Source: Methylobacterium organophilum (lineage in GTDB: Bacteria; Pseudomonadota; Alphaproteobacteria; Rhizobiales; Beijerinckiaceae). Taken from it: 64,000 nucleotides of DNA. The notes below the pieces were generated by a model. It ran no database searches. It had not been told where the DNA came from and saw nothing but the letters and a program-made list of their open reading frames with translations. This document shows, piece by piece, positions 1-64,000 of the stretch. Each line of letters opens with the position of its first letter. Positions within the stretch are counted from its first letter, which is position 1. The stretch covers positions 91,299 through 155,298 of the forward strand of contig NZ_BPQV01000015.1 of the NCBI RefSeq assembly GCF_022179465.1, written 5' to 3'. The translations under genes were made by a program, and so were the position numbers.

Positions 1-1
1 C

Positions 2-2260
2 ATCGATGTTCACGTCAACGCCGACGGTACGGATACGGCGGAAGCCCAGCTCGTGCGCCTCGTTCACGGCGACGCCCATCCCTCGGGGCCGGGCTATATC
101 GAGGAGGAAATCGCCTGCGAAGCGAACGGGCTCTGGAAGGTCTGGAAGCAGTACACGCAGGTCGGCTCCTTCCTGCGCGTCGCCGATCCGGACCAACGCC
201 TCGCGCCGGAGGGCAGCTTCACGGTCTTTACGTATCTCTGGTCGACGCTGCCGACGGTGGGTCTGCGCCAGTCCCTTGTCGGACGGTGGGACATCCGCTC
301 GAACAAGGGCTTCGGCTTCGGCATCAACCGCAAGGGCTTCCTCGAGTTCTGGGTCGGTGATGGTAGCGAGGTCGACTACGTCGCCGCCGAGGCGCCCCTC
401 GTCGCACGCATTTGGTACTTCGTCGCCGTCTCCTACGATGCCCGCACGGGCCGTGCCGAGATCTTCCAGGAGCCCGTCGTCAACCGCTACAACTCCCTCC
501 TCGGCAAGGTCGTGCCGATGGACTACCGCTCCCACGTCGCCGAGACCCTCCGGTTCCGCCCCCGGCACGATCCGCAGACCCCCTTCCTGATCGCCGGCGC
601 GCAGGACTGGCACGAGGCGCGCGGCCATTTCGTCGGTCAGTGCTTCTGCGGCAAGCTCGACCGCCCCGGACTGTACGGACGGGCTTTGAGCCGTGGCGAG
701 ATGGCCGCCCTCCAGGCCGGGCAGCGCCCCGCCGATGGTCTCCTCGCCTTCTGGGACACGACCGCCGGCTACACCGAGCGCGGCATCGGCGACACGGTGA
801 TCGACACCGGCCCGCACGGCCTCGACGCGGTCGGCTACAACCGACCGGTCCGCGCCCAGACCGGCTACAATTGGAACGGCCGCAACGACTGCTTCCGCCT
901 CGCTCCAGAGGAGTATGGCGGCGTCGAGTTCCACGTCGACACCATGATCGACAGCAACTGGGGCGTGACGCGGACACTGACGCTGCCCGACAACTTGAAG
1001 AGCGGCGCCTACGCGATCCGCCTGCGGGCGGGTCCTGGCCGGGGACTCGCCGAGGAATACGTCGTGTTCTTCGTGCGCGCCAAGGTACCGAAGGCGCCGG
1101 TTGCCTTCCTGATCCCGACGGGCAGCTATCTCGCCTACGCCAACGAGCATCTGAGCTTCGACGCGCAGATCATCCAGCCGATGACCGGCCAACCACCGAT
1201 CGTCGACGAGATCGACATCGAGATGTACAAGAACCCGGATTTCGGGCTCTCGACCTACGACAGCTACGAGGACGGGGCTGGCGTCTGCTTCAGCTCCTTC
1301 CGCCGGCCGATCCTGAACATGCGGCCCAAATACCGCATGTCGAGCATGGGCACGACGTGGCAGTTTCCGGCGGACCTCTCCGTCATCGCCTGGCTCGACC
1401 AGTCCGGCTTCGACTACGAGGTTCTGACCGAACAGGACGTGCACCTGGAGGGGCTCGCGGCCCTGAAGCCGTACCGCTGCGTCCTCTCGGGCACGCATCC
1501 CGAATATGTCTCCGAGCGCATCCTCGACGCCACCGAGGACTTCATCGCCGAGGGCGGCCGGTTCATCTACATGGGCGGCAACGGCTACTACTGGAACGTC
1601 GCCTACCGTGACGATGAGCCGTGGATCATGGAGGTTCGCAAGCTCGACTCCGGCATGCGTGCCTGGGCGGCGCGCCCCGGCGAGCACTACCTCCAGACGA
1701 CCGGCGACAAGAGCGGCCTGTGGCGCAATCGCGGCCGCCCGCCCCAGAAGACACTCGGCGTTGGCTTCATCGGCGAGGGGTTCGAGAGCGGCAAGCCGTT
1801 CCGCCGCATGCCGGACAGCTATCATCGCACCGTGTCTTGGATCACGGAGGGGATCGAGGGCGAGATCATCGGCGATTTCGGCCTCGCGCAGGGCGGTGCG
1901 GCGGGACTGGAACTCGATCGGTACGACCTCAAGCTCGGCACCCCGCCGCACGCCAAGATCATCGCGTCTTCGGGCGGCCACACCGACAATTACGTGCTGT
2001 CGGTCGAAGAGGTGCTCTACGCCTATCCGGGCATGACCGGGACGCAGGATTACCGCATCCGGGCGGACATGGTGTTCTTCACCGCGCCGAACGGCGGCGC
2101 CGTGTTCTCGGCAAGCTCGATCGCCTTCGGCCAAGCCCTCCCCGTCGACGGCTTCAAGAACTCGGTTGCCAAGCTCCTCACGAACGTGGTCGGCGCCTTC
2201 GCGAAGAACGGTCCGATTCCGGGTGAAGCCTGGATCTCCGACGAGAAGCAATGGCGATAG
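2..2260 (+). CDS. N,N-dimethylformamidase large (beta) subunit, 5'-truncated by window edge
   Basis: The frame is open from base 2, so the true start lies upstream; the GTG at 53 is only the first in-frame start inside the window. About 752 residues are visible up to the TAG at 2258-2260. The protein matches by eye the DMFase large-subunit family (DmfA2): an N-terminal concanavalin-like beta region with stretches such as VGRWDIRSNKGFGFGINRKG, followed by a class-I-glutamine-amidotransferase-like C-terminal half (GGRFIYMGGNGYYWNV). In the family this subunit, with a small alpha subunit, hydrolyses N,N-dimethylformamide to dimethylamine and formate using a mononuclear iron; I did not map the iron ligands. 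The small subunit would be expected upstream, outside the window. Transposon debris follows directly downstream. Both products would feed methylotrophic metabolism (inference). Confidence 0.88.
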   Translation: MDVHVNADGTDTAEAQLVRLVHGDAHPSGPGYIEEEIACEANGLWKVWKQYTQVGSFLRVADPDQRLAPEGSFTVFTYLWSTLPTVGLRQSLVGRWDIRSNKGFGFGINRKGFLEFWVGDGSEVDYVAAEAPLVARIWYFVAVSYDARTGRAEIFQEPVVNRYNSLLGKVVPMDYRSHVAETLRFRPRHDPQTPFLIAGAQDWHEARGHFVGQCFCGKLDRPGLYGRALSRGEMAALQAGQRPADGLLAFWDTTAGYTERGIGDTVIDTGPHGLDAVGYNRPVRAQTGYNWNGRNDCFRLAPEEYGGVEFHVDTMIDSNWGVTRTLTLPDNLKSGAYAIRLRAGPGRGLAEEYVVFFVRAKVPKAPVAFLIPTGSYLAYANEHLSFDAQIIQPMTGQPPIVDEIDIEMYKNPDFGLSTYDSYEDGAGVCFSSFRRPILNMRPKYRMSSMGTTWQFPADLSVIAWLDQSGFDYEVLTEQDVHLEGLAALKPYRCVLSGTHPEYVSERILDATEDFIAEGGRFIYMGGNGYYWNVAYRDDEPWIMEVRKLDSGMRAWAARPGEHYLQTTGDKSGLWRNRGRPPQKTLGVGFIGEGFESGKPFRRMPDSYHRTVSWITEGIEGEIIGDFGLAQGGAAGLELDRYDLKLGTPPHAKIIASSGGHTDNYVLSVEEVLYAYPGMTGTQDYRIRADMVFFTAPNGGAVFSASSIAFGQALPVDGFKNSVAKLLTNVVGAFAKNGPIPGEAWISDEKQWR

Positions 2261-2331
2261 ACCGGAACAGGGATCAGGGTCATTCCGCTTCCTGCAGGAA
2301 CAGGATCGAACATTGCGTCATCGATCCTGAG

Positions 2332-2680
2332 ATGAGACGCAGTGGCTATCCGTGTGAGCAGGAGGCGGGGGTGGCGACCGCGGAGGTTTGCCGGAAGCAC
2401 GGCGTCAGCTCGGCCACGTTTTACAAATGGAAGGCCAGGTTCGGCGGGCTCGAGGTCTCGGATGCGCGGCGTCTCAAGGAGCTCGAGGACGAGAACGGCC
2501 GGCTGAAGGAGGCTGGCCGACGCCATGCTCGACAACGCCGCGCTGAAGGATCTTTTAGGGAAAAAAGTGGTGACGCCCGCCGCCAGACGGGAGGCCGTGG
2601 CGTATCTCGCCGCGACCTTCGACATGAGCGAGCGGCGGGCGTGCCGGGGAGGCGGCGTGGATCGGCCAAATGCGTCGCAT
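2332..2680 (+). mobile_element. Decayed IS3-family OrfA / start of OrfB (remnant)
   Basis: The translation contains an unmistakable IS3-type OrfA helix-turn-helix, EAGVATAEVCRKHGVSSATF, followed by a leucine-zipper-like segment (RRLKELEDENGRLK). Three lesions are visible. Normal OrfA residues between the first few amino acids and EQEAG are missing. The frame shifts after NGRLK near 2510-2520, so that the continuation (AMLDNAALKDLLGKKV) is read from 2525 in the next frame. The expected OrfB start (TPAARREAVAYLAATFDMSERRAC) runs out around 2650-2680, with no DDE catalytic region. Neither terminal inverted repeat is recognisable. This is an inactive relic, not a functional transposase. Confidence 0.8.
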
Positions 2681-2764
2681 GAAGTCCCGAAAAACACCCG
2701 AACAGTATCGGTGCCGCAGGAAAAATAGATATTTGTCAGGTGGTTGAGCGGTTTCTGCAAAAGC

Positions 2765-2809
2765 CTTGTAAGCGGTCGGTCGCGAGTTCGAGTCCCGCAA
2801 CCGGCACCA
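2765..2809 (+). pseudogene. 3' half of tRNA-Thr(UGU), probable attachment-site remnant
   Basis: Bases 2765-2771 form an anticodon loop CTTGTAA (anticodon TGT at 2767-2769). They are followed by a 5-nt anticodon-stem half (2772-2776), a variable loop (2777-2781), a T-arm with loop TTCGAGT (2787-2793), a 7-nt acceptor half AACCGGC (2799-2805), discriminator A and an encoded CCA (2807-2809), then a T-run at 2811-2815. The matching 5' halves (GCCGGTT acceptor, ACCGC anticodon stem) are not found upstream, so the tRNA is incomplete. One A-C mismatch in the T-stem (2785/2795) also suggests decay. A 3' tRNA fragment next to transposon debris is the classic footprint of a tRNA-targeting integrase. 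Confidence 0.7.
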
Positions 2810-2835
2810 CTTTTTCCGATGGGCGTCGACGTTTC

Positions 2836-2861
2836 GCGGCCGGGTTTCGACCTTCGGCCGC
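2836..2861 (-). terminator. Hairpin downstream of tex
   Basis: A 7-bp stem (2836-2842 with 2855-2861) carries an inner GGT/ACC stem closed by a TTCG tetraloop, with a two-base bulge. It lies about 20 bp beyond the tex stop codon and is probably its terminator, although no strong U-tract follows on the minus strand. Confidence 0.45.
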
Positions 2862-2879
2862 GATTCCGTTCCGGGCGGG

Positions 2880-5174
2880 TCAGCGGCCAGGGCGGGGCGT
2901 GGCGCGGCGGAACGCGTCGGCGAGGGCGCCGCCTTGGCTCGGCTCCGGGGAGGGCTTCGGGGCCGCCGGCCGGGCGCCGGGGGCCGGTGCTGCGCGGTCG
3001 ATCGGATCGTCGAGGCGCATGGACAGCGAGATCCGCTTGCGCGGCACGTCGACGGCGAGGACGAGGACGCGCACCACGTCGCCCGCCTTCACCACCCCCG
3101 CGGGCGAGGCGATCCGCCGGCGCGCCATCGCCGAGATATGGACCAGGCCGTCCTGGTGCACGCCGATATCGACGAAGGCGCCGAAGGCGGCCACGTTCGT
3201 CACCACGCCCTCGAGCTGCTGGCCGGGCTTCAGGTCGGTGATCGTCTCGACCCCCTCCTGGAAGGTCGCGGTCCTGAAGGCCGGGCGCGGGTCGCGGCCC
3301 GGCTTCTCCAGCTCGGCGATGATGTCGCGCACCGTGGGCACGCCGAAGCGCTCGTCGGCGAAGGCGGCGGGCGCGAGCGTCGCCAGCACGGCGCCGTTGC
3401 CGATCAGCACGCGGATGTCGCTCTTCGTCGCCTCCAGGATGCGGCGCACGACCGGATAGGCCTCCGGATGGACGCCGGAGCGGTCGAGGGGGTTCTCGCC
3501 GCCCTGGATGCGCAGGAAGCCGGCCGCCAGCTCGAAGGTCTTCGGTCCGAGCCCGGCCACCTTCTTGAGGGCGGCCCGGCTGCGGAACGGGCCGTTCGCG
3601 TCGCGATGGGACACGATGTTGGCGGCGACCATGGCGCTGAGTCCGGAGACCTGGGCCAGCAGCGCGGGCGAGGCCGTGTTCACGTCGACGCCGACGGCGT
3701 TCACCGCATCCTCGACGACGGCCGAGAGCGACTTCGACAGCTTGGTCTCGCCGACATCGTGCTGGTACTGGCCGACGCCGATCGACTTCGGGTCGATCTT
3801 CACGAGCTCGGCCAGCGGGTCCTGCAGGCGGCGGGCGATCGAGACCGCGCCGCGATGCGAGACGTCGAGGCCGGGCAGCTCGCGGCTGGCGATCTCGGAG
3901 GCCGAGTAGACCGAGGCGCCCGCTTCCGAGACCATGACCTTGGTCATCTTGAGATCCGGGTTGGCGGCCAGGATCTCGGCGGCGAGCCTGTCGGTCTCGC
4001 GGGAGGCGGTGCCGTTGCCGATCGCGATCAGCTCGACCCCGTGCTGGCGGCAGAGCCGGCCGAGGCTCTGCACGCTCTCCTGCCAGCGGCGCTGCGGCTC
4101 GTGCGGATAGGTGGTCTCGACGGCGACGACCTTGCCGGTGGCATCGACCACCGCGACCTTCACGCCGTTGCGGTAGCCGGGATCGAGCCCCAACGTGGTC
4201 CGCCCGCCGGCGGGGGCGGCGAGCAGCAGATCCTTGAGGTTGCCGGCGAAGACCTTCACGGCCTCGGTCTCGGCCTTCTCGAACAGGCGGGCGCGCAGGT
4301 CGGCCTTGATCCCGGTCCGGATCTTCGTGCGCCAGGCGGCGCGCACGGTGTCGAGGAGCCAGCGGTCGCCGGGGCGGCCCTGGGCCGCGATGCGGTAGCG
4401 GCGGCCGATGGTGAGCTCGAACGAGCCCGGCTGGCCCGCCGGCATGTCCTCGCCCTCGGCGGCGAGATCGAGGTCGAGGACCTCCTCCTTCTCGCCCCGG
4501 AACAGGGCGAGGATCCGGTGCGAGGGCATGCGCTCCAGGCGCTCGCTCCAGTCGAAGTAATCCGCGAACTTGGCGCCGGCCGCGTCCTTGCCCTTGCGGA
4601 CCTTGGAGACCGCGCTGCCGCCGCGCCAGAAATCCTCGCGCAGGCGCCCGACGAGGTCGGCATCCTCCGAGAAGCGCTCGACGAGGATGTGCCGGGCGCC
4701 CTCCAGGGCCTCGTCCACCCCCGGCACGCCCTTGGCCGCCGAGACGTAGCCTCCCGCGGCCGTGCGGGGATCGAGCGCCGGGTTGGCGAGGAGCGCCTCC
4801 GCGAGGGGCCCGAGGCCGGCCTCGCGGGCGATCTGCGCCTTGGTGCGGCGCTTCGGCTTGTAAGGAAGGTAGATGTCCTCCAGCCGCGCCTTGGTGTCGG
4901 CCACGGCGATGGCGGCGGCGAGCTCCAGCGTGAGCTTGCCCTGGGCGCGGATGCTCTCGGTCACGGTCGCGCGCCGGTCCTGGAGCTCGCGCAGGTAGCC
5001 GAGGCGCTCCTCCAGGGTGCGCAGCTGCGCATCGTCGAGGGAGCCGGTCGCTTCCTTGCGGTAGCGGGCGATGAACGGGACGGTCGCGCCGCCGTCGAGC
5101 AGCTCGACGGCGGCCGCGACCTGCGCCTCGCGCACCCCGAGTTCCTGGGCGATCAGCCGGTTCACGGATGTCAT
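2880..5174 (-). CDS. tex: Tex, S1-domain transcription accessory RNA-binding protein
   Basis: The 764-residue protein has the standard Tex order: N-terminal helical region (MTSVNRLIAQELGVREAQVA), the Tex core with TTLGLDPGYRNGVKVAVVD (YqgF/RNase H-like fold), tandem helix-hairpin-helix segments (NTASPALLAQVSGLSAMVA), and a C-terminal S1 domain (VVTNVAAFGAFVDIGVHQDG) followed by a short disordered tail. The ATG at 5174 is preferred over longer in-frame starts because it matches the family N-terminus and has GGGAGA just upstream. Tex binds structured RNA and associates with transcription in other bacteria. It is a core gene and marks the resumption of chromosomal backbone after the element debris at 2332-2809. 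Confidence 0.95.
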   Translation of the reverse strand: MTSVNRLIAQELGVREAQVAAAVELLDGGATVPFIARYRKEATGSLDDAQLRTLEERLGYLRELQDRRATVTESIRAQGKLTLELAAAIAVADTKARLEDIYLPYKPKRRTKAQIAREAGLGPLAEALLANPALDPRTAAGGYVSAAKGVPGVDEALEGARHILVERFSEDADLVGRLREDFWRGGSAVSKVRKGKDAAGAKFADYFDWSERLERMPSHRILALFRGEKEEVLDLDLAAEGEDMPAGQPGSFELTIGRRYRIAAQGRPGDRWLLDTVRAAWRTKIRTGIKADLRARLFEKAETEAVKVFAGNLKDLLLAAPAGGRTTLGLDPGYRNGVKVAVVDATGKVVAVETTYPHEPQRRWQESVQSLGRLCRQHGVELIAIGNGTASRETDRLAAEILAANPDLKMTKVMVSEAGASVYSASEIASRELPGLDVSHRGAVSIARRLQDPLAELVKIDPKSIGVGQYQHDVGETKLSKSLSAVVEDAVNAVGVDVNTASPALLAQVSGLSAMVAANIVSHRDANGPFRSRAALKKVAGLGPKTFELAAGFLRIQGGENPLDRSGVHPEAYPVVRRILEATKSDIRVLIGNGAVLATLAPAAFADERFGVPTVRDIIAELEKPGRDPRPAFRTATFQEGVETITDLKPGQQLEGVVTNVAAFGAFVDIGVHQDGLVHISAMARRRIASPAGVVKAGDVVRVLVLAVDVPRKRISLSMRLDDPIDRAAPAPGARPAAPKPSPEPSQGGALADAFRRATPRPGR

Positions 5175-5368
5175 GGTCTCTCCCGTAGGCCGAGGGGCGT
5201 GGCCCGCATGGCCCGGCTCGTAGCACAAGGCCGCCCCGTCGCGCGTGCCGGCAAAGGGATCGCGGCGTCGGTCCTGAGGCCGCAAAATGCATTCGTTTTT
5301 TTGAGAGTGAGCGGCATTTCGCACACAGTTTCGTCGACGCGCGCCCGTTCGGCTGGTACAGGCGGGCC

Positions 5369-6118
5369 ATGATGCTCGAACCGCCCGTAGGCGCTGCTGC
5401 CGACGAGGGCTTGGCCCTGCCCTCCGCCCCGGCGGGCGAGTTCTGCGGAGTCCCCTCGCTGCACGATGCCCTGCTCGCCCGGCTGCGCGACTTCGTCGTC
5501 GAGGGAAATCTGGCGCCCGGTGCCCGGGTGCCGGAGCGCCTGCTGTGCGAGCGCTTCGGCGTCTCGCGCACGCCCCTGCGGGAGGCGCTGAAGGTGCTGG
5601 CCGCCGAGGGGCTGATCGAGCTCCTGCCGAACCGCGGCGCCCGGGTGCGCCAGCTCGGGCCGGAGGAGCTGGTCGCGCTCTTCGACATGATGGGCGGGCT
5701 CGAGGCGCTGGCGGGCCGCCTCGCCTGCGAAAAAATCGCCGAGCCGGCTTTCGCCGATATCGAGCGCCTGCATCACGAGATGTACGGCTTCTACCTGCGC
5801 CGGGACCTGCGCGGCTATTTCGCCTGCAACCAGGCGATCCACGACCGCATCGTCGAGGCCGCCGACAACGAGCCCCTGCGGGCGGCCTACGCCAATGTCG
5901 CCGGGCGCCTGCGCCGGGCCCGCTACGCGGCCAATCTCGACGCGAACCGGGACCGCTGGGGCGAGGCCATGCGCGAGCACGAGGCGATCCTCGACGCCCT
6001 GCGCCGGCGGGCGGGCGACGAGCTCGGCGACATCCTGTTCCGGCACCTGCGCAACAAGCGCCGCGCCGCGGCGCCGCGGGAGAACGCGCCGCCCCCGCCG
6101 GATCGCTCCGACGGTTGA
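5369..6118 (+). CDS. GntR-family (FCD/FadR-type) transcriptional regulator
   Basis: The 249-residue protein carries an N-terminal winged helix (about residues 30-95; ERFGVSRTPLREALKVLAAE is the recognition-helix region of the GntR family), then an all-helical FCD ligand domain (about 100-230) with conserved histidines in NQAIHDRIVEAADN and EHEAILDAL. It lies 45 bp upstream of, and in line with, the threonine-aldolase-like gene, and probably controls it and itself. It is divergent from tex. Ligand unknown; FCD regulators commonly sense small carboxylic acids. Confidence 0.9.
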   Translation: MMLEPPVGAAADEGLALPSAPAGEFCGVPSLHDALLARLRDFVVEGNLAPGARVPERLLCERFGVSRTPLREALKVLAAEGLIELLPNRGARVRQLGPEELVALFDMMGGLEALAGRLACEKIAEPAFADIERLHHEMYGFYLRRDLRGYFACNQAIHDRIVEAADNEPLRAAYANVAGRLRRARYAANLDANRDRWGEAMREHEAILDALRRRAGDELGDILFRHLRNKRRAAAPRENAPPPPDRSDG

Positions 6119-6139
6119 GCGGGCTCCGCTTCCTCGATA

Positions 6140-6149
6140 TTGCATGCAA
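6140..6149. promoter_or_regulatory. Palindrome TTGCATGCAA, possible operator
   Basis: A perfect 10-bp palindrome sits in the 45-bp gap between the GntR gene and the PLP-enzyme gene, 15 bp before the latter's start. It could be an operator for the adjacent FCD regulator, but a 10-bp palindrome alone is weak evidence. Confidence 0.3.
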
Positions 6150-6163
6150 ATTGGCCCGCCGCC

Positions 6164-7210
6164 ATGATCGATTTGTACAGCGATACGCAGACCCGGCCCA
6201 CCGCGGGCATGCGCGCGGCGATGGCGCAGGCCGAGGTCGGGGACGAGCAATCGGATTCCGACCCGACCACCCTGGCCCTGTGCGCCCGCGTCGCTGCGCT
6301 GCTCGGCCAGGAGGCGGGCGTCTTCATGCCCTCCGGCACGATGTGCAACCTCGTCGCGATCCTGGTGCAGACGCGGCCCGGCGACGAGATCATCGTCGAC
6401 GACCAGTCCCACATCTACAACACGGAGGCGGCGGGCGCCGCCGCGATCGGCGGCGTCTCGGTCGCGGCCCTGAAGACGCCGGCGGGGCTCTTCACCCCGG
6501 AGGCCTTCGCCGCCGCGATCCGGGCCCCCGGCCGGACGGCGCCCCGCTCCGCCCTGGTGTCGGTCGAGCAGACCACGAGCTTCTCCGGCGGGTCCGTCTG
6601 GCCGCTCGAGACCATGCGGCGCATCCGGGACATCGCCCATGACCGGGGATTGAAGGCCCATATCGACGGCGCCCGCCTGCTCAACGCCGTCGCCGCCACC
6701 GGCATCGCCGCCAGGGACTATGCCGAGGGCTTCGACAGCGCCTGGATCGATCTCAGCAAGGGGCTGGGCTGCCCGGTCGGCGCCGTGCTGTGCGGCAGCC
6801 GCGCCTTCGTGACGGAGGCCTGGCGCTGGAAGTACCGGCTCGGCGGGGCGATGCGGCAATCCGGGATCCTGGCGGCGGCGGGCCTCTACGCCCTCGACCA
6901 TCACCTGGGCCAGCTCGCCCGCGACAACGCCCATGCGGCGCGCCTGCGCGACCGGATCGCGGACGTGCCGGGCCTCGCCCTCGAGGCCGGGGCGGCCCAG
7001 TCGAACATCCTCTGCTTCTCGGTGGAGCCCCTGGGGGTGACGGCGGCGGCCTTCGCCGAGGCTTGTCTCGCCGAGGCGGTCCGCCTGCGGGCCATCGGCG
7101 CGCATCAGATCCGCGCCACCACCAGCCTGCACGTGGACGCGGACGGCATCGACCGGGCCGCGGCGGTCATCCGCGCGCAGGCCGGACGCCTCCATGTCCC
7201 GCGGGGATAG
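6164..7210 (+). CDS. Low-specificity threonine aldolase / beta-eliminating lyase family PLP enzyme
   Basis: The 348-residue protein starts MIDLYSDTQTRPT, the typical N-terminus of fold-type I L-threonine aldolases. The PLP lysine is expected at K199 in DSAWIDLSKGLGCPVGAVL, and HIDGARLLNA is the cofactor-aspartate region. These enzymes split threonine or beta-hydroxy amino acids to glycine and an aldehyde, and some paralogues act on other hydroxy-amino acids. The ATG at 6164 is chosen over the TTG at 6140, which would overlap the palindrome. It is followed by the oxidase gene at 7284, so aldehyde or acid products could pass to it (inference). Confidence 0.88.
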   Translation: MIDLYSDTQTRPTAGMRAAMAQAEVGDEQSDSDPTTLALCARVAALLGQEAGVFMPSGTMCNLVAILVQTRPGDEIIVDDQSHIYNTEAAGAAAIGGVSVAALKTPAGLFTPEAFAAAIRAPGRTAPRSALVSVEQTTSFSGGSVWPLETMRRIRDIAHDRGLKAHIDGARLLNAVAATGIAARDYAEGFDSAWIDLSKGLGCPVGAVLCGSRAFVTEAWRWKYRLGGAMRQSGILAAAGLYALDHHLGQLARDNAHAARLRDRIADVPGLALEAGAAQSNILCFSVEPLGVTAAAFAEACLAEAVRLRAIGAHQIRATTSLHVDADGIDRAAAVIRAQAGRLHVPRG

Positions 7211-7283
7211 CCCGCCCGACACCCCCCCGATCCCGATTGCGCCGGGCCGATGCCCGCCCGGCCGCCGCGCGAGGATGCCGATC

Positions 7284-10241
7284 ATGACCGCCACGGCCGA
7301 GCCGTCCCTCTCGCCCCGCGCGGCGGCACGCCGGAACGCGGGGCTGCCGCGGCGCCTGGCCGAGGCGCTGCGGGGCGAGGCGCGCTTCGACGCCTTCACC
7401 CGGGGCCGCTACGCCACCGATGCCTCGATCTACCAGATCATGCCGGCGGGCGTCGTGCTCCCGAAGAGCGCCGACGACATCGCCGCGACCCTGCGAATCG
7501 CGGCCGAGCACGGCGTGCCGGTGATCCTGCGCGGCGGCGGCACCTCGCAGAACGGCCAGCCGATCGGCTCCGGCCTGGTGGTCGATTGCTCCCGCCACTT
7601 CAACGGGATCACCGCCTACGACCCGGACCAGGGCACCGTAACGGTAGAGCCCGGCCTGGTGCTGGAGCGGCTCAACGCCTGGGTGAAGGCCGATGGCTGG
7701 TTCTTCCCCGTCGAACCCTCCACCGCGAGCCGCTGCACCATCGGCGGCATGGCCGGCAACAATTCCTCCGGCGCCCGTTCCCTGCGCTTCGGCAAGATGA
7801 GCGACAACGTGCTCGCCCTGGAGGCGCTGCTGCCGGACGGGGAGGCCTTCGGTTTCGGCCTCACCGGCAACGCGGCCAGCGGCGTGACGGGCTCGGACCG
7901 GGCCGCCGATCTCGCCCGGCGCCTGCTGAGCCTGGCGGAGGCCCACCGCGACGAGATCGAGCGGGTCTATCCGAAGGTGCAGCGCCGGGTCGGGGGCTAC
8001 AATCTCGACGCCCTGATCGCCCCGCGCCCGAACCTCGCGCATCTGCTGGTCGGCTCGGAGGGCACGCTCGCGGCCACCACCGCCGTGACCCTGAAGCTGT
8101 CGCGGCTGCCGGCCCACCGGGTCATGGGGGTCTGCCACTTCCCCTCCTTCCGCGCCGCCATGGAGACGACCCGGGCGCTGGTCGATCTCGGGCCCGTCGC
8201 CGTCGAACTCGTCGACAACAACGTCCTCGTGCTCGGCGCCGACATCCCGCTCTTCCGCGCGACGCTCTCGGACATCACCCGCGGGCGGCCGAACTGCCTG
8301 CTGCTGGTGGAATTCGCCGGCGACGACCGCGCCGCGCTGCTCCGCGACCTGAAGCGTCTCGACGCCTGCATGGCCGATCACGGCTTCGCCGAGGCGGTGG
8401 TGGCTGTGCCCGAGCCCACCCGGCAGAAATCCGTCTGGGAGGTGCGCGAGGCCTGCCTCAACATCATGATGTCGATGAAGGGCGACGCCAAGCCGGTCTC
8501 CTTCATCGAGGATTGCGCGGTGCCCCTGGAGCACCTCGCCGACTACACCGATGCGGTCACCGAGGTGTTCCACCGCCACGGCACCCGCGGCACCTGGTAC
8601 GCCCACGCCTCGGTCGGCTGCCTGCACGTGCGCCCGATCCTCGACATGAAGCAGGGGGGCGACGTGGCGCGGATGCGGGCCATCGCCGAGGAGGCCTGCG
8701 CGCAGGTGCGCCGCTTCAAGGGCTCCTATTCCGGCGAGCACGGCGACGGCATCTCGCGCTCGGAATTCGTCGCCCCGATGTTCGGGGAGCGCCTGACCCG
8801 CGCCTTCGAGGCGCTGAAGGACGGGTTCGACCCGGAGAACCGGCTCAATCCCGGCAAGATCGTCCGGCCCCTGCGCATGGACGATCGCAGCCTGATGCGC
8901 TTCCGGCCCGGCTACGCCGTGACCGAGCCGCAGACGCCCGCCCTCGACTGGTCGGACTGGGGCGGCTTCGGCGGCGCGGTCGAGATGTGCAACAACAACG
9001 GCACCTGCCGGAAGCGCGCCGGCGGCGCGATGTGCCCGTCCTACCGCGTCACGAAGGAGGAGCAGCACCTCACCCGGGGCCGGGCCAACACCCTGCGCCT
9101 CGCCATGTCCGGGCAGCTCGGGCCGGACGCCTTCACCGGCCCGGAGATGAAGCGCACCCTCGATCTCTGCGTCTCCTGCAAGGCCTGCCGGCGCGAATGC
9201 CCCACCGGGGTCGACATGGCCAAGATGAAGGTCGAGTTCCTGCATCACTACCATGCCCGGCACGGCCTGCCGCTGAAGGAGCGGCTGGTGGCGGCCCTGC
9301 CGCTCTATGCCGGCGCGGCGGCGCGGCTGGCGCCGCTCCTCAACCTGCGCGACCGGGTCCCGGCCCTGGCCCGGCTCTCGGAGCGGGTGGCCGGCCTCTC
9401 CGCCCGGCGCTCCCTGCCGCGCTGGGGGCGGCCCTGGCGGGAGACCGGCGCGTTCGCGCGGCCGCGGGACGTCCTCGGAGACGGCTTCGACGTCGTGCTG
9501 TTCGGCGACACCTTCAACCGCGCCTTCGAGCGCGAGAACCTCGAAGCGGCCGAGCGGGTGCTGCGCGCCACAGGCTACCGCCCGCACCGCCTCCGACCGC
9601 CGGGCGGGCGCCGACCGCTCTGCTGCGGCCGGACCTGGCTCGCCGCGGGGCAGACCGACCGCGCCCGGGCCGAGGCGCGGCGCACCCGCGACGCGCTCCT
9701 GCCCTACGCGCAGGCCGGGGCGCGCATCGTGGGGCTGGAGCCCTCCTGCCTCCTCACCTTCCGGGACGAATTCGCCGCCCTGCTGCCGGGGCCGGAGACG
9801 GAGGCGCTCGGCCGGGCGAGCTTCCTGTTCGAGGAAGTGCTGGCCGCCGACCTGAAGGCCGGCCGGATCGTACTGCCGCTGGCCGACCAGGGCGGCCGGG
9901 TCGCGCATCTGCACGGCCATTGCCACCAGAAGGCCTTCGGGGCGATGGGCGCGGTGGAGAGCGTGCTGCAGGCGGTGCCCGGCCTCGACCTGCGCGTCAT
10001 CGAATCGAGCTGCTGCGGCATGGCCGGCGCCTTCGGCTACGGCGCCGACATGATCGACGTCTCCCTCGCCATGGCCGAACTGTCCCTGTTCCCGGCCCTG
10101 CGGGCCGCCGGCCCGGACGATCTCGTGGTCGCCGACGGCACCAGCTGCCGCCACCAGATCGGCGACGGCCTGGGGCGCGAGGCCCTGCATGTCGCGCGGG
10201 TGCTCGACGCGGCGCTCCTCGTCCGAGCGCCGGGCGCCTGA
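7284..10241 (+). CDS. FAD-linked D-lactate dehydrogenase-like oxidoreductase fused to Fe-S/CCG domain
   Basis: A 985-residue single chain combines a GlcD/Dld-type flavoprotein with a GlcF-type module. The N-terminal FAD-binding PCMH domain (about 50-260) shows GGGTSQNGQPIGSGLVVD and GNNSSGARSLRFGK; the FAD-oxidase C domain follows (about 270-540, including FKGSYSGEHGDGISRSEF). A dicluster 4Fe-4S region comes next (about 570-670; CVSCKACRRECPTGVD near 629), then a C-terminal cysteine-rich CCG region (CCGRTWLAAGQ, HGHCHQKA, ESSCCGMAGAFGYG). The YdiJ/quinone-dependent D-2-hydroxyacid dehydrogenase family has this length and order. The ATG at 7284 has GAGGA upstream. The precise substrate cannot be read from sequence. 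Confidence 0.88.
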   Translation: MTATAEPSLSPRAAARRNAGLPRRLAEALRGEARFDAFTRGRYATDASIYQIMPAGVVLPKSADDIAATLRIAAEHGVPVILRGGGTSQNGQPIGSGLVVDCSRHFNGITAYDPDQGTVTVEPGLVLERLNAWVKADGWFFPVEPSTASRCTIGGMAGNNSSGARSLRFGKMSDNVLALEALLPDGEAFGFGLTGNAASGVTGSDRAADLARRLLSLAEAHRDEIERVYPKVQRRVGGYNLDALIAPRPNLAHLLVGSEGTLAATTAVTLKLSRLPAHRVMGVCHFPSFRAAMETTRALVDLGPVAVELVDNNVLVLGADIPLFRATLSDITRGRPNCLLLVEFAGDDRAALLRDLKRLDACMADHGFAEAVVAVPEPTRQKSVWEVREACLNIMMSMKGDAKPVSFIEDCAVPLEHLADYTDAVTEVFHRHGTRGTWYAHASVGCLHVRPILDMKQGGDVARMRAIAEEACAQVRRFKGSYSGEHGDGISRSEFVAPMFGERLTRAFEALKDGFDPENRLNPGKIVRPLRMDDRSLMRFRPGYAVTEPQTPALDWSDWGGFGGAVEMCNNNGTCRKRAGGAMCPSYRVTKEEQHLTRGRANTLRLAMSGQLGPDAFTGPEMKRTLDLCVSCKACRRECPTGVDMAKMKVEFLHHYHARHGLPLKERLVAALPLYAGAAARLAPLLNLRDRVPALARLSERVAGLSARRSLPRWGRPWRETGAFARPRDVLGDGFDVVLFGDTFNRAFERENLEAAERVLRATGYRPHRLRPPGGRRPLCCGRTWLAAGQTDRARAEARRTRDALLPYAQAGARIVGLEPSCLLTFRDEFAALLPGPETEALGRASFLFEEVLAADLKAGRIVLPLADQGGRVAHLHGHCHQKAFGAMGAVESVLQAVPGLDLRVIESSCCGMAGAFGYGADMIDVSLAMAELSLFPALRAAGPDDLVVADGTSCRHQIGDGLGREALHVARVLDAALLVRAPGA

Positions 10242-10246
10242 GGCGT

Positions 10247-10283
10247 CCCGCCCTCGCGTGTCCCCGGCCGCGGGGAGGGCGGG
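10247..10283. terminator. Bidirectional hairpin between convergent genes
   Basis: A 9-bp perfect stem (CCCGCCCTC at 10247-10255 with GAGGGCGGG at 10275-10283) fills the gap between the stop of the D-lactate-dehydrogenase-like gene and the convergent RND pump gene. The loop contains a further CCCCGGCCGCGGGG self-complementary run. No U-tract. Confidence 0.6.
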
Positions 10284-10285
10284 CC

Positions 10286-13200
10286 TCAGGCCGGGCCGGC
10301 TGCGGCCTGGGTTCTGTCGCCCGGCTCGTCCCGTGGTCCGACGAAGCGGCCGAGGAGGCGCCCGAGGAGGCGGGACAGGCTGTCCATCAGCAGGAACACC
10401 GCCGGCACGAAGACGAGAGAGAGCAGCGTCGAGACGATGAGGCCGGCGATCACCGCGACCGCCATGGGGGCGCGGAACTCGCCGCCGATGCCGAGGGCCA
10501 TCGCCGAGGGCACCATGCCGGCGGCCATGGCGATGGTGGTCATGACAATCGGCCGCGCGCGCTTGCGGCCGGCATCGACGATGGCCGTCACCCGATCGAC
10601 GCCCGACCGCATCTCCTCGACGGCGAAGTCCACGAGCATGATCGCGTTCTTCGTCACCAGCCCCATCAGCATCAGGATGCCGATCACCACCGGCATCGAG
10701 ATCGGCATGTGGCAGATCAGGAGGCCGAGGATGGCGCCGCCGATGGAGAGCGGCAGCGAGAACAGGATGGTCAGCGGCTGCAGGAACGAGCCGAACAGCA
10801 GCACCAGCACGGCGTAGACCATCATGATGCCGGCGCCCATCGCCATGAGGAAGCCGGAGAACACCTCCTGCATGATCTCGGCGTCGCCCGTCTGGCGGAT
10901 GGTGACGCCCGGCGGCAGGTTCTTCGCCGTCGGCGTAGCGAGCGCCTGCTCGATCAGCGAGCCCAGCGCGTCGGAGCCTTCCATATTGGCCTCCACCGCC
11001 ACGCGGACGGCGCGGTCGTAGTGCTCGATGGCGCCGGGGCCCTGGTCGAGTTCGATATCGGCCACCGCCGCGAGCGGCACGGCGGTGCCGTTCTTGGCCG
11101 GAACCTTCAGGTTCTCGAGCCGTGAGACCGCGCCGCGGGAACTCTCGGGCAACTGCACCCGGATCGGCACCTGCCGGTCCTTGGCGTTGAACTTGGCGAG
11201 ATTGATGCCGATGTCGCCGATGGTGCCGACCCGGACGGTTTCGGCGATCACGTCGGTGGAGACGCCGAGATCGGCCGCCGCGCCCTCCTTCGGGCGGATG
11301 CGCAGCTCGGTGCGGTTCAGAGGCGCCGTGGACATCACCGAGACGAGGTGCGGAATCGCGGCCATGTCGCGCTGAAGCCGGGCGGCGATCTCGGTCACCA
11401 CATCGACGTCGGGACCGCTGACGACGAGGGCGAGGTCGCGCTGGCCGCTGTCGCGCAGGGTCCAGGAGCGGATGTCCGGCTCCTCCGCCAGCAGGCCGGC
11501 GATCTCGGACTCGAGGGTCCATTGCCGCTTCGCCCGCTCGCTCTTCGGGCGGAGATTGACGATCAGGGTGGCGAGCCGCGTCTCCTTCTTGCCACCGGCC
11601 TGCCGGCCGCCATCGACGAAGACCGAGGTGACCTCGGGTAGGGCGCGGATCCGCGCGACCACCCGGTCGGCGACGGCGATGGTGTCGGGAAGCCGCGCGC
11701 CCGGCGCCAGCTCGATCATGAACAGGGTGCGGGCATTGTCCTGCTTCGGGATGAAGCCCGAGGGCAGAAGCTTGGTGGACATGATCGAGCCCGCGAACAG
11801 CGCCAGCCCGACCATCAGGGTGATCCACTTGTGGCGCACCGACCAGCCCACCAGCCGGGTATAGGCCCGCATCACCGGCCCTTCCTTCTCCTCGGCGTGG
11901 CCGTGATCGCGCAGGAAATAGGCGGCGAGCAGCGGGGTGATCAGCCGCGCCACCAGCAGCGACATGAACACCGACACCGCGATGGTCAGCCCGAACTGCA
12001 TGAAGTAGCGCCCGGCGATGCCCCCCATGAAGGAAACCGGCGCGAAGACCGCGATCAGGGTCGCGGTGATGGCGATGACGGCGAGCCCGATCTCGTCGGC
12101 GCCCTCGATCGCGGCGCGATAGGGGGATTTGCCGAGCCGCATGTGGCGCACGACGTTCTCGATCTCGACGATGGCGTCGTCGACGAGGATGCCGGTCACC
12201 AGGGTGATCGCCAGCAGGCTGATGCCGTTGAGGGTGAAGCCCAGCGCGTCCATCGCCCAGAAGGTCGGGAACACCGAGAGCGGCAGCGCCACCGCCGCGA
12301 TCAGGGTCGCGCGCCAGTCCCGTAGGAACAGGAAGACCACGATGACGGCGAGCGCCGCCCCCTCCATCAGGGTGTGCATGGCCGAGGCGTAGCTGCCGCG
12401 CGTCGCCAGAACCGAGGAATCGATCTCCTCGAAGCGGATATCGGGATAGCTCTCGCTGAACTCGGCGATCTTCTTCTCGACGCCGGCCGCGACCTCGGCA
12501 TCGCTCGCGCCCGAGCCGCGGGAGACCGCGAAGGCTACCACCGGCGCGCCGTTGAAGCGGGCGAAGGTGCGCGGCTCCTCGATGGAATCCTCCACCGTGG
12601 CGAGGTCGTCCAGGCGCACCTTGCGGCCGCCGGGCAGGACGATGGAGGTCGCCTTCAGGTCGCGGAGGGTGCGCGAGGCGGCCAGCGTCCGGATCGACTG
12701 CTCACGCCCGCCGACTTCGCCGCGCCCGCCCGCCAGATCGGCGGAGGTGGCGCGCACCTGCTTGTTCACCTCGGCCGCCGTGATGCCGAGGGCGAGCAGG
12801 CGGTCCGGCAGCGGCGTAATGCGGATCTCGCGGGCGACACCGCCGACGCGCTCGACGCCGCCGACCCCCTTCACGCCCTGAAGCGTACGGGCGACCTTGT
12901 CCTCGACGAACCAGGACAGGTCGGCCGGGGTCATTGCCGGAGAGGTGACGCCGTAGATCAGGATCGGCAGGCCGGTGATCTCGACCCGCTGGATGATCGG
13001 CTCGTCGATGGTGCGGGGCAGGTTGATGCGGATCTTCGAGATCGCGTCCTTCACGTCGTTGACCGCCCGGTCGGTGTTCACCTCCAGGCGGAACTCGACC
13101 GTCGTGACCGACGAGCCCTCGGTGATCGCCGAGGTGATGTGCTTGACGCCGCGCACGCCGGCGATCGAATCCTCGACCCATTTCGTGACCTGGGTCTGCA

Positions 13201-13381
13201 ACTCGGACGGGGCGGCACCGCCCTGCGTGATCGTCACCGAGACGATCGGCACGTCGATGTTCGGCATGCGGGTGACCGCGAGCCCCCGGAAGCTGACGAG
13301 GCCGAGCACGACCAGCACGAGGAACAGGACGAGGGGCGCGATCGGATTCCGGATCGCCCAGGCGGAGATGTTCAGGCGCAT
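10286..13381 (-). CDS. RND-family (HAE1/AcrB-like) efflux pump inner-membrane permease
   Basis: The 1031-residue length and the whole-chain pattern are typical of HAE1 RND transporters: a first transmembrane helix at about 13-35, the porter-domain opening NIDVPIVSVTITQGGAAPSE, a conserved helix region LVTGILVDDAIVEIENVVRH (paired aspartates of the proton relay) and a C-terminal GILMLMGLVTKNAIMLVDFA repeat. It pumps drugs or other amphiphiles together with the adaptor encoded just upstream. No outer-membrane channel gene is in the cluster, so a TolC-like partner must come from elsewhere. Last gene of the TetR-controlled operon. Confidence 0.95.
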   Translation of the reverse strand: MRLNISAWAIRNPIAPLVLFLVLVVLGLVSFRGLAVTRMPNIDVPIVSVTITQGGAAPSELQTQVTKWVEDSIAGVRGVKHITSAITEGSSVTTVEFRLEVNTDRAVNDVKDAISKIRINLPRTIDEPIIQRVEITGLPILIYGVTSPAMTPADLSWFVEDKVARTLQGVKGVGGVERVGGVAREIRITPLPDRLLALGITAAEVNKQVRATSADLAGGRGEVGGREQSIRTLAASRTLRDLKATSIVLPGGRKVRLDDLATVEDSIEEPRTFARFNGAPVVAFAVSRGSGASDAEVAAGVEKKIAEFSESYPDIRFEEIDSSVLATRGSYASAMHTLMEGAALAVIVVFLFLRDWRATLIAAVALPLSVFPTFWAMDALGFTLNGISLLAITLVTGILVDDAIVEIENVVRHMRLGKSPYRAAIEGADEIGLAVIAITATLIAVFAPVSFMGGIAGRYFMQFGLTIAVSVFMSLLVARLITPLLAAYFLRDHGHAEEKEGPVMRAYTRLVGWSVRHKWITLMVGLALFAGSIMSTKLLPSGFIPKQDNARTLFMIELAPGARLPDTIAVADRVVARIRALPEVTSVFVDGGRQAGGKKETRLATLIVNLRPKSERAKRQWTLESEIAGLLAEEPDIRSWTLRDSGQRDLALVVSGPDVDVVTEIAARLQRDMAAIPHLVSVMSTAPLNRTELRIRPKEGAAADLGVSTDVIAETVRVGTIGDIGINLAKFNAKDRQVPIRVQLPESSRGAVSRLENLKVPAKNGTAVPLAAVADIELDQGPGAIEHYDRAVRVAVEANMEGSDALGSLIEQALATPTAKNLPPGVTIRQTGDAEIMQEVFSGFLMAMGAGIMMVYAVLVLLFGSFLQPLTILFSLPLSIGGAILGLLICHMPISMPVVIGILMLMGLVTKNAIMLVDFAVEEMRSGVDRVTAIVDAGRKRARPIVMTTIAMAAGMVPSAMALGIGGEFRAPMAVAVIAGLIVSTLLSLVFVPAVFLLMDSLSRLLGRLLGRFVGPRDEPGDRTQAAAGPA

Positions 13382-13411
13382 CGGGGCAACCCGTCGATGA
13401 GGTCCGGCGAG

Positions 13412-13433
13412 CCCGCGCGGATCTCCGCGCGGG
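13412..13433. other. Strong hairpin between adaptor and pump genes
   Basis: A perfect 10-base inverted repeat (13412-13421 with 13424-13433) lies in the 60-bp gap between the stop of the adaptor gene and the start of the co-oriented pump gene. It could be a partial terminator, an mRNA-stabilising structure, or simply GC-rich chance. Confidence 0.4.
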
Positions 13434-13441
13434 GGAGGGGG

Positions 13442-14662
13442 TCAGCGGGCGTCGGCCGTGGCCTGCGGCGAAGGCGCGGCGGCGACGGCCGCCGGGAGCG
13501 AGCCCTGCAGCGGCACGGGGCGGACCCGGTCGCCGTCCCGCAGGAAGCTGCCGGCGCGGGCCACGACCCGCTCGCCCTCGGTCAGGCCGGTGCGGATCTC
13601 GATATCGTCCTCGTCGGACAGGCCGGTGCGGACATCGCGGGCCTCCACCTTGTCGTCGGCGACGACGAGCACGGAGCTGCGCTTGCCGCCGCCATAGAGG
13701 ACGGAGGCCTGGGGCACGGTGACCCCGTGGGTGCGGGCGAGCTCGACGGCGCCGCGGGCGAAGGTGCCGATGCGCAGGCGCGGATCGGGATCGAGGCGCA
13801 CGCGGACCTTGCCGAGGCGGCTCGCCTTGTCGACCTCCGGATAGACCGCACGGACGCTGCCGGCGACGCGCTCGCCCGCGCCGATCTCGATGAAGGCCGG
13901 GTTGCCCTCGCGCAGGAGCGGCAACTTGGTCTCGATGATCTCGGCCTCCAGCTCGATCTCGCCGCGGGCGATCAGCCGGAACAGGGGCTCGGCGGCACTC
14001 GATGCGGTCATGCCGACGCGGGCGGTGCGGCGGCTGACGATGCCGGCCTCCGGCGCGCGGATCTCCGTGCGGGCGAGGCGCAGCTCCAGTTCGTCGCGCA
14101 CCGCCCGGGCCTGGGCCAGATCGGCCTTGGCGATGGCGAGCCCGTTGCGGGCGAAGGCGAGCTTGCCCTCGGCCTGGCGGAGGGCGGCGGTGCGGCTCTC
14201 CATCGACGCGGCGGTCGTGTTGCCCGTCTGCATGAGCTGCCGGGCGCGCTCGTAGGCCAGGCGCGCCTCGGTCTCGGCGGCCTCCGCCTGCTCGATGCTG
14301 TTCTGGGCCTGGGGCACGGCGGCCGCCGCCTTCTCGATCAGCGCGTTCTGCTGGGCGAGTTGGCGGTCGATCAGGTCGCGGGAGAGCCGCGCGAGCACCT
14401 GCCCGCGCTCGACGCGCATGCCTTCCTCGGCGAGCAGGTCGACGATGCGGTAGCCGTCGATCTCGGGCGAGACCAGGATCTCGTCCCGCGGCACCAGCGT
14501 ACCGGTCACGACCACGCTCTCCACGATCTCGCGCCGGATCGCCTCGACCACGCTGACCACGGGCGCCGGAGCGACCTTCGCGGGGGCCGTCTCGGCCCCG
14601 GCGGGTGCGAGGCCCAGGGCCAGGAGCAGGAGGGCGGGGGCAAGCGCCCGAACGGACGTCAT
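13442..14662 (-). CDS. RND efflux periplasmic adaptor (membrane fusion protein)
   Basis: The 406-residue protein begins with a Sec signal peptide (residues about 1-24, ending APAGAE). It continues with the half-lipoyl motif region (VVTGTLVPRDEILVSPEIDG), a long Ala/Glu-rich coiled-coil hairpin (about 90-190), the second lipoyl half (TEIRAPEAGIVSRRTARVG) and beta-barrel and membrane-proximal domains. It bridges the RND permease to an outer-membrane channel. The ATG overlaps the TetR stop by 4 bp (ATGA), so translation is coupled. Confidence 0.93.
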   Translation of the reverse strand: MTSVRALAPALLLLALGLAPAGAETAPAKVAPAPVVSVVEAIRREIVESVVVTGTLVPRDEILVSPEIDGYRIVDLLAEEGMRVERGQVLARLSRDLIDRQLAQQNALIEKAAAAVPQAQNSIEQAEAAETEARLAYERARQLMQTGNTTAASMESRTAALRQAEGKLAFARNGLAIAKADLAQARAVRDELELRLARTEIRAPEAGIVSRRTARVGMTASSAAEPLFRLIARGEIELEAEIIETKLPLLREGNPAFIEIGAGERVAGSVRAVYPEVDKASRLGKVRVRLDPDPRLRIGTFARGAVELARTHGVTVPQASVLYGGGKRSSVLVVADDKVEARDVRTGLSDEDDIEIRTGLTEGERVVARAGSFLRDGDRVRPVPLQGSLPAAVAAAPSPQATADAR

Positions 14663-15288
14663 CGGCCGGTCTCCGTAGCGGCGCGGGGGAGCGAGCCGGA
14701 CAGGCCCGCATCGATCAGGGCGTGAAGCTGCGCCACCGCCGGGCCGGCATCGTAGTCGGGTGTCAGGGCCCGGCTGACGATGATGCCCTTCATCAGCGGC
14801 GCGACGGCGTCGAACAGGGCCGCCGGGTCGCAGGCCGGGGAGGTCTTGATCGACTCGAACATCTCGATGAGCCAGGTCCGTCCCTCCTCGTCGCCCCGCT
14901 CGACCAGAGCGCGGATGGCCGGGTTGCGGGTCGCCTCCGCCCAGAGGTCGAGGCGCAGCACCGCCGCTTCGCGGGTGAGGTCGTGGAAGAAGCGGGCGAG
15001 AACGGTCATCAGGACGGCGCGCTTGTCGCCGGCCCGCTCCATCGCCTCGACCAGGACTGCGCCGCGCTCCCGATCGCGCTCGGCGAGGCCGAGGACGATC
15101 GCCTCCTTGGATTCGAAGTAGCGATAGAAGTTGCCCGGGCTCATCGAAGCCTCCCGGGCGAGGTCGAGCATGGTGGTGCGGTGGAAGCCGTTGCGCACGA
15201 AGCAGGCTTCCGCCGCGTCGAGGATCTGCGCGCGCCGGGCGGACGAGCCGTTCCGGGTGTCGGCGATCGCCTGGGCCTGCAGGCTCAC
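14659..15288 (-). CDS. TetR-family repressor of the RND operon
   Basis: The 209-residue protein has an N-terminal TetR helix-turn-helix (about residues 18-65; ILDAAEACFVRNGFHRTTM, then EASMSPGNFYRYFESKEAIV) and a helical ligand domain. It starts with GTG, overlapping the upstream small gene's TGA by 4 bp, and its own stop overlaps the adaptor start. Being inside the operon it controls, it probably autoregulates through the palindromes at 15632-15671. Confidence 0.92.
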   Translation of the reverse strand: MSLQAQAIADTRNGSSARRAQILDAAEACFVRNGFHRTTMLDLAREASMSPGNFYRYFESKEAIVLGLAERDRERGAVLVEAMERAGDKRAVLMTVLARFFHDLTREAAVLRLDLWAEATRNPAIRALVERGDEEGRTWLIEMFESIKTSPACDPAALFDAVAPLMKGIIVSRALTPDYDAGPAVAQLHALIDAGLSGSLPRAATETGR

Positions 15289-15602
15289 GAAGCGGCGTCC
15301 TTCGCCGCGGCCACGGGCTGCAGGCGGCTCTGGTCCTTGCCCGGATCCCGGCCGAACTCCGCGCCGAGAGGGACCGTGCCGCAGGCCTGCGGCCGGTCGA
15401 CGAGATCGGCGCAGATTCGCGCCTGCCAGCCCTTGGGGCCTGTGCCGCTCCAGACGACGAGCGCCGCCCAGGCGACGGCCATCACCGCCAGCACCGCAAG
15501 ATTGCCGCCGCGGCAGAGGTCGCGGAGCTGCCGCAGGGCGCCGCCCGGCCCATCGCCGGCCACGGGTGCAGGGGAGCGGAGGGTTGTGTGAGGGGCGCGC
15601 AT
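15285..15602 (-). CDS. Small single-helix membrane protein, first gene of RND operon
   Basis: This is a 105-residue unrecognised protein. One hydrophobic helix (LAVLAVMAVAWAALVVW) is followed by a short presumably periplasmic tail with two cysteines (ARICADLVDRPQACGTV). The ATG at 15602 is chosen because GGGAGG precedes it by about 5 bases; an earlier in-frame ATG at 15644 lies inside the operator palindrome and lacks a ribosome site. It overlaps the TetR start by 4 bp and so is translated with the pump operon. Function unknown; possibly an accessory or sensor for the pump. Confidence 0.7.
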   Translation of the reverse strand: MRAPHTTLRSPAPVAGDGPGGALRQLRDLCRGGNLAVLAVMAVAWAALVVWSGTGPKGWQARICADLVDRPQACGTVPLGAEFGRDPGKDQSRLQPVAAAKDAAS

Positions 15603-15631
15603 CCAGGCCTCCCGGGACTGCGAGGCATCAT

Positions 15632-15671
15632 AATGAACGTTCATTCTCGCCGCAAGAATGAATGTACATTC
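15632..15671. promoter_or_regulatory. Tandem TetR-type operators in divergent promoter region
   Basis: Two perfect palindromes lie 14 bp apart: AATGAACGTTCATT (15632-15645) and GAATGTACATTC (15660-15671). They lie directly upstream of the TetR/RND operon (-) and about 130 bp upstream of the aldehyde oxidoreductase operon (+). Length, symmetry and placement fit TetR-family operators. Confidence 0.65.
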
Positions 15672-15802
15672 TCAGATTGCCGGATCCGAGGCGGGCATCG
15701 TCGCCGCACCTTGGAGCCGATCGAGGAGATGTGAGGTTTGCCCCGGGTGAGCCCTCGGGCCGGCTTGGCGCTGGCCGTCCCCCATCAGGTTCGGAGAGCG
15801 CG

Positions 15803-16438
15803 ATGCCACGTCTGGGAGATCTCGACTTCAACCGGAGGGACCTGATGGTCGGCGCCTCCGCGGTGGCGACCCTGGCCGCGATGCCCGCGCGCGCGGGCGC
15901 CACGGCCGCTGACGCGGACGTGCCGGTCCTGGCGAAGGTCGCCTTCACGGTGAACGGACAGCGGCGGGAGTTGGAGCTCGACACCCGCACCAGCCTGCTC
16001 GATGCGGCGCGGGAGCACCTGCACCTGACCGGCTCCAAGAAGGGCTGCGACCACGGCCAGTGCGGCGCCTGCACCATGATCGTCGACGGGCGGCGCATCA
16101 ATGCCTGCCTGACCCTCGCGGTCATGCATCAGGGCAGCACGATCACCACGATCGAGGGGCTCGGGCGCCCCGACGACCTGCATCCGATGCAGGCCGCCTT
16201 CATCAAGCATGACGGCTACCAGTGCGGGTACTGCACGCCCGGCCAGATCTGTTCCGGCGTGGCGGTGCTCGACGAGATCAAGGCCGGCATTCCGAGCCAC
16301 GTCACCGCCGACCTGAACGCCGCCGCGGCGGTGACCGAGGACGAGATCCGCGAGCGCATGAGCGGCAATATCTGCCGCTGCGGCGCCTATTCCAACATCG
16401 TCTCGGCGATGACCGAGGTCGCCGGGAGGCGCGCATGA
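15803..16438 (+). CDS. PaoA-like aldehyde oxidoreductase 2Fe-2S subunit with Tat signal
   Basis: The 211-residue protein starts with a twin-arginine-type leader ([20 protein letters not shown]), so the complex is expected in the periplasm. A plant-ferredoxin 2Fe-2S domain follows ([15 protein letters not shown], with the last ligand in RRINAC), then the helical 2Fe-2S domain (CGYCTPGQI and NICRCGAY). This is the architecture of E. coli PaoA (YagT). The ATG at 15803 follows a GGAGAG ribosome site. First gene of a three-gene operon. Confidence 0.9.
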
Positions 16439-17385
16439 AATCCTTCACTTACGAGCGCCCCGACACCCCGGCGGCGGCCGCGGCTGCCGTGGCCCGCAGG
16501 CCGGAGGCCAAGTTCATCGCCGGCGGCACGAACCTGCTCGACCTGATGAAGCTGCAGATCGAGACACCGGCGCATCTCGTCGACGTGAACGGGCTCGGCC
16601 TGGACCGGATCGAGCCGACGTCCGAGGGGGGCCTGCGCATCGGCGCCCTGGTGCGCAACACCGATCTCGCCGCCGATCCGCGCGTGCGCCGGGACTACGC
16701 GGTGCTCTCCCGCGCCCTGCTCGCCGGCGCCTCCGGGCAGCTGCGCAACAAGGCGACGACCGCCGGAAATCTGCTCCAGCGCACCCGCTGCCCGTATTTC
16801 TACGACACCGCGCAGCCCTGCAACAAACGCCAGCCCGGCTCCGGCTGCGGGGCGCTCGACGGTGTCAGCCGGCAGCTCGCGGTCATCGGCGGCAGCGAGG
16901 CCTGCATCGCGACGAATCCGGGGGACATGGCGGTGGCCCTGCGCGTCCTCGACGCGACCGTCGAGACCGTCGAAGCCGCGGGGACCGAACGGACGATCGG
17001 CATCGCCGACTTCCACCGTCTGCCCGGCGACAGGCCGGAGGTCGACACCACCCTCAGGCCCGGCGAACTCGTCACCGCGGTGACCCTGCCGAAGCCAGTC
17101 GGCGGAACGCAAGTCTACCGCAAGGTCCGCGATCGGGCCTCCTACGCCTTCGCCCTCGTCTCGGTGGCGGCGATCGTCCAGCGGGACGGCACGGGCCGCG
17201 TGGCCTTCGGCGGATTGGCGCACAAGCCCTGGCGGGTCGAGGCCGCCGAGGCCGACCTGCCCCGCGGGGCGAAGGCGGTCGCCGAGGGCGTTCTGTCGGG
17301 CGCCAGGCCCACCCGCGACAATGCCTACAAGCTGAAGCTCGCCGAGCGGACCCTCGGTGCCGCGCTCAACCAGGCGAGGATCTGA
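16435..17385 (+). CDS. PaoB-like FAD (and extra Fe-S) subunit of aldehyde oxidoreductase
   Basis: The 316-residue protein has the FAD_binding_5 motif ([14 protein letters not shown], then VDVNGLG) and a CO-dehydrogenase flavoprotein C-terminal domain. It also has the cysteine-containing insertion ([15 protein letters not shown], then GSGCGALDG) that in PaoB holds an additional 4Fe-4S cluster. It passes electrons from the molybdenum site. Start overlaps the previous stop by 4 bp. Confidence 0.9.
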
Positions 17386-17388
17386 GCC

Positions 17389-19608
17389 ATGAAGTTCGAC
17401 ACCCCCGCCGGCCAGAACCCGATCGACCAGCTCAAGGTCGTCGGCAAGCCCACCGACCGGATCGACGGCCGGTTCAAGACCACCGGCACCGCGCCCTACG
17501 CCTATGAGCGCCACGACGTCGTGCCCGGGCAGGCCTATGGCTACGTGCTCGGCGCCGGCATCGCGAAGGGGCGGGTGCGCCGCATCGACGTCGCCGCGGC
17601 GGAGCGGGCGCCGGGTGTCCTCGCGGTCGTGACGACGCTGGACATGCCGAAGCTCGGCCTCGGCCGGATGAACACCGCCAGCCTGTTCGGCGGCGACGCG
17701 ATCCAGCACTATCACCAGGCCATCGCGGTCGTGGTGGCCGAGAGTTTCGAGCAGGCCCGCGCCGCCGCCTTCCTGATCCGGGCCGACTACGCGCCGGAAC
17801 CCGGCACGTTCGACCTGGCGCGGGAGGCCGCGGCCGCCAAGCCCGTGACGGCCGGGAGCGGCGAAGGCAGCGGCAGCGGCGGCGAGGACCGGACCGGCGA
17901 TTTCGAGGGCGCCTTCGCCCGGGCCCCCGTTCAGCTCGACGAGACCTACACGACCCCCGACGAGAGCCACGCCATGATGGAGCCGCATGCGACCATCGCG
18001 GCCTGGGAGGGCGACAAGCTCACCCTCTGGACCTCGAACCAGATGATCGCCTGGGGCAAGGAGAGCGTCGCCAAGATCCTGGGGCTCCCGAAGGAGAACG
18101 TCCGGCTCGACTCGCCCTATATCGGCGGCGGCTTCGGCGGAAAGCTGTTCGTGCGCTCCGACGCGGTGCTCGCCGCGCTCGCGGCCAAGGCCGCGAAGCG
18201 CCCGGTCAAGGTGGCGCTGACCCGTCCCCTCATCGCCAACAACACCACGCATCGGCCCGCCACGATCCAGCGCGTCCGCATCGGCGCGACGGCGGAGGGG
18301 ACAATCACGGCCATCGCGCACGAGAGCACCTCCGGGAACCTGCCGGACGGCCGGCCGGAGACCGCGGTCGACCAGACCAAGCTGCTCTATGCGGGGGCGA
18401 ACCGCCTGACCGCCCTGCGGCTCGCCCATCTCGACCTGCCCGAAGGCAACGCCATGCGCGCGCCGGGGGAGGCGCCGGGCCTCATGGCGCTGGAGATCGC
18501 CATGGACGAGATGGCCGAGAAGCTCGGCCTCGACCCGGTCGCGTTCCGGCTGCGGAACGACACGCAGGTCGATCCGGGCAAGCCGGAGCGTCCCTTCTCC
18601 CACCGCGATCTCGCCGGCTGCCTCACGCTCGGGGCCGAGCGCTTCGGCTGGGCCCGGCGCAACCCGAAGCCCGGCCAGGTCCGGGACGGCCACTGGCGCG
18701 TCGGCATCGGCATGGCCGCCGGCTTCCGCAACAACCTGCTGACCAAGTCGGGCGCCCGCGTCCGGCTCGGCCGCGACGGCCGCGTGACGGTCGAGACCGA
18801 CATGACCGATATCGGCACCGGCACCTACACCATCATCGGCCAGACCGCGGCGGAGATGATGGGCGTGCCGCTCGACCGCGTCGTGGTCCGCCTCGGCGAT
18901 TCCGCGTTCCCGGCCTCGGCCGGCTCCGGGGGCCAGTGGGGCGCCAACAATTCCACCGCCGGCGTCTACGCGGCCTGCGTGAAGCTCCGGGAGGCGGTGG
19001 CCCAGCGGCTCGGCATCAACTCCACCGACGCCGTTTTCGCCGACGGCGCGGTTCGCGCCGGCAACCGCGCCACGCCCCTGGCCGAGGCGGCCTCCGCGGG
19101 CGAGCTCGTCGGGGAGGACGTCATCGAGTACGGCGACCTCTCCAAGAAGCAGCAGCAATCGACCTTCGCCGGCCATTTCGTCGAGGTCGCGGTCGATGCC
19201 GACACTGCCGAGATCCGGGTGCGGCGGATGCTGGCGGTCTGCTCGGCGGGGCGGATCCTCAACCCGAAATCGGCCCGCAGCCAGGTCATCGGCGGGATGA
19301 CCATGGGCGTCGGCGGCGCCCTGATGGAGGAGCTCACCGTCGACAAGCGGCGCGGCTTCTTCGTCAATCACGACCTGGCCGGCTACGAGGTGCCGGTCCA
19401 TGCCGACATCCCGCATCAGGAGGTGATCTTCCTCGACGAGGTCGACCCGCAATCCTCGCCGATGAAGGCCAAGGGGGTGGGCGAGCTCGGCATCTGCGGC
19501 GTCGGCGCGGCGGTCGCGAACGCTGTCTACAACGCCACCGGCGTGCGGGTGCGGGATTACCCGATCACCCTCGACAAGCTCCTCGACCACATGCCCGACG
19601 CGGCCTGA
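17389..19608 (+). CDS. PaoC-like molybdenum-binding large subunit of aldehyde oxidoreductase
   Basis: The 739-residue protein has the two-domain xanthine-oxidase-type large-subunit layout. Visible marks are the molybdopterin loop SPYIGGGFGGKLF, the stretch GSGGQWGANNSTAG, and the catalytic glutamate motif KAKGVGELGICGVGAA near the C-terminus. Length and partner genes fit PaoC, whose E. coli complex oxidises broad, mainly aromatic, aldehydes. No dedicated PaoD/XdhC-like maturation factor follows, so cofactor insertion must be served from elsewhere. Confidence 0.9.
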   Translation: MKFDTPAGQNPIDQLKVVGKPTDRIDGRFKTTGTAPYAYERHDVVPGQAYGYVLGAGIAKGRVRRIDVAAAERAPGVLAVVTTLDMPKLGLGRMNTASLFGGDAIQHYHQAIAVVVAESFEQARAAAFLIRADYAPEPGTFDLAREAAAAKPVTAGSGEGSGSGGEDRTGDFEGAFARAPVQLDETYTTPDESHAMMEPHATIAAWEGDKLTLWTSNQMIAWGKESVAKILGLPKENVRLDSPYIGGGFGGKLFVRSDAVLAALAAKAAKRPVKVALTRPLIANNTTHRPATIQRVRIGATAEGTITAIAHESTSGNLPDGRPETAVDQTKLLYAGANRLTALRLAHLDLPEGNAMRAPGEAPGLMALEIAMDEMAEKLGLDPVAFRLRNDTQVDPGKPERPFSHRDLAGCLTLGAERFGWARRNPKPGQVRDGHWRVGIGMAAGFRNNLLTKSGARVRLGRDGRVTVETDMTDIGTGTYTIIGQTAAEMMGVPLDRVVVRLGDSAFPASAGSGGQWGANNSTAGVYAACVKLREAVAQRLGINSTDAVFADGAVRAGNRATPLAEAASAGELVGEDVIEYGDLSKKQQQSTFAGHFVEVAVDADTAEIRVRRMLAVCSAGRILNPKSARSQVIGGMTMGVGGALMEELTVDKRRGFFVNHDLAGYEVPVHADIPHQEVIFLDEVDPQSSPMKAKGVGELGICGVGAAVANAVYNATGVRVRDYPITLDKLLDHMPDAA

Positions 19609-19615
19609 CCGGGCG

Positions 19616-19644
19616 GGCGGACGCGCGCCGGAGCGCCGTCCGCC
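19616..19644 (+). terminator. Hairpin after the aldehyde oxidoreductase operon
   Basis: An 8-bp stem GGCGGACG (19616-19623) pairs with CGTCCGCC (19637-19644), 8 bp beyond the large-subunit stop, followed by TCTGT. Confidence 0.6.
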
Positions 19645-19779
19645 TCTGTCATCGGGAAGACGAACGCGACCGCGGTCATGAATTCAAAATCATGTGAAGC
19701 CTCGAAACCTCCGCATTCTACCCATTTCGAGCCGCTAGACAGACTTGACGGCAGGGCGTAATCGCCGGCCCGCAATCGA

Positions 19780-20061
19780 TTGACACGCAATCAACAGCGA
19801 GTCGTCGCGTCCTGCGACATCCCTTGGCGGCCGCCCGTGTACAAAGACTCGAAGCTCGATACGGAAATCCTGTTCGCGACGGCCGACGCAACCTGGTGGT
19901 CCGAGGCGGCGCGGGTTCTCGATCTGAATCCGGACGATCCGGACCTGACCCGGGTTCCCGCCGCGCGCGGGGAGCCCGATACCGTGCTGCGCCTGGCCTT
20001 CGATGTCCGGGAGCGGGCCTACGGCATGTTGCTAGGCGCGATCCGGCGCAGCCTGCATTGA
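19780..20061 (+). CDS. Small hypothetical protein
   Basis: An open frame of 93 residues from TTG at 19780, or 75 residues from GTG at 19837; neither start has a convincing ribosome site. The product is soluble, acidic in the middle (DLNPDDPDLTRVPAARGEP) and helical at the end. A hairpin lies 11 bp after its TGA, which supports a real transcription unit. No family recognised. Confidence 0.4.
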   Translation: MTRNQQRVVASCDIPWRPPVYKDSKLDTEILFATADATWWSEAARVLDLNPDDPDLTRVPAARGEPDTVLRLAFDVRERAYGMLLGAIRRSLH

Positions 20062-20072
20062 TGAACTGAATG

Positions 20073-20090
20073 GATCCGGTTTCCCGGATC
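20073..20090 (+). terminator. Short hairpin after small ORF
   Basis: GATCCGG (20073-20079), loop TTTC, CCGGATC (20084-20090), followed by TTCCCTCT. Compact intrinsic-terminator-like structure just after the 20061 stop. Confidence 0.5.
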
Positions 20091-20138
20091 TTCCCTCTGC
20101 GTGATCCGATGATCTCGCGGAATTTTTCTACGCCGGCG

Positions 20139-20161
20139 CCGATAAATGTTCAGTTTATCGG
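20139..20161. other. AT-containing hairpin CCGATAAA/TTTATCGG
   Basis: A perfect 8-bp inverted repeat with a 7-nt loop between the 93-residue ORF and the 48-residue membrane protein. It may be a second terminator or an operator; composition is unlike the surrounding GC-rich DNA. Confidence 0.4.
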
Positions 20162-20271
20162 ATCTTAACCACAAGTAATGCTTCCCTCATGGTCCGCGTG
20201 ACTGAGCGCGTTCCGCGCTTTTCCGGCGGGGGGAAGCTCCTGTATGAAGCTTGAGAAGGAGCTTTCCACAA

Positions 20272-20418
20272 ATGAGCGCCAGGGAATATTCGACAGCCTA
20301 CATGGCGCTCGTCGCTCCGCAGACACCGATTCCCGGCATCGTGATGACCTCCCTCTCGATCGCGCTGTGGCTGGTGGTGTCCTATGCCGAAGGCCGGCCC
20401 GTCTGGTTCCTGAACTAG
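20272..20418 (+). CDS. 48-residue small membrane protein
   Basis: ATG at 20272 is preceded by GAGAAGGAG 9 bases upstream, a strong ribosome site. The product starts MSAREYSTAYMALVAPQTPI and has one hydrophobic segment (IVMTSLSIALWLVVSYA), ending RPVWFLN. Another frame across the same DNA is longer but has no hydrophobic or family pattern. Unknown function. Confidence 0.6.
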   Translation: MSAREYSTAYMALVAPQTPIPGIVMTSLSIALWLVVSYAEGRPVWFLN

Positions 20419-20498
20419 CGCGCCTTCCCTGAGGCGGCCCCGGTTCCCGGAACGGCGACGGGTCGAAACAGGACCCCCGGAACGCCCGCCGGCACTCT

Positions 20499-20726
20499 CT
20501 ACGAGTCGGTCTTGTGCATCATATAGGCGCCCAGCAGATATCCGCCCTGAAGGGATGTCAGGAGCGCGAAGGCGATGACTACATTGATGAGAGATGTCTT
20601 CCCTAGAATGATGCATGTCGCGGCATAAGTGATCGCTACAATTGCGCTGCAGAAGAGCAGGCTTGTCACACGCAGATAATAGCCAATAACAAGGCCAATA
20701 AAAAACAATAACAGTGATATCAGCAT
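20499..20726 (-). CDS. Small polytopic membrane protein, hypothetical
   Basis: About 75 residues from ATG at 20726 (84 from an upstream in-frame start at 20753). Nearly the whole chain is hydrophobic, with two or three helices (LISLLLFFIGLVIGYYL, LFCSAIVAITYAATCII, VVIAFALLTSLQGGYLLG). The DNA is markedly less GC-rich than neighbours, and codon use differs, which suggests horizontal origin or relaxed composition. Convergent with the 48-residue membrane protein gene. Confidence 0.6.
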   Translation of the reverse strand: MLISLLLFFIGLVIGYYLRVTSLLFCSAIVAITYAATCIILGKTSLINVVIAFALLTSLQGGYLLGAYMMHKTDS

Positions 20727-20753
20727 GTGAGCCTGCCTCGCTCGCTGCCCCAC

Positions 20754-21363
20754 GTCATGATAATGTATCGGGACAGGATCTGTGCTCCGTCTTTGTGACG
20801 CTGCGTCGTCATGGTTGATCGATCGTGAATCGCGGCGTGCCGCTCTGAGGTTTGGTTAACCTTTTGATCCTTGCGTTCGAGGGTTGCGGGCGGTGATAGC
20901 CCGCAGCAGGTGATCGATGTCCGATGTCGGTCGTCGATGAACAGGGCGCAAGGCGACGTTACCTATCGTGCGGCAGGTTTCGCTCAAGGTCGCGAAGAAA
21001 ATCGAGCGTAGCGTAGATCCGTTATATGATGACATCAATTTATATAAAAATAGCGCAAGATTCGGCGCTTTCCCCGGTGGCGCGATAGGTCCGCAAAGGT
21101 GCTTTTCATCCAGAGCACATATTGAAAGATATTTTCCATACTATGCGATCAGGGTTGATTTAGGATAAGCCCCGTTCGAGCAAGCCTGTGTTACGCCAGT
21201 TCGTCCGCTTCATCGGCGCGGAGTTTCTTCGGAGGCTAAATCGCTTCTTGAGACGGCTTCGTCCGAGAGGAGCGAGCGTCCGCTCGGTCCGTTTTCGTGA
21301 CGGCTCTGCGAGGCAATCGAAGTCTTCAACCCACCTCCCGGTGGAAGGGGTGAATGGCGCGCA
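20754..21363. other. Less GC-rich intergenic region upstream of LysR gene
   Basis: 610 bp without a gene I can support. It contains an AT-rich core (around 21020-21060) and probably the promoter of the downstream LysR gene. Open frames here are short, lack ribosome sites and show no protein-like pattern. Confidence 0.5.
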
Positions 21364-22338
21364 ATGTCACATCCTCAGGTGTTGAGAGACATGGCGCTGT
21401 TCGTTGAGGTCGCCAAAAGAAAAAGCTTCAGCCAGGCCGCCCTTGCCCTGGAGATGCCGGTCTCGTCCCTTTCGCGGCGGATCACCGTCTTCGAATCCAC
21501 GATCGGCGTCCGCCTGCTCGATCGCACCACCCGCAAGATCAGCCTGACCTCCTACGGGGAAGCCTATTTCAAGCAGGCCCTTCGCCTGGTCGAGGAGGCG
21601 CAGCGCGCCTACGACGACATCACGGCGGAGGCGAAGGGCCCCAGCGGGCTCCTCAAGATCGCCGCGCCGCCGGACACCTGGATGCTGCAGCATCTCTCGA
21701 CCCTCCTGACGGAGTTCAAGGCCAACCACGCCTATGTCCAGCTCCAGATCGATCTCGGCTACGGTTCGGTCGATCTCGTGGGCGGCCGCTACGATCTCGC
21801 CCTCACCCTGGATCCGCCCCAGGAAGGCTCGGTCATCGCCCGCAAGATCATGGAGGTGGAGAACGGGATCTTCGCCGCCCCCGCCTATCTCGAGGATTGG
21901 GGCTGCCCGAATGTCCCGCAGGATCTCGTCGACCATCATGTGATCGTGCCCGGGCCGAGCGCGGAATGGGTGCTCAGCCGGGGCGGAGAGACCGCCACCG
22001 TCGCCGTCTCCGGACCGGTGTCGTCCAATTCCCCGACCCTGACCCGCCGCTTCGCGATCGAAGGCCAGGGGTTGTTCGCCGACAGCCTGTCCCATGTCCG
22101 GGCGGATGTGGAGAGCGGGGCGCTGGTTCAGGTCATGCCCACGTGGCGGCTCCAGCCCACCTCGATCCACATCGTGACGACCTCCCGGCTGCTGCCGGCC
22201 AAGGTCCGCAGCTTCATCGATTTCGCCGCCGAACGGTTTCCGGCGGTGACGAAGGCGTCGAACCGCGAGAACGCGCCCGCCGTCGTGTCCGCCGCGCACG
22301 AGATGCCGTATCTGCGCCGGGTGATCCTTCCCCATTAG
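21364..22338 (+). CDS. LysR-family transcriptional regulator
   Basis: The 324-residue protein has the LysR winged helix (about residues 8-65; SFSQAALALEMPVSSLSRRI, then IGVRLLDRTTRKISLT) and a periplasmic-binding-like effector domain (about 95-300). It resembles the subgroup that starts DMALFVEVAKRKSFSQAA, often controlling nearby oxidoreductase or efflux genes. Neighbours on both sides are convergent or far, so its target is not evident. Confidence 0.9.
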   Translation: MSHPQVLRDMALFVEVAKRKSFSQAALALEMPVSSLSRRITVFESTIGVRLLDRTTRKISLTSYGEAYFKQALRLVEEAQRAYDDITAEAKGPSGLLKIAAPPDTWMLQHLSTLLTEFKANHAYVQLQIDLGYGSVDLVGGRYDLALTLDPPQEGSVIARKIMEVENGIFAAPAYLEDWGCPNVPQDLVDHHVIVPGPSAEWVLSRGGETATVAVSGPVSSNSPTLTRRFAIEGQGLFADSLSHVRADVESGALVQVMPTWRLQPTSIHIVTTSRLLPAKVRSFIDFAAERFPAVTKASNRENAPAVVSAAHEMPYLRRVILPH

Positions 22339-22339
22339 G

Positions 22340-22383
22340 GCGCTCTCCGCCGAAGCGGACACCGGTTCGGCGTGAGAGAGCGC
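22340..22383 (+). terminator. Long hairpin after LysR gene
   Basis: GCGCTCTC plus CGCCGAA (22340-22354) pairs with TTCGGCG (22366-22372) and GAGAGCGC (22376-22383), with a 3-nt bulge: 15 bp of stem starting 2 bp beyond the stop codon. Confidence 0.65.
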
Positions 22384-22508
22384 GTCCCGACAGAGGCTTG
22401 GAGGAGCCGCTCCCGACGGATCGGGATCGCCCTCGGGCCTCGTTCCGGCGGCGCGCCGCGGCGGCCCTTGTTCCTTCCCGTCGACCGCGGCAGGCCGCCT
22501 GGGCGCCG

Positions 22509-23570
22509 TCACGGTCCCCCGGGCGGCCCCTTCGGCTTGTAGGCTTCGGGGGGCAGATCCTGCGACAGGCTCTCGTTGGTGGTGCGGCCCGGTGCCGGGC
22601 TCGGCGCCGGGGTGCGGCCGCCGGCCTCCGCCGGGTTCGGCACGTCGGTGATGTAGCGTTGCGGGCCGCCTGCGGCCGGTCCGGCCGGCTCGGGCGCCGA
22701 TGCGGCGGGTGCCTGTTGGGTCGGCGCGATGTAGCGGCGCCCGCTCTGGTCGGCCGGGGCCGGTTCGGACCGGGGGGGCGCCGGGATCTCCGGCCGCGGC
22801 GGCGGAGAGGGCGGCGGCGCCTTGGGCGGCGGGGCCGGCCGGTCGTTCAACACGTTCGGCTCGTTCGGCGCGGGCTCGACCGCCGGCTTCGCGACCGGGG
22901 CCGGTCGCCGGGCCGCCTTCGGCCGGGGGCGGGTGACCGCGGGCCGCTCGACGGACGGGGCCGCCCCGGGCAGGGTGATCCGCAGCTTCTCGACCGCGGC
23001 GACGAGATCGCCGAGGCTCGCCTGCGCCGTGCGGCAGAGCCGGATCCGCAGGGACAGGACCTTCCGGGGGGCGCCCGCCGCGGGCGCGGCATCGATCAGG
23101 CCCGGCCGCCGGCCGCTGCGCTGGAGCGCGCTCGGCCGCTCCAGCCATTGCCAAGCGTAGAGGCAATCCGCGCCCAGGGCCATGCCGACCGGGCCGTAGA
23201 TGGTCTGCCGCGGGACGGGGAGCGCACGCAGGACTTGGCCGGGGAAGCGGACCGCGATCTCGCTCTCGATGCCGAACTGGCTCGGCTTGGCGAGGCGCGG
23301 CGGGAAGGCGAGGAGCAGATCCCCCGTCTCGTTGCGCAGGGCGATCTCGGCATGGTTGCGGCCGTCGCCGCCCTCGTAGCGGATGCGCTGGTCGAACCCG
23401 TCGCGCTGGCGCGTCTCGACGACGCCCGCGACCGGCCCGGCCCCCGGCAGGGTCAGGACCGGCACGGGCTGGGCCCGGGCCGGACCGGCCGGGACGAGCC
23501 CGCTCAGGAGGGCCAGGATCGCAGGAACCAGGAGGGTGAGAGGAGGGCGGCCGCGACGTCCGGATCTCAC
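22509..23570 (-). CDS. bcsN: BcsN-like cellulose biosynthesis protein
   Basis: A 353-residue secreted protein: signal peptide (about 1-33, ending GPARAQ), a beta-rich domain (about 35-190, beginning VLTLPGAGPVAGVVETRQRD) that resembles alphaproteobacterial BcsN, then about 150 residues of proline/alanine-rich disordered tail. It is the last gene of the cellulose operon; its GTG overlaps the upstream gene's TGA by 4 bp. The exact role of BcsN is not established; it is a marker of rhizobial cellulose loci. The family call is by pattern and position. Confidence 0.6.
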   Translation of the reverse strand: MRSGRRGRPPLTLLVPAILALLSGLVPAGPARAQPVPVLTLPGAGPVAGVVETRQRDGFDQRIRYEGGDGRNHAEIALRNETGDLLLAFPPRLAKPSQFGIESEIAVRFPGQVLRALPVPRQTIYGPVGMALGADCLYAWQWLERPSALQRSGRRPGLIDAAPAAGAPRKVLSLRIRLCRTAQASLGDLVAAVEKLRITLPGAAPSVERPAVTRPRPKAARRPAPVAKPAVEPAPNEPNVLNDRPAPPPKAPPPSPPPRPEIPAPPRSEPAPADQSGRRYIAPTQQAPAASAPEPAGPAAGGPQRYITDVPNPAEAGGRTPAPSPAPGRTTNESLSQDLPPEAYKPKGPPGGP

Positions 23571-25600
23571 GGAAACCCCTTCTCGTTCGCTGTCGTGCCG
23601 GAGGATTGACGGCCGGGCACCGAGAAGCGGTCGCCTTCGGTGGAGCCGGCGCGGGCGCGGTCGGCCTGCTGGTCCTGCCAGAGCGTGCCCCGGGCCGGGG
23701 GGCTCAGCCCCTGCGGCTTGTCGAGGCCGTTGTAGCCGGGCAGCAGCGCGAAGCCATACCGTTCGTAAGGCATCGCGCCCGCACCGGCCACGCGGCGCGC
23801 GACCAGCGGGGGATGGGCGGTCGCGGGTTCCGCGGCGTAGGTGCCCGGAGGGACCGGGTCGGTCAGGACGCGCTGCAGGGCGCCCGGCGGGTAGCGCAGG
23901 GCGTTGTCCAGGGAGACGGCAAGCGGGAACTCGTTGCGCTGGACGGCGGGCGGCGTGCCATCGCTCCGGGCACCGACCGTCGGCGCGTCCGGCCGGGGCA
24001 CGCGGCCATAGGCGGCCGCGTCCGTCCGGGCGGGAGAGGCGGCCCGGGGGGCCGCGGGTGCGGGCGCGGCGACCGGGCCGGCGCAGGGCAGGGGAGGGCC
24101 GCCCGGATCCTCCCGGAACAGCATGTCCACGACCTTCGGGAACAGCCCGTCATAGCGGTTGACGACGGCCAGATACGGCCGTTGCCGCTTCAGGCGCTGC
24201 AGGGTGAGGGCGTAGCCGAACACCGTCGTCTCGCTCGGCAGCCAGGCGACCGCCCGCTGGAACCATTCGAGCGCCGTGTCGAACTGGCAGGAATTGTAGG
24301 CATACCAGGCGAGCCCCTGCGCCCCCTCGCCGGACCCGCTGCCGATGACGACCTTGGCGTAGCGCTCGATGCGGGTCGGCTCGATGAAGGGCGGATTGGG
24401 CAGCGTCAGCTTGCGCTCGAGGATGTCGATGAAGAGCAGCTCGTTGCCGACGAAGCGGTCGCGCCAGGCATAGGCCACCTCCTCCGCCTCGCGCAGCATG
24501 TTGAGCTCGCGCAGGGTATGGGCCAGGCCGTGGGCGATCATGGCGTCGCCCCCGCGGGCGATCGCCATCTTGAACCACTCGAGCGCCTCCCGGAACTGGT
24601 GGCGCTTGTAGGCGTACCAGCCGAGCAGGCCGGTCTGGCCCGGGTCGCCGCTCTTGCGCGCATAGACCTGGAAGGCGGTGAGGTCGGCCACCTTGGGCGT
24701 CTGCGCCGGCTCGTCATGCAGGAAGGCGGCGATGCGCGCCCGCGTGATGTCGAGGCGGATGACGTCGAATTCCGAGCTTCCGTCCTGCGCCTGCCGCCCC
24801 AGGGCGATCAGGCGCTCGGCCTGATCCATGGTGAGGTGGCTCATCGCCTTCTGGATGGTGGCCAGGCGCGCGCCCGCATCCGCATTCCCGTCGAGCACGG
24901 ACTTGTACATCGCGAAGGCGTCCTCGGCGGCGCCGGTCGCGGCGAGGGCGTCGGCGATCGTCCAGATGCTCTCCACGTCGGCGGGATCGAGGGCGCCGGG
25001 ATCGGACCGGTAGAGGGCGACCACCTCCTCCGCGCTCTTGCCTGCGCTCTTGCCCGCGATCTCCCGGATGCGGTTGCGGAATTCCGCCCGGCGCAGCTTG
25101 CGCGCCAGCTCCTCGGAGGGCTGCCAGCCCGGCTCGACCGAGCGATGCGTGGCGATGGCGGCGCGCAGGTCCTCGAAGCGCCCCGCCGTGAACAGGTCCC
25201 AGAGCGGCGCCTCCTCGGGCGGGCTCGGCTGCAGGCTGTCGAGGTCGGTGGGCTCGGTCCAGCCCGGATAGAGCCGCTTGAGGCGCGCGATCTCCGCCTT
25301 CATCCGGGCGGTCTGCTTCTGGGAGGCGTAGTAGCGCAGCGCGCTCTCGTCGACCATGCCGGCCGCCCCGCCCCCGGTCTCGGGATCGACCAGGATCGCG
25401 GGCGCCCGCACCCCGTCGCCGTAGACGACGCGCGGCCCGGGCGCCGGGGCGGGCGCGGCGTTCTGCGCCAGGGCGCCGGATCCGGTTCCCGGCAGGCCCG
25501 GGGCGGCGCAGGCGAGAAGGAGCGTGCCGAGGCCCCCCGCCAAGCGCGCGGGGAGGCGGGATGGGAGACGGCTCCGGCGAACAATCATTGGGCGAGACAT
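23567..25600 (-). CDS. Tetratricopeptide-type protein of the cellulose operon
   Basis: A 677-residue exported protein. The N-terminus has a signal sequence with a possible lipobox (LLLAC near residues 29-33). The middle (about 90-480) is built from helical TPR/Sel1-like repeats (GLLGWYAYKRHQFREALEWF and GLAWYAYNSCQFDTALEWFQ are two recognisable copies). The last 190 residues are Pro/Ala-rich and disordered. It occupies the place of BcsC in enterobacterial operons and shares the TPR character, but no C-terminal beta-barrel is evident. It may organise the periplasmic part of the export machinery (inference). The start overlaps the bcsZ end by 16 bp. Confidence 0.7.
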   Translation of the reverse strand: MSRPMIVRRSRLPSRLPARLAGGLGTLLLACAAPGLPGTGSGALAQNAAPAPAPGPRVVYGDGVRAPAILVDPETGGGAAGMVDESALRYYASQKQTARMKAEIARLKRLYPGWTEPTDLDSLQPSPPEEAPLWDLFTAGRFEDLRAAIATHRSVEPGWQPSEELARKLRRAEFRNRIREIAGKSAGKSAEEVVALYRSDPGALDPADVESIWTIADALAATGAAEDAFAMYKSVLDGNADAGARLATIQKAMSHLTMDQAERLIALGRQAQDGSSEFDVIRLDITRARIAAFLHDEPAQTPKVADLTAFQVYARKSGDPGQTGLLGWYAYKRHQFREALEWFKMAIARGGDAMIAHGLAHTLRELNMLREAEEVAYAWRDRFVGNELLFIDILERKLTLPNPPFIEPTRIERYAKVVIGSGSGEGAQGLAWYAYNSCQFDTALEWFQRAVAWLPSETTVFGYALTLQRLKRQRPYLAVVNRYDGLFPKVVDMLFREDPGGPPLPCAGPVAAPAPAAPRAASPARTDAAAYGRVPRPDAPTVGARSDGTPPAVQRNEFPLAVSLDNALRYPPGALQRVLTDPVPPGTYAAEPATAHPPLVARRVAGAGAMPYERYGFALLPGYNGLDKPQGLSPPARGTLWQDQQADRARAGSTEGDRFSVPGRQSSGTTANEKGFP

Positions 25601-26784
25601 GACGGGGCGCGCATCCGCGCCGCGATCAGCGCGAGGAGGTGGAGGGTGGTCGGATAGTAGTTCTGGTTGTCCTGGACCGTCCGCAGGGTTTCGGGAAAGG
25701 GGGTGCCGTCCGAGACGCAGGCCACGAGGGCGGGGATGGCGGTGTAGCCCGGCTCGCTCAGCCACTCGACGGTGTGGCCGTCCCCCGTGTCGACGATGGG
25801 CAGGCGCTCGCGGTCGAGGCCGCCCCAGAGCGTCCGGAACGGCGCGAAATCCTCCGGCCGGCCGAGGCCCGCCCAGGCCAGGTAGAGCGGGATCCGGATC
25901 GCGTTGTAGGAGAACAGCGCCGGGAAGCCGTCCGCCGGCCGCAGGGCCTCCTTGGCGGAGATCCACTCCGTCGGCAATTGGCTCGGCCCGAACCGGGATT
26001 GGCGCAGGAAGGACAGGCCGCTGCGGACGAGGGAGGCCCAGTCGTATTCCGGGGCGACGATGGCGAGGCGCGGGAAGGCCGGGAAGATCCAGTAGGACAG
26101 GTTGAGGAGCGGGCCGTCGGCGCGCTCCTGGCCGGAGAAGCCGGAGGCGGCGGGCAGCAGGAGCGCCCCGTGCGGGTCCTTGAACAGGATCGCCTTGCGG
26201 CCGAACTCGACGGCGATGCGCCGCGCGGCGGTCCGGTAGGAGGGCTCGTCCCAGGCGACCGAGGCCTCGGTCAGCGCCCAGGCCACGAGGATGTCGCCGT
26301 CGGTGGCGTTGTTCATGTCGGCGACGGCCGGGCGCTTGTCGGGCTCCCAGCGCCAGGCCAGGAGCTCGTCGGAGCGCACCATCAGGTTGGCCCGGGTCCA
26401 GCCCCAGATCCGCTCGAAGGCGGCCCGGTCGTTGGCGGCGAGCGCCAGCAGCATGCCGTAGCCCTGGCCCTCGCTGTGGCTGATCTGGCCGTTGGCCGTG
26501 TCGACGATCCGCCCCTGTTCCGTGACGAAGCGCGCCCGGTAGGCCCGCCAGGCGGCGTCGTTGCCGAGGGCGCCGGCGAGGTTCGGCCCGGAAGCGTTCT
26601 GCACGGGGCGCTCCGCACGGGGCGGGTTCGGGATGGCGATGGCCGGTGGCACCGCGCCGGGCTCCGGCGGCGGGGCCTGGGCGAGGGCCGGCGCGGCGCC
26701 GGCACTCAGCCCGAGCCAGAGAGCGGCCGCGGCCGCGCGCCGCCGGCCGGGGCGGGGGCTGCGGCGTGGCGCGGGCGGGCTCAT
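25585..26784 (-). CDS. bcsZ: BcsZ, periplasmic endo-1,4-beta-glucanase (GH8)
   Basis: A 399-residue secreted protein with signal peptide (about 1-38). The glycoside hydrolase family 8 domain carries the catalytic acid region ISHSEGQGYGMLLAL, then DGDILVAWAL and the conserved FPALFSYNAIRIPLYLAW. BcsZ trims nascent glucan and is needed for normal cellulose export in other bacteria. The ATG at 26784 overlaps the bcsB stop (ATGA) and follows GGAGGAATT. Confidence 0.92.
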   Translation of the reverse strand: MSPPAPRRSPRPGRRRAAAAALWLGLSAGAAPALAQAPPPEPGAVPPAIAIPNPPRAERPVQNASGPNLAGALGNDAAWRAYRARFVTEQGRIVDTANGQISHSEGQGYGMLLALAANDRAAFERIWGWTRANLMVRSDELLAWRWEPDKRPAVADMNNATDGDILVAWALTEASVAWDEPSYRTAARRIAVEFGRKAILFKDPHGALLLPAASGFSGQERADGPLLNLSYWIFPAFPRLAIVAPEYDWASLVRSGLSFLRQSRFGPSQLPTEWISAKEALRPADGFPALFSYNAIRIPLYLAWAGLGRPEDFAPFRTLWGGLDRERLPIVDTGDGHTVEWLSEPGYTAIPALVACVSDGTPFPETLRTVQDNQNYYPTTLHLLALIAARMRAPSCLAQ

Positions 26785-29474
26785 GAATTCCTCCGGCCGA
26801 GCTGGCGCACGAGGCTCGTCGTGGCGAGCCCGAGGCAGAGCGCCATCACCAGCGTCATGCCGACATAGGAGAGCGGGTTCAGGGAGAGCCACGCCGCGGA
26901 GACGAGCCGGAAATTGGCGAGCGTCCAGGGACGCGTCCCGATCAGCGCGACATGCTCCGGCTGGACGACGGAGAGCGTGCCGTTCGAGGCGTCGAGGAAG
27001 GCGGCGCGGCCGTGCAGGCGCGTCCAGACCACGGGGTCGACGAGGCAGGAGACCGAGGCCTTCAGCATCGAGGGATTGGGGGCGGTGACCACCACCGTGC
27101 TGTCCGCGAGGCCCGGGCCGCCGATCCCCTCCGCGATGATCAGCGAGGCGCGGGCGTTCTCCGAGACGGCGCCGGCCGCCGGGGCCTGGCTCGGGGTGGT
27201 GAGCGTCCGGTGCAGCCGCCGGGTCCGGTCCACCAGTTGCCGCCAGCCCTCCCGCAGCACGGCGGGGATGGAGGCCCCCGACAGCGTCTCGTCCCAGCGG
27301 GCGACGAGCGCCGCCTCGCTGGCGGCATCGTCGGGGGCCATCTCGGCCGCGTCGGCTTCCCCGGGCGGGGGCGCCGGGGCGGGCGCCGCGGAGGGGGCGG
27401 CGGGAGGCGCCGTGACGAGGGGAACGGCGGAGGCCGGCAGGGCGCAGCGCATCGGCAGGTTCCGCCGCAGCCGGTCGAGGGTCAGCACGCCCTCCGCGCC
27501 GAACTGGCCCGGCGTGGCGAGCGTCTCGGCCCGTCCCTCCCAGATCCGGCGGATCTCCCCGGGATCGAGGCCGACCGCCTCGACCGTCACCGGGTTGAGG
27601 GCGCGGGCGGGCGCCACGACGAGCCGGGCGCCGCCCCCCGTCGCCGGGATCTCCGGGACCACCTCGAAATCGACGATGCGCCCGGCCGCGATGGCGAGCC
27701 GCGCCGCGAGGGTGGCGGCGGCATCCACCGTGTCCCGGTCCGCCGTCGGTAGCACCAGCTGCGGCCGGGCGCCGGCGGCGACGAAGGGCACGGCCCCGGC
27801 CTTGACCGCGGCGAGGTCGAGGCTTCGGGCGGCCTGGGCGAGATGCGGGATGGTCAGGCGGGTGCGGTCGAGGAACAGGAAGCGGGCCTGCCGGGCGGTG
27901 GGGGACAGGGTATCGCAGGTCTTGTCCGAGGCGTTGGGCAGGAGCGCGCTGATGTCGATCCGGTTCAGCCCCGGCCGCCACAGGCTCAGGGGCAGCGGGA
28001 TCGCGGTGTCCTCGAACACCTCGCCCCGGGCATAGGGCAGCGGCACGCTCGCGGCGTTGCGGCCGTTGATGTCGACGATGATCTTGGCGCTCGGATCGAG
28101 GCCGGCCGCGTAGCCGCCGGCGAGATGCAGCATCACCTTGCCGTAGTCGGCGGGGACGAAATCGGCGGGGAAGCGCAGCTCCAGGCGGGTGCGCAGGAGG
28201 TGCCCGTTGAACTCCCGGGAGGTGATGCCGAGGCGCTCCAGGTCGATCGACTCGTTGCCGAAGACCTCGTAGCCGCGGGTGAGCGTGGCGAGGGTCGCGC
28301 CGGGGCCGCCCGCCTGGTTGTCCCGGGAGGCGGCGAGCTGCGCGGCGGCCTGCCGGACCTCGGCATCGCCGGGGCCGGTCACCACGAGGGTCGGCGCCCG
28401 GTTCCCCCGGGGGGGCAGCAGGGCGAGCCGGGGCCCGGTGATCGGCCCGAGGGCCTCGATCCCCTCGGTGTTGCGGATCTCGGCCGCGGTGCCGACCACG
28501 AGGTTGACGCCGCTGCGGCCGGCCATGGGGCCTCCGAAGGTGACGGCGGGGCGGGCGAGCCGCCCGACCAGGGCCACGCCCTGCACGGCGGCGATCATCC
28601 GCTCCAGCCGCGGCAGGCTCGGCTTCTCGCTCAGCAGCACCGCGATGGGCAGCGCCCCGCTCTCGTCGGGCTCCAGGGCGGCGAGGGCGTTCGCGTCGAG
28701 GTCGGTCGCCGGTGCCACCACGAGGCCCGAGCGGGAGGGATCGACCTGCGTCCAGAGCTCGAAGGTCGCGTCCGTGGAGCAATCGACCCGGTGGCGCTGG
28801 CTCGCCGTCAGCGTCACGGCGTTGTAGCCGCTCCGGAGCACGCCCTCCGGCACGGAGAACTCGACCACCTTGACCGCGCCGGGGGCCTGGATCCGGGTCG
28901 AGCCGACCCGCGTGCCGTTGACGAGGCCGGTCAGCACGGAGAATTCCGGCGCCACCGAGATTGCCGAGAGATACGAGACGCGCAGGCGCGCCGGCCCGCG
29001 CACCTGACTCTCGGTCAGGTAGACCGGGTATTGCAGGATGTCCTCCTCGCCGGCGAGGCGGAAGCCGCGGGTGCCCGCGGGGAAGCGCCGGGCCGGGGCG
29101 ATCGCCGCCTGCGCCGCGGTGCGGCGGGCGGCCTCCGTGGCCGCGTCCGATCCGGCCGGGCGGCCCTGCGGGGCGGGCGCCTGGACGGGGGGCGGGGCGG
29201 CGGCGGGGGCAGCGGTCGGGACCGCAGTCGCGGCGGGCGCCTGTGCCGGCGGTGGGGGCGGCGCGGCCGGGGCCGCGCCCTGCGGCGGGCCGGCGGTCGG
29301 GCGCAGGGGGTCGCCCGTGGGCGGCACCGTCAGCCTTTCCGCCGGCCCCGTGCCGAGGAAGCTCTGGGCGCGGCAGGCCGGGGTCGGGAGGCCGGCCAGC
29401 GCCAGGAGCAGCCCGGCGAGGCCGAGGCGGCGCAGGCGCCCTTGGCAGGTCCGGACTCGCATGCGCGCCCTCAT
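26781..29474 (-). CDS. bcsB: BcsB, periplasmic/membrane cellulose synthase subunit
   Basis: An 897-residue protein, longer than the usual 750-820 because of an Ala/Pro-rich low-complexity segment after the signal peptide (about 45-125). The remainder has the BcsB order of carbohydrate-binding and flavodoxin-like domains (LRVSYLSAISVAPEFSVLTG, LLLHLAGGYAAGLDPSAKII-like region) and a C-terminal transmembrane anchor (SYVGMTLVMALCLGLA). BcsB guides the glucan through the periplasm and its anchor is essential for BcsA activity. The start at 29474 overlaps the bcsA stop by 4 bp. Confidence 0.9.
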   Translation of the reverse strand: MRARMRVRTCQGRLRRLGLAGLLLALAGLPTPACRAQSFLGTGPAERLTVPPTGDPLRPTAGPPQGAAPAAPPPPPAQAPAATAVPTAAPAAAPPPVQAPAPQGRPAGSDAATEAARRTAAQAAIAPARRFPAGTRGFRLAGEEDILQYPVYLTESQVRGPARLRVSYLSAISVAPEFSVLTGLVNGTRVGSTRIQAPGAVKVVEFSVPEGVLRSGYNAVTLTASQRHRVDCSTDATFELWTQVDPSRSGLVVAPATDLDANALAALEPDESGALPIAVLLSEKPSLPRLERMIAAVQGVALVGRLARPAVTFGGPMAGRSGVNLVVGTAAEIRNTEGIEALGPITGPRLALLPPRGNRAPTLVVTGPGDAEVRQAAAQLAASRDNQAGGPGATLATLTRGYEVFGNESIDLERLGITSREFNGHLLRTRLELRFPADFVPADYGKVMLHLAGGYAAGLDPSAKIIVDINGRNAASVPLPYARGEVFEDTAIPLPLSLWRPGLNRIDISALLPNASDKTCDTLSPTARQARFLFLDRTRLTIPHLAQAARSLDLAAVKAGAVPFVAAGARPQLVLPTADRDTVDAAATLAARLAIAAGRIVDFEVVPEIPATGGGARLVVAPARALNPVTVEAVGLDPGEIRRIWEGRAETLATPGQFGAEGVLTLDRLRRNLPMRCALPASAVPLVTAPPAAPSAAPAPAPPPGEADAAEMAPDDAASEAALVARWDETLSGASIPAVLREGWRQLVDRTRRLHRTLTTPSQAPAAGAVSENARASLIIAEGIGGPGLADSTVVVTAPNPSMLKASVSCLVDPVVWTRLHGRAAFLDASNGTLSVVQPEHVALIGTRPWTLANFRLVSAAWLSLNPLSYVGMTLVMALCLGLATTSLVRQLGRRNS

Positions 29475-31882
29475 CGCGCCGTCGCGCCCCGGCCCGGCCC
29501 GGCCCCGGAATGGTCGGCCAGGGTCCGCTCGTTCTCGTAATCGAGCATCATGCGCACCCACTCGCTCGAGGGGGCCTCGGCCTCTCGCGCCGTCTCCCGC
29601 GTCGCGGCCCGGGCGGGCGGGCCGGGCGGCGGCAGCAGGGGTTCCGGAAAGCCCGCGCCGGTCGGGGCCTGGTCCGGGCCGTCGTAGATCGGCGAGATCC
29701 CGGTGGAGACGGGCGCCACCGCCGGCCGGGCATCCGCCGCGAAGGCGTAGCGCAGGGCGCGCAGGGGCTCCACGAGCCCCCACCAAATGAATTGCAGGGT
29801 CCCGGTCAGGATGTCCTTGTGGCGGCGGCGGCGCAGCTGGAAGCGGCGCATCGCCTCCGCGTCGCCGTACATCAGGCCGGCGAGCGTCATGTAATCCTGC
29901 GGCCGGAGCCGGCCGAAGGTCAGCCGGCAGAAGGCTTCGTCGCCGGAGCGCTCGACCTCGTCGAGGGTGACCGGGAGCAGGCCCGTCGGGCGGGGCGAGC
30001 CCTTGATCGGGACGACGCCGAGGGAGCCCGTCATCGGCTTCTGGCCGGCGCCGGGGGCCAGCAGCGCGGTCGGCAGCCGGATCGAGCAGGCCTGGGCCGA
30101 GACGCGCTCCACCGCCACGTCCACGGCGCGGCCGCCGAGGGTGAGGGTCCCGCGCCGGTTGATCGCCAGCGAGGGCGTCGCCTCGCTCTGGCGGCGCTCC
30201 GCGCAGACGCCGAGGGCGGCGCCGGCGGTGAGGAGGTTGAAGAAGTTCCACAGGCCCACGACCAGCATCAGGTTGGTCACGCCCGGCTCGAACAGGTAGC
30301 GCCACGTCGCCACGGCGCAGCCGGCGAAGAGCACTCCATAGACGATGACATAGGGCAGCGCGGCCGAGGAGAGATGGTTGTGGTCGAGGGCGATGCCCTT
30401 GTCGGTGACGTTGAAGGTCGGTTTTTTCGGCGACCAGATCACCGAGGCGATCGCCTTGAAGAGGTAGAGCCCCTGGATGTACTCGTAGAGCTCCGAGACG
30501 AAGGGCCAGCGGAACTTCCCGTAGACGTAATTCTGCATCATCAGGTTGATGATGATGTAGGTCGCCGTGTAGGCGATGGATTCGTCGACGCTGGCGACGA
30601 AGATCTTCAGGTCGAAGAAGATGTGCAGCAGCGGCGCGAACATGAACGCCAGGCGCGGCACCGGGAAGAACCAGAACGTCATGCTCGAGAGATAGGCGAT
30701 CTTCTGGATCGGCTTGAGGCCGCGCTTGAACAGCGGGTTCTTCAGAAGCAGGATCTGGAACATGCCCTGGCACCAGCGCGAGCGCTGGCCGATGAAGGCC
30801 GACAGGGATTCGGGCTGCAGGCCGGCGATCAGGGGCTTGTCGACATAGGCGCTGGTCCAGCCGCGGGAATGCAGCTCCAGCGCCGTCTCGCAATCCTCGG
30901 TGATGGTGATGCCCGAGAAGCCGTTGGCCTCGTCGAGGGCGGTGCGCCGCAGCAGCGCGGCCGAGCCGCAGAAGAACGAGCCGTTCCACTTGTCGAGCCC
31001 GCACTGCGTCACCGCGTAGAACATCTCGTTCTCCGAGGGCATCCGCGTGAAGGTGCGCAGGTTGCGCTCGATCGGGTCCGGGTTGAGGAAGGCGTGCGGC
31101 GTCTGGATCAGGAACAGCCGCGGATCCTCCGCGAAATGGCCGACCGTCTCGGTCAGGAGGGAGCGGAACGGCACGTGGTCGGCATCGAGCACCAGCACGA
31201 TCTCGCCGCTGGCGGAGGCGAGCCCGTTGTTGAGGTTGCCCGCCTTGGCGTGCTCGTTCCGGGCGCGGGTGAGATAGCGGGCGCCGAGTTCCGCGCAGAG
31301 CGCCTGGAGGTCGCGCCGCCGGTCCCGGGCGGCGGCCGCCTTCTCGGGGTTCGGATCGGCGCATTTCTGGTCGGTGCCGCCGTCGTCGAGGAGCCAGACG
31401 GTCAGCTTCTCGGGCGGGTAGTTCATCTGGCGCGCCGCGGCGAGGGTCATCGCCAGGATCGCGGTGTCCTCGTTGTAGCTCGGCACGAACACGTCGACCG
31501 TGGGGAGCGCGGCCGCATCCGCCACCGGCGGCGGCCGCCGCCGCAGGGGATCGGCGTTGATGATGAGGCTCACGAACAGGATGAAGACGCAGTAGAGCTC
31601 GCCCAGGAGCAGGAGCAGCCCGAAGCCGAAGCTGACGGGATCGCCGGGGGAGGGCAGCGTGTCGGTGAGGCGCCACAGGATGTAGCGGAGCACCACCAGG
31701 CTTCCCAGGGCCAGGAAGACGAAGCGCGTCCGTGGACCGTCGAAGAACAACCACAGGATGGTCATCGCCGCCATGGCGGCGAGGCTCATGAACAGCTGGT
31801 TCTGCGTGCCGACGGGCTGGCTCAGCAGGATGAGGCCGGCGATCGTCGTCCCCATCCATGCAAGCCAACGGATCACACGCAT
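29471..31882 (-). CDS. bcsA: BcsA, cellulose synthase catalytic subunit with atypical PilZ domain
   Basis: An 803-residue processive GT2 enzyme that polymerises UDP-glucose and secretes glucan. All catalytic signatures are present: DVFVPSYNEDTAI, WLLDDGG, LVLDADHVPF (DxD), ITEDCETALEL (TED) and QRSRWCQGM (QxxRW), plus FFCGSAALLRR and about eight transmembrane helices. The C-terminal PilZ-fold region is recognisable by position, but the c-di-GMP motifs are eroded: the RxxxR position reads RRQSEAT (563-569) and the D/NxSxxG position reads RVSAQA (593-598). The start MRVIRWLAW at 31882 is preferred to the GTG at 31900. Confidence 0.95.
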   Translation of the reverse strand: MRVIRWLAWMGTTIAGLILLSQPVGTQNQLFMSLAAMAAMTILWLFFDGPRTRFVFLALGSLVVLRYILWRLTDTLPSPGDPVSFGFGLLLLLGELYCVFILFVSLIINADPLRRRPPPVADAAALPTVDVFVPSYNEDTAILAMTLAAARQMNYPPEKLTVWLLDDGGTDQKCADPNPEKAAAARDRRRDLQALCAELGARYLTRARNEHAKAGNLNNGLASASGEIVLVLDADHVPFRSLLTETVGHFAEDPRLFLIQTPHAFLNPDPIERNLRTFTRMPSENEMFYAVTQCGLDKWNGSFFCGSAALLRRTALDEANGFSGITITEDCETALELHSRGWTSAYVDKPLIAGLQPESLSAFIGQRSRWCQGMFQILLLKNPLFKRGLKPIQKIAYLSSMTFWFFPVPRLAFMFAPLLHIFFDLKIFVASVDESIAYTATYIIINLMMQNYVYGKFRWPFVSELYEYIQGLYLFKAIASVIWSPKKPTFNVTDKGIALDHNHLSSAALPYVIVYGVLFAGCAVATWRYLFEPGVTNLMLVVGLWNFFNLLTAGAALGVCAERRQSEATPSLAINRRGTLTLGGRAVDVAVERVSAQACSIRLPTALLAPGAGQKPMTGSLGVVPIKGSPRPTGLLPVTLDEVERSGDEAFCRLTFGRLRPQDYMTLAGLMYGDAEAMRRFQLRRRRHKDILTGTLQFIWWGLVEPLRALRYAFAADARPAVAPVSTGISPIYDGPDQAPTGAGFPEPLLPPPGPPARAATRETAREAEAPSSEWVRMMLDYENERTLADHSGAGPGRGATAR

Positions 31883-32050
31883 CACACCCGCCGCTCCCAC
31901 ACCGCTTCGCCCGGCTCTCGGGCCGTATCGTGCCCTCTAAATACCGCTTTGCGAGCGATGTTCAGCCGTATGCCAGCGATTTCTGCATGCGATCAATATC
32001 GAATGTGTCTTTATGTCTAGCCTTCGATTAAACCGCAAATTTTTCCAGGA

Positions 32051-32851
32051 TTAAAAATTAGCCCGGGCCTCGATGCTGGAATAGTAGCCGGAGCCCTGAA
32101 TGCGGTCACGGACATAGCCGGCGGCGAGGGACATCTGTACGGGGCCGAAGGTCAAGCCCGTCAGGTGGGCGCCGATGCGATATTGCCGGAAGAAGTCGTC
32201 TCCGAGGAACAGGGCCTCCGGCCCAATATAGACCCCGTCCGCGACCATGTAGCCGAGGCGGACGCGGGAATAATAGGCGTTGAATTTCGTGGAGTACGAG
32301 CCGTAGGCCGAGACCATCGTCCGGTCCGTCGGATTCGCGTAGAAGTTGCCTGCGACCTTCAGGCCGACCCCCGTGCCGGCGACCGGGTTGCCCGGGTCGG
32401 GGATCGAGAGCTGATTGCTGCGGACGTTGAAGCCGATATAGCCGGCGAGCGCCGCGTCCCGCCAGATCCACTCGTAGCCGGCGAGCGCCGAGCCCTCCTG
32501 CTGGTAGCCCGTCACGCGGGAGCCGACGCTCTGGCCGGGATAGGAATAGGTGCCGGCGACGCCCTCGATGCGCACCCGCGCGCCGCTCACGGTGGGCGGG
32601 CTTCCCAGGGCGGTCGTCACCGTGACGGAGCCGAAGGCTGAGCTGTTCGAGGTGACGCTGGTCGAGCCGTCGACGGACACGGCCCAGCTGTCGTCGACCG
32701 CCTGCTGCTGTGCGCCCGTGTACCAGTCGGCGTCGCCCGAGCGGGGCAGGTCGGCGGCCTCCGCGGCGACCGACAGGGGCAGCGGCAGCACGGCGCCGAC
32801 GAGGAGGGCATGGAGGATGCTCGGGGTTCGTTGCTGGATGCGTGCAAACAC
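32051..32851 (-). CDS. bcsS: BcsS-like cellulose biosynthesis protein (outer-membrane barrel type)
   Basis: A 266-residue secreted protein: signal peptide (about 1-33, ending AAEAAD), then repeated amphipathic beta strands with aromatic girdles (GYEWIWRDAALAGYIGFNV, TMVSAYGSYSTKFNAYYSRV, MSLAAGYVRDRIQGSGYY) and a C-terminal aromatic residue (RANF), as in small outer-membrane barrels. It matches the BcsS family by pattern and by its place 170 bp upstream of bcsA on the same strand. Its start is GTG. Role in the family not established biochemically. Confidence 0.7.
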   Translation of the reverse strand: MFARIQQRTPSILHALLVGAVLPLPLSVAAEAADLPRSGDADWYTGAQQQAVDDSWAVSVDGSTSVTSNSSAFGSVTVTTALGSPPTVSGARVRIEGVAGTYSYPGQSVGSRVTGYQQEGSALAGYEWIWRDAALAGYIGFNVRSNQLSIPDPGNPVAGTGVGLKVAGNFYANPTDRTMVSAYGSYSTKFNAYYSRVRLGYMVADGVYIGPEALFLGDDFFRQYRIGAHLTGLTFGPVQMSLAAGYVRDRIQGSGYYSSIEARANF

Positions 32852-33094
32852 AGCCGCTCAATCCTCGGACGCTCGAAAGCTGTTCACCAGATTCTCCACC
32901 GTGAGGGTTAACAGGATGCTGCCTGCAACCAGCAATTTGCTATTTCGCTCACGGAAACGAGAGTGACGAAGATTTAACGGTTCCGCCCGGCAACGGGCGC
33001 ATCTCGGCCCGAAGCGGCGTCCGGTCTCTGTCGCACCGCTGTTTTGCTGCTCTGTGAACCGAGGGCGCCGATTAGCGCCTCGGCGCGGGGCGGA

Positions 33095-35530
33095 TCAGGC
33101 CGCCCAGTCCTGCACCGGGCCGGCGCTGAGCACCGTCGCGAGCTCGTCCGGGCGGAAGGGCTTGTCGAGCTGCAGGAACCGGCGCGCGGTGGCGGGCAGC
33201 TGGCCGTGGGGGCTGGCCAGCACGACCCGGATCCCGGGATAGCGCTCGACCACGGTGGCCACGAGCTGCAGGCCGCTCATCACCGGCATGGCCTGATCCG
33301 CGATCATCGTGTCGAAGCGGGCATCCTCGCTCAGGAGGTCGAGGGCCTGCGCGCCGGTCGCCGCCTGGACGACCTCGTGCCCGAGATCGGTCAGCGCCTC
33401 GGCCAGGCTCTCCCGCACCAGCCCGTCGCTCTCGACGAGCAGGATCCGCAGGCTGGCCTGCCAGAGCGGCGGCTCGGCCGCCGGGCGCTCCGCGGCCCTC
33501 AGCCAGATCTCGGCCAGGAAGGTCTCCTCGCCCGTCCCGTCCGCGAGGAGGCGCCAGCCCGCGCCGATCTCCGCGAGCAGCGCCGCGACGGTCTCGAGGG
33601 ACGTCCGGGAGGGGGCGGCGGAGGGAAGACGGTCCGGCACGCGCTGCCCGCTCGCCACCAGCAGCCGGACGTAGCGGCCCGCGGGCAGGCCGAAGGCCAG
33701 GGCCTCCTGCGCCTCGTGCTCCGCCCCGCCGATGGCGAAGCCGTGCAGCCCCTGGTCGCGGATATGGAAGGCGATGTTGAGCAGGGTGATCTCGATCAGG
33801 CGCTCGGCGCACAGCACCCGCGGCAGGCCGGCGGGGAGCCGGTCGATCACGGGCATGTCCCGCAGGACGTTGGTCTGCATGAAGGCGAGCGCCGCGCCGA
33901 TCGCGGCGCCGGGATCGCTCTCCGCCGAGGCGTCGGCCTCGCCGCGCACGAGGTTCAGCATGCGCCGCGTCAGGGCGGCGCCGCGGAGCGCCCCGGCCAG
34001 GGCCGCCTCCACGAGGCGCGATTGCGCGGCGTCGAGATCCGGCCGCCGCCGCAGGACGCCGAGATTGGCGAGCACGACGGTGAGGGCGTCGTTGAAGTCG
34101 TGGATGATGGCGTCCGTCACCTGGCGCAGGACGAGCGCGTGCCGCCGCTCGTTCCGCCCGTGGCCGGGCTCCGGGCTCTCCGCCTCCCCGAGGGCGCGGC
34201 TGAGCGCGTGGATCCGGTCGCCGGTCCCGCCGCGCAGGAACCGCACCAGCATCCGGCGCTGTCCCTCGGGAGCGTCGGCGCGGGTCCGCAGCACCACGTC
34301 GTGCGGGCCGCCCTCCGCCCGCACCGCCGTGAGGGCGTGGTGGAGGAGCGCGTGATCGGCCGGGTCGAAGCAGGCCGCGACGTCGCTGGCGTGATCGGCG
34401 GTGAAGGCCCCGGCCCCCTCCGCGTCGGACCACAGGATCTGGCGCGTGTCCGGATCGATCTCCCAGCAGCGCCAGCCGGAGACCGCCTCGAAGGTCCTCA
34501 GGCGGCCCTTGATCCGGTCGAGGCTCACATCGGCCTGGGCGACGAGGGCGCCGGAACTCCGGCTGCGCTCGGTGACGGCCTCCGTCAGCGCCGCGATCTC
34601 GCGCACCACCGAGGCCGGCTCCGCCTCGGGCTCGGCGGTCCCCTCGGCGAGCGACCGGAGCGGCTGCGCGGCGCGGCCGCCCAGCCCGTAGCCGATCCCG
34701 GCCGCGGCGAGCACCGTGGCGAGGCCGAGGATCAGGATCCCGACATCCGGGAGCGGAAGCGCCGTCCGCGCGGCGGGGGCCGGCGCGGTGGCCGTCACCA
34801 CCCAGCCGGGGCTGGCGAGCTCGCTCCCGCCGGAGAGGGGGACGGAAACCGCGAGCCGCTCGCCCTCCGGCGAAGCCGCGGGCCCGGCCAGGACGCGCCC
34901 GTCGGCCCCCGTCACCGTGAAGGCCACCGGCCCGGCGAGGCCGAGGGCCTGGCGGACATGCGCCGCGGTCTCCGTGAAGAATTCCGGGGCCGTGCGCAGC
35001 TGGATCCGGTCCGACCGGCCCGGCGCGCCGGCCGAGAGGACGATGTCCAGGGGCGCCTCGCGCTCGCCGACGCCGGTCGCCAGCGCGATCTGGGCGAGGC
35101 GGGCCCGGGCGAACCAGGGCTGGCGCGCCACGTTCGACCCGACGCGGCGGCGGTCGGTGGCGGCGCGCACGCTGCCGTCGATCCCGATCAGCGCGGCCTC
35201 GCGGTAGCGCGGGTTGAGGGCGAGCCAGTCCTGCAGCAGCGCGGAGCGGTCGCCATCCGCGCGGGCCGGATCGTCCAGTTGCAGCAGCAGGGCGAGGTTA
35301 CGCGCATCGGCGACGCCGCCGCGCAGCTGCGCCTCCAGCGAATCGGCGAGGGCGCGGGCGCCGGCCTGCACGGCGGCGCGCTCCGCGTCCAAGCTCGGCG
35401 CGGTCCCGAAGGCGAGCCCCGCCCAGGCGACCAGCAGCGCGGCGGCCGTGACGGCCGCGAGCTGCGCCGCGTTCAGGATCTTGAGCGGGACGCGCCGCGA
35501 ACCCGGCCCGTTTGGACGATCCCCTCGCAT
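33095..35530 (-). CDS. Hybrid sensor histidine kinase-like protein with degenerate ATPase and C-terminal receiver
   Basis: 811 residues. Two transmembrane helices (about 19-42 and 256-279) flank a periplasmic sensor domain. A PAS-like region follows (about 330-440), then a phosphoacceptor-type H-box IIHDFNDALTVVLANLG with H477. The ATPase region is eroded: the usual N-box NARD reads FHIRDQ and no DxGxG or GTGLGL glycine box is visible. The C-terminal receiver (about 690-800) is intact, with acidic pocket LLVESD and phosphoacceptor D745 in MIADQAMPVMSGL, and K in LDKPFRPDEL. Possibly a pseudokinase scaffold or phosphatase. No adjacent partner response regulator is seen. Confidence 0.8.
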   Translation of the reverse strand: MRGDRPNGPGSRRVPLKILNAAQLAAVTAAALLVAWAGLAFGTAPSLDAERAAVQAGARALADSLEAQLRGGVADARNLALLLQLDDPARADGDRSALLQDWLALNPRYREAALIGIDGSVRAATDRRRVGSNVARQPWFARARLAQIALATGVGEREAPLDIVLSAGAPGRSDRIQLRTAPEFFTETAAHVRQALGLAGPVAFTVTGADGRVLAGPAASPEGERLAVSVPLSGGSELASPGWVVTATAPAPAARTALPLPDVGILILGLATVLAAAGIGYGLGGRAAQPLRSLAEGTAEPEAEPASVVREIAALTEAVTERSRSSGALVAQADVSLDRIKGRLRTFEAVSGWRCWEIDPDTRQILWSDAEGAGAFTADHASDVAACFDPADHALLHHALTAVRAEGGPHDVVLRTRADAPEGQRRMLVRFLRGGTGDRIHALSRALGEAESPEPGHGRNERRHALVLRQVTDAIIHDFNDALTVVLANLGVLRRRPDLDAAQSRLVEAALAGALRGAALTRRMLNLVRGEADASAESDPGAAIGAALAFMQTNVLRDMPVIDRLPAGLPRVLCAERLIEITLLNIAFHIRDQGLHGFAIGGAEHEAQEALAFGLPAGRYVRLLVASGQRVPDRLPSAAPSRTSLETVAALLAEIGAGWRLLADGTGEETFLAEIWLRAAERPAAEPPLWQASLRILLVESDGLVRESLAEALTDLGHEVVQAATGAQALDLLSEDARFDTMIADQAMPVMSGLQLVATVVERYPGIRVVLASPHGQLPATARRFLQLDKPFRPDELATVLSAGPVQDWAA

Positions 35531-35861
35531 GGTCTGCCTGTCGCGGGAGGCCGGAATCGGCCTCTCTTCCCGGTCAGACGAGGGGGGAAGGGCTTAAGGT
35601 GCCGTTAACGCTGTTTCGACGCCGCCCGGAAATCGATCCGCCCGCGCAGCGACGCGGGCGTGCCCGCGCGAAGGACTAGAAAGGTCATTTCCAAGACAGG
35701 CTCGGATCTTTTCTCATCTCCCGGCCGGCGAGGACATCGCTGACCGGCGGAGGATCGGTCCGGGCGCGGCGGACCAGGCCCGCGCGCGTCGCCGTCGTCT
35801 TTCCGTGATCGGGCGAACGGCGCGGGAAACCGGCGCCGACCGGCCGGTCCGTCCCGCCTGT
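35531..35861. other. Intergenic region between glycosyltransferase and sensor kinase
   Basis: 331 bp with no supportable gene. It should contain the kinase promoter on the minus strand; a GC-rich inverted repeat around 35638-35675 may be part of a terminator for the upstream glycosyltransferase. Confidence 0.4.
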
Positions 35862-37016
35862 TCAGCCCCGACCGCCCAGGCCCGTGCGGTCCGCCACGTC
35901 CGCGGCGTAGTCCGTCCAGTCGCGCAGCGGGCGGCCCCGGGCCTCGCCCGACAGCCGGTCGAGCAGGCCGGGCTCGCGGGCGAGGCGCCCCAGGCCGTCG
36001 GCGATGGCGGCCTCGCCGCCCATGTCCAGCATCAGCGTGCCCCCGCCCGGCGCCACCTCGGCCATCGCCGAGCCGGCATGGCACAGGCAGGGCCGCCCCA
36101 GCCACAGGCTCTCCAGGACGGGCAGCCCGAAGCCCTCGTCGCAGGACGGATAGACGCTCGCGTGATGCGAGCGGTAGAGCGCCACCAGGGCGTCGTCGTC
36201 GATCCGCTCGGTGGCCTGCGCCTGCGGCAGGCCGGCCAGCAGGCCCTCGATCTCCGCATCCAGCGCCGCGGAAGCCCCCCGGCGCCCGACCAGCGTCAGC
36301 CGGATCGCCGCGCCATGGCTCCGCTGCGCCCGGTCGAGCGCCCGGAGCAGCCGCGGCAGGTTCTTGCGCGGCTCCCAGGTGGAGACGGCCAGGAGCCGCA
36401 ACGGCTCGCCCGCCGCGCGGGGAGGGAGCGCCTCCCGCAGGCGCGGCCGGTCGGCGAATTGCGCCGGCAGCGGGACCACCCCGATCTCCGGCACCGGGAG
36501 CCCCTCGCCCTCCAGATAGGCGCGCAGATGGCCGGCCACGAGCCGGGTCGTCGCCAGGACGAGGTCGGCCCGGGCGAGCATGCGGAAGTAGCGGCGATAG
36601 AGGAGGGTCTGGGCCGGGCTGTAGAGGTGGGCGAGGCGGATCGGGATGAGGTCGTGCACGATCGCGGCGACCCGCAGGCCGCTGGCCCGCGCCAGCCGGA
36701 TCGGGTCGATGTCCTCGCCGAGCAGGGTGCTCGGGATCTCGGGCAGGATCAGCCAGTCGCCGCCGGAGGCGGCCTCGAAGCGGTCCGGCCCGGCCGCGCC
36801 CGCATCGCCCAGGGGGCGCATCAGGCGCCGTCCCGCATCCCAGCCGACCGGCACGACGTCGAGGCCGCAGGCTTCGAGCCCCCGGGCCAGGCGGCGGGTG
36901 ACGCGCTGGATGCCGGTCTCGAAGGGCTGCCGCGCGGTGGTGTCGCACCAGAATAGGACGGGGGGCGCGAGCGCCCCCCGCTCGGCTCGTCCCGCGACGG
37001 GCATGAGCCGGGTCAT
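35862..37016 (-). CDS. Glycosyltransferase family 4 protein
   Basis: A 384-residue GT-B fold protein. The N-terminal half contains GIQRVTRRLARGL (typical of mannosyltransferase-like GT4 enzymes acting on lipopolysaccharide or exopolysaccharide) and VHDLIPIRLAHLY. The C-terminal donor-binding half has LAVSTWEPRKNLPRLLRAL and the EX7E-type motif PSCDEGFGLPVLESLWLG. It transfers a sugar from an NDP donor, acceptor unknown. It is 7 bp downstream of the Hint-domain gene on the same strand, hence co-transcribed with it. Confidence 0.88.
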   Translation of the reverse strand: MTRLMPVAGRAERGALAPPVLFWCDTTARQPFETGIQRVTRRLARGLEACGLDVVPVGWDAGRRLMRPLGDAGAAGPDRFEAASGGDWLILPEIPSTLLGEDIDPIRLARASGLRVAAIVHDLIPIRLAHLYSPAQTLLYRRYFRMLARADLVLATTRLVAGHLRAYLEGEGLPVPEIGVVPLPAQFADRPRLREALPPRAAGEPLRLLAVSTWEPRKNLPRLLRALDRAQRSHGAAIRLTLVGRRGASAALDAEIEGLLAGLPQAQATERIDDDALVALYRSHHASVYPSCDEGFGLPVLESLWLGRPCLCHAGSAMAEVAPGGGTLMLDMGGEAAIADGLGRLAREPGLLDRLSGEARGRPLRDWTDYAADVADRTGLGGRG

Positions 37017-37023
37017 CGTCCGC

Positions 37024-38472
37024 TCAGGCCGCGACGGCGCTGAGGGTGGCGCGCTGGGCGGCGACCTGCGGCGCGATCCAGCGGGGCAGGGCGGCGCGGT
37101 GCAGGTCCAGCCAGAGCTGGAAGCTGCCCGTGCTGCCGGTCCACAGGCCCGAGGGGAGGCGAGCCCGGCCGGCGGTCCAGCGCCGGCGCTTGCCCTGGGG
37201 GCCCTCCATCTCGTGGAAGCCCAGGCACAGCAGCGGATCGTCCAGCGCCACGGCCCGCGGACCGTTCCAGCCGTCGTCGATGCGCAGGCCGGCGAGGCAG
37301 AGCCCGAGGGCGCGCCCGTCCTTGTGGCTCATCCCGAGATGGCGCGGCACGTTGGTCTGCGAGACCAGCCACACCTCCTTGGCGCCCGCCGGCACGACGA
37401 AGCGTGCGGTGAGGCCGCGGGTCTCCGGGTCGACGCGCCGGCCGTCCACGATGAGGTGCGCGTGGGCCCAGGCCTCCTCGTCGAGGCGCCAGCCCAGGGC
37501 GCGGGCGCGCGCGCAGAGCCGCTCGTGCACGAACTCGACCACGGCGCCGGTCTGATGGAACGGACGGCAGAAGTCGGCATGGGTGCGCTGGGCGGGATCC
37601 GCGTCGGGACCGGCGCCGAGATCGATCAGGACGCCGTTCGCCGCCTCGCCGCTGCAGCGGCCGAAGAAGGTCCGGTTGCCCATGTCGAGATAGCTCTCGG
37701 TGGCCTGGCCGTTGGCGACGAGGAGATCGTGGCTGTCGAGCTCGACATGCCAGTAGGTGACGCTCTCGACCTCTTCCTGGACGATGGTGGCGCCGTTGAT
37801 GAGCGAGAAGGCCGGGACCAGGATCTCGCCGACGATGTCGAGGGCGATGGCGTGGCCCGGGGAGACGACGAGGTCCCGCGACGGCTGGTTCTCGCGCAGC
37901 GCGCCGGCCCGGATTCGCACCGGCATGGCGATCTCGGGCCGGGCATGGCGGCGCGGATCCATGGTGCGGTGGCCGAGCCACTTGACCGGGCGCTGCTCCC
38001 CGGAGGCCGTGACCACCAGGTCGCCGACCTGAAGGGACTCGACCGGCACCTCGCCGCGATCCGTCAGGATCTGCGTGCCTTCGGTGAAGCAGACGATGGT
38101 CGGGCTGTCGGGCGCGCTGACGTTCGTGGTGTCGACGGCGACGCCGACCTGGAGCGGCGGCAGGGGGGCGTTCCGCACCGCGACGGTGACGGGCGTGCCG
38201 ATGCCGGCGGGCTCGACGCGGAAGTAATAGATCGCTTCCTGGGAGTTGGGGATCGCGGTGAAGCCGAGATAGCTTCCCTGCAGGCCGACGCCGGCAATGC
38301 CGACCAGGGTCGAATCGACGGTTACCGGCGAGCCGGGCAGGTCGATATTGCCGTTGATGGTGATCGACGCCGCGCCACTGGCGAGGTTCGTTCCCGTGAA
38401 AGTATTTCCGAGCAGAAGTCCTGTGGAGGCTTGTCCGGCTCCGAAAGTCTGGTTGACGAATGTCTCGGCCAT
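37024..38472 (-). CDS. Hint-domain (Hedgehog/intein-like) protein
   Basis: A 482-residue protein. The first 120 residues are Gly/Thr/Ser-rich beta structure with no signal peptide. A Hint_2 domain follows (about 128-290), starting at the nucleophile-type Cys128 in IVCFTEGTQILTDRG, with block-B SPGHAIAL and the closing pattern TYWHVELDSHDLLVANG plus ATESY. The C-terminal 190 residues (about 295-482) are soluble and unrecognised. Hint domains self-cleave at the cysteine; in this family they are often attached to secreted or surface proteins. It starts the short operon with the GT4 gene. Confidence 0.85.
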   Translation of the reverse strand: MAETFVNQTFGAGQASTGLLLGNTFTGTNLASGAASITINGNIDLPGSPVTVDSTLVGIAGVGLQGSYLGFTAIPNSQEAIYYFRVEPAGIGTPVTVAVRNAPLPPLQVGVAVDTTNVSAPDSPTIVCFTEGTQILTDRGEVPVESLQVGDLVVTASGEQRPVKWLGHRTMDPRRHARPEIAMPVRIRAGALRENQPSRDLVVSPGHAIALDIVGEILVPAFSLINGATIVQEEVESVTYWHVELDSHDLLVANGQATESYLDMGNRTFFGRCSGEAANGVLIDLGAGPDADPAQRTHADFCRPFHQTGAVVEFVHERLCARARALGWRLDEEAWAHAHLIVDGRRVDPETRGLTARFVVPAGAKEVWLVSQTNVPRHLGMSHKDGRALGLCLAGLRIDDGWNGPRAVALDDPLLCLGFHEMEGPQGKRRRWTAGRARLPSGLWTGSTGSFQLWLDLHRAALPRWIAPQVAAQRATLSAVAA

Positions 38473-38697
38473 TTGTGCATTCCCCTGGGCTTATGATTGC
38501 GCCGCAGAGGTTTTTCCCATCGCATTCGAGGCGATGTCTACGAGTGAAAAAACCAAAACATCTTTCGGTCCGCAACTGTATTGAATGGAATCCAGCTTCT
38601 CTTCACGCATGCTGGATTATGGAAAGGTCGCTCCACGCGTCAACGATTTGCGGCTTGATCGTTGCCGAGTTGCAACTGAGAGTTGTGTATTGGGGGC

Positions 38698-38752
38698 GGG
38701 AGGCCGCCACGGCCTCCCGGATCGATGGCGCGGGGGGGCGGGCGCGCCCCCC
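38698..38752 (-). terminator. Two tandem strong hairpins downstream of ridA
   Basis: Hairpin 1: GGGAGGCC (38698-38705) with GGCCTCCC (38711-38718). Hairpin 2: GGGGGGCG (38733-38740) with CGCCCCCC (38745-38752). Both lie immediately past the ridA stop on its strand. Confidence 0.55.
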
Positions 38753-38756
38753 GGGG

Positions 38757-39161
38757 TCAGGGGCGCCGGGCGACGAGATCGATCTCGATGCGGGCGTCGT
38801 AGGCGAGGCCCGTCACGCCGACGCAGGTGCGGGCGGGGCGGCGGTCGGCGGGGAAATAGCCCTGGTAGGTGGCGTTCATCGCCGCGTAGTCCGCGTCGAA
38901 GCGGGTCAGGTAGATCCGCACCATCACCACGTGCTCCAGGCCCAGGCCGAGCCCGGACAAGACAGTCTTCAGGTTCGCCATGACGTGATGGGTCTGCGCC
39001 TCGATCCCTTCGGGGAGCCGGCCGGGCGCCTCCGGCGTGTCCGGCATCTGGCCGGTGACGAAGACGAAGCCGTCCGTCTCCACGGCGTGGCTGAACGGCG
39101 CGACCGGCTTCGGCCCTCCCGGGACCATGTGGAACAGGAGGGCGGGGGCGGTCTTCGACAT
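38757..39161 (-). CDS. RidA/YjgF family enamine/imine deaminase
   Basis: The 134-residue protein has the whole RidA pattern: FSHAVETDGFVFVTGQMP, VMANLKTVLSGLGLGLEHVV, and the C-terminal RPARTCVGVTGLAYDARIEI with the conserved arginine-plus-glutamate region. RidA proteins hydrolyse reactive enamines or imines from PLP enzymes or amine oxidation. It is divergent from the amino-acid/amide transport and amidase operon and may detoxify its intermediates (inference). Confidence 0.9.
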   Translation of the reverse strand: MSKTAPALLFHMVPGGPKPVAPFSHAVETDGFVFVTGQMPDTPEAPGRLPEGIEAQTHHVMANLKTVLSGLGLGLEHVVMVRIYLTRFDADYAAMNATYQGYFPADRRPARTCVGVTGLAYDARIEIDLVARRP

Positions 39162-39426
39162 CGGGTCATCCTCGGCAGCGCGGCGAACGACGCCGCGCGG
39201 GGCCGGGGCAAGGTGCGAGCCATCCGCCGCCCCGGCCTGATCCGGCTTTCGACCCCGGTGCGGGGGCGGCGGCTGCTCATCCGATGGGCGCGCCCTGCCC
39301 GGAATCTGGCCCGGCCCGATCCAACAAACAGTGCGGCCACAGACAAGTCCGCCGCGGGCGCTTCGGTGACACTCCTGTCTCGGGACTCATGGCCGCGACG
39401 AGGCGGCGAGACGAGGGGAGTGTCCG

Positions 39427-40347
39427 GTGGCTTCCATGTTCGATCAATCCTGCGGCCAGCCCGTGGCAGGGGCCGCGACCTGGCTGAAGCGGGCCGTTCT
39501 CGGCGCGTTCGGTCTCGCCCTGGCGGCGGCCGCGCTCCCGGGGACGGCCGAGGCGGCGGCGCCGGAGGCCTGCGCGGCGCTCCAGGCCAAGTATCCCACC
39601 CTGAAGGGGAAGACGCTGGTCAACGCCATCAACCCGCACACGCCGGGCTACGAGACCATCGATCCCAAGGATCCGAGCAAGTACATCGGCTTCGACGTCG
39701 ATCTCGGCGAGGCGATCGGCGAATGCCTCGGCTTCAGCCTGACCTACAAGCCGGTCACCTTCGCGGCGCTGCTCACCACCCTGCAGGCGGGGCAGGCCGA
39801 CATCGTCATCTCGGACATCTACGCCACCAAGGAGCGCGCCAAGGCGGCGGACTTCATCACCTATCTCAAGGTGTTCGACGGCGTGCTGGTCGCCAAGGGC
39901 AACCCGAAGAAGATCGACGGCATCAACCTCTCGCTCTGCGGCGCGGTGGCCGCCGAGAACACGGGCTATGTCGAGGTGCCGCTGATCCAGGCCCTGGAGG
40001 CCGCGTGCAAGAAGGCCGGCAAGCCGGCGCCCGAGATCCAGCTCTACGACAACAACGCCAACTGCATCCAGGCGATCCTGGCCGGGCGCGCCGACACCTA
40101 CATCAACGACGCCAACACCGTCGACGGCGCCGTGAAGGCCTATCCGGCCAAGCTCGACAAGGCGACGGCGGTGACGCTGCCCTATTCGGTGGGCATCGCC
40201 GTGCCGCGCGACAAGGTCGCCTTCCGCGACGCGGTCTTCGCGGCCCTGACCGAGATCCAGAAATCCGGCCTGCAGGCCGCGCTGATGAAGAAGTGGAACC
40301 TGCCCGCCGAGCAGCTCGAGGCGCCGACGCTCGTCCTCGCCGACTGA
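39427..40347 (+). CDS. Polar amino acid-type ABC transporter substrate-binding protein
   Basis: A 306-residue type-II binding protein (SBP_bac_3): signal peptide ending near residue 40 (TAEAAA), then DPSKYIGFDVDLGEAIGECL and QAGQADIVISDIYATKERAK. The start is GTG at 39427 after a GAGGGGAG ribosome site; ATG at 39436 is the alternative. Four cysteines in the mature part are more than usual. It delivers a small polar ligand to the fused permease-ATPase downstream; with two amidases following, an amino acid or amide ligand is likely. Confidence 0.9.
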   Translation: MASMFDQSCGQPVAGAATWLKRAVLGAFGLALAAAALPGTAEAAAPEACAALQAKYPTLKGKTLVNAINPHTPGYETIDPKDPSKYIGFDVDLGEAIGECLGFSLTYKPVTFAALLTTLQAGQADIVISDIYATKERAKAADFITYLKVFDGVLVAKGNPKKIDGINLSLCGAVAAENTGYVEVPLIQALEAACKKAGKPAPEIQLYDNNANCIQAILAGRADTYINDANTVDGAVKAYPAKLDKATAVTLPYSVGIAVPRDKVAFRDAVFAALTEIQKSGLQAALMKKWNLPAEQLEAPTLVLAD

Positions 40348-40414
40348 GGGCGTCCTTCGGGGCGGCCGGGCCGCGCGCACCGGCCGCCCCCTCCTCGAAG
40401 CCGCGAACAGGCCG

Positions 40415-42031
40415 ATGGATCCGTTCCTGCACTACCTCAGCATGCCCTACCTCCTGGAGGGCATCGGCTACACCCTTCTCATCACCGGGCTCGGCCTGCT
40501 GGGCGGGCTGGCGATGGGGCTCCTCCTCGCCGCGATGCAGCTCAGCCGCTTCAAGGCGCTGGCCGTCCTCGCCCGCGGCTACGCGATCGTCTTCCGCGGG
40601 ACGCCGCTGATCCTGCAGATGGTGTTCTGCTACAACGCCCTGCCGCTGATCGGCATCAAGCTCTCCGCCATCGCCGCGGCCGGCCTCGCCCTCGCCCTCA
40701 ACGAGGCGCCGTTCATCGCCGAGATCCTCCGCTCGAACGTGCTCGGGGTCGATCGCGGGCAGGTCAGCGCCGGCCAGGCCCTCGGCATGACGCCGGCGGC
40801 CATCCTGCGCCGGATCATCGCCCCGCAGGCGATCCGCGCCATGGTGCCGGCCCTCGGCAACGAGACGGTCAGCGCCCTCAAGAACTCCTCGCTCGCCTCG
40901 GTCGTCGCGGTGCAGGAGCTGACGCTGCGCTCGACCCAGCTCGCCTCCGCGACCTTCGACTTCTTCTCGATCTTCTGCGCCTCGGGCCTGATGTATCTGG
41001 GGCTCACCGGGGCGGTCGCGCTCATCCAGGTCGGCGTCGAGCGGCTGCTCGACCTCGACCGGCCGCCGGCCCGGGAGCAATTCGCCCGCCTCCTGCGCGC
41101 CCTCCTGCCCGGGCGGGCCGCCCCGCCGAGCGCGGCGGTGCCCGCGACGCCCGCCCCGGCGGCGGTTCCGCTGGCTCCGGCCGAGCCGCTGCCCGCCCTC
41201 CGGCGGCTCCGCCCCGGCGCGGACGGCCTCGACCGGGCGGCCCGGAGCGAGCGCCTGGCCGGCCACGCCACGGCCGTCGCGATCAGCGGCCTGCGCAAGC
41301 GCTACGGCGGCCACACCGTCCTCGACGGGGTCGACCTGAGCGTGCGCGCCGGCGAGGTCGTCGCCCTGCTCGGCCCGAGCGGATCGGGCAAGAGCACGCT
41401 CCTGCGCTGCATCAACCGCCTCGAGACCTGGGAGGAGGGCACGATCCGCGTCGGCGGCTGCTCCCTCGACGTGGACGAGCGCGGCCGCAGGTTGACGCCC
41501 CGGGCCATCGCCGAGATGCGGGCGAGCGTCGGCGTCGGCATGGTGTTCCAGCAGTTCAACCTGTTCGGCCATCTGACCGCCCGGGAGAACATCGCCGGCC
41601 CCCTGCGCTGGGTGCAGCGGCGCTCGCCTCGTGAGGCGGCGCGGCGGGCGCAGGAGCTGCTCGAGCGCGTCGGCCTCGCCCAGCGCGCCGACGCCCTCCC
41701 CCGCCACCTCTCCGGCGGCCAGCAGCAGCGCGTCGCCATCGCCCGCGCCGTCGCCCCGGGGCCGAGCGTGCTGCTCCTGGACGAGCCGACCTCCGCCCTC
41801 GACCCCGAGCTCGTCAGCGAGGTGCTCGAGGTGATCCGGCGCCTGGCGGTGGAGGAGGGGCTCGCCATGATCATCTCCACCCACCAGCTGCGCTTCGCCG
41901 GCGAGGTGGCCGACCGGATCGTGTTCCTCTCCGGCGGCCGGATCGTCGAGGAGGGCCCGGCCGACCGGGTGCTGGCGGCCCCCGCCCATCCCCTCACCGC
42001 CCGCTTCCTCCGCACCATGGACGCCGCCTGA
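40415..42031 (+). CDS. Fused permease-ATPase of a polar amino acid-type ABC transporter
   Basis: One 538-residue chain. Residues about 1-215 are a HisM-type permease (transmembrane helices, EAA loop EILRSNVLGVDRGQVSAGQA). An Ala/Pro-rich linker follows (about 230-285), then a complete GlnQ-type ATPase (about 288-535): Walker A LLGPSGSGKST, Q-loop MVFQQFNLFG, signature LSGGQQQRV, Walker B LLLDEPTSALD, H-loop STHQL. The permease would act as a homodimer with its own ATPases. Such fusions are known in rhizobia. Confidence 0.92.
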   Translation: MDPFLHYLSMPYLLEGIGYTLLITGLGLLGGLAMGLLLAAMQLSRFKALAVLARGYAIVFRGTPLILQMVFCYNALPLIGIKLSAIAAAGLALALNEAPFIAEILRSNVLGVDRGQVSAGQALGMTPAAILRRIIAPQAIRAMVPALGNETVSALKNSSLASVVAVQELTLRSTQLASATFDFFSIFCASGLMYLGLTGAVALIQVGVERLLDLDRPPAREQFARLLRALLPGRAAPPSAAVPATPAPAAVPLAPAEPLPALRRLRPGADGLDRAARSERLAGHATAVAISGLRKRYGGHTVLDGVDLSVRAGEVVALLGPSGSGKSTLLRCINRLETWEEGTIRVGGCSLDVDERGRRLTPRAIAEMRASVGVGMVFQQFNLFGHLTARENIAGPLRWVQRRSPREAARRAQELLERVGLAQRADALPRHLSGGQQQRVAIARAVAPGPSVLLLDEPTSALDPELVSEVLEVIRRLAVEEGLAMIISTHQLRFAGEVADRIVFLSGGRIVEEGPADRVLAAPAHPLTARFLRTMDAA

Positions 42032-42113
42032 AGGCCCCCGGACGCCCGGCGACGCCGCCCGCCCGAGTGGCCTCTCTCCCCATGCCCCGCGAGACCGTAC
42101 CCAGCGAGATCCC

Positions 42114-43373
42114 ATGACCGCGCACCGCCCCCCGCATCACCTGCCCGCCACGCCCGAGACCGTGCACTGGGGCTATTTCAGCCACACCCTGAAGCCCGTG
42201 CTCACCCTGAAATCCGGCGAGCGCGCCGTGATCGAGACGATCACGCACCACGCCAACGACGATCACGCGCGCATGATCGCCGGCGACCCGGCCGCGGAGG
42301 CGATCTTCCGCTGGACGAAGGAGACCAAGACCCTGCGCCGCCGCGGCGCCGGCGCGACGGAGCCCCCCTTTGGCGCCGGCTCCGGCGAGGGCCTGGGCGT
42401 GCATCTCCTGACGGGGCCCATCGCCATCGAGGGCGCGGAGCCCGGCGACATCATCGAGGTGCGGGTGATCGACATGTGGCCGCGCCCGAGCGCCAATCCC
42501 GCCTATGCCGGCCGCTTCTTCGGGTCCAACCCCTCCGCCAATTGGGGCTTCCAGTACAACGACCTGATCGAGGAGCCGAAGCCGCGCGAGGTGGTGACGA
42601 TCTACGAGCTCGACATGGCCGAGGCCTCGGTCAAGGCGCTCTATTCCTACCGCTGGACACCCCAGACCGACCCGGACGGGATCGTCCACCCGACCATCGA
42701 CTATCCCGGCGTGCCGGTCGACCACGCCACCGTCACCAAGCGGGAGAACGTCCTGCAGGGCATCCGGGTGCCGGCGCGGCTGCATTTCGGCACGATGGGT
42801 CTCGCCCCGGCCGAGGTGGATTTCGTCAGCACGATCCCGCCGAACTATACGGGCGGCAACATGGACGACTGGCGCATCGCCAAGGGCGCCCGGGTCTATT
42901 ACCCGGTCGCGGTGGCGGGCGGGCTGTTCTCCTGCGGCGACGCCCATGCCGCGCAGGGAGACAGCGAGCTCTCCGGCACCGCCATCGAGATCTCGCTCAC
43001 CGGCGAGTTCGAGTTCGTCCTGCACAAGAAGGGCGCGCTGGAGGGCACGATCCTCGAAGGGCTGAACCACCCGCTCCTCGAAACCGAGGCGCTCTGGTCG
43101 GTCTACGGCTTCAGCGTGCCCAACTACCTGACCGAGCTGGCGCCCGATCCGCAGGCGGAGATCCTCAAGCGCTCCAGCCTCGACGCGGCGATGCGCGACG
43201 CCTTCCGGAAGCTGCGCCGCTTCCTGATGACGGCTCACGGCCTGAGCGAGGACGAGGCGATCTCGCTCATGTCGGTCGCCGCGGACTTTTCCGTGACGCA
43301 GGTGGTCGACGCGAATTGGGGCGTGACCGGCTCCATCCCCAAGGCGGTCTTCGCCGGCCGCGCGGCGCGCTGA
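42114..43373 (+). CDS. Acetamidase/formamidase (FmdA/AmdA family)
   Basis: The 419-residue protein matches the FmdA_AmdA family along its length: ETVHWGYFSHTLKPVL, LTGPIAIEGAEPGDIIEVRV, NPAYAGRFFGSN, and the conserved core GDAHAAQGDSELSGTAIE. The family hydrolyses formamide or acetamide to ammonia and the acid in the cytoplasm. It is downstream of the transporter genes and 80 bp upstream of a regulator fused to a second copy of the same domain. Confidence 0.92.
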   Translation: MTAHRPPHHLPATPETVHWGYFSHTLKPVLTLKSGERAVIETITHHANDDHARMIAGDPAAEAIFRWTKETKTLRRRGAGATEPPFGAGSGEGLGVHLLTGPIAIEGAEPGDIIEVRVIDMWPRPSANPAYAGRFFGSNPSANWGFQYNDLIEEPKPREVVTIYELDMAEASVKALYSYRWTPQTDPDGIVHPTIDYPGVPVDHATVTKRENVLQGIRVPARLHFGTMGLAPAEVDFVSTIPPNYTGGNMDDWRIAKGARVYYPVAVAGGLFSCGDAHAAQGDSELSGTAIEISLTGEFEFVLHKKGALEGTILEGLNHPLLETEALWSVYGFSVPNYLTELAPDPQAEILKRSSLDAAMRDAFRKLRRFLMTAHGLSEDEAISLMSVAADFSVTQVVDANWGVTGSIPKAVFAGRAAR

Positions 43374-43453
43374 GGGGCCGTCCGGCCCGCGGGCCGGGCC
43401 TGGCCGGGGCACGATCCTTGCGGCCGCGCCCCGGCCATGCCGGGATCGTCACC

Positions 43454-45799
43454 ATGAGCGCGCAGCCCTTCGCCAGCGAGTCCTATAGCGGGGCCTCGCG
43501 GGACCGGGCCTGGCAGGAGGTTCTCGGCGGCTTCGCCCTGCGCTCCGTGGCGGCGCGCCCGCCGATCTCGGCCCATGCCTCCGCCCTGTTCCGCGCCTCC
43601 TCCCTCGGCCTGCGCCTCGGCACCCTCTCGGCCGAGCCGCAGGTCCTGCAGCCGGCCCATGGCGCGAGCGGCCCGCCCCTCCTGATCCTGCCGCAGGAGG
43701 GCGGTGGCCTGCTCCAGGCCGCCGAGGGCGACCGGATCCTCCGGTCGGGGCAGATGCTGCTCGGCCCCCGGGGCGGCGACTGGCAGCTCAGCTTCCAGCG
43801 TGGGCTGCACGCGATCGTGCTCGCGGCGCCGGCGGAGATGTTCCGGGGCCGCACGCTCGCCCTGCAGAACCTGTCGCGGCCCCATATCCTCGACCGGGAG
43901 GGCGTGTCCGGGATCCTGGCGAAGGCGGCGGAGGCCGCGGCCGGCACCCTCGACCGCCTCTCCGAGATGGCGTGGGAGACCGTGGCCCAGAGCGCCGCGG
44001 AACTGCTTCTGGCCCTCGCGACGGAGCGCGCCTCGGAGGCGGCCGACGCCTCGTCGAGCCGGGTCGCCCTGTTGCAGCGTCTCTACGCCACCATCGAGCG
44101 GCGGCTCGGTGCGGCGAGCCTCTCGGTGGCCGAGATCGCCCAGAGCGAGGGCATCTCCGAGCGCTACGTGCAGAAGCTGTTCGAGGGCAGCGGGGACAGT
44201 TTCAGCCAGTACCTGCGCGAGCGGCGCCTGCAGCGCGCCTGGCACGATCTGGTCGATCCCGCCTGTGGCGCCGTGTCGATCTCCGAGATCGCCTATCGCT
44301 ACGGCTTCTCCGATTCCGCCCATTTCAGCCGCCTGTTCCGGGAGCGCTTCGGGCTGCCGCCCCGGGAGCTGCGGCGGCGCGAGGCGGAGCAGGAGCGGGC
44401 GGCGGGCGCGGCGCCGAACGTTCAGCGCGGCTGGCCGCAACAGGCCCTCGCCCGTCTGCGCGCCCGCCCGGCCCGCGGAGAGGACGAGGCGCCGGGCGCC
44501 GCCGCCCGGCCCATGCGCCGGGAGGGGGCGGCCCGCACGCCGGGGCACCATCACCTGGCCGTCGATGCCGGCACCGTGCACTGGGGCTATTTCAGCCGGT
44601 CGCTCAAGCCGGTCCTGGCGATCGAATCCGGCGATCTCGTCACCGTCGAGACCCTGACCCAGCACGCCTCCGACGACCCGGAACGGATGATCCGCGGGGA
44701 TGCGGGCGCGGAGAACGTGTTCCGCTGGACGGCGACCGAGAAGGCCGTCAACCGCCGCGGCGCCGGCCCCCTCGACGCCTCGGTGCTCGGGCGGGGCGCC
44801 GGCGAGGGCTTCGGCGTCCATATCTGCACCGGGCCGATCGCGGTGCGCGGCGCCGAGCCCGGCGACGTGCTCGAGGTCCGGATCGTCGACATCGCCCCGC
44901 GGCGCTCGCAGAACCCGGCCTATGCCGGCCGCGTCTTCGGCAGCAGCGTCGCCGCCTGGTGGGGCTACCATTACGGCGAGTTTCTCAGCGAGCCCCGGCC
45001 CCGCGAGACGGTGACGATCTACGAGATCTTCCCGGACGGGGACGCGCCCCATGCCCGGGCGGTCCATGCCTTCCGCTGGGAGCCGCAGACCGATCCGAAC
45101 GGCGTGCGCCACGCGCTCTACGACTATCCCGGCGTGCCGGTGGATCCGGCCACGGTGACGCGGCGCAGGCCGGTGCTCTCGGGCATCCGGATCCCGCTGC
45201 GGCCGCATTTCGGCGTGATCGCGGTGGCGCCGCGGGAGGCGGATCTCGTCGATTCCGTGCCGCCCGCCTATTTCGGCGGAAACCTCGACAATTGGCGCCT
45301 CGGAAAGGGGGCGGCCGTCTACCTGCCGGTCTCGGTCGCCGGCGCGCTCCTCTCCGTGGGCGACCCCCATGCGGCCCAGGGGGACGGGGAATTGTCGGGC
45401 ACGGCGATCGAGTGCTCGATGACGGGGACCTTCCGGGTGGTCCTGCACAAGAGGGCCGACACCGGCGGCACGCCCCTCGGCGACCTGACCTACCCGCTGA
45501 TCGAGACCCCCGAGCACTGGGTGCTGACCGGCTTCAGCCACCCGAACTACCTCGCCGAGTTCGGCGCCCACGGCCAGAGCGACGTCTACAGCAAGTCGTC
45601 CCTCGACCTCGCCATGCGCGACGCCTTCCGCAAGGTGCGCCGCTTCCTGATGGCGAACATGAACCTCGACGAGGACGAGGCCATCGCCCTGATGTCGGCG
45701 GCCGTCGATTTCGGGATCACGCAGGTCGTCGACGGGAACTGGGGCGTGCACGCGATGATCGACAAGGCCATGTTCCGGGGGCCGCAGGGCGCGCCCTGA
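43454..45799 (+). CDS. AraC-type regulator fused to an acetamidase/formamidase
   Basis: One uninterrupted 781-codon frame. Residues about 1-200 resemble an AraC-binding-type sensor domain. Residues 222-308 are a complete two-helix-turn-helix AraC DNA-binding domain (SLSVAEIAQSEGISERYVQK; SISEIAYRYGFSDSAHFSRL). A linker of about 55 residues rich in Ala/Arg follows. From about 365 to the end is a full FmdA/AmdA domain: TVHWGYFSRSLKPVL, GDPHAAQGDGELSGTAIECS, closely similar to the preceding gene. An internal ATG at 44513 could in principle make a free amidase, but it lacks a well-placed ribosome site. The likely role is a regulator that binds or turns over the amide it responds to (inference). 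Confidence 0.88.
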   Translation: MSAQPFASESYSGASRDRAWQEVLGGFALRSVAARPPISAHASALFRASSLGLRLGTLSAEPQVLQPAHGASGPPLLILPQEGGGLLQAAEGDRILRSGQMLLGPRGGDWQLSFQRGLHAIVLAAPAEMFRGRTLALQNLSRPHILDREGVSGILAKAAEAAAGTLDRLSEMAWETVAQSAAELLLALATERASEAADASSSRVALLQRLYATIERRLGAASLSVAEIAQSEGISERYVQKLFEGSGDSFSQYLRERRLQRAWHDLVDPACGAVSISEIAYRYGFSDSAHFSRLFRERFGLPPRELRRREAEQERAAGAAPNVQRGWPQQALARLRARPARGEDEAPGAAARPMRREGAARTPGHHHLAVDAGTVHWGYFSRSLKPVLAIESGDLVTVETLTQHASDDPERMIRGDAGAENVFRWTATEKAVNRRGAGPLDASVLGRGAGEGFGVHICTGPIAVRGAEPGDVLEVRIVDIAPRRSQNPAYAGRVFGSSVAAWWGYHYGEFLSEPRPRETVTIYEIFPDGDAPHARAVHAFRWEPQTDPNGVRHALYDYPGVPVDPATVTRRRPVLSGIRIPLRPHFGVIAVAPREADLVDSVPPAYFGGNLDNWRLGKGAAVYLPVSVAGALLSVGDPHAAQGDGELSGTAIECSMTGTFRVVLHKRADTGGTPLGDLTYPLIETPEHWVLTGFSHPNYLAEFGAHGQSDVYSKSSLDLAMRDAFRKVRRFLMANMNLDEDEAIALMSAAVDFGITQVVDGNWGVHAMIDKAMFRGPQGAP

Positions 45800-45859
45800 G
45801 CCCCCGGAGGCGGCCCCGGGCGGCTCCCTTCGGCGCGCGCCCGTCTCTCGGTTCCGGCC

Positions 45860-46795
45860 CTATCGGTCTTCGCGCAGGTGAGGTGTTCCGAGGGCTCTTG
45901 GTTCGGTGTTGTTGGATTGGGCTTTGAGGCAGGTCCAGATCATGACGCCGAGGGTGGCGAGATAGGGGATCATGGCGATGAAGTACTGGGGGACCTGGAT
46001 ACCGACCGCGGCGATCCGGGGGATCAGGGCTTCGATGGCGCCGAACAGCAGGGCGCCGGCCAGGGCGCGCCAGGGCTGCCAGCGGGCGAAGATGACGAGG
46101 GCGACGGCGATCCAGCCGCGTCCGCCGGTCATGCCCTCGACCCAGATCCGGGCGATGCCCACGGAGAGGTAGCCCCCGGCCAGGCCGACCAGGGCGGCGC
46201 CGGCGGCGACCGCGCCGTAGCGCGTGGCCGACACGCCGATGCCGGCGGCGTCCGCCGCGTCGGGCCCGTCGCCGACGGCGCGCAGGCGCAGCCCGGTCAG
46301 GGTGCGGGCCAGGAACCAGGCGACCAGGCCGAAGGCGGGCACGGTCAGGAACACCACCGCGTCCTGGCGGAACAGCACCGGGCCGATCCCGGGCAGGTCG
46401 GAGAGCGGGACGAGGGAGAGGCTGCGCAGACCCTCCACCGGCCGGTTGACCCAGCCCTGGCTGGTGCCGATCAGCCCGGTCAGGCCCTGAGCCAGGAACA
46501 CGAAGCTCAGCCCGGCGATGACCTGGTTGACCCGCAGGCTCACCACCAGCACGGCGTAGAGCAGGGACAGGAGCGCGGCGGCCAGGGCCGAGACCAGCAG
46601 GGCCGGCATCGGCGCCGCCCCCAGCCCGAGGATGGCGCCGATGCCGGCCAGCGCCCCCACCAGCATGAAGCCCTCCGCCCCGAGCGCGAGCACGCCGGCC
46701 TTCTCCATCAGCAGCATGCCCAGGGCGGCCAGGGCGAAGGGCACGGCGAAGCCCGGCACCGCGGCGAGCCAGTCGAGCAGGAAGTCGAGGAACAT
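45860..46795 (-). CDS. BMP-type ABC transporter permease (second)
   Basis: The 311-residue polytopic protein (about nine helices) of the BPD_transp_2 family contains EKAGVLALGAEGFMLVGALAG, the typical opening of NupQ/YufQ-like permeases, and RAVGDGPDAADAAGIGV as the coupling segment. Last gene of the importer operon, convergent with the AraC-amidase fusion 60 bp away. In this family the transporters import nucleosides, purines or related heterocycles. Confidence 0.92.
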   Translation of the reverse strand: MFLDFLLDWLAAVPGFAVPFALAALGMLLMEKAGVLALGAEGFMLVGALAGIGAILGLGAAPMPALLVSALAAALLSLLYAVLVVSLRVNQVIAGLSFVFLAQGLTGLIGTSQGWVNRPVEGLRSLSLVPLSDLPGIGPVLFRQDAVVFLTVPAFGLVAWFLARTLTGLRLRAVGDGPDAADAAGIGVSATRYGAVAAGAALVGLAGGYLSVGIARIWVEGMTGGRGWIAVALVIFARWQPWRALAGALLFGAIEALIPRIAAVGIQVPQYFIAMIPYLATLGVMIWTCLKAQSNNTEPRALGTPHLREDR

Positions 46796-46809
46796 CGGGA
46801 CGGCTCTTT

Positions 46810-46837
46810 CTCAGTCGATCCAGCTCAGTCGATCCAG
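46810..46837. repeat. 14-bp perfect tandem duplication at the 3' end of a permease gene
   Basis: CTCAGTCGATCCAG occurs twice head-to-tail (46810-46823 and 46824-46837). The second copy carries the permease stop codon, so the duplication lies just beyond or across the gene end without changing the protein much. Confidence 0.8.
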
Positions 46838-47962
46838 CGCAGCCGGTGGCGGATGAAGAAGTCCGAGGCCGCCACGCACAGGACGATCACCGCCTGGACG
46901 AGCTGCACCGCGGAGCTGGGGATCTGGTAGAAGACCTGCAGGCTCTGGCCGGCCACGAACAGGGTGCCGACGGCGAAGGCCACCACCAGCACGGCCAGGG
47001 GATTGTTGCGGGCCAGGAAGGCGATCAGGATTCCGGAGAAGCCGTAGCCGACGGCGAAGGACTGGGTGAGCCGGTGCTCGACGCCGGCGCAGATCGCGAA
47101 GCCCGCCACTCCGGCCAGCGCTCCCGAGAGCAGGGTGGCGGCCAGCAGCACCCGGGTCATGGGCAGGCCCTGGGCTTGGCCCAGGCGCGGATTGGCCTCG
47201 GCCACCCGCATCAGGAAGCCGAAGCGGCTCACGTCGATCAGCCACCAGCCGGCCAGCAGCAGGACCAGGGCCAGCGGCAGGGCGGCGGTGAGGTTCTGCC
47301 AGCCGAGATCGGCCAGGCGCTCGGCCGGCCCGAACAGGGCCGAGTTGGGGAAGTTGCTCTCGGGGTCGCGCCAGGGGCCGTAGAGCAGGTGCAGCAGGCC
47401 GTTGAGGGCGACGTAGTTCAGAAGCAGCGTCGAGATGATCTCGTTGAGCCCGAGGCGCAGGCGCAGCAGCGTCGGCCCGAGCATCCACAGGGCGCCCCCG
47501 AGGGCGGCGGCCAGCCCCATCAGCCCCAGGCGCAGGGGGGCCGGGCCGAGATCGGCCAGGGCCACCGCGGTGGCGGCGATGGCGCCGCTGATCATCTGGC
47601 CCTCGATGCCGATGTTCCAGAAGCGCACCCGGAAGGCCAGGGCCGCGGCCAGCCCGACGATGGCCAGCGGCGCGGCCTGGGTGAGCACCGCCGCGAAGCT
47701 CTCCGGGCTGGTGACGACCGAGACCACGAATTCCTGGGCGAGCTCGGACAGGCCGACGCCGGAGGCCATCAGGATCGCGGCGGCGCAGGCCAGCCCCGCC
47801 AGGAGCCCGCCGGACAGCGCCGCCGCCTGCAGCCAGCCGGGGGCGTGCTGGCGGATCTCGACCGCCAGGCGGCGGGTACGGCGCCTCGGAGCCTCGGGGT
47901 TCGGCCTCGAAGCCGGCTTCGAGGCCGGCGGGGGCGTCAGGAGCATGGCGGAAGGCGCGGTG

Positions 47963-47970
<8 letters not shown>
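46825..47970 (-). CDS. BMP-type ABC transporter permease (first)
   Basis: The 381-residue BPD_transp_2 family permease (NupP/YufP-like) has a 50-residue basic, Pro-rich cytoplasmic N-terminus, then about nine transmembrane helices. Marks are FRVRFWNIGIEGQMISGAIA and LGLNEIISTLLLNYVAL, plus the coupling stretch RVAEANPRLGQAQGL. It overlaps the ATPase gene stop by 8 bp. Confidence 0.92.
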
Positions 47971-49483
<1,513 letters not shown>

Positions 49484-49616
49484 CGAAAACACCAAAATCC
49501 GCCGAAGAGAAAAGGGAATGATGCCTCGGGCATCGGCGTCCCTCGCTTCGCAGGGAGCATGCCGAGGGGCGCCGCCGGATGGCCGGCGGCGCCCGCATGA
49601 TGGCGACGTCCGGCCG

Positions 49617-50729
49617 CTATTTCTGGGTGATCACCCCGGGCACGAACCAGTCCATCTTCCAGAGATCGGCATCGCTGAGCGCGCCGCCCGCCGGCACGTG
49701 CTCCTTGCCTTCCCGGTCCTTGAGCGGGCCGGCATAGATCTTCTTGCCATCGATGATGGCCTGGCGCTCCGCCATGATCTTGGCGACCGCCTCCTTGGGC
49801 ACGGCCGGGCCGCAGCAGGCGATGTCCGGACCGCCCTCCTTGATCGAGACGAAGGCGCCGTAGGGCGCGGGCTCCCAGGTGCCGGCTTTGATCTTCTGGA
49901 TGGTCGGGATCAGGTAGCGATCCCAGTACCAGACCGAGGAGCACAGCGTCGCCTTGGGCGCGAATTCGCGCATGTCGCGGTGATGGCCGGTACCGAAGAT
50001 GCCCTTCTCCTGGGCCACGATCTGCGGGGTCGGCGTGTCGACGTGCTGGCCGATCGCGTCGATGCCCTGGCCGGCGAGGGCCTCGGCCGCGGCGCGCTCC
50101 TTCACCGGATCGTTCCAGGAGCCGGTGAAGATCGCCGTCGTGGTCGCCTTCGGGTTCATCTGCTTGGCGCCGAGCTCGAACGCGTTCACCGTCCAGTTGA
50201 CGACGCCGAACGGGTTGGCGGCGACGAAGCCGAGCTTGCCCTCCTTCGAGGCTGCGCCTGCGGCCATGCCGCAGAGGTAATGCGTCTCGTAGGTGCGGCC
50301 GTAGAAGGATTCGAGGTTGGGGCCGTTGGCCGTGCCCGAGCCGTTCACGAAGGCGATCTTCGGGTACTTCTCGGCCAGCTCCTTGAACGTGTCGGAATAG
50401 CCGAACGCGGTGCCGATGATGACATTGTAGCCGCGCTTGATGAACAGCTCGACCGCCGGCCGGATCGCGGTCGCCGATTCCTTGATGTTCTCCACCACCG
50501 GGATCTTGATCCCGAGCGCCTGCTCGGTGCGCATGCGGCTCTCATCGAAAGCCTGGGACCAGCCACCGTCGTTCTTGGGCCCGAACAGCACCATCGCGAC
50601 CTTGGGCTCGCCCTCGAGCTTGAACGGCGCCGCCTGCGCAGGCCCCGTCAGGGCCGGCGCCAGTCCCGCTGCGCAGGACAGCCCGAGCGCGGCGTAAGCC
50701 GCGGTTCTGCTGACAAATCTTCCGATCAT
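49617..50729 (-). CDS. BMP-family (Med/PnrA-like) ABC substrate-binding protein
   Basis: The 370-residue protein has a Sec signal peptide (about 1-33, ending GPAQAA; no lipobox cysteine). The mature part opens KVAMVLFGPKNDGGWSQAFD, with the FGYSDTFKELAEKYPKIAFV and NPFGVVNWTVNAFELGAKQM stretches of the Bmp family. Family members bind purine nucleosides or other N-heterocyclic ligands through stacking aromatics. First transporter gene of the minus-strand operon; its neighbours point to a nitrogenous ring compound or amide. Confidence 0.9.
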   Translation of the reverse strand: MIGRFVSRTAAYAALGLSCAAGLAPALTGPAQAAPFKLEGEPKVAMVLFGPKNDGGWSQAFDESRMRTEQALGIKIPVVENIKESATAIRPAVELFIKRGYNVIIGTAFGYSDTFKELAEKYPKIAFVNGSGTANGPNLESFYGRTYETHYLCGMAAGAASKEGKLGFVAANPFGVVNWTVNAFELGAKQMNPKATTTAIFTGSWNDPVKERAAAEALAGQGIDAIGQHVDTPTPQIVAQEKGIFGTGHHRDMREFAPKATLCSSVWYWDRYLIPTIQKIKAGTWEPAPYGAFVSIKEGGPDIACCGPAVPKEAVAKIMAERQAIIDGKKIYAGPLKDREGKEHVPAGGALSDADLWKMDWFVPGVITQK

Positions 50730-50916
50730 CGTCCTCGCTCAGCCCCTGTTGTCACGTGCCGCGAAGCGGCCGTTCCTGATGGATCCCGCGTTGTCCGCGA
50801 GTGTCCTGGCGCATCGGGCCGGAGGCCGGCTTCGAAGCTCCAGATCTCCGTCCGCATCCCCCCGAGGGCGATACGCGTGCCGGCGCGTCGGCTTCGCCGC
50901 GCCGGTTGCCCTGACG

Positions 50917-51603
50917 TCAGGTCGCCTTCTGCTCCGCCCATGCTTCGAGGAGCACGGCAGCGTTCGAGACGAGGCCGACATGCATGGCCACGATGCGCAT
51001 CGCCGCCTCTTCGAGCTCCGGATTGGTGCCGGCGACGAGGTCGCGCGCCACGCTCACTTGGTAGCCGAGATTGGAGGCGTCGAAGGCGGTGTTGAGCACG
51101 CAGCAATCGGCCAGGCAGCCATTCAGCACGAGGTTGCGCACGCCCATGTTGCGCAGGAGAAAGTCGAGATCGGTCGGGTAGAAGGCGGAGAGCCGCTTCT
51201 TCGACTCGACGATCAGGTCGCCCTCTTCCACCTCGGTCACGAACTCGGTCCAGCGCGTACCCTGAATGGCATGCGCGTCGGCGTTGCCGATGGCACCGAC
51301 ATGGAGGGGGAAGACGAGGCGCCAGGCCGAGGGGGATCGGCCCGCGATGTCGTCGACGCCACCGGCCCGCAGCGTGCTGCGAACATGGATGATCGGCACG
51401 CCGAGCGCCCGGGCGGCGCGATGGAAGGCGTTCACCGGTGCGACCACGTCGCGGGCGCGCGGCGCCGGGCAGGGACAGAGCGGGTCGTCGTCGAGATGTC
51501 CGCGATGCAGGTCGATCGAGACGATCGCCGTCGCCGAGCGGTCGAAGAAGGGGGCGAAGTCGGCGCCGAGCGGCTGCAATTCGCCGTTGATGTAGCTCTT
51601 CAT
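50917..51603 (-). CDS. Isochorismatase-like cysteine hydrolase (amidase type)
   Basis: The 228-residue protein has the catalytic triad of the family: Asp in IVSIDLHRGHL, Lys in VESKKRLSAF and Cys in LNGCLADCCVLNTAFDA (second position of the LADCC turn is the usual nucleophile site). Members include N-carbamoylsarcosine amidase, ureidoacrylate hydrolase, maleamate amidase and nicotinamidase. It lies upstream of the BMP importer on the same strand, divergent from the molybdenum hydroxylase cluster, so a late amide-hydrolysis step in the same pathway is plausible. Substrate not deducible. Confidence 0.88.
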   Translation of the reverse strand: MKSYINGELQPLGADFAPFFDRSATAIVSIDLHRGHLDDDPLCPCPAPRARDVVAPVNAFHRAARALGVPIIHVRSTLRAGGVDDIAGRSPSAWRLVFPLHVGAIGNADAHAIQGTRWTEFVTEVEEGDLIVESKKRLSAFYPTDLDFLLRNMGVRNLVLNGCLADCCVLNTAFDASNLGYQVSVARDLVAGTNPELEEAAMRIVAMHVGLVSNAAVLLEAWAEQKAT

Positions 51604-52141
51604 GAGCGATGATCCCTGCGCTCAGGCGCCGTCACGGATGAGATCGGTTCGGGCGCGCGCCTGCCGACACACGGCTCTTCAAGTGTCGCTGCGCCTGTCC
51701 CGAGCGGCGCCGAGACATGGTCGCCTAGCAGCGGCAGCGGTAAGAATTTTTGAGCCCGCATAAATTCCGATCCATCGGACTTTTCATTCTGCTCAAATAA
51801 TTTCTCACAGATCTAAAAGGGTTGCATGCACGATAGTTCGGCATATCTGCCCACAAAGTTTGCATTTCGTGCAATCTGGCGTCGCGTCGGACTTTTGTGC
51901 CGATCCCGCGCCATCGTCGGTACAGCCTCTGCGACAACTGTTCAGAGCGAGAAATTGCCCTTCTCGGCTCAGATGCCGGCGCTTCTCCGCGGCGGCCTGG
52001 GTCTGCTGCTGTCCAAAAAAAGTGCAGAAATGAACTTTGGTGCATAAAGTGGGAGGGTTCTCCGGCTCGGGCCCTTGGGAAGGACTATGGACAGCCCTTG
52101 CCGCCACGGCTTATCCCTGGGGTAATTTTAATGGTATCAAA
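51604..52141. promoter_or_regulatory. Divergent regulatory region with TGCA-type inverted repeats
   Basis: 538 bp of lower GC content between the minus-strand hydrolase/importer arm and the plus-strand hydroxylase arm. It holds TTGCATGCA (51822-51830) and a cleaner 15-bp inverted repeat TTGCA-n5-TGCAA (51860-51874), plausible operator sites. Short open frames here have no ribosome sites or family pattern and are not called. Confidence 0.5.
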
Positions 52142-52996
52142 ATGAAGCCAGCTGCGTTCGACTATCACCGCCCACTCGATGTGCCGTCGACCCTGACGCT
52201 GCTCGAGGCGCATGGCACGGACGGGAAGATTCTGGCGGGCGGCCAGAGCCTGGTCGCGGCGATGAACTTCCGCCTGGCTCGGCCGAGCGTGCTCATCGAC
52301 GTGAATCGCGTTCGGGAGCTGGACAGCCTTGCCGTCGAGGGGACGTTCCTGCGAATCGGCGCCCTGACCCGACACGCGGCCTTCCACCGTCACGTCGTCG
52401 AGGGTCCCCTCGGCCTGCTTCTGACCCGGGTGGCCGGCCACATCGCGCATTATCCCATCCGTCAGCGCGGCACCTTCGCGGGAAGCCTTGCCCATGCCGA
52501 CCCCGCTTCCGAATGGTGCCTCACCGCGACCGTGCTCGACGCGGAGATCGCGATGCGCAGCCTTCGTGGAACGCGCCGCCTCCCTGCATCCGACTTCTTC
52601 CGGGGCACCTTCACGACAGCCCTCGACGAGGACGAGCTGATCACCGAGATCCGGTTGCCGGTCCTCGATGCCGGCTGGCGGGGAGGGTTCTCCGAGTTCT
52701 CGCGGCGCGCTGGCGACTTCGCCCTGGCGATGGCGCTCGCCGTCCTGAAGGTCGAGGGCGGTGTGATTCGCGGGGCCAAGCTCGGCATCGGCGGCGTCGC
52801 CGACCGGGCGATCCGGCTCTCGGGGATCGAGGCTGCGCTGATCGGTCAGCAGGCCTCGGAGGCGACGTTCCAAGCTGCCGCGGCGCAGGCGCGCGAGGCT
52901 GTGGAGCCCAGCGCCGACATCCACGCCTCATCGGAATACCGGCGCGACCTGATCGCCGCCATGGTCTCCCGCGCCCTGGCGGAGGCCGCGGCGTGA
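52142..52996 (+). CDS. Molybdenum hydroxylase FAD-binding subunit (CoxM/XdhB-type)
   Basis: The 284-residue protein has the FAD_binding_5 motifs KILAGGQSLVAAMNFRLARP and RGTFAGSLAHADPASEW, then a CO_deh_flav_C domain (about 175-280, GGFSEFSRRAGDFALAM). It carries electrons from the Fe-S subunit to the acceptor. It opens the plus-strand cluster; no strong ribosome site precedes the ATG. It overlaps the next gene by 4 bp. Confidence 0.92.
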   Translation: MKPAAFDYHRPLDVPSTLTLLEAHGTDGKILAGGQSLVAAMNFRLARPSVLIDVNRVRELDSLAVEGTFLRIGALTRHAAFHRHVVEGPLGLLLTRVAGHIAHYPIRQRGTFAGSLAHADPASEWCLTATVLDAEIAMRSLRGTRRLPASDFFRGTFTTALDEDELITEIRLPVLDAGWRGGFSEFSRRAGDFALAMALAVLKVEGGVIRGAKLGIGGVADRAIRLSGIEAALIGQQASEATFQAAAAQAREAVEPSADIHASSEYRRDLIAAMVSRALAEAAA

Positions 52997-55323
52997 GCTG
53001 GATCGGGCGTTCCCTCCCGCGGCTGGAAGACCCGACGCTGCTGCGCGGGCAGGGGCGCTACGTGGCGGATCTCGCCCGCGGGGCCGCCCATGTCCGCTTC
53101 GTCCGCAGCCCCCTCGCCCGGGGCGCCATCCTCGGGATCGAGGCGCCCGCGGGGGCGGCCGTCTACACCGCCGCCGATTTGGCGGGCGTCGGAGCGATCC
53201 GTCCGATCCTGGAGCGTCCGGATTACCGGCCCATCGCGCAGCCGATCCTGCCCGCCGACCGGGTCTGCTTCTCGGGGCAGGCGGTGGCCTTCGTCGTCGC
53301 GGAGGACGCGGCCGCGGCCGAGGATCTCGCCGAGCAGGTCTTCCTCGACATCGAGCCCGAGGATCCCGTGATCGATCTCGACGCGGCCCTCGCCCCGGAG
53401 GTCGCCCGAACGCATCCGGAGGCGCCCGGGAACGTCCTCGTCGAGGGTGCGATGCGCAGCCCGGGCCTCGATGCGGCGTTCGCCGGTGCTGCGGCGGTGA
53501 TCGAGCTCGACCTGCGCTCCCGCCGGCAATCGGCCATGCCGATGGAGACCCGCGGTGCCGTGGCCCGCTACGACGCCCGCGACGGGCGCACCACCCTCTA
53601 CGCCTCGGTGCAGATGCCGCACATGCTGCGCACCGGGCTTGCCGATTGCCTCGGCTGTCCCGAGGCGGATCTGAGGGTGGTCGCCCCCGATGTCGGCGGC
53701 GGCTTCGGGCAGAAGATGGCGCTCTTCCCCGAATACGTGGCCCTCGTCTGGCTTGCCCGGCACCTGAAGCGGGACGTAGCCTGGATCGAGGATCGCCGGG
53801 AGAACTTCCTCGCCTCCGCCCATAGTCGCGACCAGGCCTTCACGGTGAGGGGGGCCTTCGACGCGGAGGGCCGCCTCCTCGGACTGGAGGCCGATCTGCG
53901 CAGCAATGTCGGCGCCTTCTCCTGCTACCCGGTCACCTGCGGGGTGGAGCCGCTGATGGCCTTCGCCGAGCTGCCCGGCCCCTACAAGGTGCCGGAATAC
54001 GGTGCCCGCTCGCGGGGCGTCACCACCAACACCTGCACGATGGCCCCCTATCGCGGGGTCGCCCGTCCCATGCTCACCCTGACCATGGAACGGCTGATGG
54101 AGAGCGCCGCCCGGCGCCTCGGGCTCGATTCGATCGAGATCCGGCGCCGCAATCTGATCGACAGCTTCCCCCACCGCTCCCCCACCGGGCTCGTCTACGA
54201 CGAGGGCTCCTACATCGCGGCGATGGAGGCGGCGGTGGCCGCCATCGACGTGCCGGCCTTCCGGCGCCGGCAGGCGGAGGCACGGGCGCAGGGACTCCAT
54301 CTCGGCCTCGGCTTCTCGGTGTTCAGTGAGCGCACCGGCTACGGCACCCCGGCCTATGCGGCCCGGGGCATGGCGATCGTGCCGGGCTACGAGCAGGTCG
54401 AGTGCGCCATGGACCCGTCCGGCCACGTCGAATTGCGCATCGGCGCCTCCCCGCACGGGCAGGGGCTCGGCACCGCCCTGGCGCAGCTCGTGGCCGACGA
54501 GCTCGGCCTCGAGCCGGCCAAGGTCCGGGTGGTCTCGGGCGACACGGACCGGACGCCCTATGGCTGGGGTACCTTCGCCAGCCGCTCGATGGTGATCGCG
54601 GGCGGTGCCTCCCGGCTCGCCTCCGGCAAGATCGCCCAGAAGCTGCGCACGATCGCCGCGCGGGTGATGGAGGCGGAAGAGGGCGAGATCGAGCTCGATG
54701 CGGGGCTGGCGCGGGTGCGCGGCACGAACCGCTCGACCCCGATCACCGAGCTCGCCCGGGCCGCGCATCACCGCAGCCATCGGTTCGCCGGCCTGGAGGC
54801 GGGCCTGCGCGAGAGCGCCTTCTACGATCCGTCCGGCACGTTCTCGAATGCCTGCCACGCGGCGATCGTCGCGGTGGATGTCGAGACCGGGGCCGTGCGG
54901 ATCGAGCGCTTCCTCGTGGTCGAGGATGCGGGGCGGCTCGTCAATCCGATGATCGTCGACGGCCAGATCCACGGGGGCGTTGCCCAGGGTATCGCCAACG
55001 CCCTCTACGAGGAGATGATCTACGATCCCGACGGCAACCTGCTGACGAGCTCGCTCGCCGATTACCTGCCGCCGACCCTCAACGAGATCCCGCGCATCGA
55101 GATCCTCCATATGGAGACGATCTCGGACGCCACCCTGACCGGCGCCAAGGGCGTCGGGGAGGGCGGAACGATCGGCGCGCCCGCGGCGGTGGTGAACGCC
55201 ATCGTCGACGCGCTCGAGCCCTTCGGCGTCACGATCAACGAAATTCCCGCAACCCCTGAGCGCATCCGCGCGCGGATCCGTGCCGCCCGGCGCGGACGCG
55301 ACATGGACACCCGACATGACTGA
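52993..55323 (+). CDS. Molybdenum hydroxylase large subunit, first copy (CoxL/XdhA-type)
   Basis: The 776-residue protein has both large-subunit domains: an N-terminal Ald_Xan_dh_C domain (SLPRLEDPTLLRGQGRYVAD), the cofactor loop PDVGGGFGQKMALFPE, APYRGVARP, and the catalytic-glutamate motif GAKGVGEGGTIGAPAAVVN. The active-site loop is not the AYRCSFR of CO dehydrogenase form I. It hydroxylates an aromatic or aliphatic heterocycle, with water as the oxygen donor, as in xanthine, nicotinate or isoquinoline oxidoreductases. GTG start overlaps the FAD gene stop by 4 bp. Confidence 0.92.
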   Translation: MSWIGRSLPRLEDPTLLRGQGRYVADLARGAAHVRFVRSPLARGAILGIEAPAGAAVYTAADLAGVGAIRPILERPDYRPIAQPILPADRVCFSGQAVAFVVAEDAAAAEDLAEQVFLDIEPEDPVIDLDAALAPEVARTHPEAPGNVLVEGAMRSPGLDAAFAGAAAVIELDLRSRRQSAMPMETRGAVARYDARDGRTTLYASVQMPHMLRTGLADCLGCPEADLRVVAPDVGGGFGQKMALFPEYVALVWLARHLKRDVAWIEDRRENFLASAHSRDQAFTVRGAFDAEGRLLGLEADLRSNVGAFSCYPVTCGVEPLMAFAELPGPYKVPEYGARSRGVTTNTCTMAPYRGVARPMLTLTMERLMESAARRLGLDSIEIRRRNLIDSFPHRSPTGLVYDEGSYIAAMEAAVAAIDVPAFRRRQAEARAQGLHLGLGFSVFSERTGYGTPAYAARGMAIVPGYEQVECAMDPSGHVELRIGASPHGQGLGTALAQLVADELGLEPAKVRVVSGDTDRTPYGWGTFASRSMVIAGGASRLASGKIAQKLRTIAARVMEAEEGEIELDAGLARVRGTNRSTPITELARAAHHRSHRFAGLEAGLRESAFYDPSGTFSNACHAAIVAVDVETGAVRIERFLVVEDAGRLVNPMIVDGQIHGGVAQGIANALYEEMIYDPDGNLLTSSLADYLPPTLNEIPRIEILHMETISDATLTGAKGVGEGGTIGAPAAVVNAIVDALEPFGVTINEIPATPERIRARIRAARRGRDMDTRHD

Positions 55324-55798
55324 CAGGATCGCGACGTCCCTCGACGTCAACGGCAAGCGCTACGAAATCAATGTCGAGCCAAGGAAGACCCTGGCCGACG
55401 CCTTGCGCGAGGATTGCGGCCTGACGGGCACGCATCTCGGCTGCGAGCATGGGGTCTGCGGGGCCTGTACCGTGCTCGTGGACGGGCGACCCGTGCGGTC
55501 CTGCCTGATGTTCGCGGTCCAGGCCGAGGGGCTGCCTGTGCGCACCGTCGAGGGGCTGGCCGAGGGCGACACGCTGCATCCGCTCCAGCGCCATTTCTGG
55601 GAGCAGCACGGGCTGCAATGCGGCTTCTGCACCCCGGGATTCCTGATGCTCGCGGCGGGTGCCATCGAGAACGATCCGAACTTGAGCGAGGAGGCGCTCA
55701 AGGACGTGCTCTCGTCCAATCTCTGCCGTTGCACGGGCTATCAGAACATCGCCAAGGCCGTCGCCCTGGCGGTCAAGGACATGCGGGCGGGCGGCTGA
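55316..55798 (+). CDS. Molybdenum hydroxylase 2Fe-2S subunit (CoxS-type)
   Basis: A 160-residue protein with two 2Fe-2S domains: the plant-type site GCEHGVCGACTVLVDGRP with the last ligand in VRSC, and the helical-bundle site QCGFCTPGF with LCRCTGYQNI. No signal peptide, so the enzyme is cytoplasmic (unlike the PaoA-like protein). The ATG at 55316 overlaps the upstream large-subunit gene by 8 bp. It lies between the two large-subunit genes and could serve both. Confidence 0.93.
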   Translation: MTDRIATSLDVNGKRYEINVEPRKTLADALREDCGLTGTHLGCEHGVCGACTVLVDGRPVRSCLMFAVQAEGLPVRTVEGLAEGDTLHPLQRHFWEQHGLQCGFCTPGFLMLAAGAIENDPNLSEEALKDVLSSNLCRCTGYQNIAKAVALAVKDMRAGG

Positions 55799-55801
55799 AC
55801 C

Positions 55802-58078
55802 ATGCACGGCATCGGAGCCTCACCGAAGCGCCTGGAAGACCGCCCCCTGCTCACCGGCGCCGGCCGCTTCGCGGCGGATGCCGCCTTTCCGGGGCAGGTG
55901 ACGATGCGCGTCGTGCGCTCGCCTGTCGCCTTCGGGCGCATCCTCGACATCGACATCGCGGCGGCGCTCGAACTGCCGGGCGTGCTCGCGGTATGGACGG
56001 CGCGCGACGTCGCCGACCTGCCGCCGATCGACTTCCGCATGACGAAGGTCGACGGCCTGGAGCCTTACCGCCAGCCCGTGCTCGCCCGCGACTTCGTGCG
56101 CTATGTCGGCGAGCCCGTCGCCGTGGTCTTCGCGCAGGACGCCTATATCGCGGAGGACGCCGCCGAACGCGTCTTCTGCGAGATCGACGACCTCGCGCCC
56201 CGGCTCGATCCGGTGGCGGAGCCGGGCCTGTTCGCGCCGGGTGTGGCGCCGGACCTGCACACCGAGCCTGCGGTGCTGCGCAAGGGCTACGGGGATCTCG
56301 AAGGCGCCTTCGCGGCCGCCCATGCGGTGGTGGAGCTCGAGGTCGCGATCGGCCGCCATTCCGGCGTGCCCATGGAGACGCGCGGCGCTGTGGCGGTCCT
56401 CGACGCCGAGACCGACACCCTGACGATGTATGGCGCGGCCAAGGTCGTCCATTACAACCGCGACGCCATCGCCCGTATGCTCGGGCGCGACCCGGCGCGG
56501 CTGCAGCTCAGCGAGGGCCATGTCGGCGGCGGCTTCGGCATCCGCGGCGAGATCTATCCCGAGGACGTGCTCGTCTGCGCCGCGGCCCTGCGCCTCGGGC
56601 GCCCGGTCCGCTGGATCGAGGATCGGCGCGAGCACCTGATGGCCGCCAACCATTCCCGCGACCAGCGCCATCGGATGCGGGCGGCGGTGGATGCCCGCGG
56701 CTTCATCCTCGGCCTCGACGTCTGCTTCCACACGGACCAGGGCGCCTATATCCGCACCCACGGCGCCACCGTCTCGGATCTCGCCGCCGCCCTGTTGCCC
56801 GGCCCCTACATCGTGCCGGCCTACCGGGTGGAGGGGCATATCCGCCTCACCAACAAGACGCCCTGCGGCACCTACCGGGCGCCGGGGCGCTACGAGACCA
56901 CCTTCGCGCGCGAGCGCCTCCTCGACGCCGTCGCGGCGCGCCTCGGCCTCGACCCGGTCGCCGTGCGTCGGGTCAACCTCATCCCCGAGGAGGCGATGCC
57001 CTTCGACCGAGGCATCGATGCCCTCGGGACCCACGTCGTCTACGATTCGGGCAAGTACCACGACCTTCTGGAGCGCACCCTCGACCATCTCGGCTATGCC
57101 GCGTTGAAGGCCGAGACCGCGGCGCGGCGGGCCGCGGGGGAGGCGGTCGGGCTCGGCCTCGCCTTCTTCGTCGAGAAGAGCGGCCTCGGGCCCCGCGATC
57201 TCGCCCGGGTCAGCCTCTTCCCGGACGGATTGATCCGCATCGTGACCGGGGCCTGCTCGGTCGGCCAGGGCGTCGAGACGGCGATGGCCCAGATCTGTGC
57301 GGAGACCCTTCAGGTTCCGATCACGCGCATGGAGGTGATCCATGGCCAGACCCGGGAGATCCCGATCGGCTTCGGGGCCTTCGCGTCCCGCGTGACGGTG
57401 ATGACGGGCTCGGCGGTGAAGCTCGCCGCCGAGGATCTGCTGGGGCGAGCCCGTGAGGCCGCCGGCCGCCTGCTTCAGGCCGAACCGAACCTCCTCATCT
57501 TCCGCGATGGCGCCTTCTACCATCCGGAGACCGGCGCTTCGATCGATCTGGCCGGTGTCGCGCTCCAGAGCGGCGAGGCGCTCGCGGGCGAAGGCCTGTT
57601 CGAGGCCGACCACATGAACTACCCCTATGGCGTCCACGTCGCCCAGGTCCGGGTCGACCGTCGGACCTGCGGCGTGACGGTCGAGCGCTATCTCGTGGCC
57701 TACGATGTCGGCCGGGCCATCAATCCGATGCTGATCGAAGGGCAGGTGGTCGGCGCGGCCGTGCAGGGCATCGGCGGGGCGCTGCTCGAGGAATTCGTCT
57801 ACGACGCGGAGGGGCAGCCCCTCGCCACCAGCTTCGCGGACTACCTCATGCCGACGAGCCGGGAAGCCCCGCTCGTCGAGGTGCTCCTGCGCGAGGATGC
57901 CCCGAGCCCGCTCAATCCCCTCGGCGTGAAGGGGGCCGGCGAAGGCGGCCTCACCGCAGCCGGTGCCGCTATCGCGGCGGCCGTAGACGACGCTCTGCAG
58001 CGGCCCGGCCTGGTGGCGCGGCTGCCGATCGCCCCCCTGTATCTCTACGACGCCCTCGACGGCGCCATGGGCTCATGA
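55802..58078 (+). CDS. Molybdenum hydroxylase large subunit, second copy
   Basis: The 758-residue paralogue of the 52993 product differs throughout but keeps the fold: RLEDRPLLTGAGRFAADAAF, cofactor loop EGHVGGGFGIRGEIYPED, TYRAPGRYE, and catalytic-glutamate motif GVKGAGEGGLTAAGAA. It starts 3 bp after the 2Fe-2S gene. Two large subunits with one FAD and one 2Fe-2S gene suggest either two alternative enzymes with shared electron-transfer subunits or two consecutive hydroxylations (inference). Confidence 0.92.
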   Translation: MHGIGASPKRLEDRPLLTGAGRFAADAAFPGQVTMRVVRSPVAFGRILDIDIAAALELPGVLAVWTARDVADLPPIDFRMTKVDGLEPYRQPVLARDFVRYVGEPVAVVFAQDAYIAEDAAERVFCEIDDLAPRLDPVAEPGLFAPGVAPDLHTEPAVLRKGYGDLEGAFAAAHAVVELEVAIGRHSGVPMETRGAVAVLDAETDTLTMYGAAKVVHYNRDAIARMLGRDPARLQLSEGHVGGGFGIRGEIYPEDVLVCAAALRLGRPVRWIEDRREHLMAANHSRDQRHRMRAAVDARGFILGLDVCFHTDQGAYIRTHGATVSDLAAALLPGPYIVPAYRVEGHIRLTNKTPCGTYRAPGRYETTFARERLLDAVAARLGLDPVAVRRVNLIPEEAMPFDRGIDALGTHVVYDSGKYHDLLERTLDHLGYAALKAETAARRAAGEAVGLGLAFFVEKSGLGPRDLARVSLFPDGLIRIVTGACSVGQGVETAMAQICAETLQVPITRMEVIHGQTREIPIGFGAFASRVTVMTGSAVKLAAEDLLGRAREAAGRLLQAEPNLLIFRDGAFYHPETGASIDLAGVALQSGEALAGEGLFEADHMNYPYGVHVAQVRVDRRTCGVTVERYLVAYDVGRAINPMLIEGQVVGAAVQGIGGALLEEFVYDAEGQPLATSFADYLMPTSREAPLVEVLLREDAPSPLNPLGVKGAGEGGLTAAGAAIAAAVDDALQRPGLVARLPIAPLYLYDALDGAMGS

Positions 58079-58182
58079 GCCGAGGCTCCGGCGGCGCATC
58101 TCCCGCTCCGCCGCGTGCCAGGGGAAGGCCCTGCCGCGAGGATTGGCTGCGCGCTCCCTGTGGAGCGAGCGCGGCGGCAGCC

Positions 58183-58815
58183 TCAGTGGCGATCGATGTT
58201 GAACCACAGGGTCCGTACCACCGTCGATCCGTGATTCCAGATCCGGTGGGGGCGCTGCGACAGGTAGGCGATGAGGTCGCCGGGGTTCAGGATATAGACC
58301 GCGCCGTCGACTTCGACCGTCAGCCGTCCCTCCAGCACGTAGCCGTATTCGAAGCCGGCATGCGACATCGGCCGGTCGGCGCTGCCGGTCTGCGGCTGGT
58401 ACTCGTTCACCGCCACGGTGACGCCCCGCGCGCGGTCGTCGCGCAGCAGCCGCCGAACCACGTGCTGTGCCGTCTCGATGGCCGGCGTCTCGTTGGCCCG
58501 CACCACCAGCTTCTCCTCGGAGGTGGGCTCGCTCGACACCAGGTCCGACATGGTGATGCCCAGCGCGCTCGCGATCACCACGAGGGATCCGATCGAGGGC
58601 GAGGCGCGTCCCCGCTCGACGAGGCTCAGCATCGAGGTGCTGAGCCCCGACGCGGCGGCGAGGGACTGAAGCGTCATGTTCCGGGCGCTGCGGGCCTCGC
58701 GGATACGCAGGCCGATCGCCGCCAGCGTCGAGGCCGTGCTTTCCGCGATCTCCGCCGACGTCGCCATCGGCACGTCCTCTGTCAGGTCGCCCGCCACGGT
58801 GATCTCTCGTGTCAT
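58183..58815 (-). CDS. XRE-family regulator with C-terminal cupin domain
   Basis: The 210-residue protein has an HTH_3 domain (about residues 35-90; MTLQSLAAASGLSTSMLSLV) and a cupin ligand domain (about 125-205; HAGFEYGYVLEGRLTVEVDG). The ATG at 58815 with AGGAAGAA upstream is preferred to an earlier in-frame start. It is divergent from the cupin genes and next to the hydroxylase cluster, so it is the likely local regulator, sensing a pathway compound. Confidence 0.9.
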   Translation of the reverse strand: MTREITVAGDLTEDVPMATSAEIAESTASTLAAIGLRIREARSARNMTLQSLAAASGLSTSMLSLVERGRASPSIGSLVVIASALGITMSDLVSSEPTSEEKLVVRANETPAIETAQHVVRRLLRDDRARGVTVAVNEYQPQTGSADRPMSHAGFEYGYVLEGRLTVEVDGAVYILNPGDLIAYLSQRPHRIWNHGSTVVRTLWFNIDRH

Positions 58816-58894
58816 CTCGTTTCTTCCTCGCAGACCAACGAAGGCCAGCCCCACAGTTCCGCCTTGCGTCGGTTTTTTATATGTGTAAAATCAT

Positions 58895-58909
58895 TTGAGT
58901 GATATTCAA
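58895..58909. promoter_or_regulatory. Imperfect inverted repeat in divergent promoter, possible XRE operator
   Basis: TTGAG-n5-TTCAA, one mismatch, in the AT-rich 112-bp gap between the XRE-cupin regulator and the first cupin gene; placement fits an operator or -10 overlap. Confidence 0.3.
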
Positions 58910-58927
58910 AAAGGATCATCGTCGGCT

Positions 58928-59326
58928 ATGAGCACTGAGACGGTGGAGACCGTCCGCGTCATCGACAGCGCGGTCGACTGTCCTGAGATACCGATCGTGG
59001 TCGGTGCGGGCAATGCAAAAGTCGTCATGTGGCCCGAGAATGGGGCAATATACAGGACATTTCATCTTATTGCGCTCCACGCATCCGATAAAACTATTCC
59101 ACTGAGCCATAAGGGCGATAGTGTTTATTATGTCGTTTCAGGAAGTGGCATCGTGCGCAGCCCGTCCGACGACTTCAGCGCGGAGCTCGTCGAAGGCTCC
59201 ATGGTCCATATCGACGGTGGAGATTCCTACACCTTCGAGGCCCATGGCAATTCCGGCATGAGCCTGCTCGGGGGGCCGTGCCCGGCCGATCTCGAACTCT
59301 ATGCAAATCTTCGCGCGCGGGGGTAG
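58928..59326 (+). CDS. Cupin-fold protein (metal site incomplete)
   Basis: A 132-residue protein with a single-cupin pattern (IPLSHKGDSVYYVVSGSGIV, then GSMVHIDGGDSYTFEA). Only one of the usual cupin histidines is visible in the first motif and the second motif lacks the closing His, so metal binding is doubtful. ATG at 58928 chosen; an upstream TTG has no ribosome site. It pairs with the next, better-conserved cupin and may form a heteromer with it. Confidence 0.75.
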   Translation: MSTETVETVRVIDSAVDCPEIPIVVGAGNAKVVMWPENGAIYRTFHLIALHASDKTIPLSHKGDSVYYVVSGSGIVRSPSDDFSAELVEGSMVHIDGGDSYTFEAHGNSGMSLLGGPCPADLELYANLRARG

Positions 59327-59334
59327 CGGCAGCC

Positions 59335-59739
59335 ATGGCCATTCGAGTTTTCCATCGCGACACGCCCTCGTTGCGCCTGCCGCTCATCTCCAAGGATGCC
59401 CGCTTCGTGGTCTGGCCGGGCGTCGGCGCCTGGACGGCCAACATGAACTACGTGCGGCTCGAGCCGGGCGAGGAGAACGTGCCCCATATCCACGTTCAAT
59501 CCGAGGATACGATCTTCATCCTCGAAGGCGAGGGGACGATCCAGGATTATACCAATGACGTCAGCCTGCCGTTCCATGCGGGCTGCGCCGTCCATGTCCC
59601 CGTGGGCGTCAAGCATGCGGTGAAGGCCGATCGCGGCGTCGGCATCGTCAGCGTCGGTGGCCCGAGCCCGGCCGACGTGGCGTTGCTCGTCAAGGCGGGC
59701 GCGCTGCCTCAGGGCGCCCAGGCACCGGAGCGGAGCTGA
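59335..59739 (+). CDS. Cupin-fold protein (intact metal-binding motif)
   Basis: A 134-residue protein with canonical cupin motif 1 (VPHIHVQSEDTIFILEGEG, two His plus Glu) and motif 2 (HAGCAVHVPVGVKHAV, closing His). It shares the ending GGPSPADV with GGPCPADL of the preceding gene, so the pair probably arose by duplication. Likely a metal-dependent small enzyme or a binding protein in the pathway. Confidence 0.82.
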   Translation: MAIRVFHRDTPSLRLPLISKDARFVVWPGVGAWTANMNYVRLEPGEENVPHIHVQSEDTIFILEGEGTIQDYTNDVSLPFHAGCAVHVPVGVKHAVKADRGVGIVSVGGPSPADVALLVKAGALPQGAQAPERS

Positions 59740-59743
59740 GTCC

Positions 59744-59980
59744 GTGGCGATCGCCGGACGGATCGGACGCAGCGAGGCGAATCGCGCGTGCTGGTCCCAG
59801 GCGATCGCGTCTGTGGCTGCCGCGGGCGCGAGCCTGGTGAAGCTGCCCACGCCGATCGTGTCCGGCGACGCGGTCGATCCTCAGGCGCTGCAGGCGGCAG
59901 CGCCGGTGGACGGGCGGAGCCTGCGGCTCTGGTCGGATCTCGCGCGGGCGCACGGCATCCTGGGGGGCGACATCCACTGA
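59744..59980 (+). CDS. 78-residue hypothetical protein in the hydroxylase locus
   Basis: From GTG at 59744, 4 bp after the cupin stop and just downstream of a GGAG (59727-59730). Soluble, Ala-rich, with the stretch SLVKLPTPIVSGDAVDPQAL and a helical end. No family recognised. Its tight spacing within the cluster is the main support. Confidence 0.5.
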   Translation: MAIAGRIGRSEANRACWSQAIASVAAAGASLVKLPTPIVSGDAVDPQALQAAAPVDGRSLRLWSDLARAHGILGGDIH

Positions 59981-60038
59981 GAGCCGCCCCGGCGCGCATC
60001 ACCGGGACGGGCCGACGGAGACATTCAGGAGAAGCATC

Positions 60039-60659
60039 GTGAAGATCACGCAGGTGTTCACCGTCGGCCGGCCGCTGCCGGTGGTGTGGGAGTTCTTCCA
60101 CGACATTCCCCGTGTCGCGGCCTGCGTGCCGGGGGCGGATTATCTCGGCGTCAAGGAGGACGGCCGGCATTCGGGCCGGGTGACCACCAAGGTCGGCCCG
60201 TTCCAGACCAGCTTCGAGGGTGAGGCCGAGGTCACCTACGACGAGGCCGCCCATGCGGTGACGGCGGTCGGCAAGGGCGTCGACCGCAAGGGCGCCAGCC
60301 GGGGCAAGATGACCATGGCCTGCACCTGCGAGGCCGCCGGCGATTCCACCAAGGTCACGGTCGACGCCGACGTCCAGCTCTCCGGCCCGATCGCCCAGTT
60401 CGGTCGCACCAGCCTCCTCAACGAGGTCGCCGCGGTTCTCGTCCAGAGCTTCGTGCAGAACGCGGAGGCGCAGCTCGTGCCCGCCGCACCCGCCGTGGCC
60501 GAAGGCGCTGCGCCCTCGGCGGCACCTGTGCCCGCCTCTGCGGCGGCCCCCATCGCCGCGCCGGGGCGCCCGGTAAGCGCGCTCTCCCTCGCCCTGGCCG
60601 TCCTCAAGGGATGGTTTCGATCTCTGTTCCGGCGGACGCAGACCAAAGAGAACAGCTGA
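60039..60659 (+). CDS. CoxG-like SRPBCC-family protein
   Basis: The 206-residue protein has a CoxG domain (about 1-150; VWEFFHDIPRVAACVPGADY, GPFQTSFEGEAEVTYDE, LVQSFVQNAEAQL), an Ala/Pro-rich linker and a short basic amphipathic C-terminus (KGWFRSLFRR), the usual membrane-association helix of CoxG. In CO-dehydrogenase clusters CoxG recruits the molybdenum enzyme to the membrane. GTG start follows AGGAGAA. Confidence 0.9.
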   Translation: MKITQVFTVGRPLPVVWEFFHDIPRVAACVPGADYLGVKEDGRHSGRVTTKVGPFQTSFEGEAEVTYDEAAHAVTAVGKGVDRKGASRGKMTMACTCEAAGDSTKVTVDADVQLSGPIAQFGRTSLLNEVAAVLVQSFVQNAEAQLVPAAPAVAEGAAPSAAPVPASAAAPIAAPGRPVSALSLALAVLKGWFRSLFRRTQTKENS

Positions 60660-60773
60660 GTCGCCCCCGCGACATCCTCCGCTCCGCCGTGGATCCATCG
60701 TGGCGCCTCCGGGTGCCCGCAGGGCGGAGACGCGCCGTCCCATGATCTCGAACATTGAAGGAGACCGAGACCC

Positions 60774-61664
60774 GTGAAGATCGTCGACCTCTCGCATCTG
60801 ATGAACGTGCACACCCCCGGCTGGGTCGGGTATGCCGGCAACAAGATGTACTACGCGCAGAACCTGCAGACGAAGCAGATCGTCGCGCAGCGCATCGACA
60901 CCGCCCTTCATGTCGGCACGCATATCGACGGCGCCATGCACGGCACCGACGGCATGGGCGACATGGCCTCCTATCCCCTCGACTTCCTGGTCGGGCCCGG
61001 CGCCGTCGTCGATGTGTCCCAGCACATGGACGACTGGGCGGTGATCACGCCCGAGATGATCGAGAGCGCTCCGGTGGAGGTGCGCGAGGGCGATATCCTG
61101 ATCCTGCATACCGGCTGGCACCGGTACTGGGAGGGCAAGCCTCAGCAGGATCTCGTGCGCTACTTCTGCATGCATCCGGGCGGCAAGATCGAGCTCCTGG
61201 AATGGATGCTCAAGAAGAAGATCAAGTGGTTCGGCATCGATTGCGGTTCGGGCGACCACGCCATGAACACCTCGATCCGCCACATGCGCCCCGACCTCGC
61301 CAAGCGCTTCGAGCAGAAGGTCGGCATGACCTGCGATCAGTTCTTCGGCGACTACAGCTACACCCACAAGCGCTCCGGCCGCGCCGTGACGGAGGAGATC
61401 TTCCCCTTCCACGCCTACGCCTTCCAGGAGGGCCTGATCCATGCCGAGAACGTCGGCGGCGACATCGAGCTGATGCTGAACAAGCGCTCGATCATCGGCG
61501 CCTTCCCCTGGCGCTACGACGGTCTCGAGGCTTGCCCCTGCCGGATCGTCTGCTTCGACGGCATGGACGAAGCGGTCGAGGCCGTGGGCGACGCGGCCAA
61601 GGCGATCCTGGGCCCGCGCTCCATCGCCGCCGGCCTGACCAGCGGCGGCCCGGACGGCCGCTGA
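60774..61664 (+). CDS. Cyclase-family metal-dependent hydrolase (kynurenine-formamidase-like)
   Basis: The 296-residue protein has the family signature HVGTHIDGAMH (metal-binding HxGTHxDxxxH) near residue 45-56, an N-terminal VDLSHLMNVHTPGW and IKWFGIDCGSGDHAMNTSI. The family includes kynurenine formamidase (KynB) and isatin hydrolase, which open amide or lactam bonds. GTG start follows AAGGAG. With the hydroxylase and CoxG genes it could open the ring after hydroxylation (inference). Substrate unknown. Confidence 0.85.
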   Translation: MKIVDLSHLMNVHTPGWVGYAGNKMYYAQNLQTKQIVAQRIDTALHVGTHIDGAMHGTDGMGDMASYPLDFLVGPGAVVDVSQHMDDWAVITPEMIESAPVEVREGDILILHTGWHRYWEGKPQQDLVRYFCMHPGGKIELLEWMLKKKIKWFGIDCGSGDHAMNTSIRHMRPDLAKRFEQKVGMTCDQFFGDYSYTHKRSGRAVTEEIFPFHAYAFQEGLIHAENVGGDIELMLNKRSIIGAFPWRYDGLEACPCRIVCFDGMDEAVEAVGDAAKAILGPRSIAAGLTSGGPDGR

Positions 61665-61686
61665 GGCGTCCTCGGGCTTGGCTCCC

Positions 61687-61754
61687 CTCCCGTCCGGCGA
61701 TGGAAGCCGGGCGGGAGATTCGTCACGAGGCGGCCCGGCAAGCGCCGGGTCGCC
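61687..61754. terminator. Two strong hairpins between convergent genes
   Basis: Hairpin 1: 12-bp stem (61687-61698 with 61706-61717, one G-T pair). Hairpin 2: 11-bp stem (61729-61739 with 61744-61754, one G-T pair). One for each of the convergent genes. Confidence 0.65.
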
Positions 61755-61766
61755 CGTTGCTTCGCC

Positions 61767-63896
61767 TCAGAACCGACCCGCGAGCGTCAGCCGCACGGCG
61801 GTGGGCTCGACGGGATGGAAATGGCGGTCGGCAATGCCGTCCGCCGGCTCGCCGGGCAGGCGGGATTCGTAGAAATAGGTGATCTGGTCGGCCTTGGCGT
61901 TGGTCAGGTTCAGCACGTCGAGGGCGAGGCTGACGCCGTTCTCGAAATTGTAGCCGATGCGGCCGTTGAGCAGCGCGGTCGGCTTCGAGCGCACCGAATT
62001 GTCCTCGATGAGCGGGCGCGGCCCGAAATAGCGGAAGCGCAGGGTCCCGAACCAGCCGGTGCCTTCCCCGAAGGTCACCCCGGCCGAGGCGATGGTGGTG
62101 GGCGCCTCCGGCACCCGGTTGCCGGCCGGGTCGACATCCGAGAACCGGGCATTGGTGACCGTGAGGGCGCCTTCGAGCCGCAGCCACGGGGTGAGCGCGT
62201 AGCGATTCGTCCATTCGACGCCGAAGCGCCGGGTCGGCCGGCTCGGCTCGGTGGTGCCGGTATCGCCCTGGAACAGGTTCTCGGAGGCGAAATCGAGCCG
62301 GAACAGGGCGACGGAGGTTTCCAGTCCCGCGATCGAACGGTTGCGCAGGCCGACCTCGTAGCCCGTCGAGGGCACCAGGAAGGGCGAGCGCTGGATGTTG
62401 AAGAGCGGGCTCGACGGGTCGACGGTCGCGGTCACGCCGCGCACGTCGTTGGAATGGAAGCCGCCGCCGTAATTCACGTAGAGCTCGGTGTCGGCGAAGG
62501 GACCGAGCACGAGGCCGAGCTTCGGGTTGACGATGCCGTCCCGGGCCTTGCCGGAATTGGCCGCGATGTCGGAGACGACGTCGGCGTAGTAGCCGTCCGC
62601 CCGGAAGCCGAGGCTGGTGCGCAGCCAGTCCGTCCAGCGCACCCGGTTCTCGACGTAGAACGCCGCGCTCGCCTCCAGCACCCGGTCGTCGAGCACGGTC
62701 GAGCGGTATTGGCGGTTGGCGGTGTTGAACAGGCCGACGCGCATGCTGTCGGTTCGGGTCTGCACGCCGATCTCGGTCTCGGTCGCCAGGCCGAACAGGT
62801 CGCCCTGGAAGACGTGGGCGATCTCGCCGCCGCCGAGCACCCGGTCGTCGAGCTGGCGGAACTGGTCGCCGTTGACCGGGTCGTTCAGGAAATAGGTGAA
62901 GTCGTTGAACAGGTTCATCCGGTAGCGGATCACGTAGGCGCTCGCCCGAGTGACCCCGGTATCGTCGGTCGCGCTCCAGCGTCCCGAGAGCGAGAACCGG
63001 CCGGTATCGCCGCCATCGGTCGGGTTCAGCGTGCCGTAGCGGCCGAGGATGCCCTCCGCCACGGCCCGCTCGGGGATCTGGTTGGTGGCGTTCCACTTGG
63101 CCCAATAGGCCATGCCGGTCACGGAGAAGCCGTCGAGCGCCGTGCCCTGGCTGTAGCGCAGCACGCCGTTGAACTTGGCGAGGCGATCCGGCGCGTCCCA
63201 GGGCCCGTCATAGACCTGGGCCTCGCCGGCGGCGAGCAGGTGGCCCTCGCCCAGGGGCGCCGAGGCGATGGCGAGTGCCCGCTTGTAGCCGAAGGAACCG
63301 ATCGAGGTGAGCGCGAGGTTCTTCTCGACCGTATCGAGATAGTCGATCCGCACCGAGCCGGCCGAGGCGAAGTCCCCGTCGCGGGCGAAATACGGGCCCT
63401 TGTGGAATTCCACCGCGCCGACGAGCTCGGGGATCAGGAAGTTGATGTCGGCATAGCCCTGCGCATGGGCGTTGGTGCGCATGTTCACCGGCATGCCGTC
63501 GACGGTGATGGCGATGTCGCTGCCGTGGTCGAGATTGAAGCCGCGCAGGAAGAACTGGTTGGCTTTGCCCTCGCCCGAATGCTGCGTGACGATCAGGCCG
63601 GGCACCGATTCCAGCACCTCGCCGGGCCGGGTGACCGGGCGGCTGTTGAGCTGCGCGCCGGTGATGACCCCCGCGCTCGCCGCCTCCACGACGGGCAGTG
63701 CGCCGCCGATACCCGTGCTGCCGCCGACGAAGCCGGCACTGGCGGCGGGGCCGGATGCCCCCCCGGCGGAAGCGGCGGCCTCCCCCGCCACGGCGATCTC
63801 GTCCAGGCGCGTCTCGCCGAGGGAGTCCTCGGCATGGGCAGGCTGCGCGGTGGCGAGGAGTGCGCAGGAGAGAAGAAGCAGACTGGGGCGGGACAC
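61767..63896 (-). CDS. TonB-dependent outer-membrane receptor
   Basis: The 709-residue protein has a signal peptide (about 1-22, ending QPAHAE), a TonB-box-like start (RLDEIAVAGEA), a plug domain (VLESVPGLIVTQHSGEGKAN, FFLRGFNLDHGSDIAITVDG) and a 22-strand-type barrel ending in the outer-membrane signature (VRLTLAGRF). It imports a ligand using TonB energy: metal chelates, vitamins or organics. Gly/Ala/Ser-rich insertion at about 40-65 is unusual. No sigma/anti-sigma pair adjoins within the window. The remaining 104 bp to the window end hold no visible gene. Confidence 0.92.
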   Translation of the reverse strand: MSRPSLLLLSCALLATAQPAHAEDSLGETRLDEIAVAGEAAASAGGASGPAASAGFVGGSTGIGGALPVVEAASAGVITGAQLNSRPVTRPGEVLESVPGLIVTQHSGEGKANQFFLRGFNLDHGSDIAITVDGMPVNMRTNAHAQGYADINFLIPELVGAVEFHKGPYFARDGDFASAGSVRIDYLDTVEKNLALTSIGSFGYKRALAIASAPLGEGHLLAAGEAQVYDGPWDAPDRLAKFNGVLRYSQGTALDGFSVTGMAYWAKWNATNQIPERAVAEGILGRYGTLNPTDGGDTGRFSLSGRWSATDDTGVTRASAYVIRYRMNLFNDFTYFLNDPVNGDQFRQLDDRVLGGGEIAHVFQGDLFGLATETEIGVQTRTDSMRVGLFNTANRQYRSTVLDDRVLEASAAFYVENRVRWTDWLRTSLGFRADGYYADVVSDIAANSGKARDGIVNPKLGLVLGPFADTELYVNYGGGFHSNDVRGVTATVDPSSPLFNIQRSPFLVPSTGYEVGLRNRSIAGLETSVALFRLDFASENLFQGDTGTTEPSRPTRRFGVEWTNRYALTPWLRLEGALTVTNARFSDVDPAGNRVPEAPTTIASAGVTFGEGTGWFGTLRFRYFGPRPLIEDNSVRSKPTALLNGRIGYNFENGVSLALDVLNLTNAKADQITYFYESRLPGEPADGIADRHFHPVEPTAVRLTLAGRF

Positions 63897-64000
63897 GGGA
63901 CGGCAGCCTCGGGCAACGGCAGTGGCACGTCACCGCGAACGAGGTCTCGGGTCACCGCCTCCTCGCAGGAATGGCGGACCTTCGACACCCGCCAGGACAC

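Follow-up and report, generated by a model that had tools for sequence, protein, structure and literature searches.

An AraC-Type Regulator Fused to an Acetamidase/Formamidase Domain and Its Association With a Conserved Operator-Like Site in Alpha- and Betaproteobacteria

The Fusion Gene and Its Operon

The window analyzed here is a stretch of 64,000 nucleotides from Methylobacterium organophilum, in which a forward-strand gene (43454..45799) encodes 781 residues in a single uninterrupted frame with zero internal stops. The initial annotation had described the product as an AraC-type regulator joined in frame to a complete FmdA/AmdA enzyme, and both the 781-codon open frame and the Pfam domains agree with that description. 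From its N-terminus, the protein comprises a jelly-roll sensor domain (residues 1-200; 43454..44053), an AraC-type double HTH DNA-binding domain (residues 204-309; 44063..44380), an interdomain linker that is predicted to be disordered (residues 310-364; 44381..44545) and an FmdA/AmdA amidase domain (residues 365-775; 44546..45778), all on the forward strand. The Pfam matches lie well above the family cut-offs: HTH_18 (PF12833) at residues 228-309 scored 74.9 bits against a curated cut-off of 33.6, HTH_AraC (PF00165) at residues 268-308 scored 38.8 against 26.6, and FmdA_AmdA (PF03069), with its best stretch at residues 601-760, scored 102.6 against 27.

Structure prediction, which the initial annotation had proposed as a check, gave a mean pLDDT of 84 for the sensor/HTH half (AF2 model of residues 1-309, built on 8 sequences), a disordered linker and a poor amidase half. 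PDB matches to the modelled sensor domain were the sensor domains of BgaR, ExsA and AraC, and thus an AraC-like jelly-roll is present; the N-terminal half also matched entire AraC-type regulators, as well as their domains separately. Mean pLDDT over the whole full-length model was 66, and the amidase domain was poorly modelled, probably because the alignment was shallow; we therefore took PDB entry 3b9t as the evidence for its fold. This structure, deposited as ‘Twin-arginine translocation pathway signal protein’, matches the amidase half of the fusion over almost the whole length of that half (query 11-423 of 428, E 2.3e-180). No twin-arginine (Tat) signal was found before the fusion’s amidase domain, which is preceded by the AraC half and the linker. 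The open frame of the fusion also extends well beyond its start into the amidase gene before it (42476-45799), probably an effect of high G+C content, and several long antisense ORFs in the window appear to be of the same kind.

Upstream on the same strand lie three genes that appear to form an operon with the fusion. The nearest (42114..43373), already called a free amidase of the same family in the initial annotation, does match FmdA_AmdA in Pfam, lacks a Tat signal and shares 56% identity with the fusion’s amidase domain. Before it lies a predicted ABC transporter of the polar amino-acid type, with permease fused to ATPase (40415..42031), for which each of the 25 NCBIfam matches listed fell below its family cut-off; its relatives are annotated ‘amino acid ABC transporter permease/ATP-binding protein’. 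The first gene (39427..40347) encodes a probable ABC substrate-binding protein of the amino-acid type, with matches to amino-acid binding proteins that stayed below all family cut-offs. A RidA-family gene diverges from the operon (38757..39161, reverse strand; TIGR00004, 94.7 bits, under the cut-off of 106.25). Indole-3-acetamide as the substrate of the system would be pure speculation. Downstream of the fusion, further ABC transporter genes occupy 45860-50729 on the reverse strand, and two of their proteins show weak matches, below cut-offs, to putative vitamin B6 transporter models.

Conservation and Distribution of the Fusion

The initial annotation had seen neither a stop nor a frameshift between the two halves, and this holds beyond the window: 24 of 26 fusion loci were open across the match or stopped at its very end. 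A genome-contig scan gave 17 loci, and in 8 of these (L038-L045) the match, at 52-65% identity, began at residue 1 and extended into the amidase domain. Plasmid records added further cases; 1338 had any match and 15 covered at least 80% of the query, from Rhizobium, Neorhizobium, Sinorhizobium, Caballeronia, Paraburkholderia, Variovorax and an unclassified Hyphomicrobiales strain. Altogether, uninterrupted fusion frames were found at 56 loci of Hyphomicrobiales, Burkholderiales and Sphingomonadales (29, 16 and the 11 loci L162-L172), some of which are redundant (L039 and L086, for example, are identical in the amidase tree) and two of which, among the first 29, are cut by contig ends (L040 and L044). 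Interrupted frames were also seen: the two exceptions among the 26 loci were a stop within the amidase part in a MAG (L038) and a broken N-terminal frame in Rhizobium johnstonii TP60, where the gene is annotated as two proteins (L060), and a third interruption was read in L155, where ambiguous bases are present. We regard the AraC-amidase fusion as confirmed as a real one-chain protein.

Conservation in relatives rules out a sequencing or frame accident. It also rules out a chance open frame in G+C-rich DNA, which the linker of the window would not do alone: that linker is 85% G+C and its shuffled versions remained open in 78% of trials, so its open frame is by itself weak evidence for a fusion. 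The full AF2 model gives a pLDDT of 27-29 at about residues 318-361, indicating disorder, and dN/dS in the linker was 0.21-0.46 across close pairs, one saturated pair being left out. A short motif is nevertheless kept in these otherwise fast-evolving linkers. It reads RGWP in the window (44426..44437, forward strand), and RGxP is present in 55 of the 56 uninterrupted fusions as RGWP, RGRP, RGKP, RGLP or RGAP. Most Bradyrhizobium-like linkers of the type 2 context described below carry TRGRPRLAR. We take these motifs to resemble an AT-hook core, and RGxP might contribute extra DNA contacts.

The distribution of the fusion is patchy. Full-length matches occurred in 1 of 112 genomes of the window’s genus, in 2 of 289 of a class sample and in 8 of 398 of a phylum sample, the window’s own genome being included in each. 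By far the most came from the genus of genome G267, by inference Bradyrhizobium since two of its genomes share match coordinates with the named loci L040 and L044, in which 106 of 242 genomes carried the fusion among the matches listed (two cut C-terminally), a count that may miss fusions with very divergent N-terminal parts. The family of genome G303 had it in 6 of 250 genomes; three were full-length in the match table, and the other three (L099-L101) were recognized by reading their N-terminal parts. Among the matches listed, both the fusion and its operon partner were absent from the other genomes of the window’s genus, while Tat-exported relatives were common there, with a Tat signal in 29 of 29 by pattern (L009-L037). 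This suggests that the window organism acquired the fusion horizontally.

The neighborhood of the fusion takes a few recurrent forms. In the type 1 context, the genes for the substrate-binding protein, the ABC permease/ATPase, the free amidase and the fusion share one strand, and RidA often comes after them; RidA adjoins the fusion in relatives and is divergent in the window. The fusion diverges from the uptake operon in Caballeronia and converges with it in Paraburkholderia FT54. In the type 2 context, the fusion diverges from a gene for a Tat-exported amidase. This arrangement was found for all 12 fusions of 48-50% identity from the genus of G267, for three Sinorhizobium/R. etli loci and for 5 of 6 fusions in the family of G303; Tat signals were confirmed by pattern in 12 type 2 partners, 8 of them from the set of 12. 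A free-standing family member lay within the retrieved DNA of 29 of 31 fusion loci, the exceptions being L091 and L154. The latter, from genome G201 (3775-9415), holds a lone fusion that diverges from TRAP transporter genes, with DctP, DctQ and DctM all above their Pfam cut-offs; no second match below E 1e-100 was found in that genome, and no family member in the 16 kb around the fusion. Nitrile hydratase genes lie near the Caballeronia amide operon (L057, 1263-3007).

Ancestry and Selection of the Amidase Domain

A tree was built from 72 amidase domains. Those of the 27 fusions made up one side of a branch with an SH-aLRT support of 98. Another group (support 100) held 23 of 25 operon partners, and the Tat-exported amidases made up a third, weaker group (support 79). 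The two remaining partners, those of L058 and L062, fell in a distant amidase clade. With a single fusion branch, these results are in line with a single origin rather than a local copy of the neighboring gene. A recent origin from a duplicate of the neighboring amidase was also rejected: the three groups are separate, and the fusion’s domain is nearer in identity to Tat-exported relatives (about 61-64%) than to the amidase next to it.

Residues conserved in the 44 non-fusion rows are kept in the 27 fusions, among them H456, GGNxD (608-612), GDxHxxQGDxE (636-646) and E653; G643 is replaced by Ala in 3 of the 27. The signature patterns were kept in 56 of 56 fusions. Across nine close pairs, dN/dS was 0.04-0.10 for the amidase domain, 0.02-0.36 for the HTH and 0.05-0.24 for the sensor. 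Over 171 pairs from 19 species, mean identity was 73.4 for the fused domain and 79.5 for the free partner, a somewhat greater variability of the fused domain. Three changes, Q403, F607 and L624, are specific to the fusions. Residue 403 is Gln in 26 of the 27 fusions and His in the partner and Tat amidases; a pattern reading of 45 fusions gave Gln in 42, His in one and no reading in two, and L162-L172 had Gln in 11 of 11. The change may alter activity if the corresponding His takes part in catalysis or binds a metal. Judged from these sequence patterns, the fused domain is probably an active enzyme, or at least has an intact pocket. The kept signature and the low dN/dS agree with the proposal in the initial annotation of a regulator carrying the enzyme for its likely inducer; a GabR-like pocket without turnover is a less likely alternative.

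An Operator-Like Site Associated With the Fusion

An EM motif search over the 320 bases upstream of the binding-protein gene at 13 diverse loci returned one 26-bp motif, CAAtnanTtGTGCGccnnCnGACAAG, in all 13, with a log-likelihood ratio of 190 against 72-81 in 12 dinucleotide-shuffled sets. The copy in the window, CAACAAACAGTGCGGCCACAGACAAG, lies upstream of the uptake/amidase operon at 39322..39347 on the forward strand and scores 29.7; the second-best position in the 64 kb scores 9.9, and ten shuffled windows reached 6.9-16.4. In a pattern search of the window genome, the sole match with 0 mismatches was at this operon. Only the exact match is informative, because allowing 2 mismatches gave 21 matches against 19 for a reversed control pattern; with 3 mismatches, the window held 4 matches against 4.68 expected. 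A -10-like element, GACACT (39368..39373, forward strand), begins 21 nt past the operator and matches the consensus at 5 of 6 positions. TAMGCT-like elements start 20-22 bases past the site in 14 of 15 loci, with 5 or 6 of 6 positions matching in 12 of the 15, although this is to be read as description, because the consensus was picked after inspection.

The site also occurs at fusion loci on which the motif was not trained. Each of the 12 divergent regions between fusion and Tat amidase from the genus of G267 contained it, with scores of 14.8-27.1, and most had a pair of sites, one on each strand, usually separated by 122-124 bp. The five divergent loci from the family of G303 all had it as well (24.5-29.1). 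For comparison, the 99th percentile among 300 shuffled regions was 12.7 and their highest score 14.8, the same as that of the weakest divergent region. Two more untrained sites scored 28.6 (G1161) and 28.0 (Variovorax L161), the latter upstream of a binding-protein gene and several kb from the fusion. Where the partner amidase belongs to the distant clade (L058, 7712-8848; L062, 5134-6290), the site is still present upstream of it (scores 18.4 and 20.0, respectively), and these amidases look as if they had been swapped into the regulon. At L154, a site of 22.2 lies between the TRAP operon and the lone fusion. The three Sinorhizobium/R. etli loci had weak sites (L064, 15.1; L090, 17.5; L092, 10.8), and the best score at L091, 14.0, is not convincing.

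Tat amidases from genomes without the fusion gave a different result. In the genus of G267, 31 genomes had a match but no full-length fusion; 20 of these were searched, all 20 with a Tat signal by pattern, and none had the site before the Tat amidase (best score 12.4), a contrast to be read knowing that fusion carriers and non-carriers may sit on different branches of the genus. Nor was the site found upstream of Tat amidases at 29 loci of the window’s genus (best score 9.0). Related genomes inflate such counts, and the 20 and 29 site-free loci do not amount to 49 independent tests. Absence at both sets weakens the reading of the site as a mere conserved amidase promoter. Taken together, the site tracks the fusion regardless of which amidase or transporter is its neighbor. 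Its presence in 12 of 12 regions with the fusion and 0 of 20 without makes the fusion very probably the regulator of the operon, acting through the site at 39322-39347.

A Candidate Mechanism and Its Alternatives

These patterns suggest a one-component regulator that would also be an enzyme. The AraC half would bind the 26-bp operator beside the uptake/amidase operon’s promoter and so control the genes for the substrate-binding protein, the ABC permease/ATPase, the free amidase and the fusion itself, with transcription responding to an amide or its product. The position of the site, just upstream of the -10-like element, would fit a class II activator. Binding and hydrolysis of this amide are the most likely roles of the C-terminal domain; if so, the regulator would use up its own inducer, and the switch would reset once the amide is gone. 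From comparisons among sequences we infer each of these steps, that is, binding and activation at the site, the ligand, catalysis, and a coupling of catalysis to DNA binding. We lean slightly towards this model as a whole, and consider the chances evenly balanced that the amidase domain is active and feeds back on induction. A broader reading is more tentative and, in our judgment, falls somewhat short of even: that such proteins make up a widespread class of self-resetting transcription factors, in which an AraC protein would hydrolyse its own inducer, output would follow the flux of amide and shut itself off, and one operator would recruit an ABC importer, a TRAP transporter or a Tat amidase, depending on the lineage.

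The chief rival to a regulator that consumes its inducer is a domain that only senses. The amidase domain would then be a repurposed ligand pocket without useful turnover, hydrolysis would be left to the free paralogue, and the bound amide or acid would change the AraC half, as in GabR/MocR. The free-standing family member at 29 of 31 fusion loci speaks for this, since bulk catalysis is already provided there, as do the changes Q403, F607 and L624 and the greater variability of the fused domain relative to its partner (73.4 against 79.5 mean identity). However, the signature is kept in 56 of 56 fusions under strong purifying selection, and the fusion of G201 has neither a second match below E 1e-100 nor a family member in the surrounding 16 kb. 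We give the sensing-only reading about half the weight of the consuming regulator.

Two further readings concern how the halves are joined. They could act independently and have been joined for co-expression or a fixed ratio, which the long, predicted disordered and fast-evolving linker would permit; yet RGxP is conserved within that linker, and one clade of fusions has been kept across Alpha- and Betaproteobacteria though a separate amidase usually adjoins, and we think independent halves improbable. Far less credible still is that two proteins are made, by an internal start or by cleavage in the linker. The window does have an in-frame ATG at 44513, near the usual start position of free amidases, but its ribosome-binding site is poor (2 of 6 matches), no conserved internal start codon was found in the linkers, and 3 of 29 linkers had no start codon at all. 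A separate amidase from an internal start was dropped as a candidate, the start not being at a conserved position.

Relation to Known Systems

AraC/XylS regulators such as FeaR, CuxR, RhrA, ToxT and Rns typically end after the HTH, whereas the fusion adds an enzyme domain of ~410 residues behind it. Its amidase domain resembles the Tat-exported amidases of the 3b9t type, at about 61-64% identity and with a near end-to-end match to 3b9t, but differs from them in the regulator placed in front, the lack of a Tat signal and Gln403 in place of His. The initial annotation had likened the protein to PutA and BirA, trigger enzymes that combine an enzyme and transcription control in one chain; the domains of both are unrelated to those of the fusion, and the likeness is by analogy only.

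MocR/GabR regulators already provide a case of an HTH linked to a full enzyme-fold domain, which recognizes a metabolite (PMC5734734, PMC6917764, PMC5320631). Those proteins combine a GntR-type HTH with an aminotransferase fold, neither of which was found in the fusion (Pfam, E 0.01); the fusion has a different HTH and a different enzyme family, plus a separate jelly-roll sensor. The fmdCABDEF cluster is closer in gene content. As described in PMC10781810, it encodes a formamidase, binding-protein dependent uptake and a putative regulator that stands beside the formamidase and is not fused to it, and formamide and urea induce the system.

If the proposed model is correct, the fusion would be a compact, testable transcription factor that carries a complete metabolic enzyme, with the operator, the operon and the free-standing paralogue serving as internal control. 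It would set the copy of an enzyme that senses apart from the copy that does the work, and make the question of catalysis as a signal directly testable. The fusion is present in more than 100 of the genomes sampled. Many amidase loci of rhizobia and other plant-associated bacteria, for which the open-access search found no description, also gain a probable regulator and operator. The initial annotation knew of no described AraC-amidase fusion, and a search of the open-access literature (PubMed Central, with most subscription journals outside its scope) found no description of the fusion or of the operator. That view of novelty stands for the literature searched but not for the proteins themselves, which are common and already annotated at NCBI; public records name them by one domain, as either ‘acetamidase/formamidase family protein’ or ‘AraC family transcriptional regulator’.
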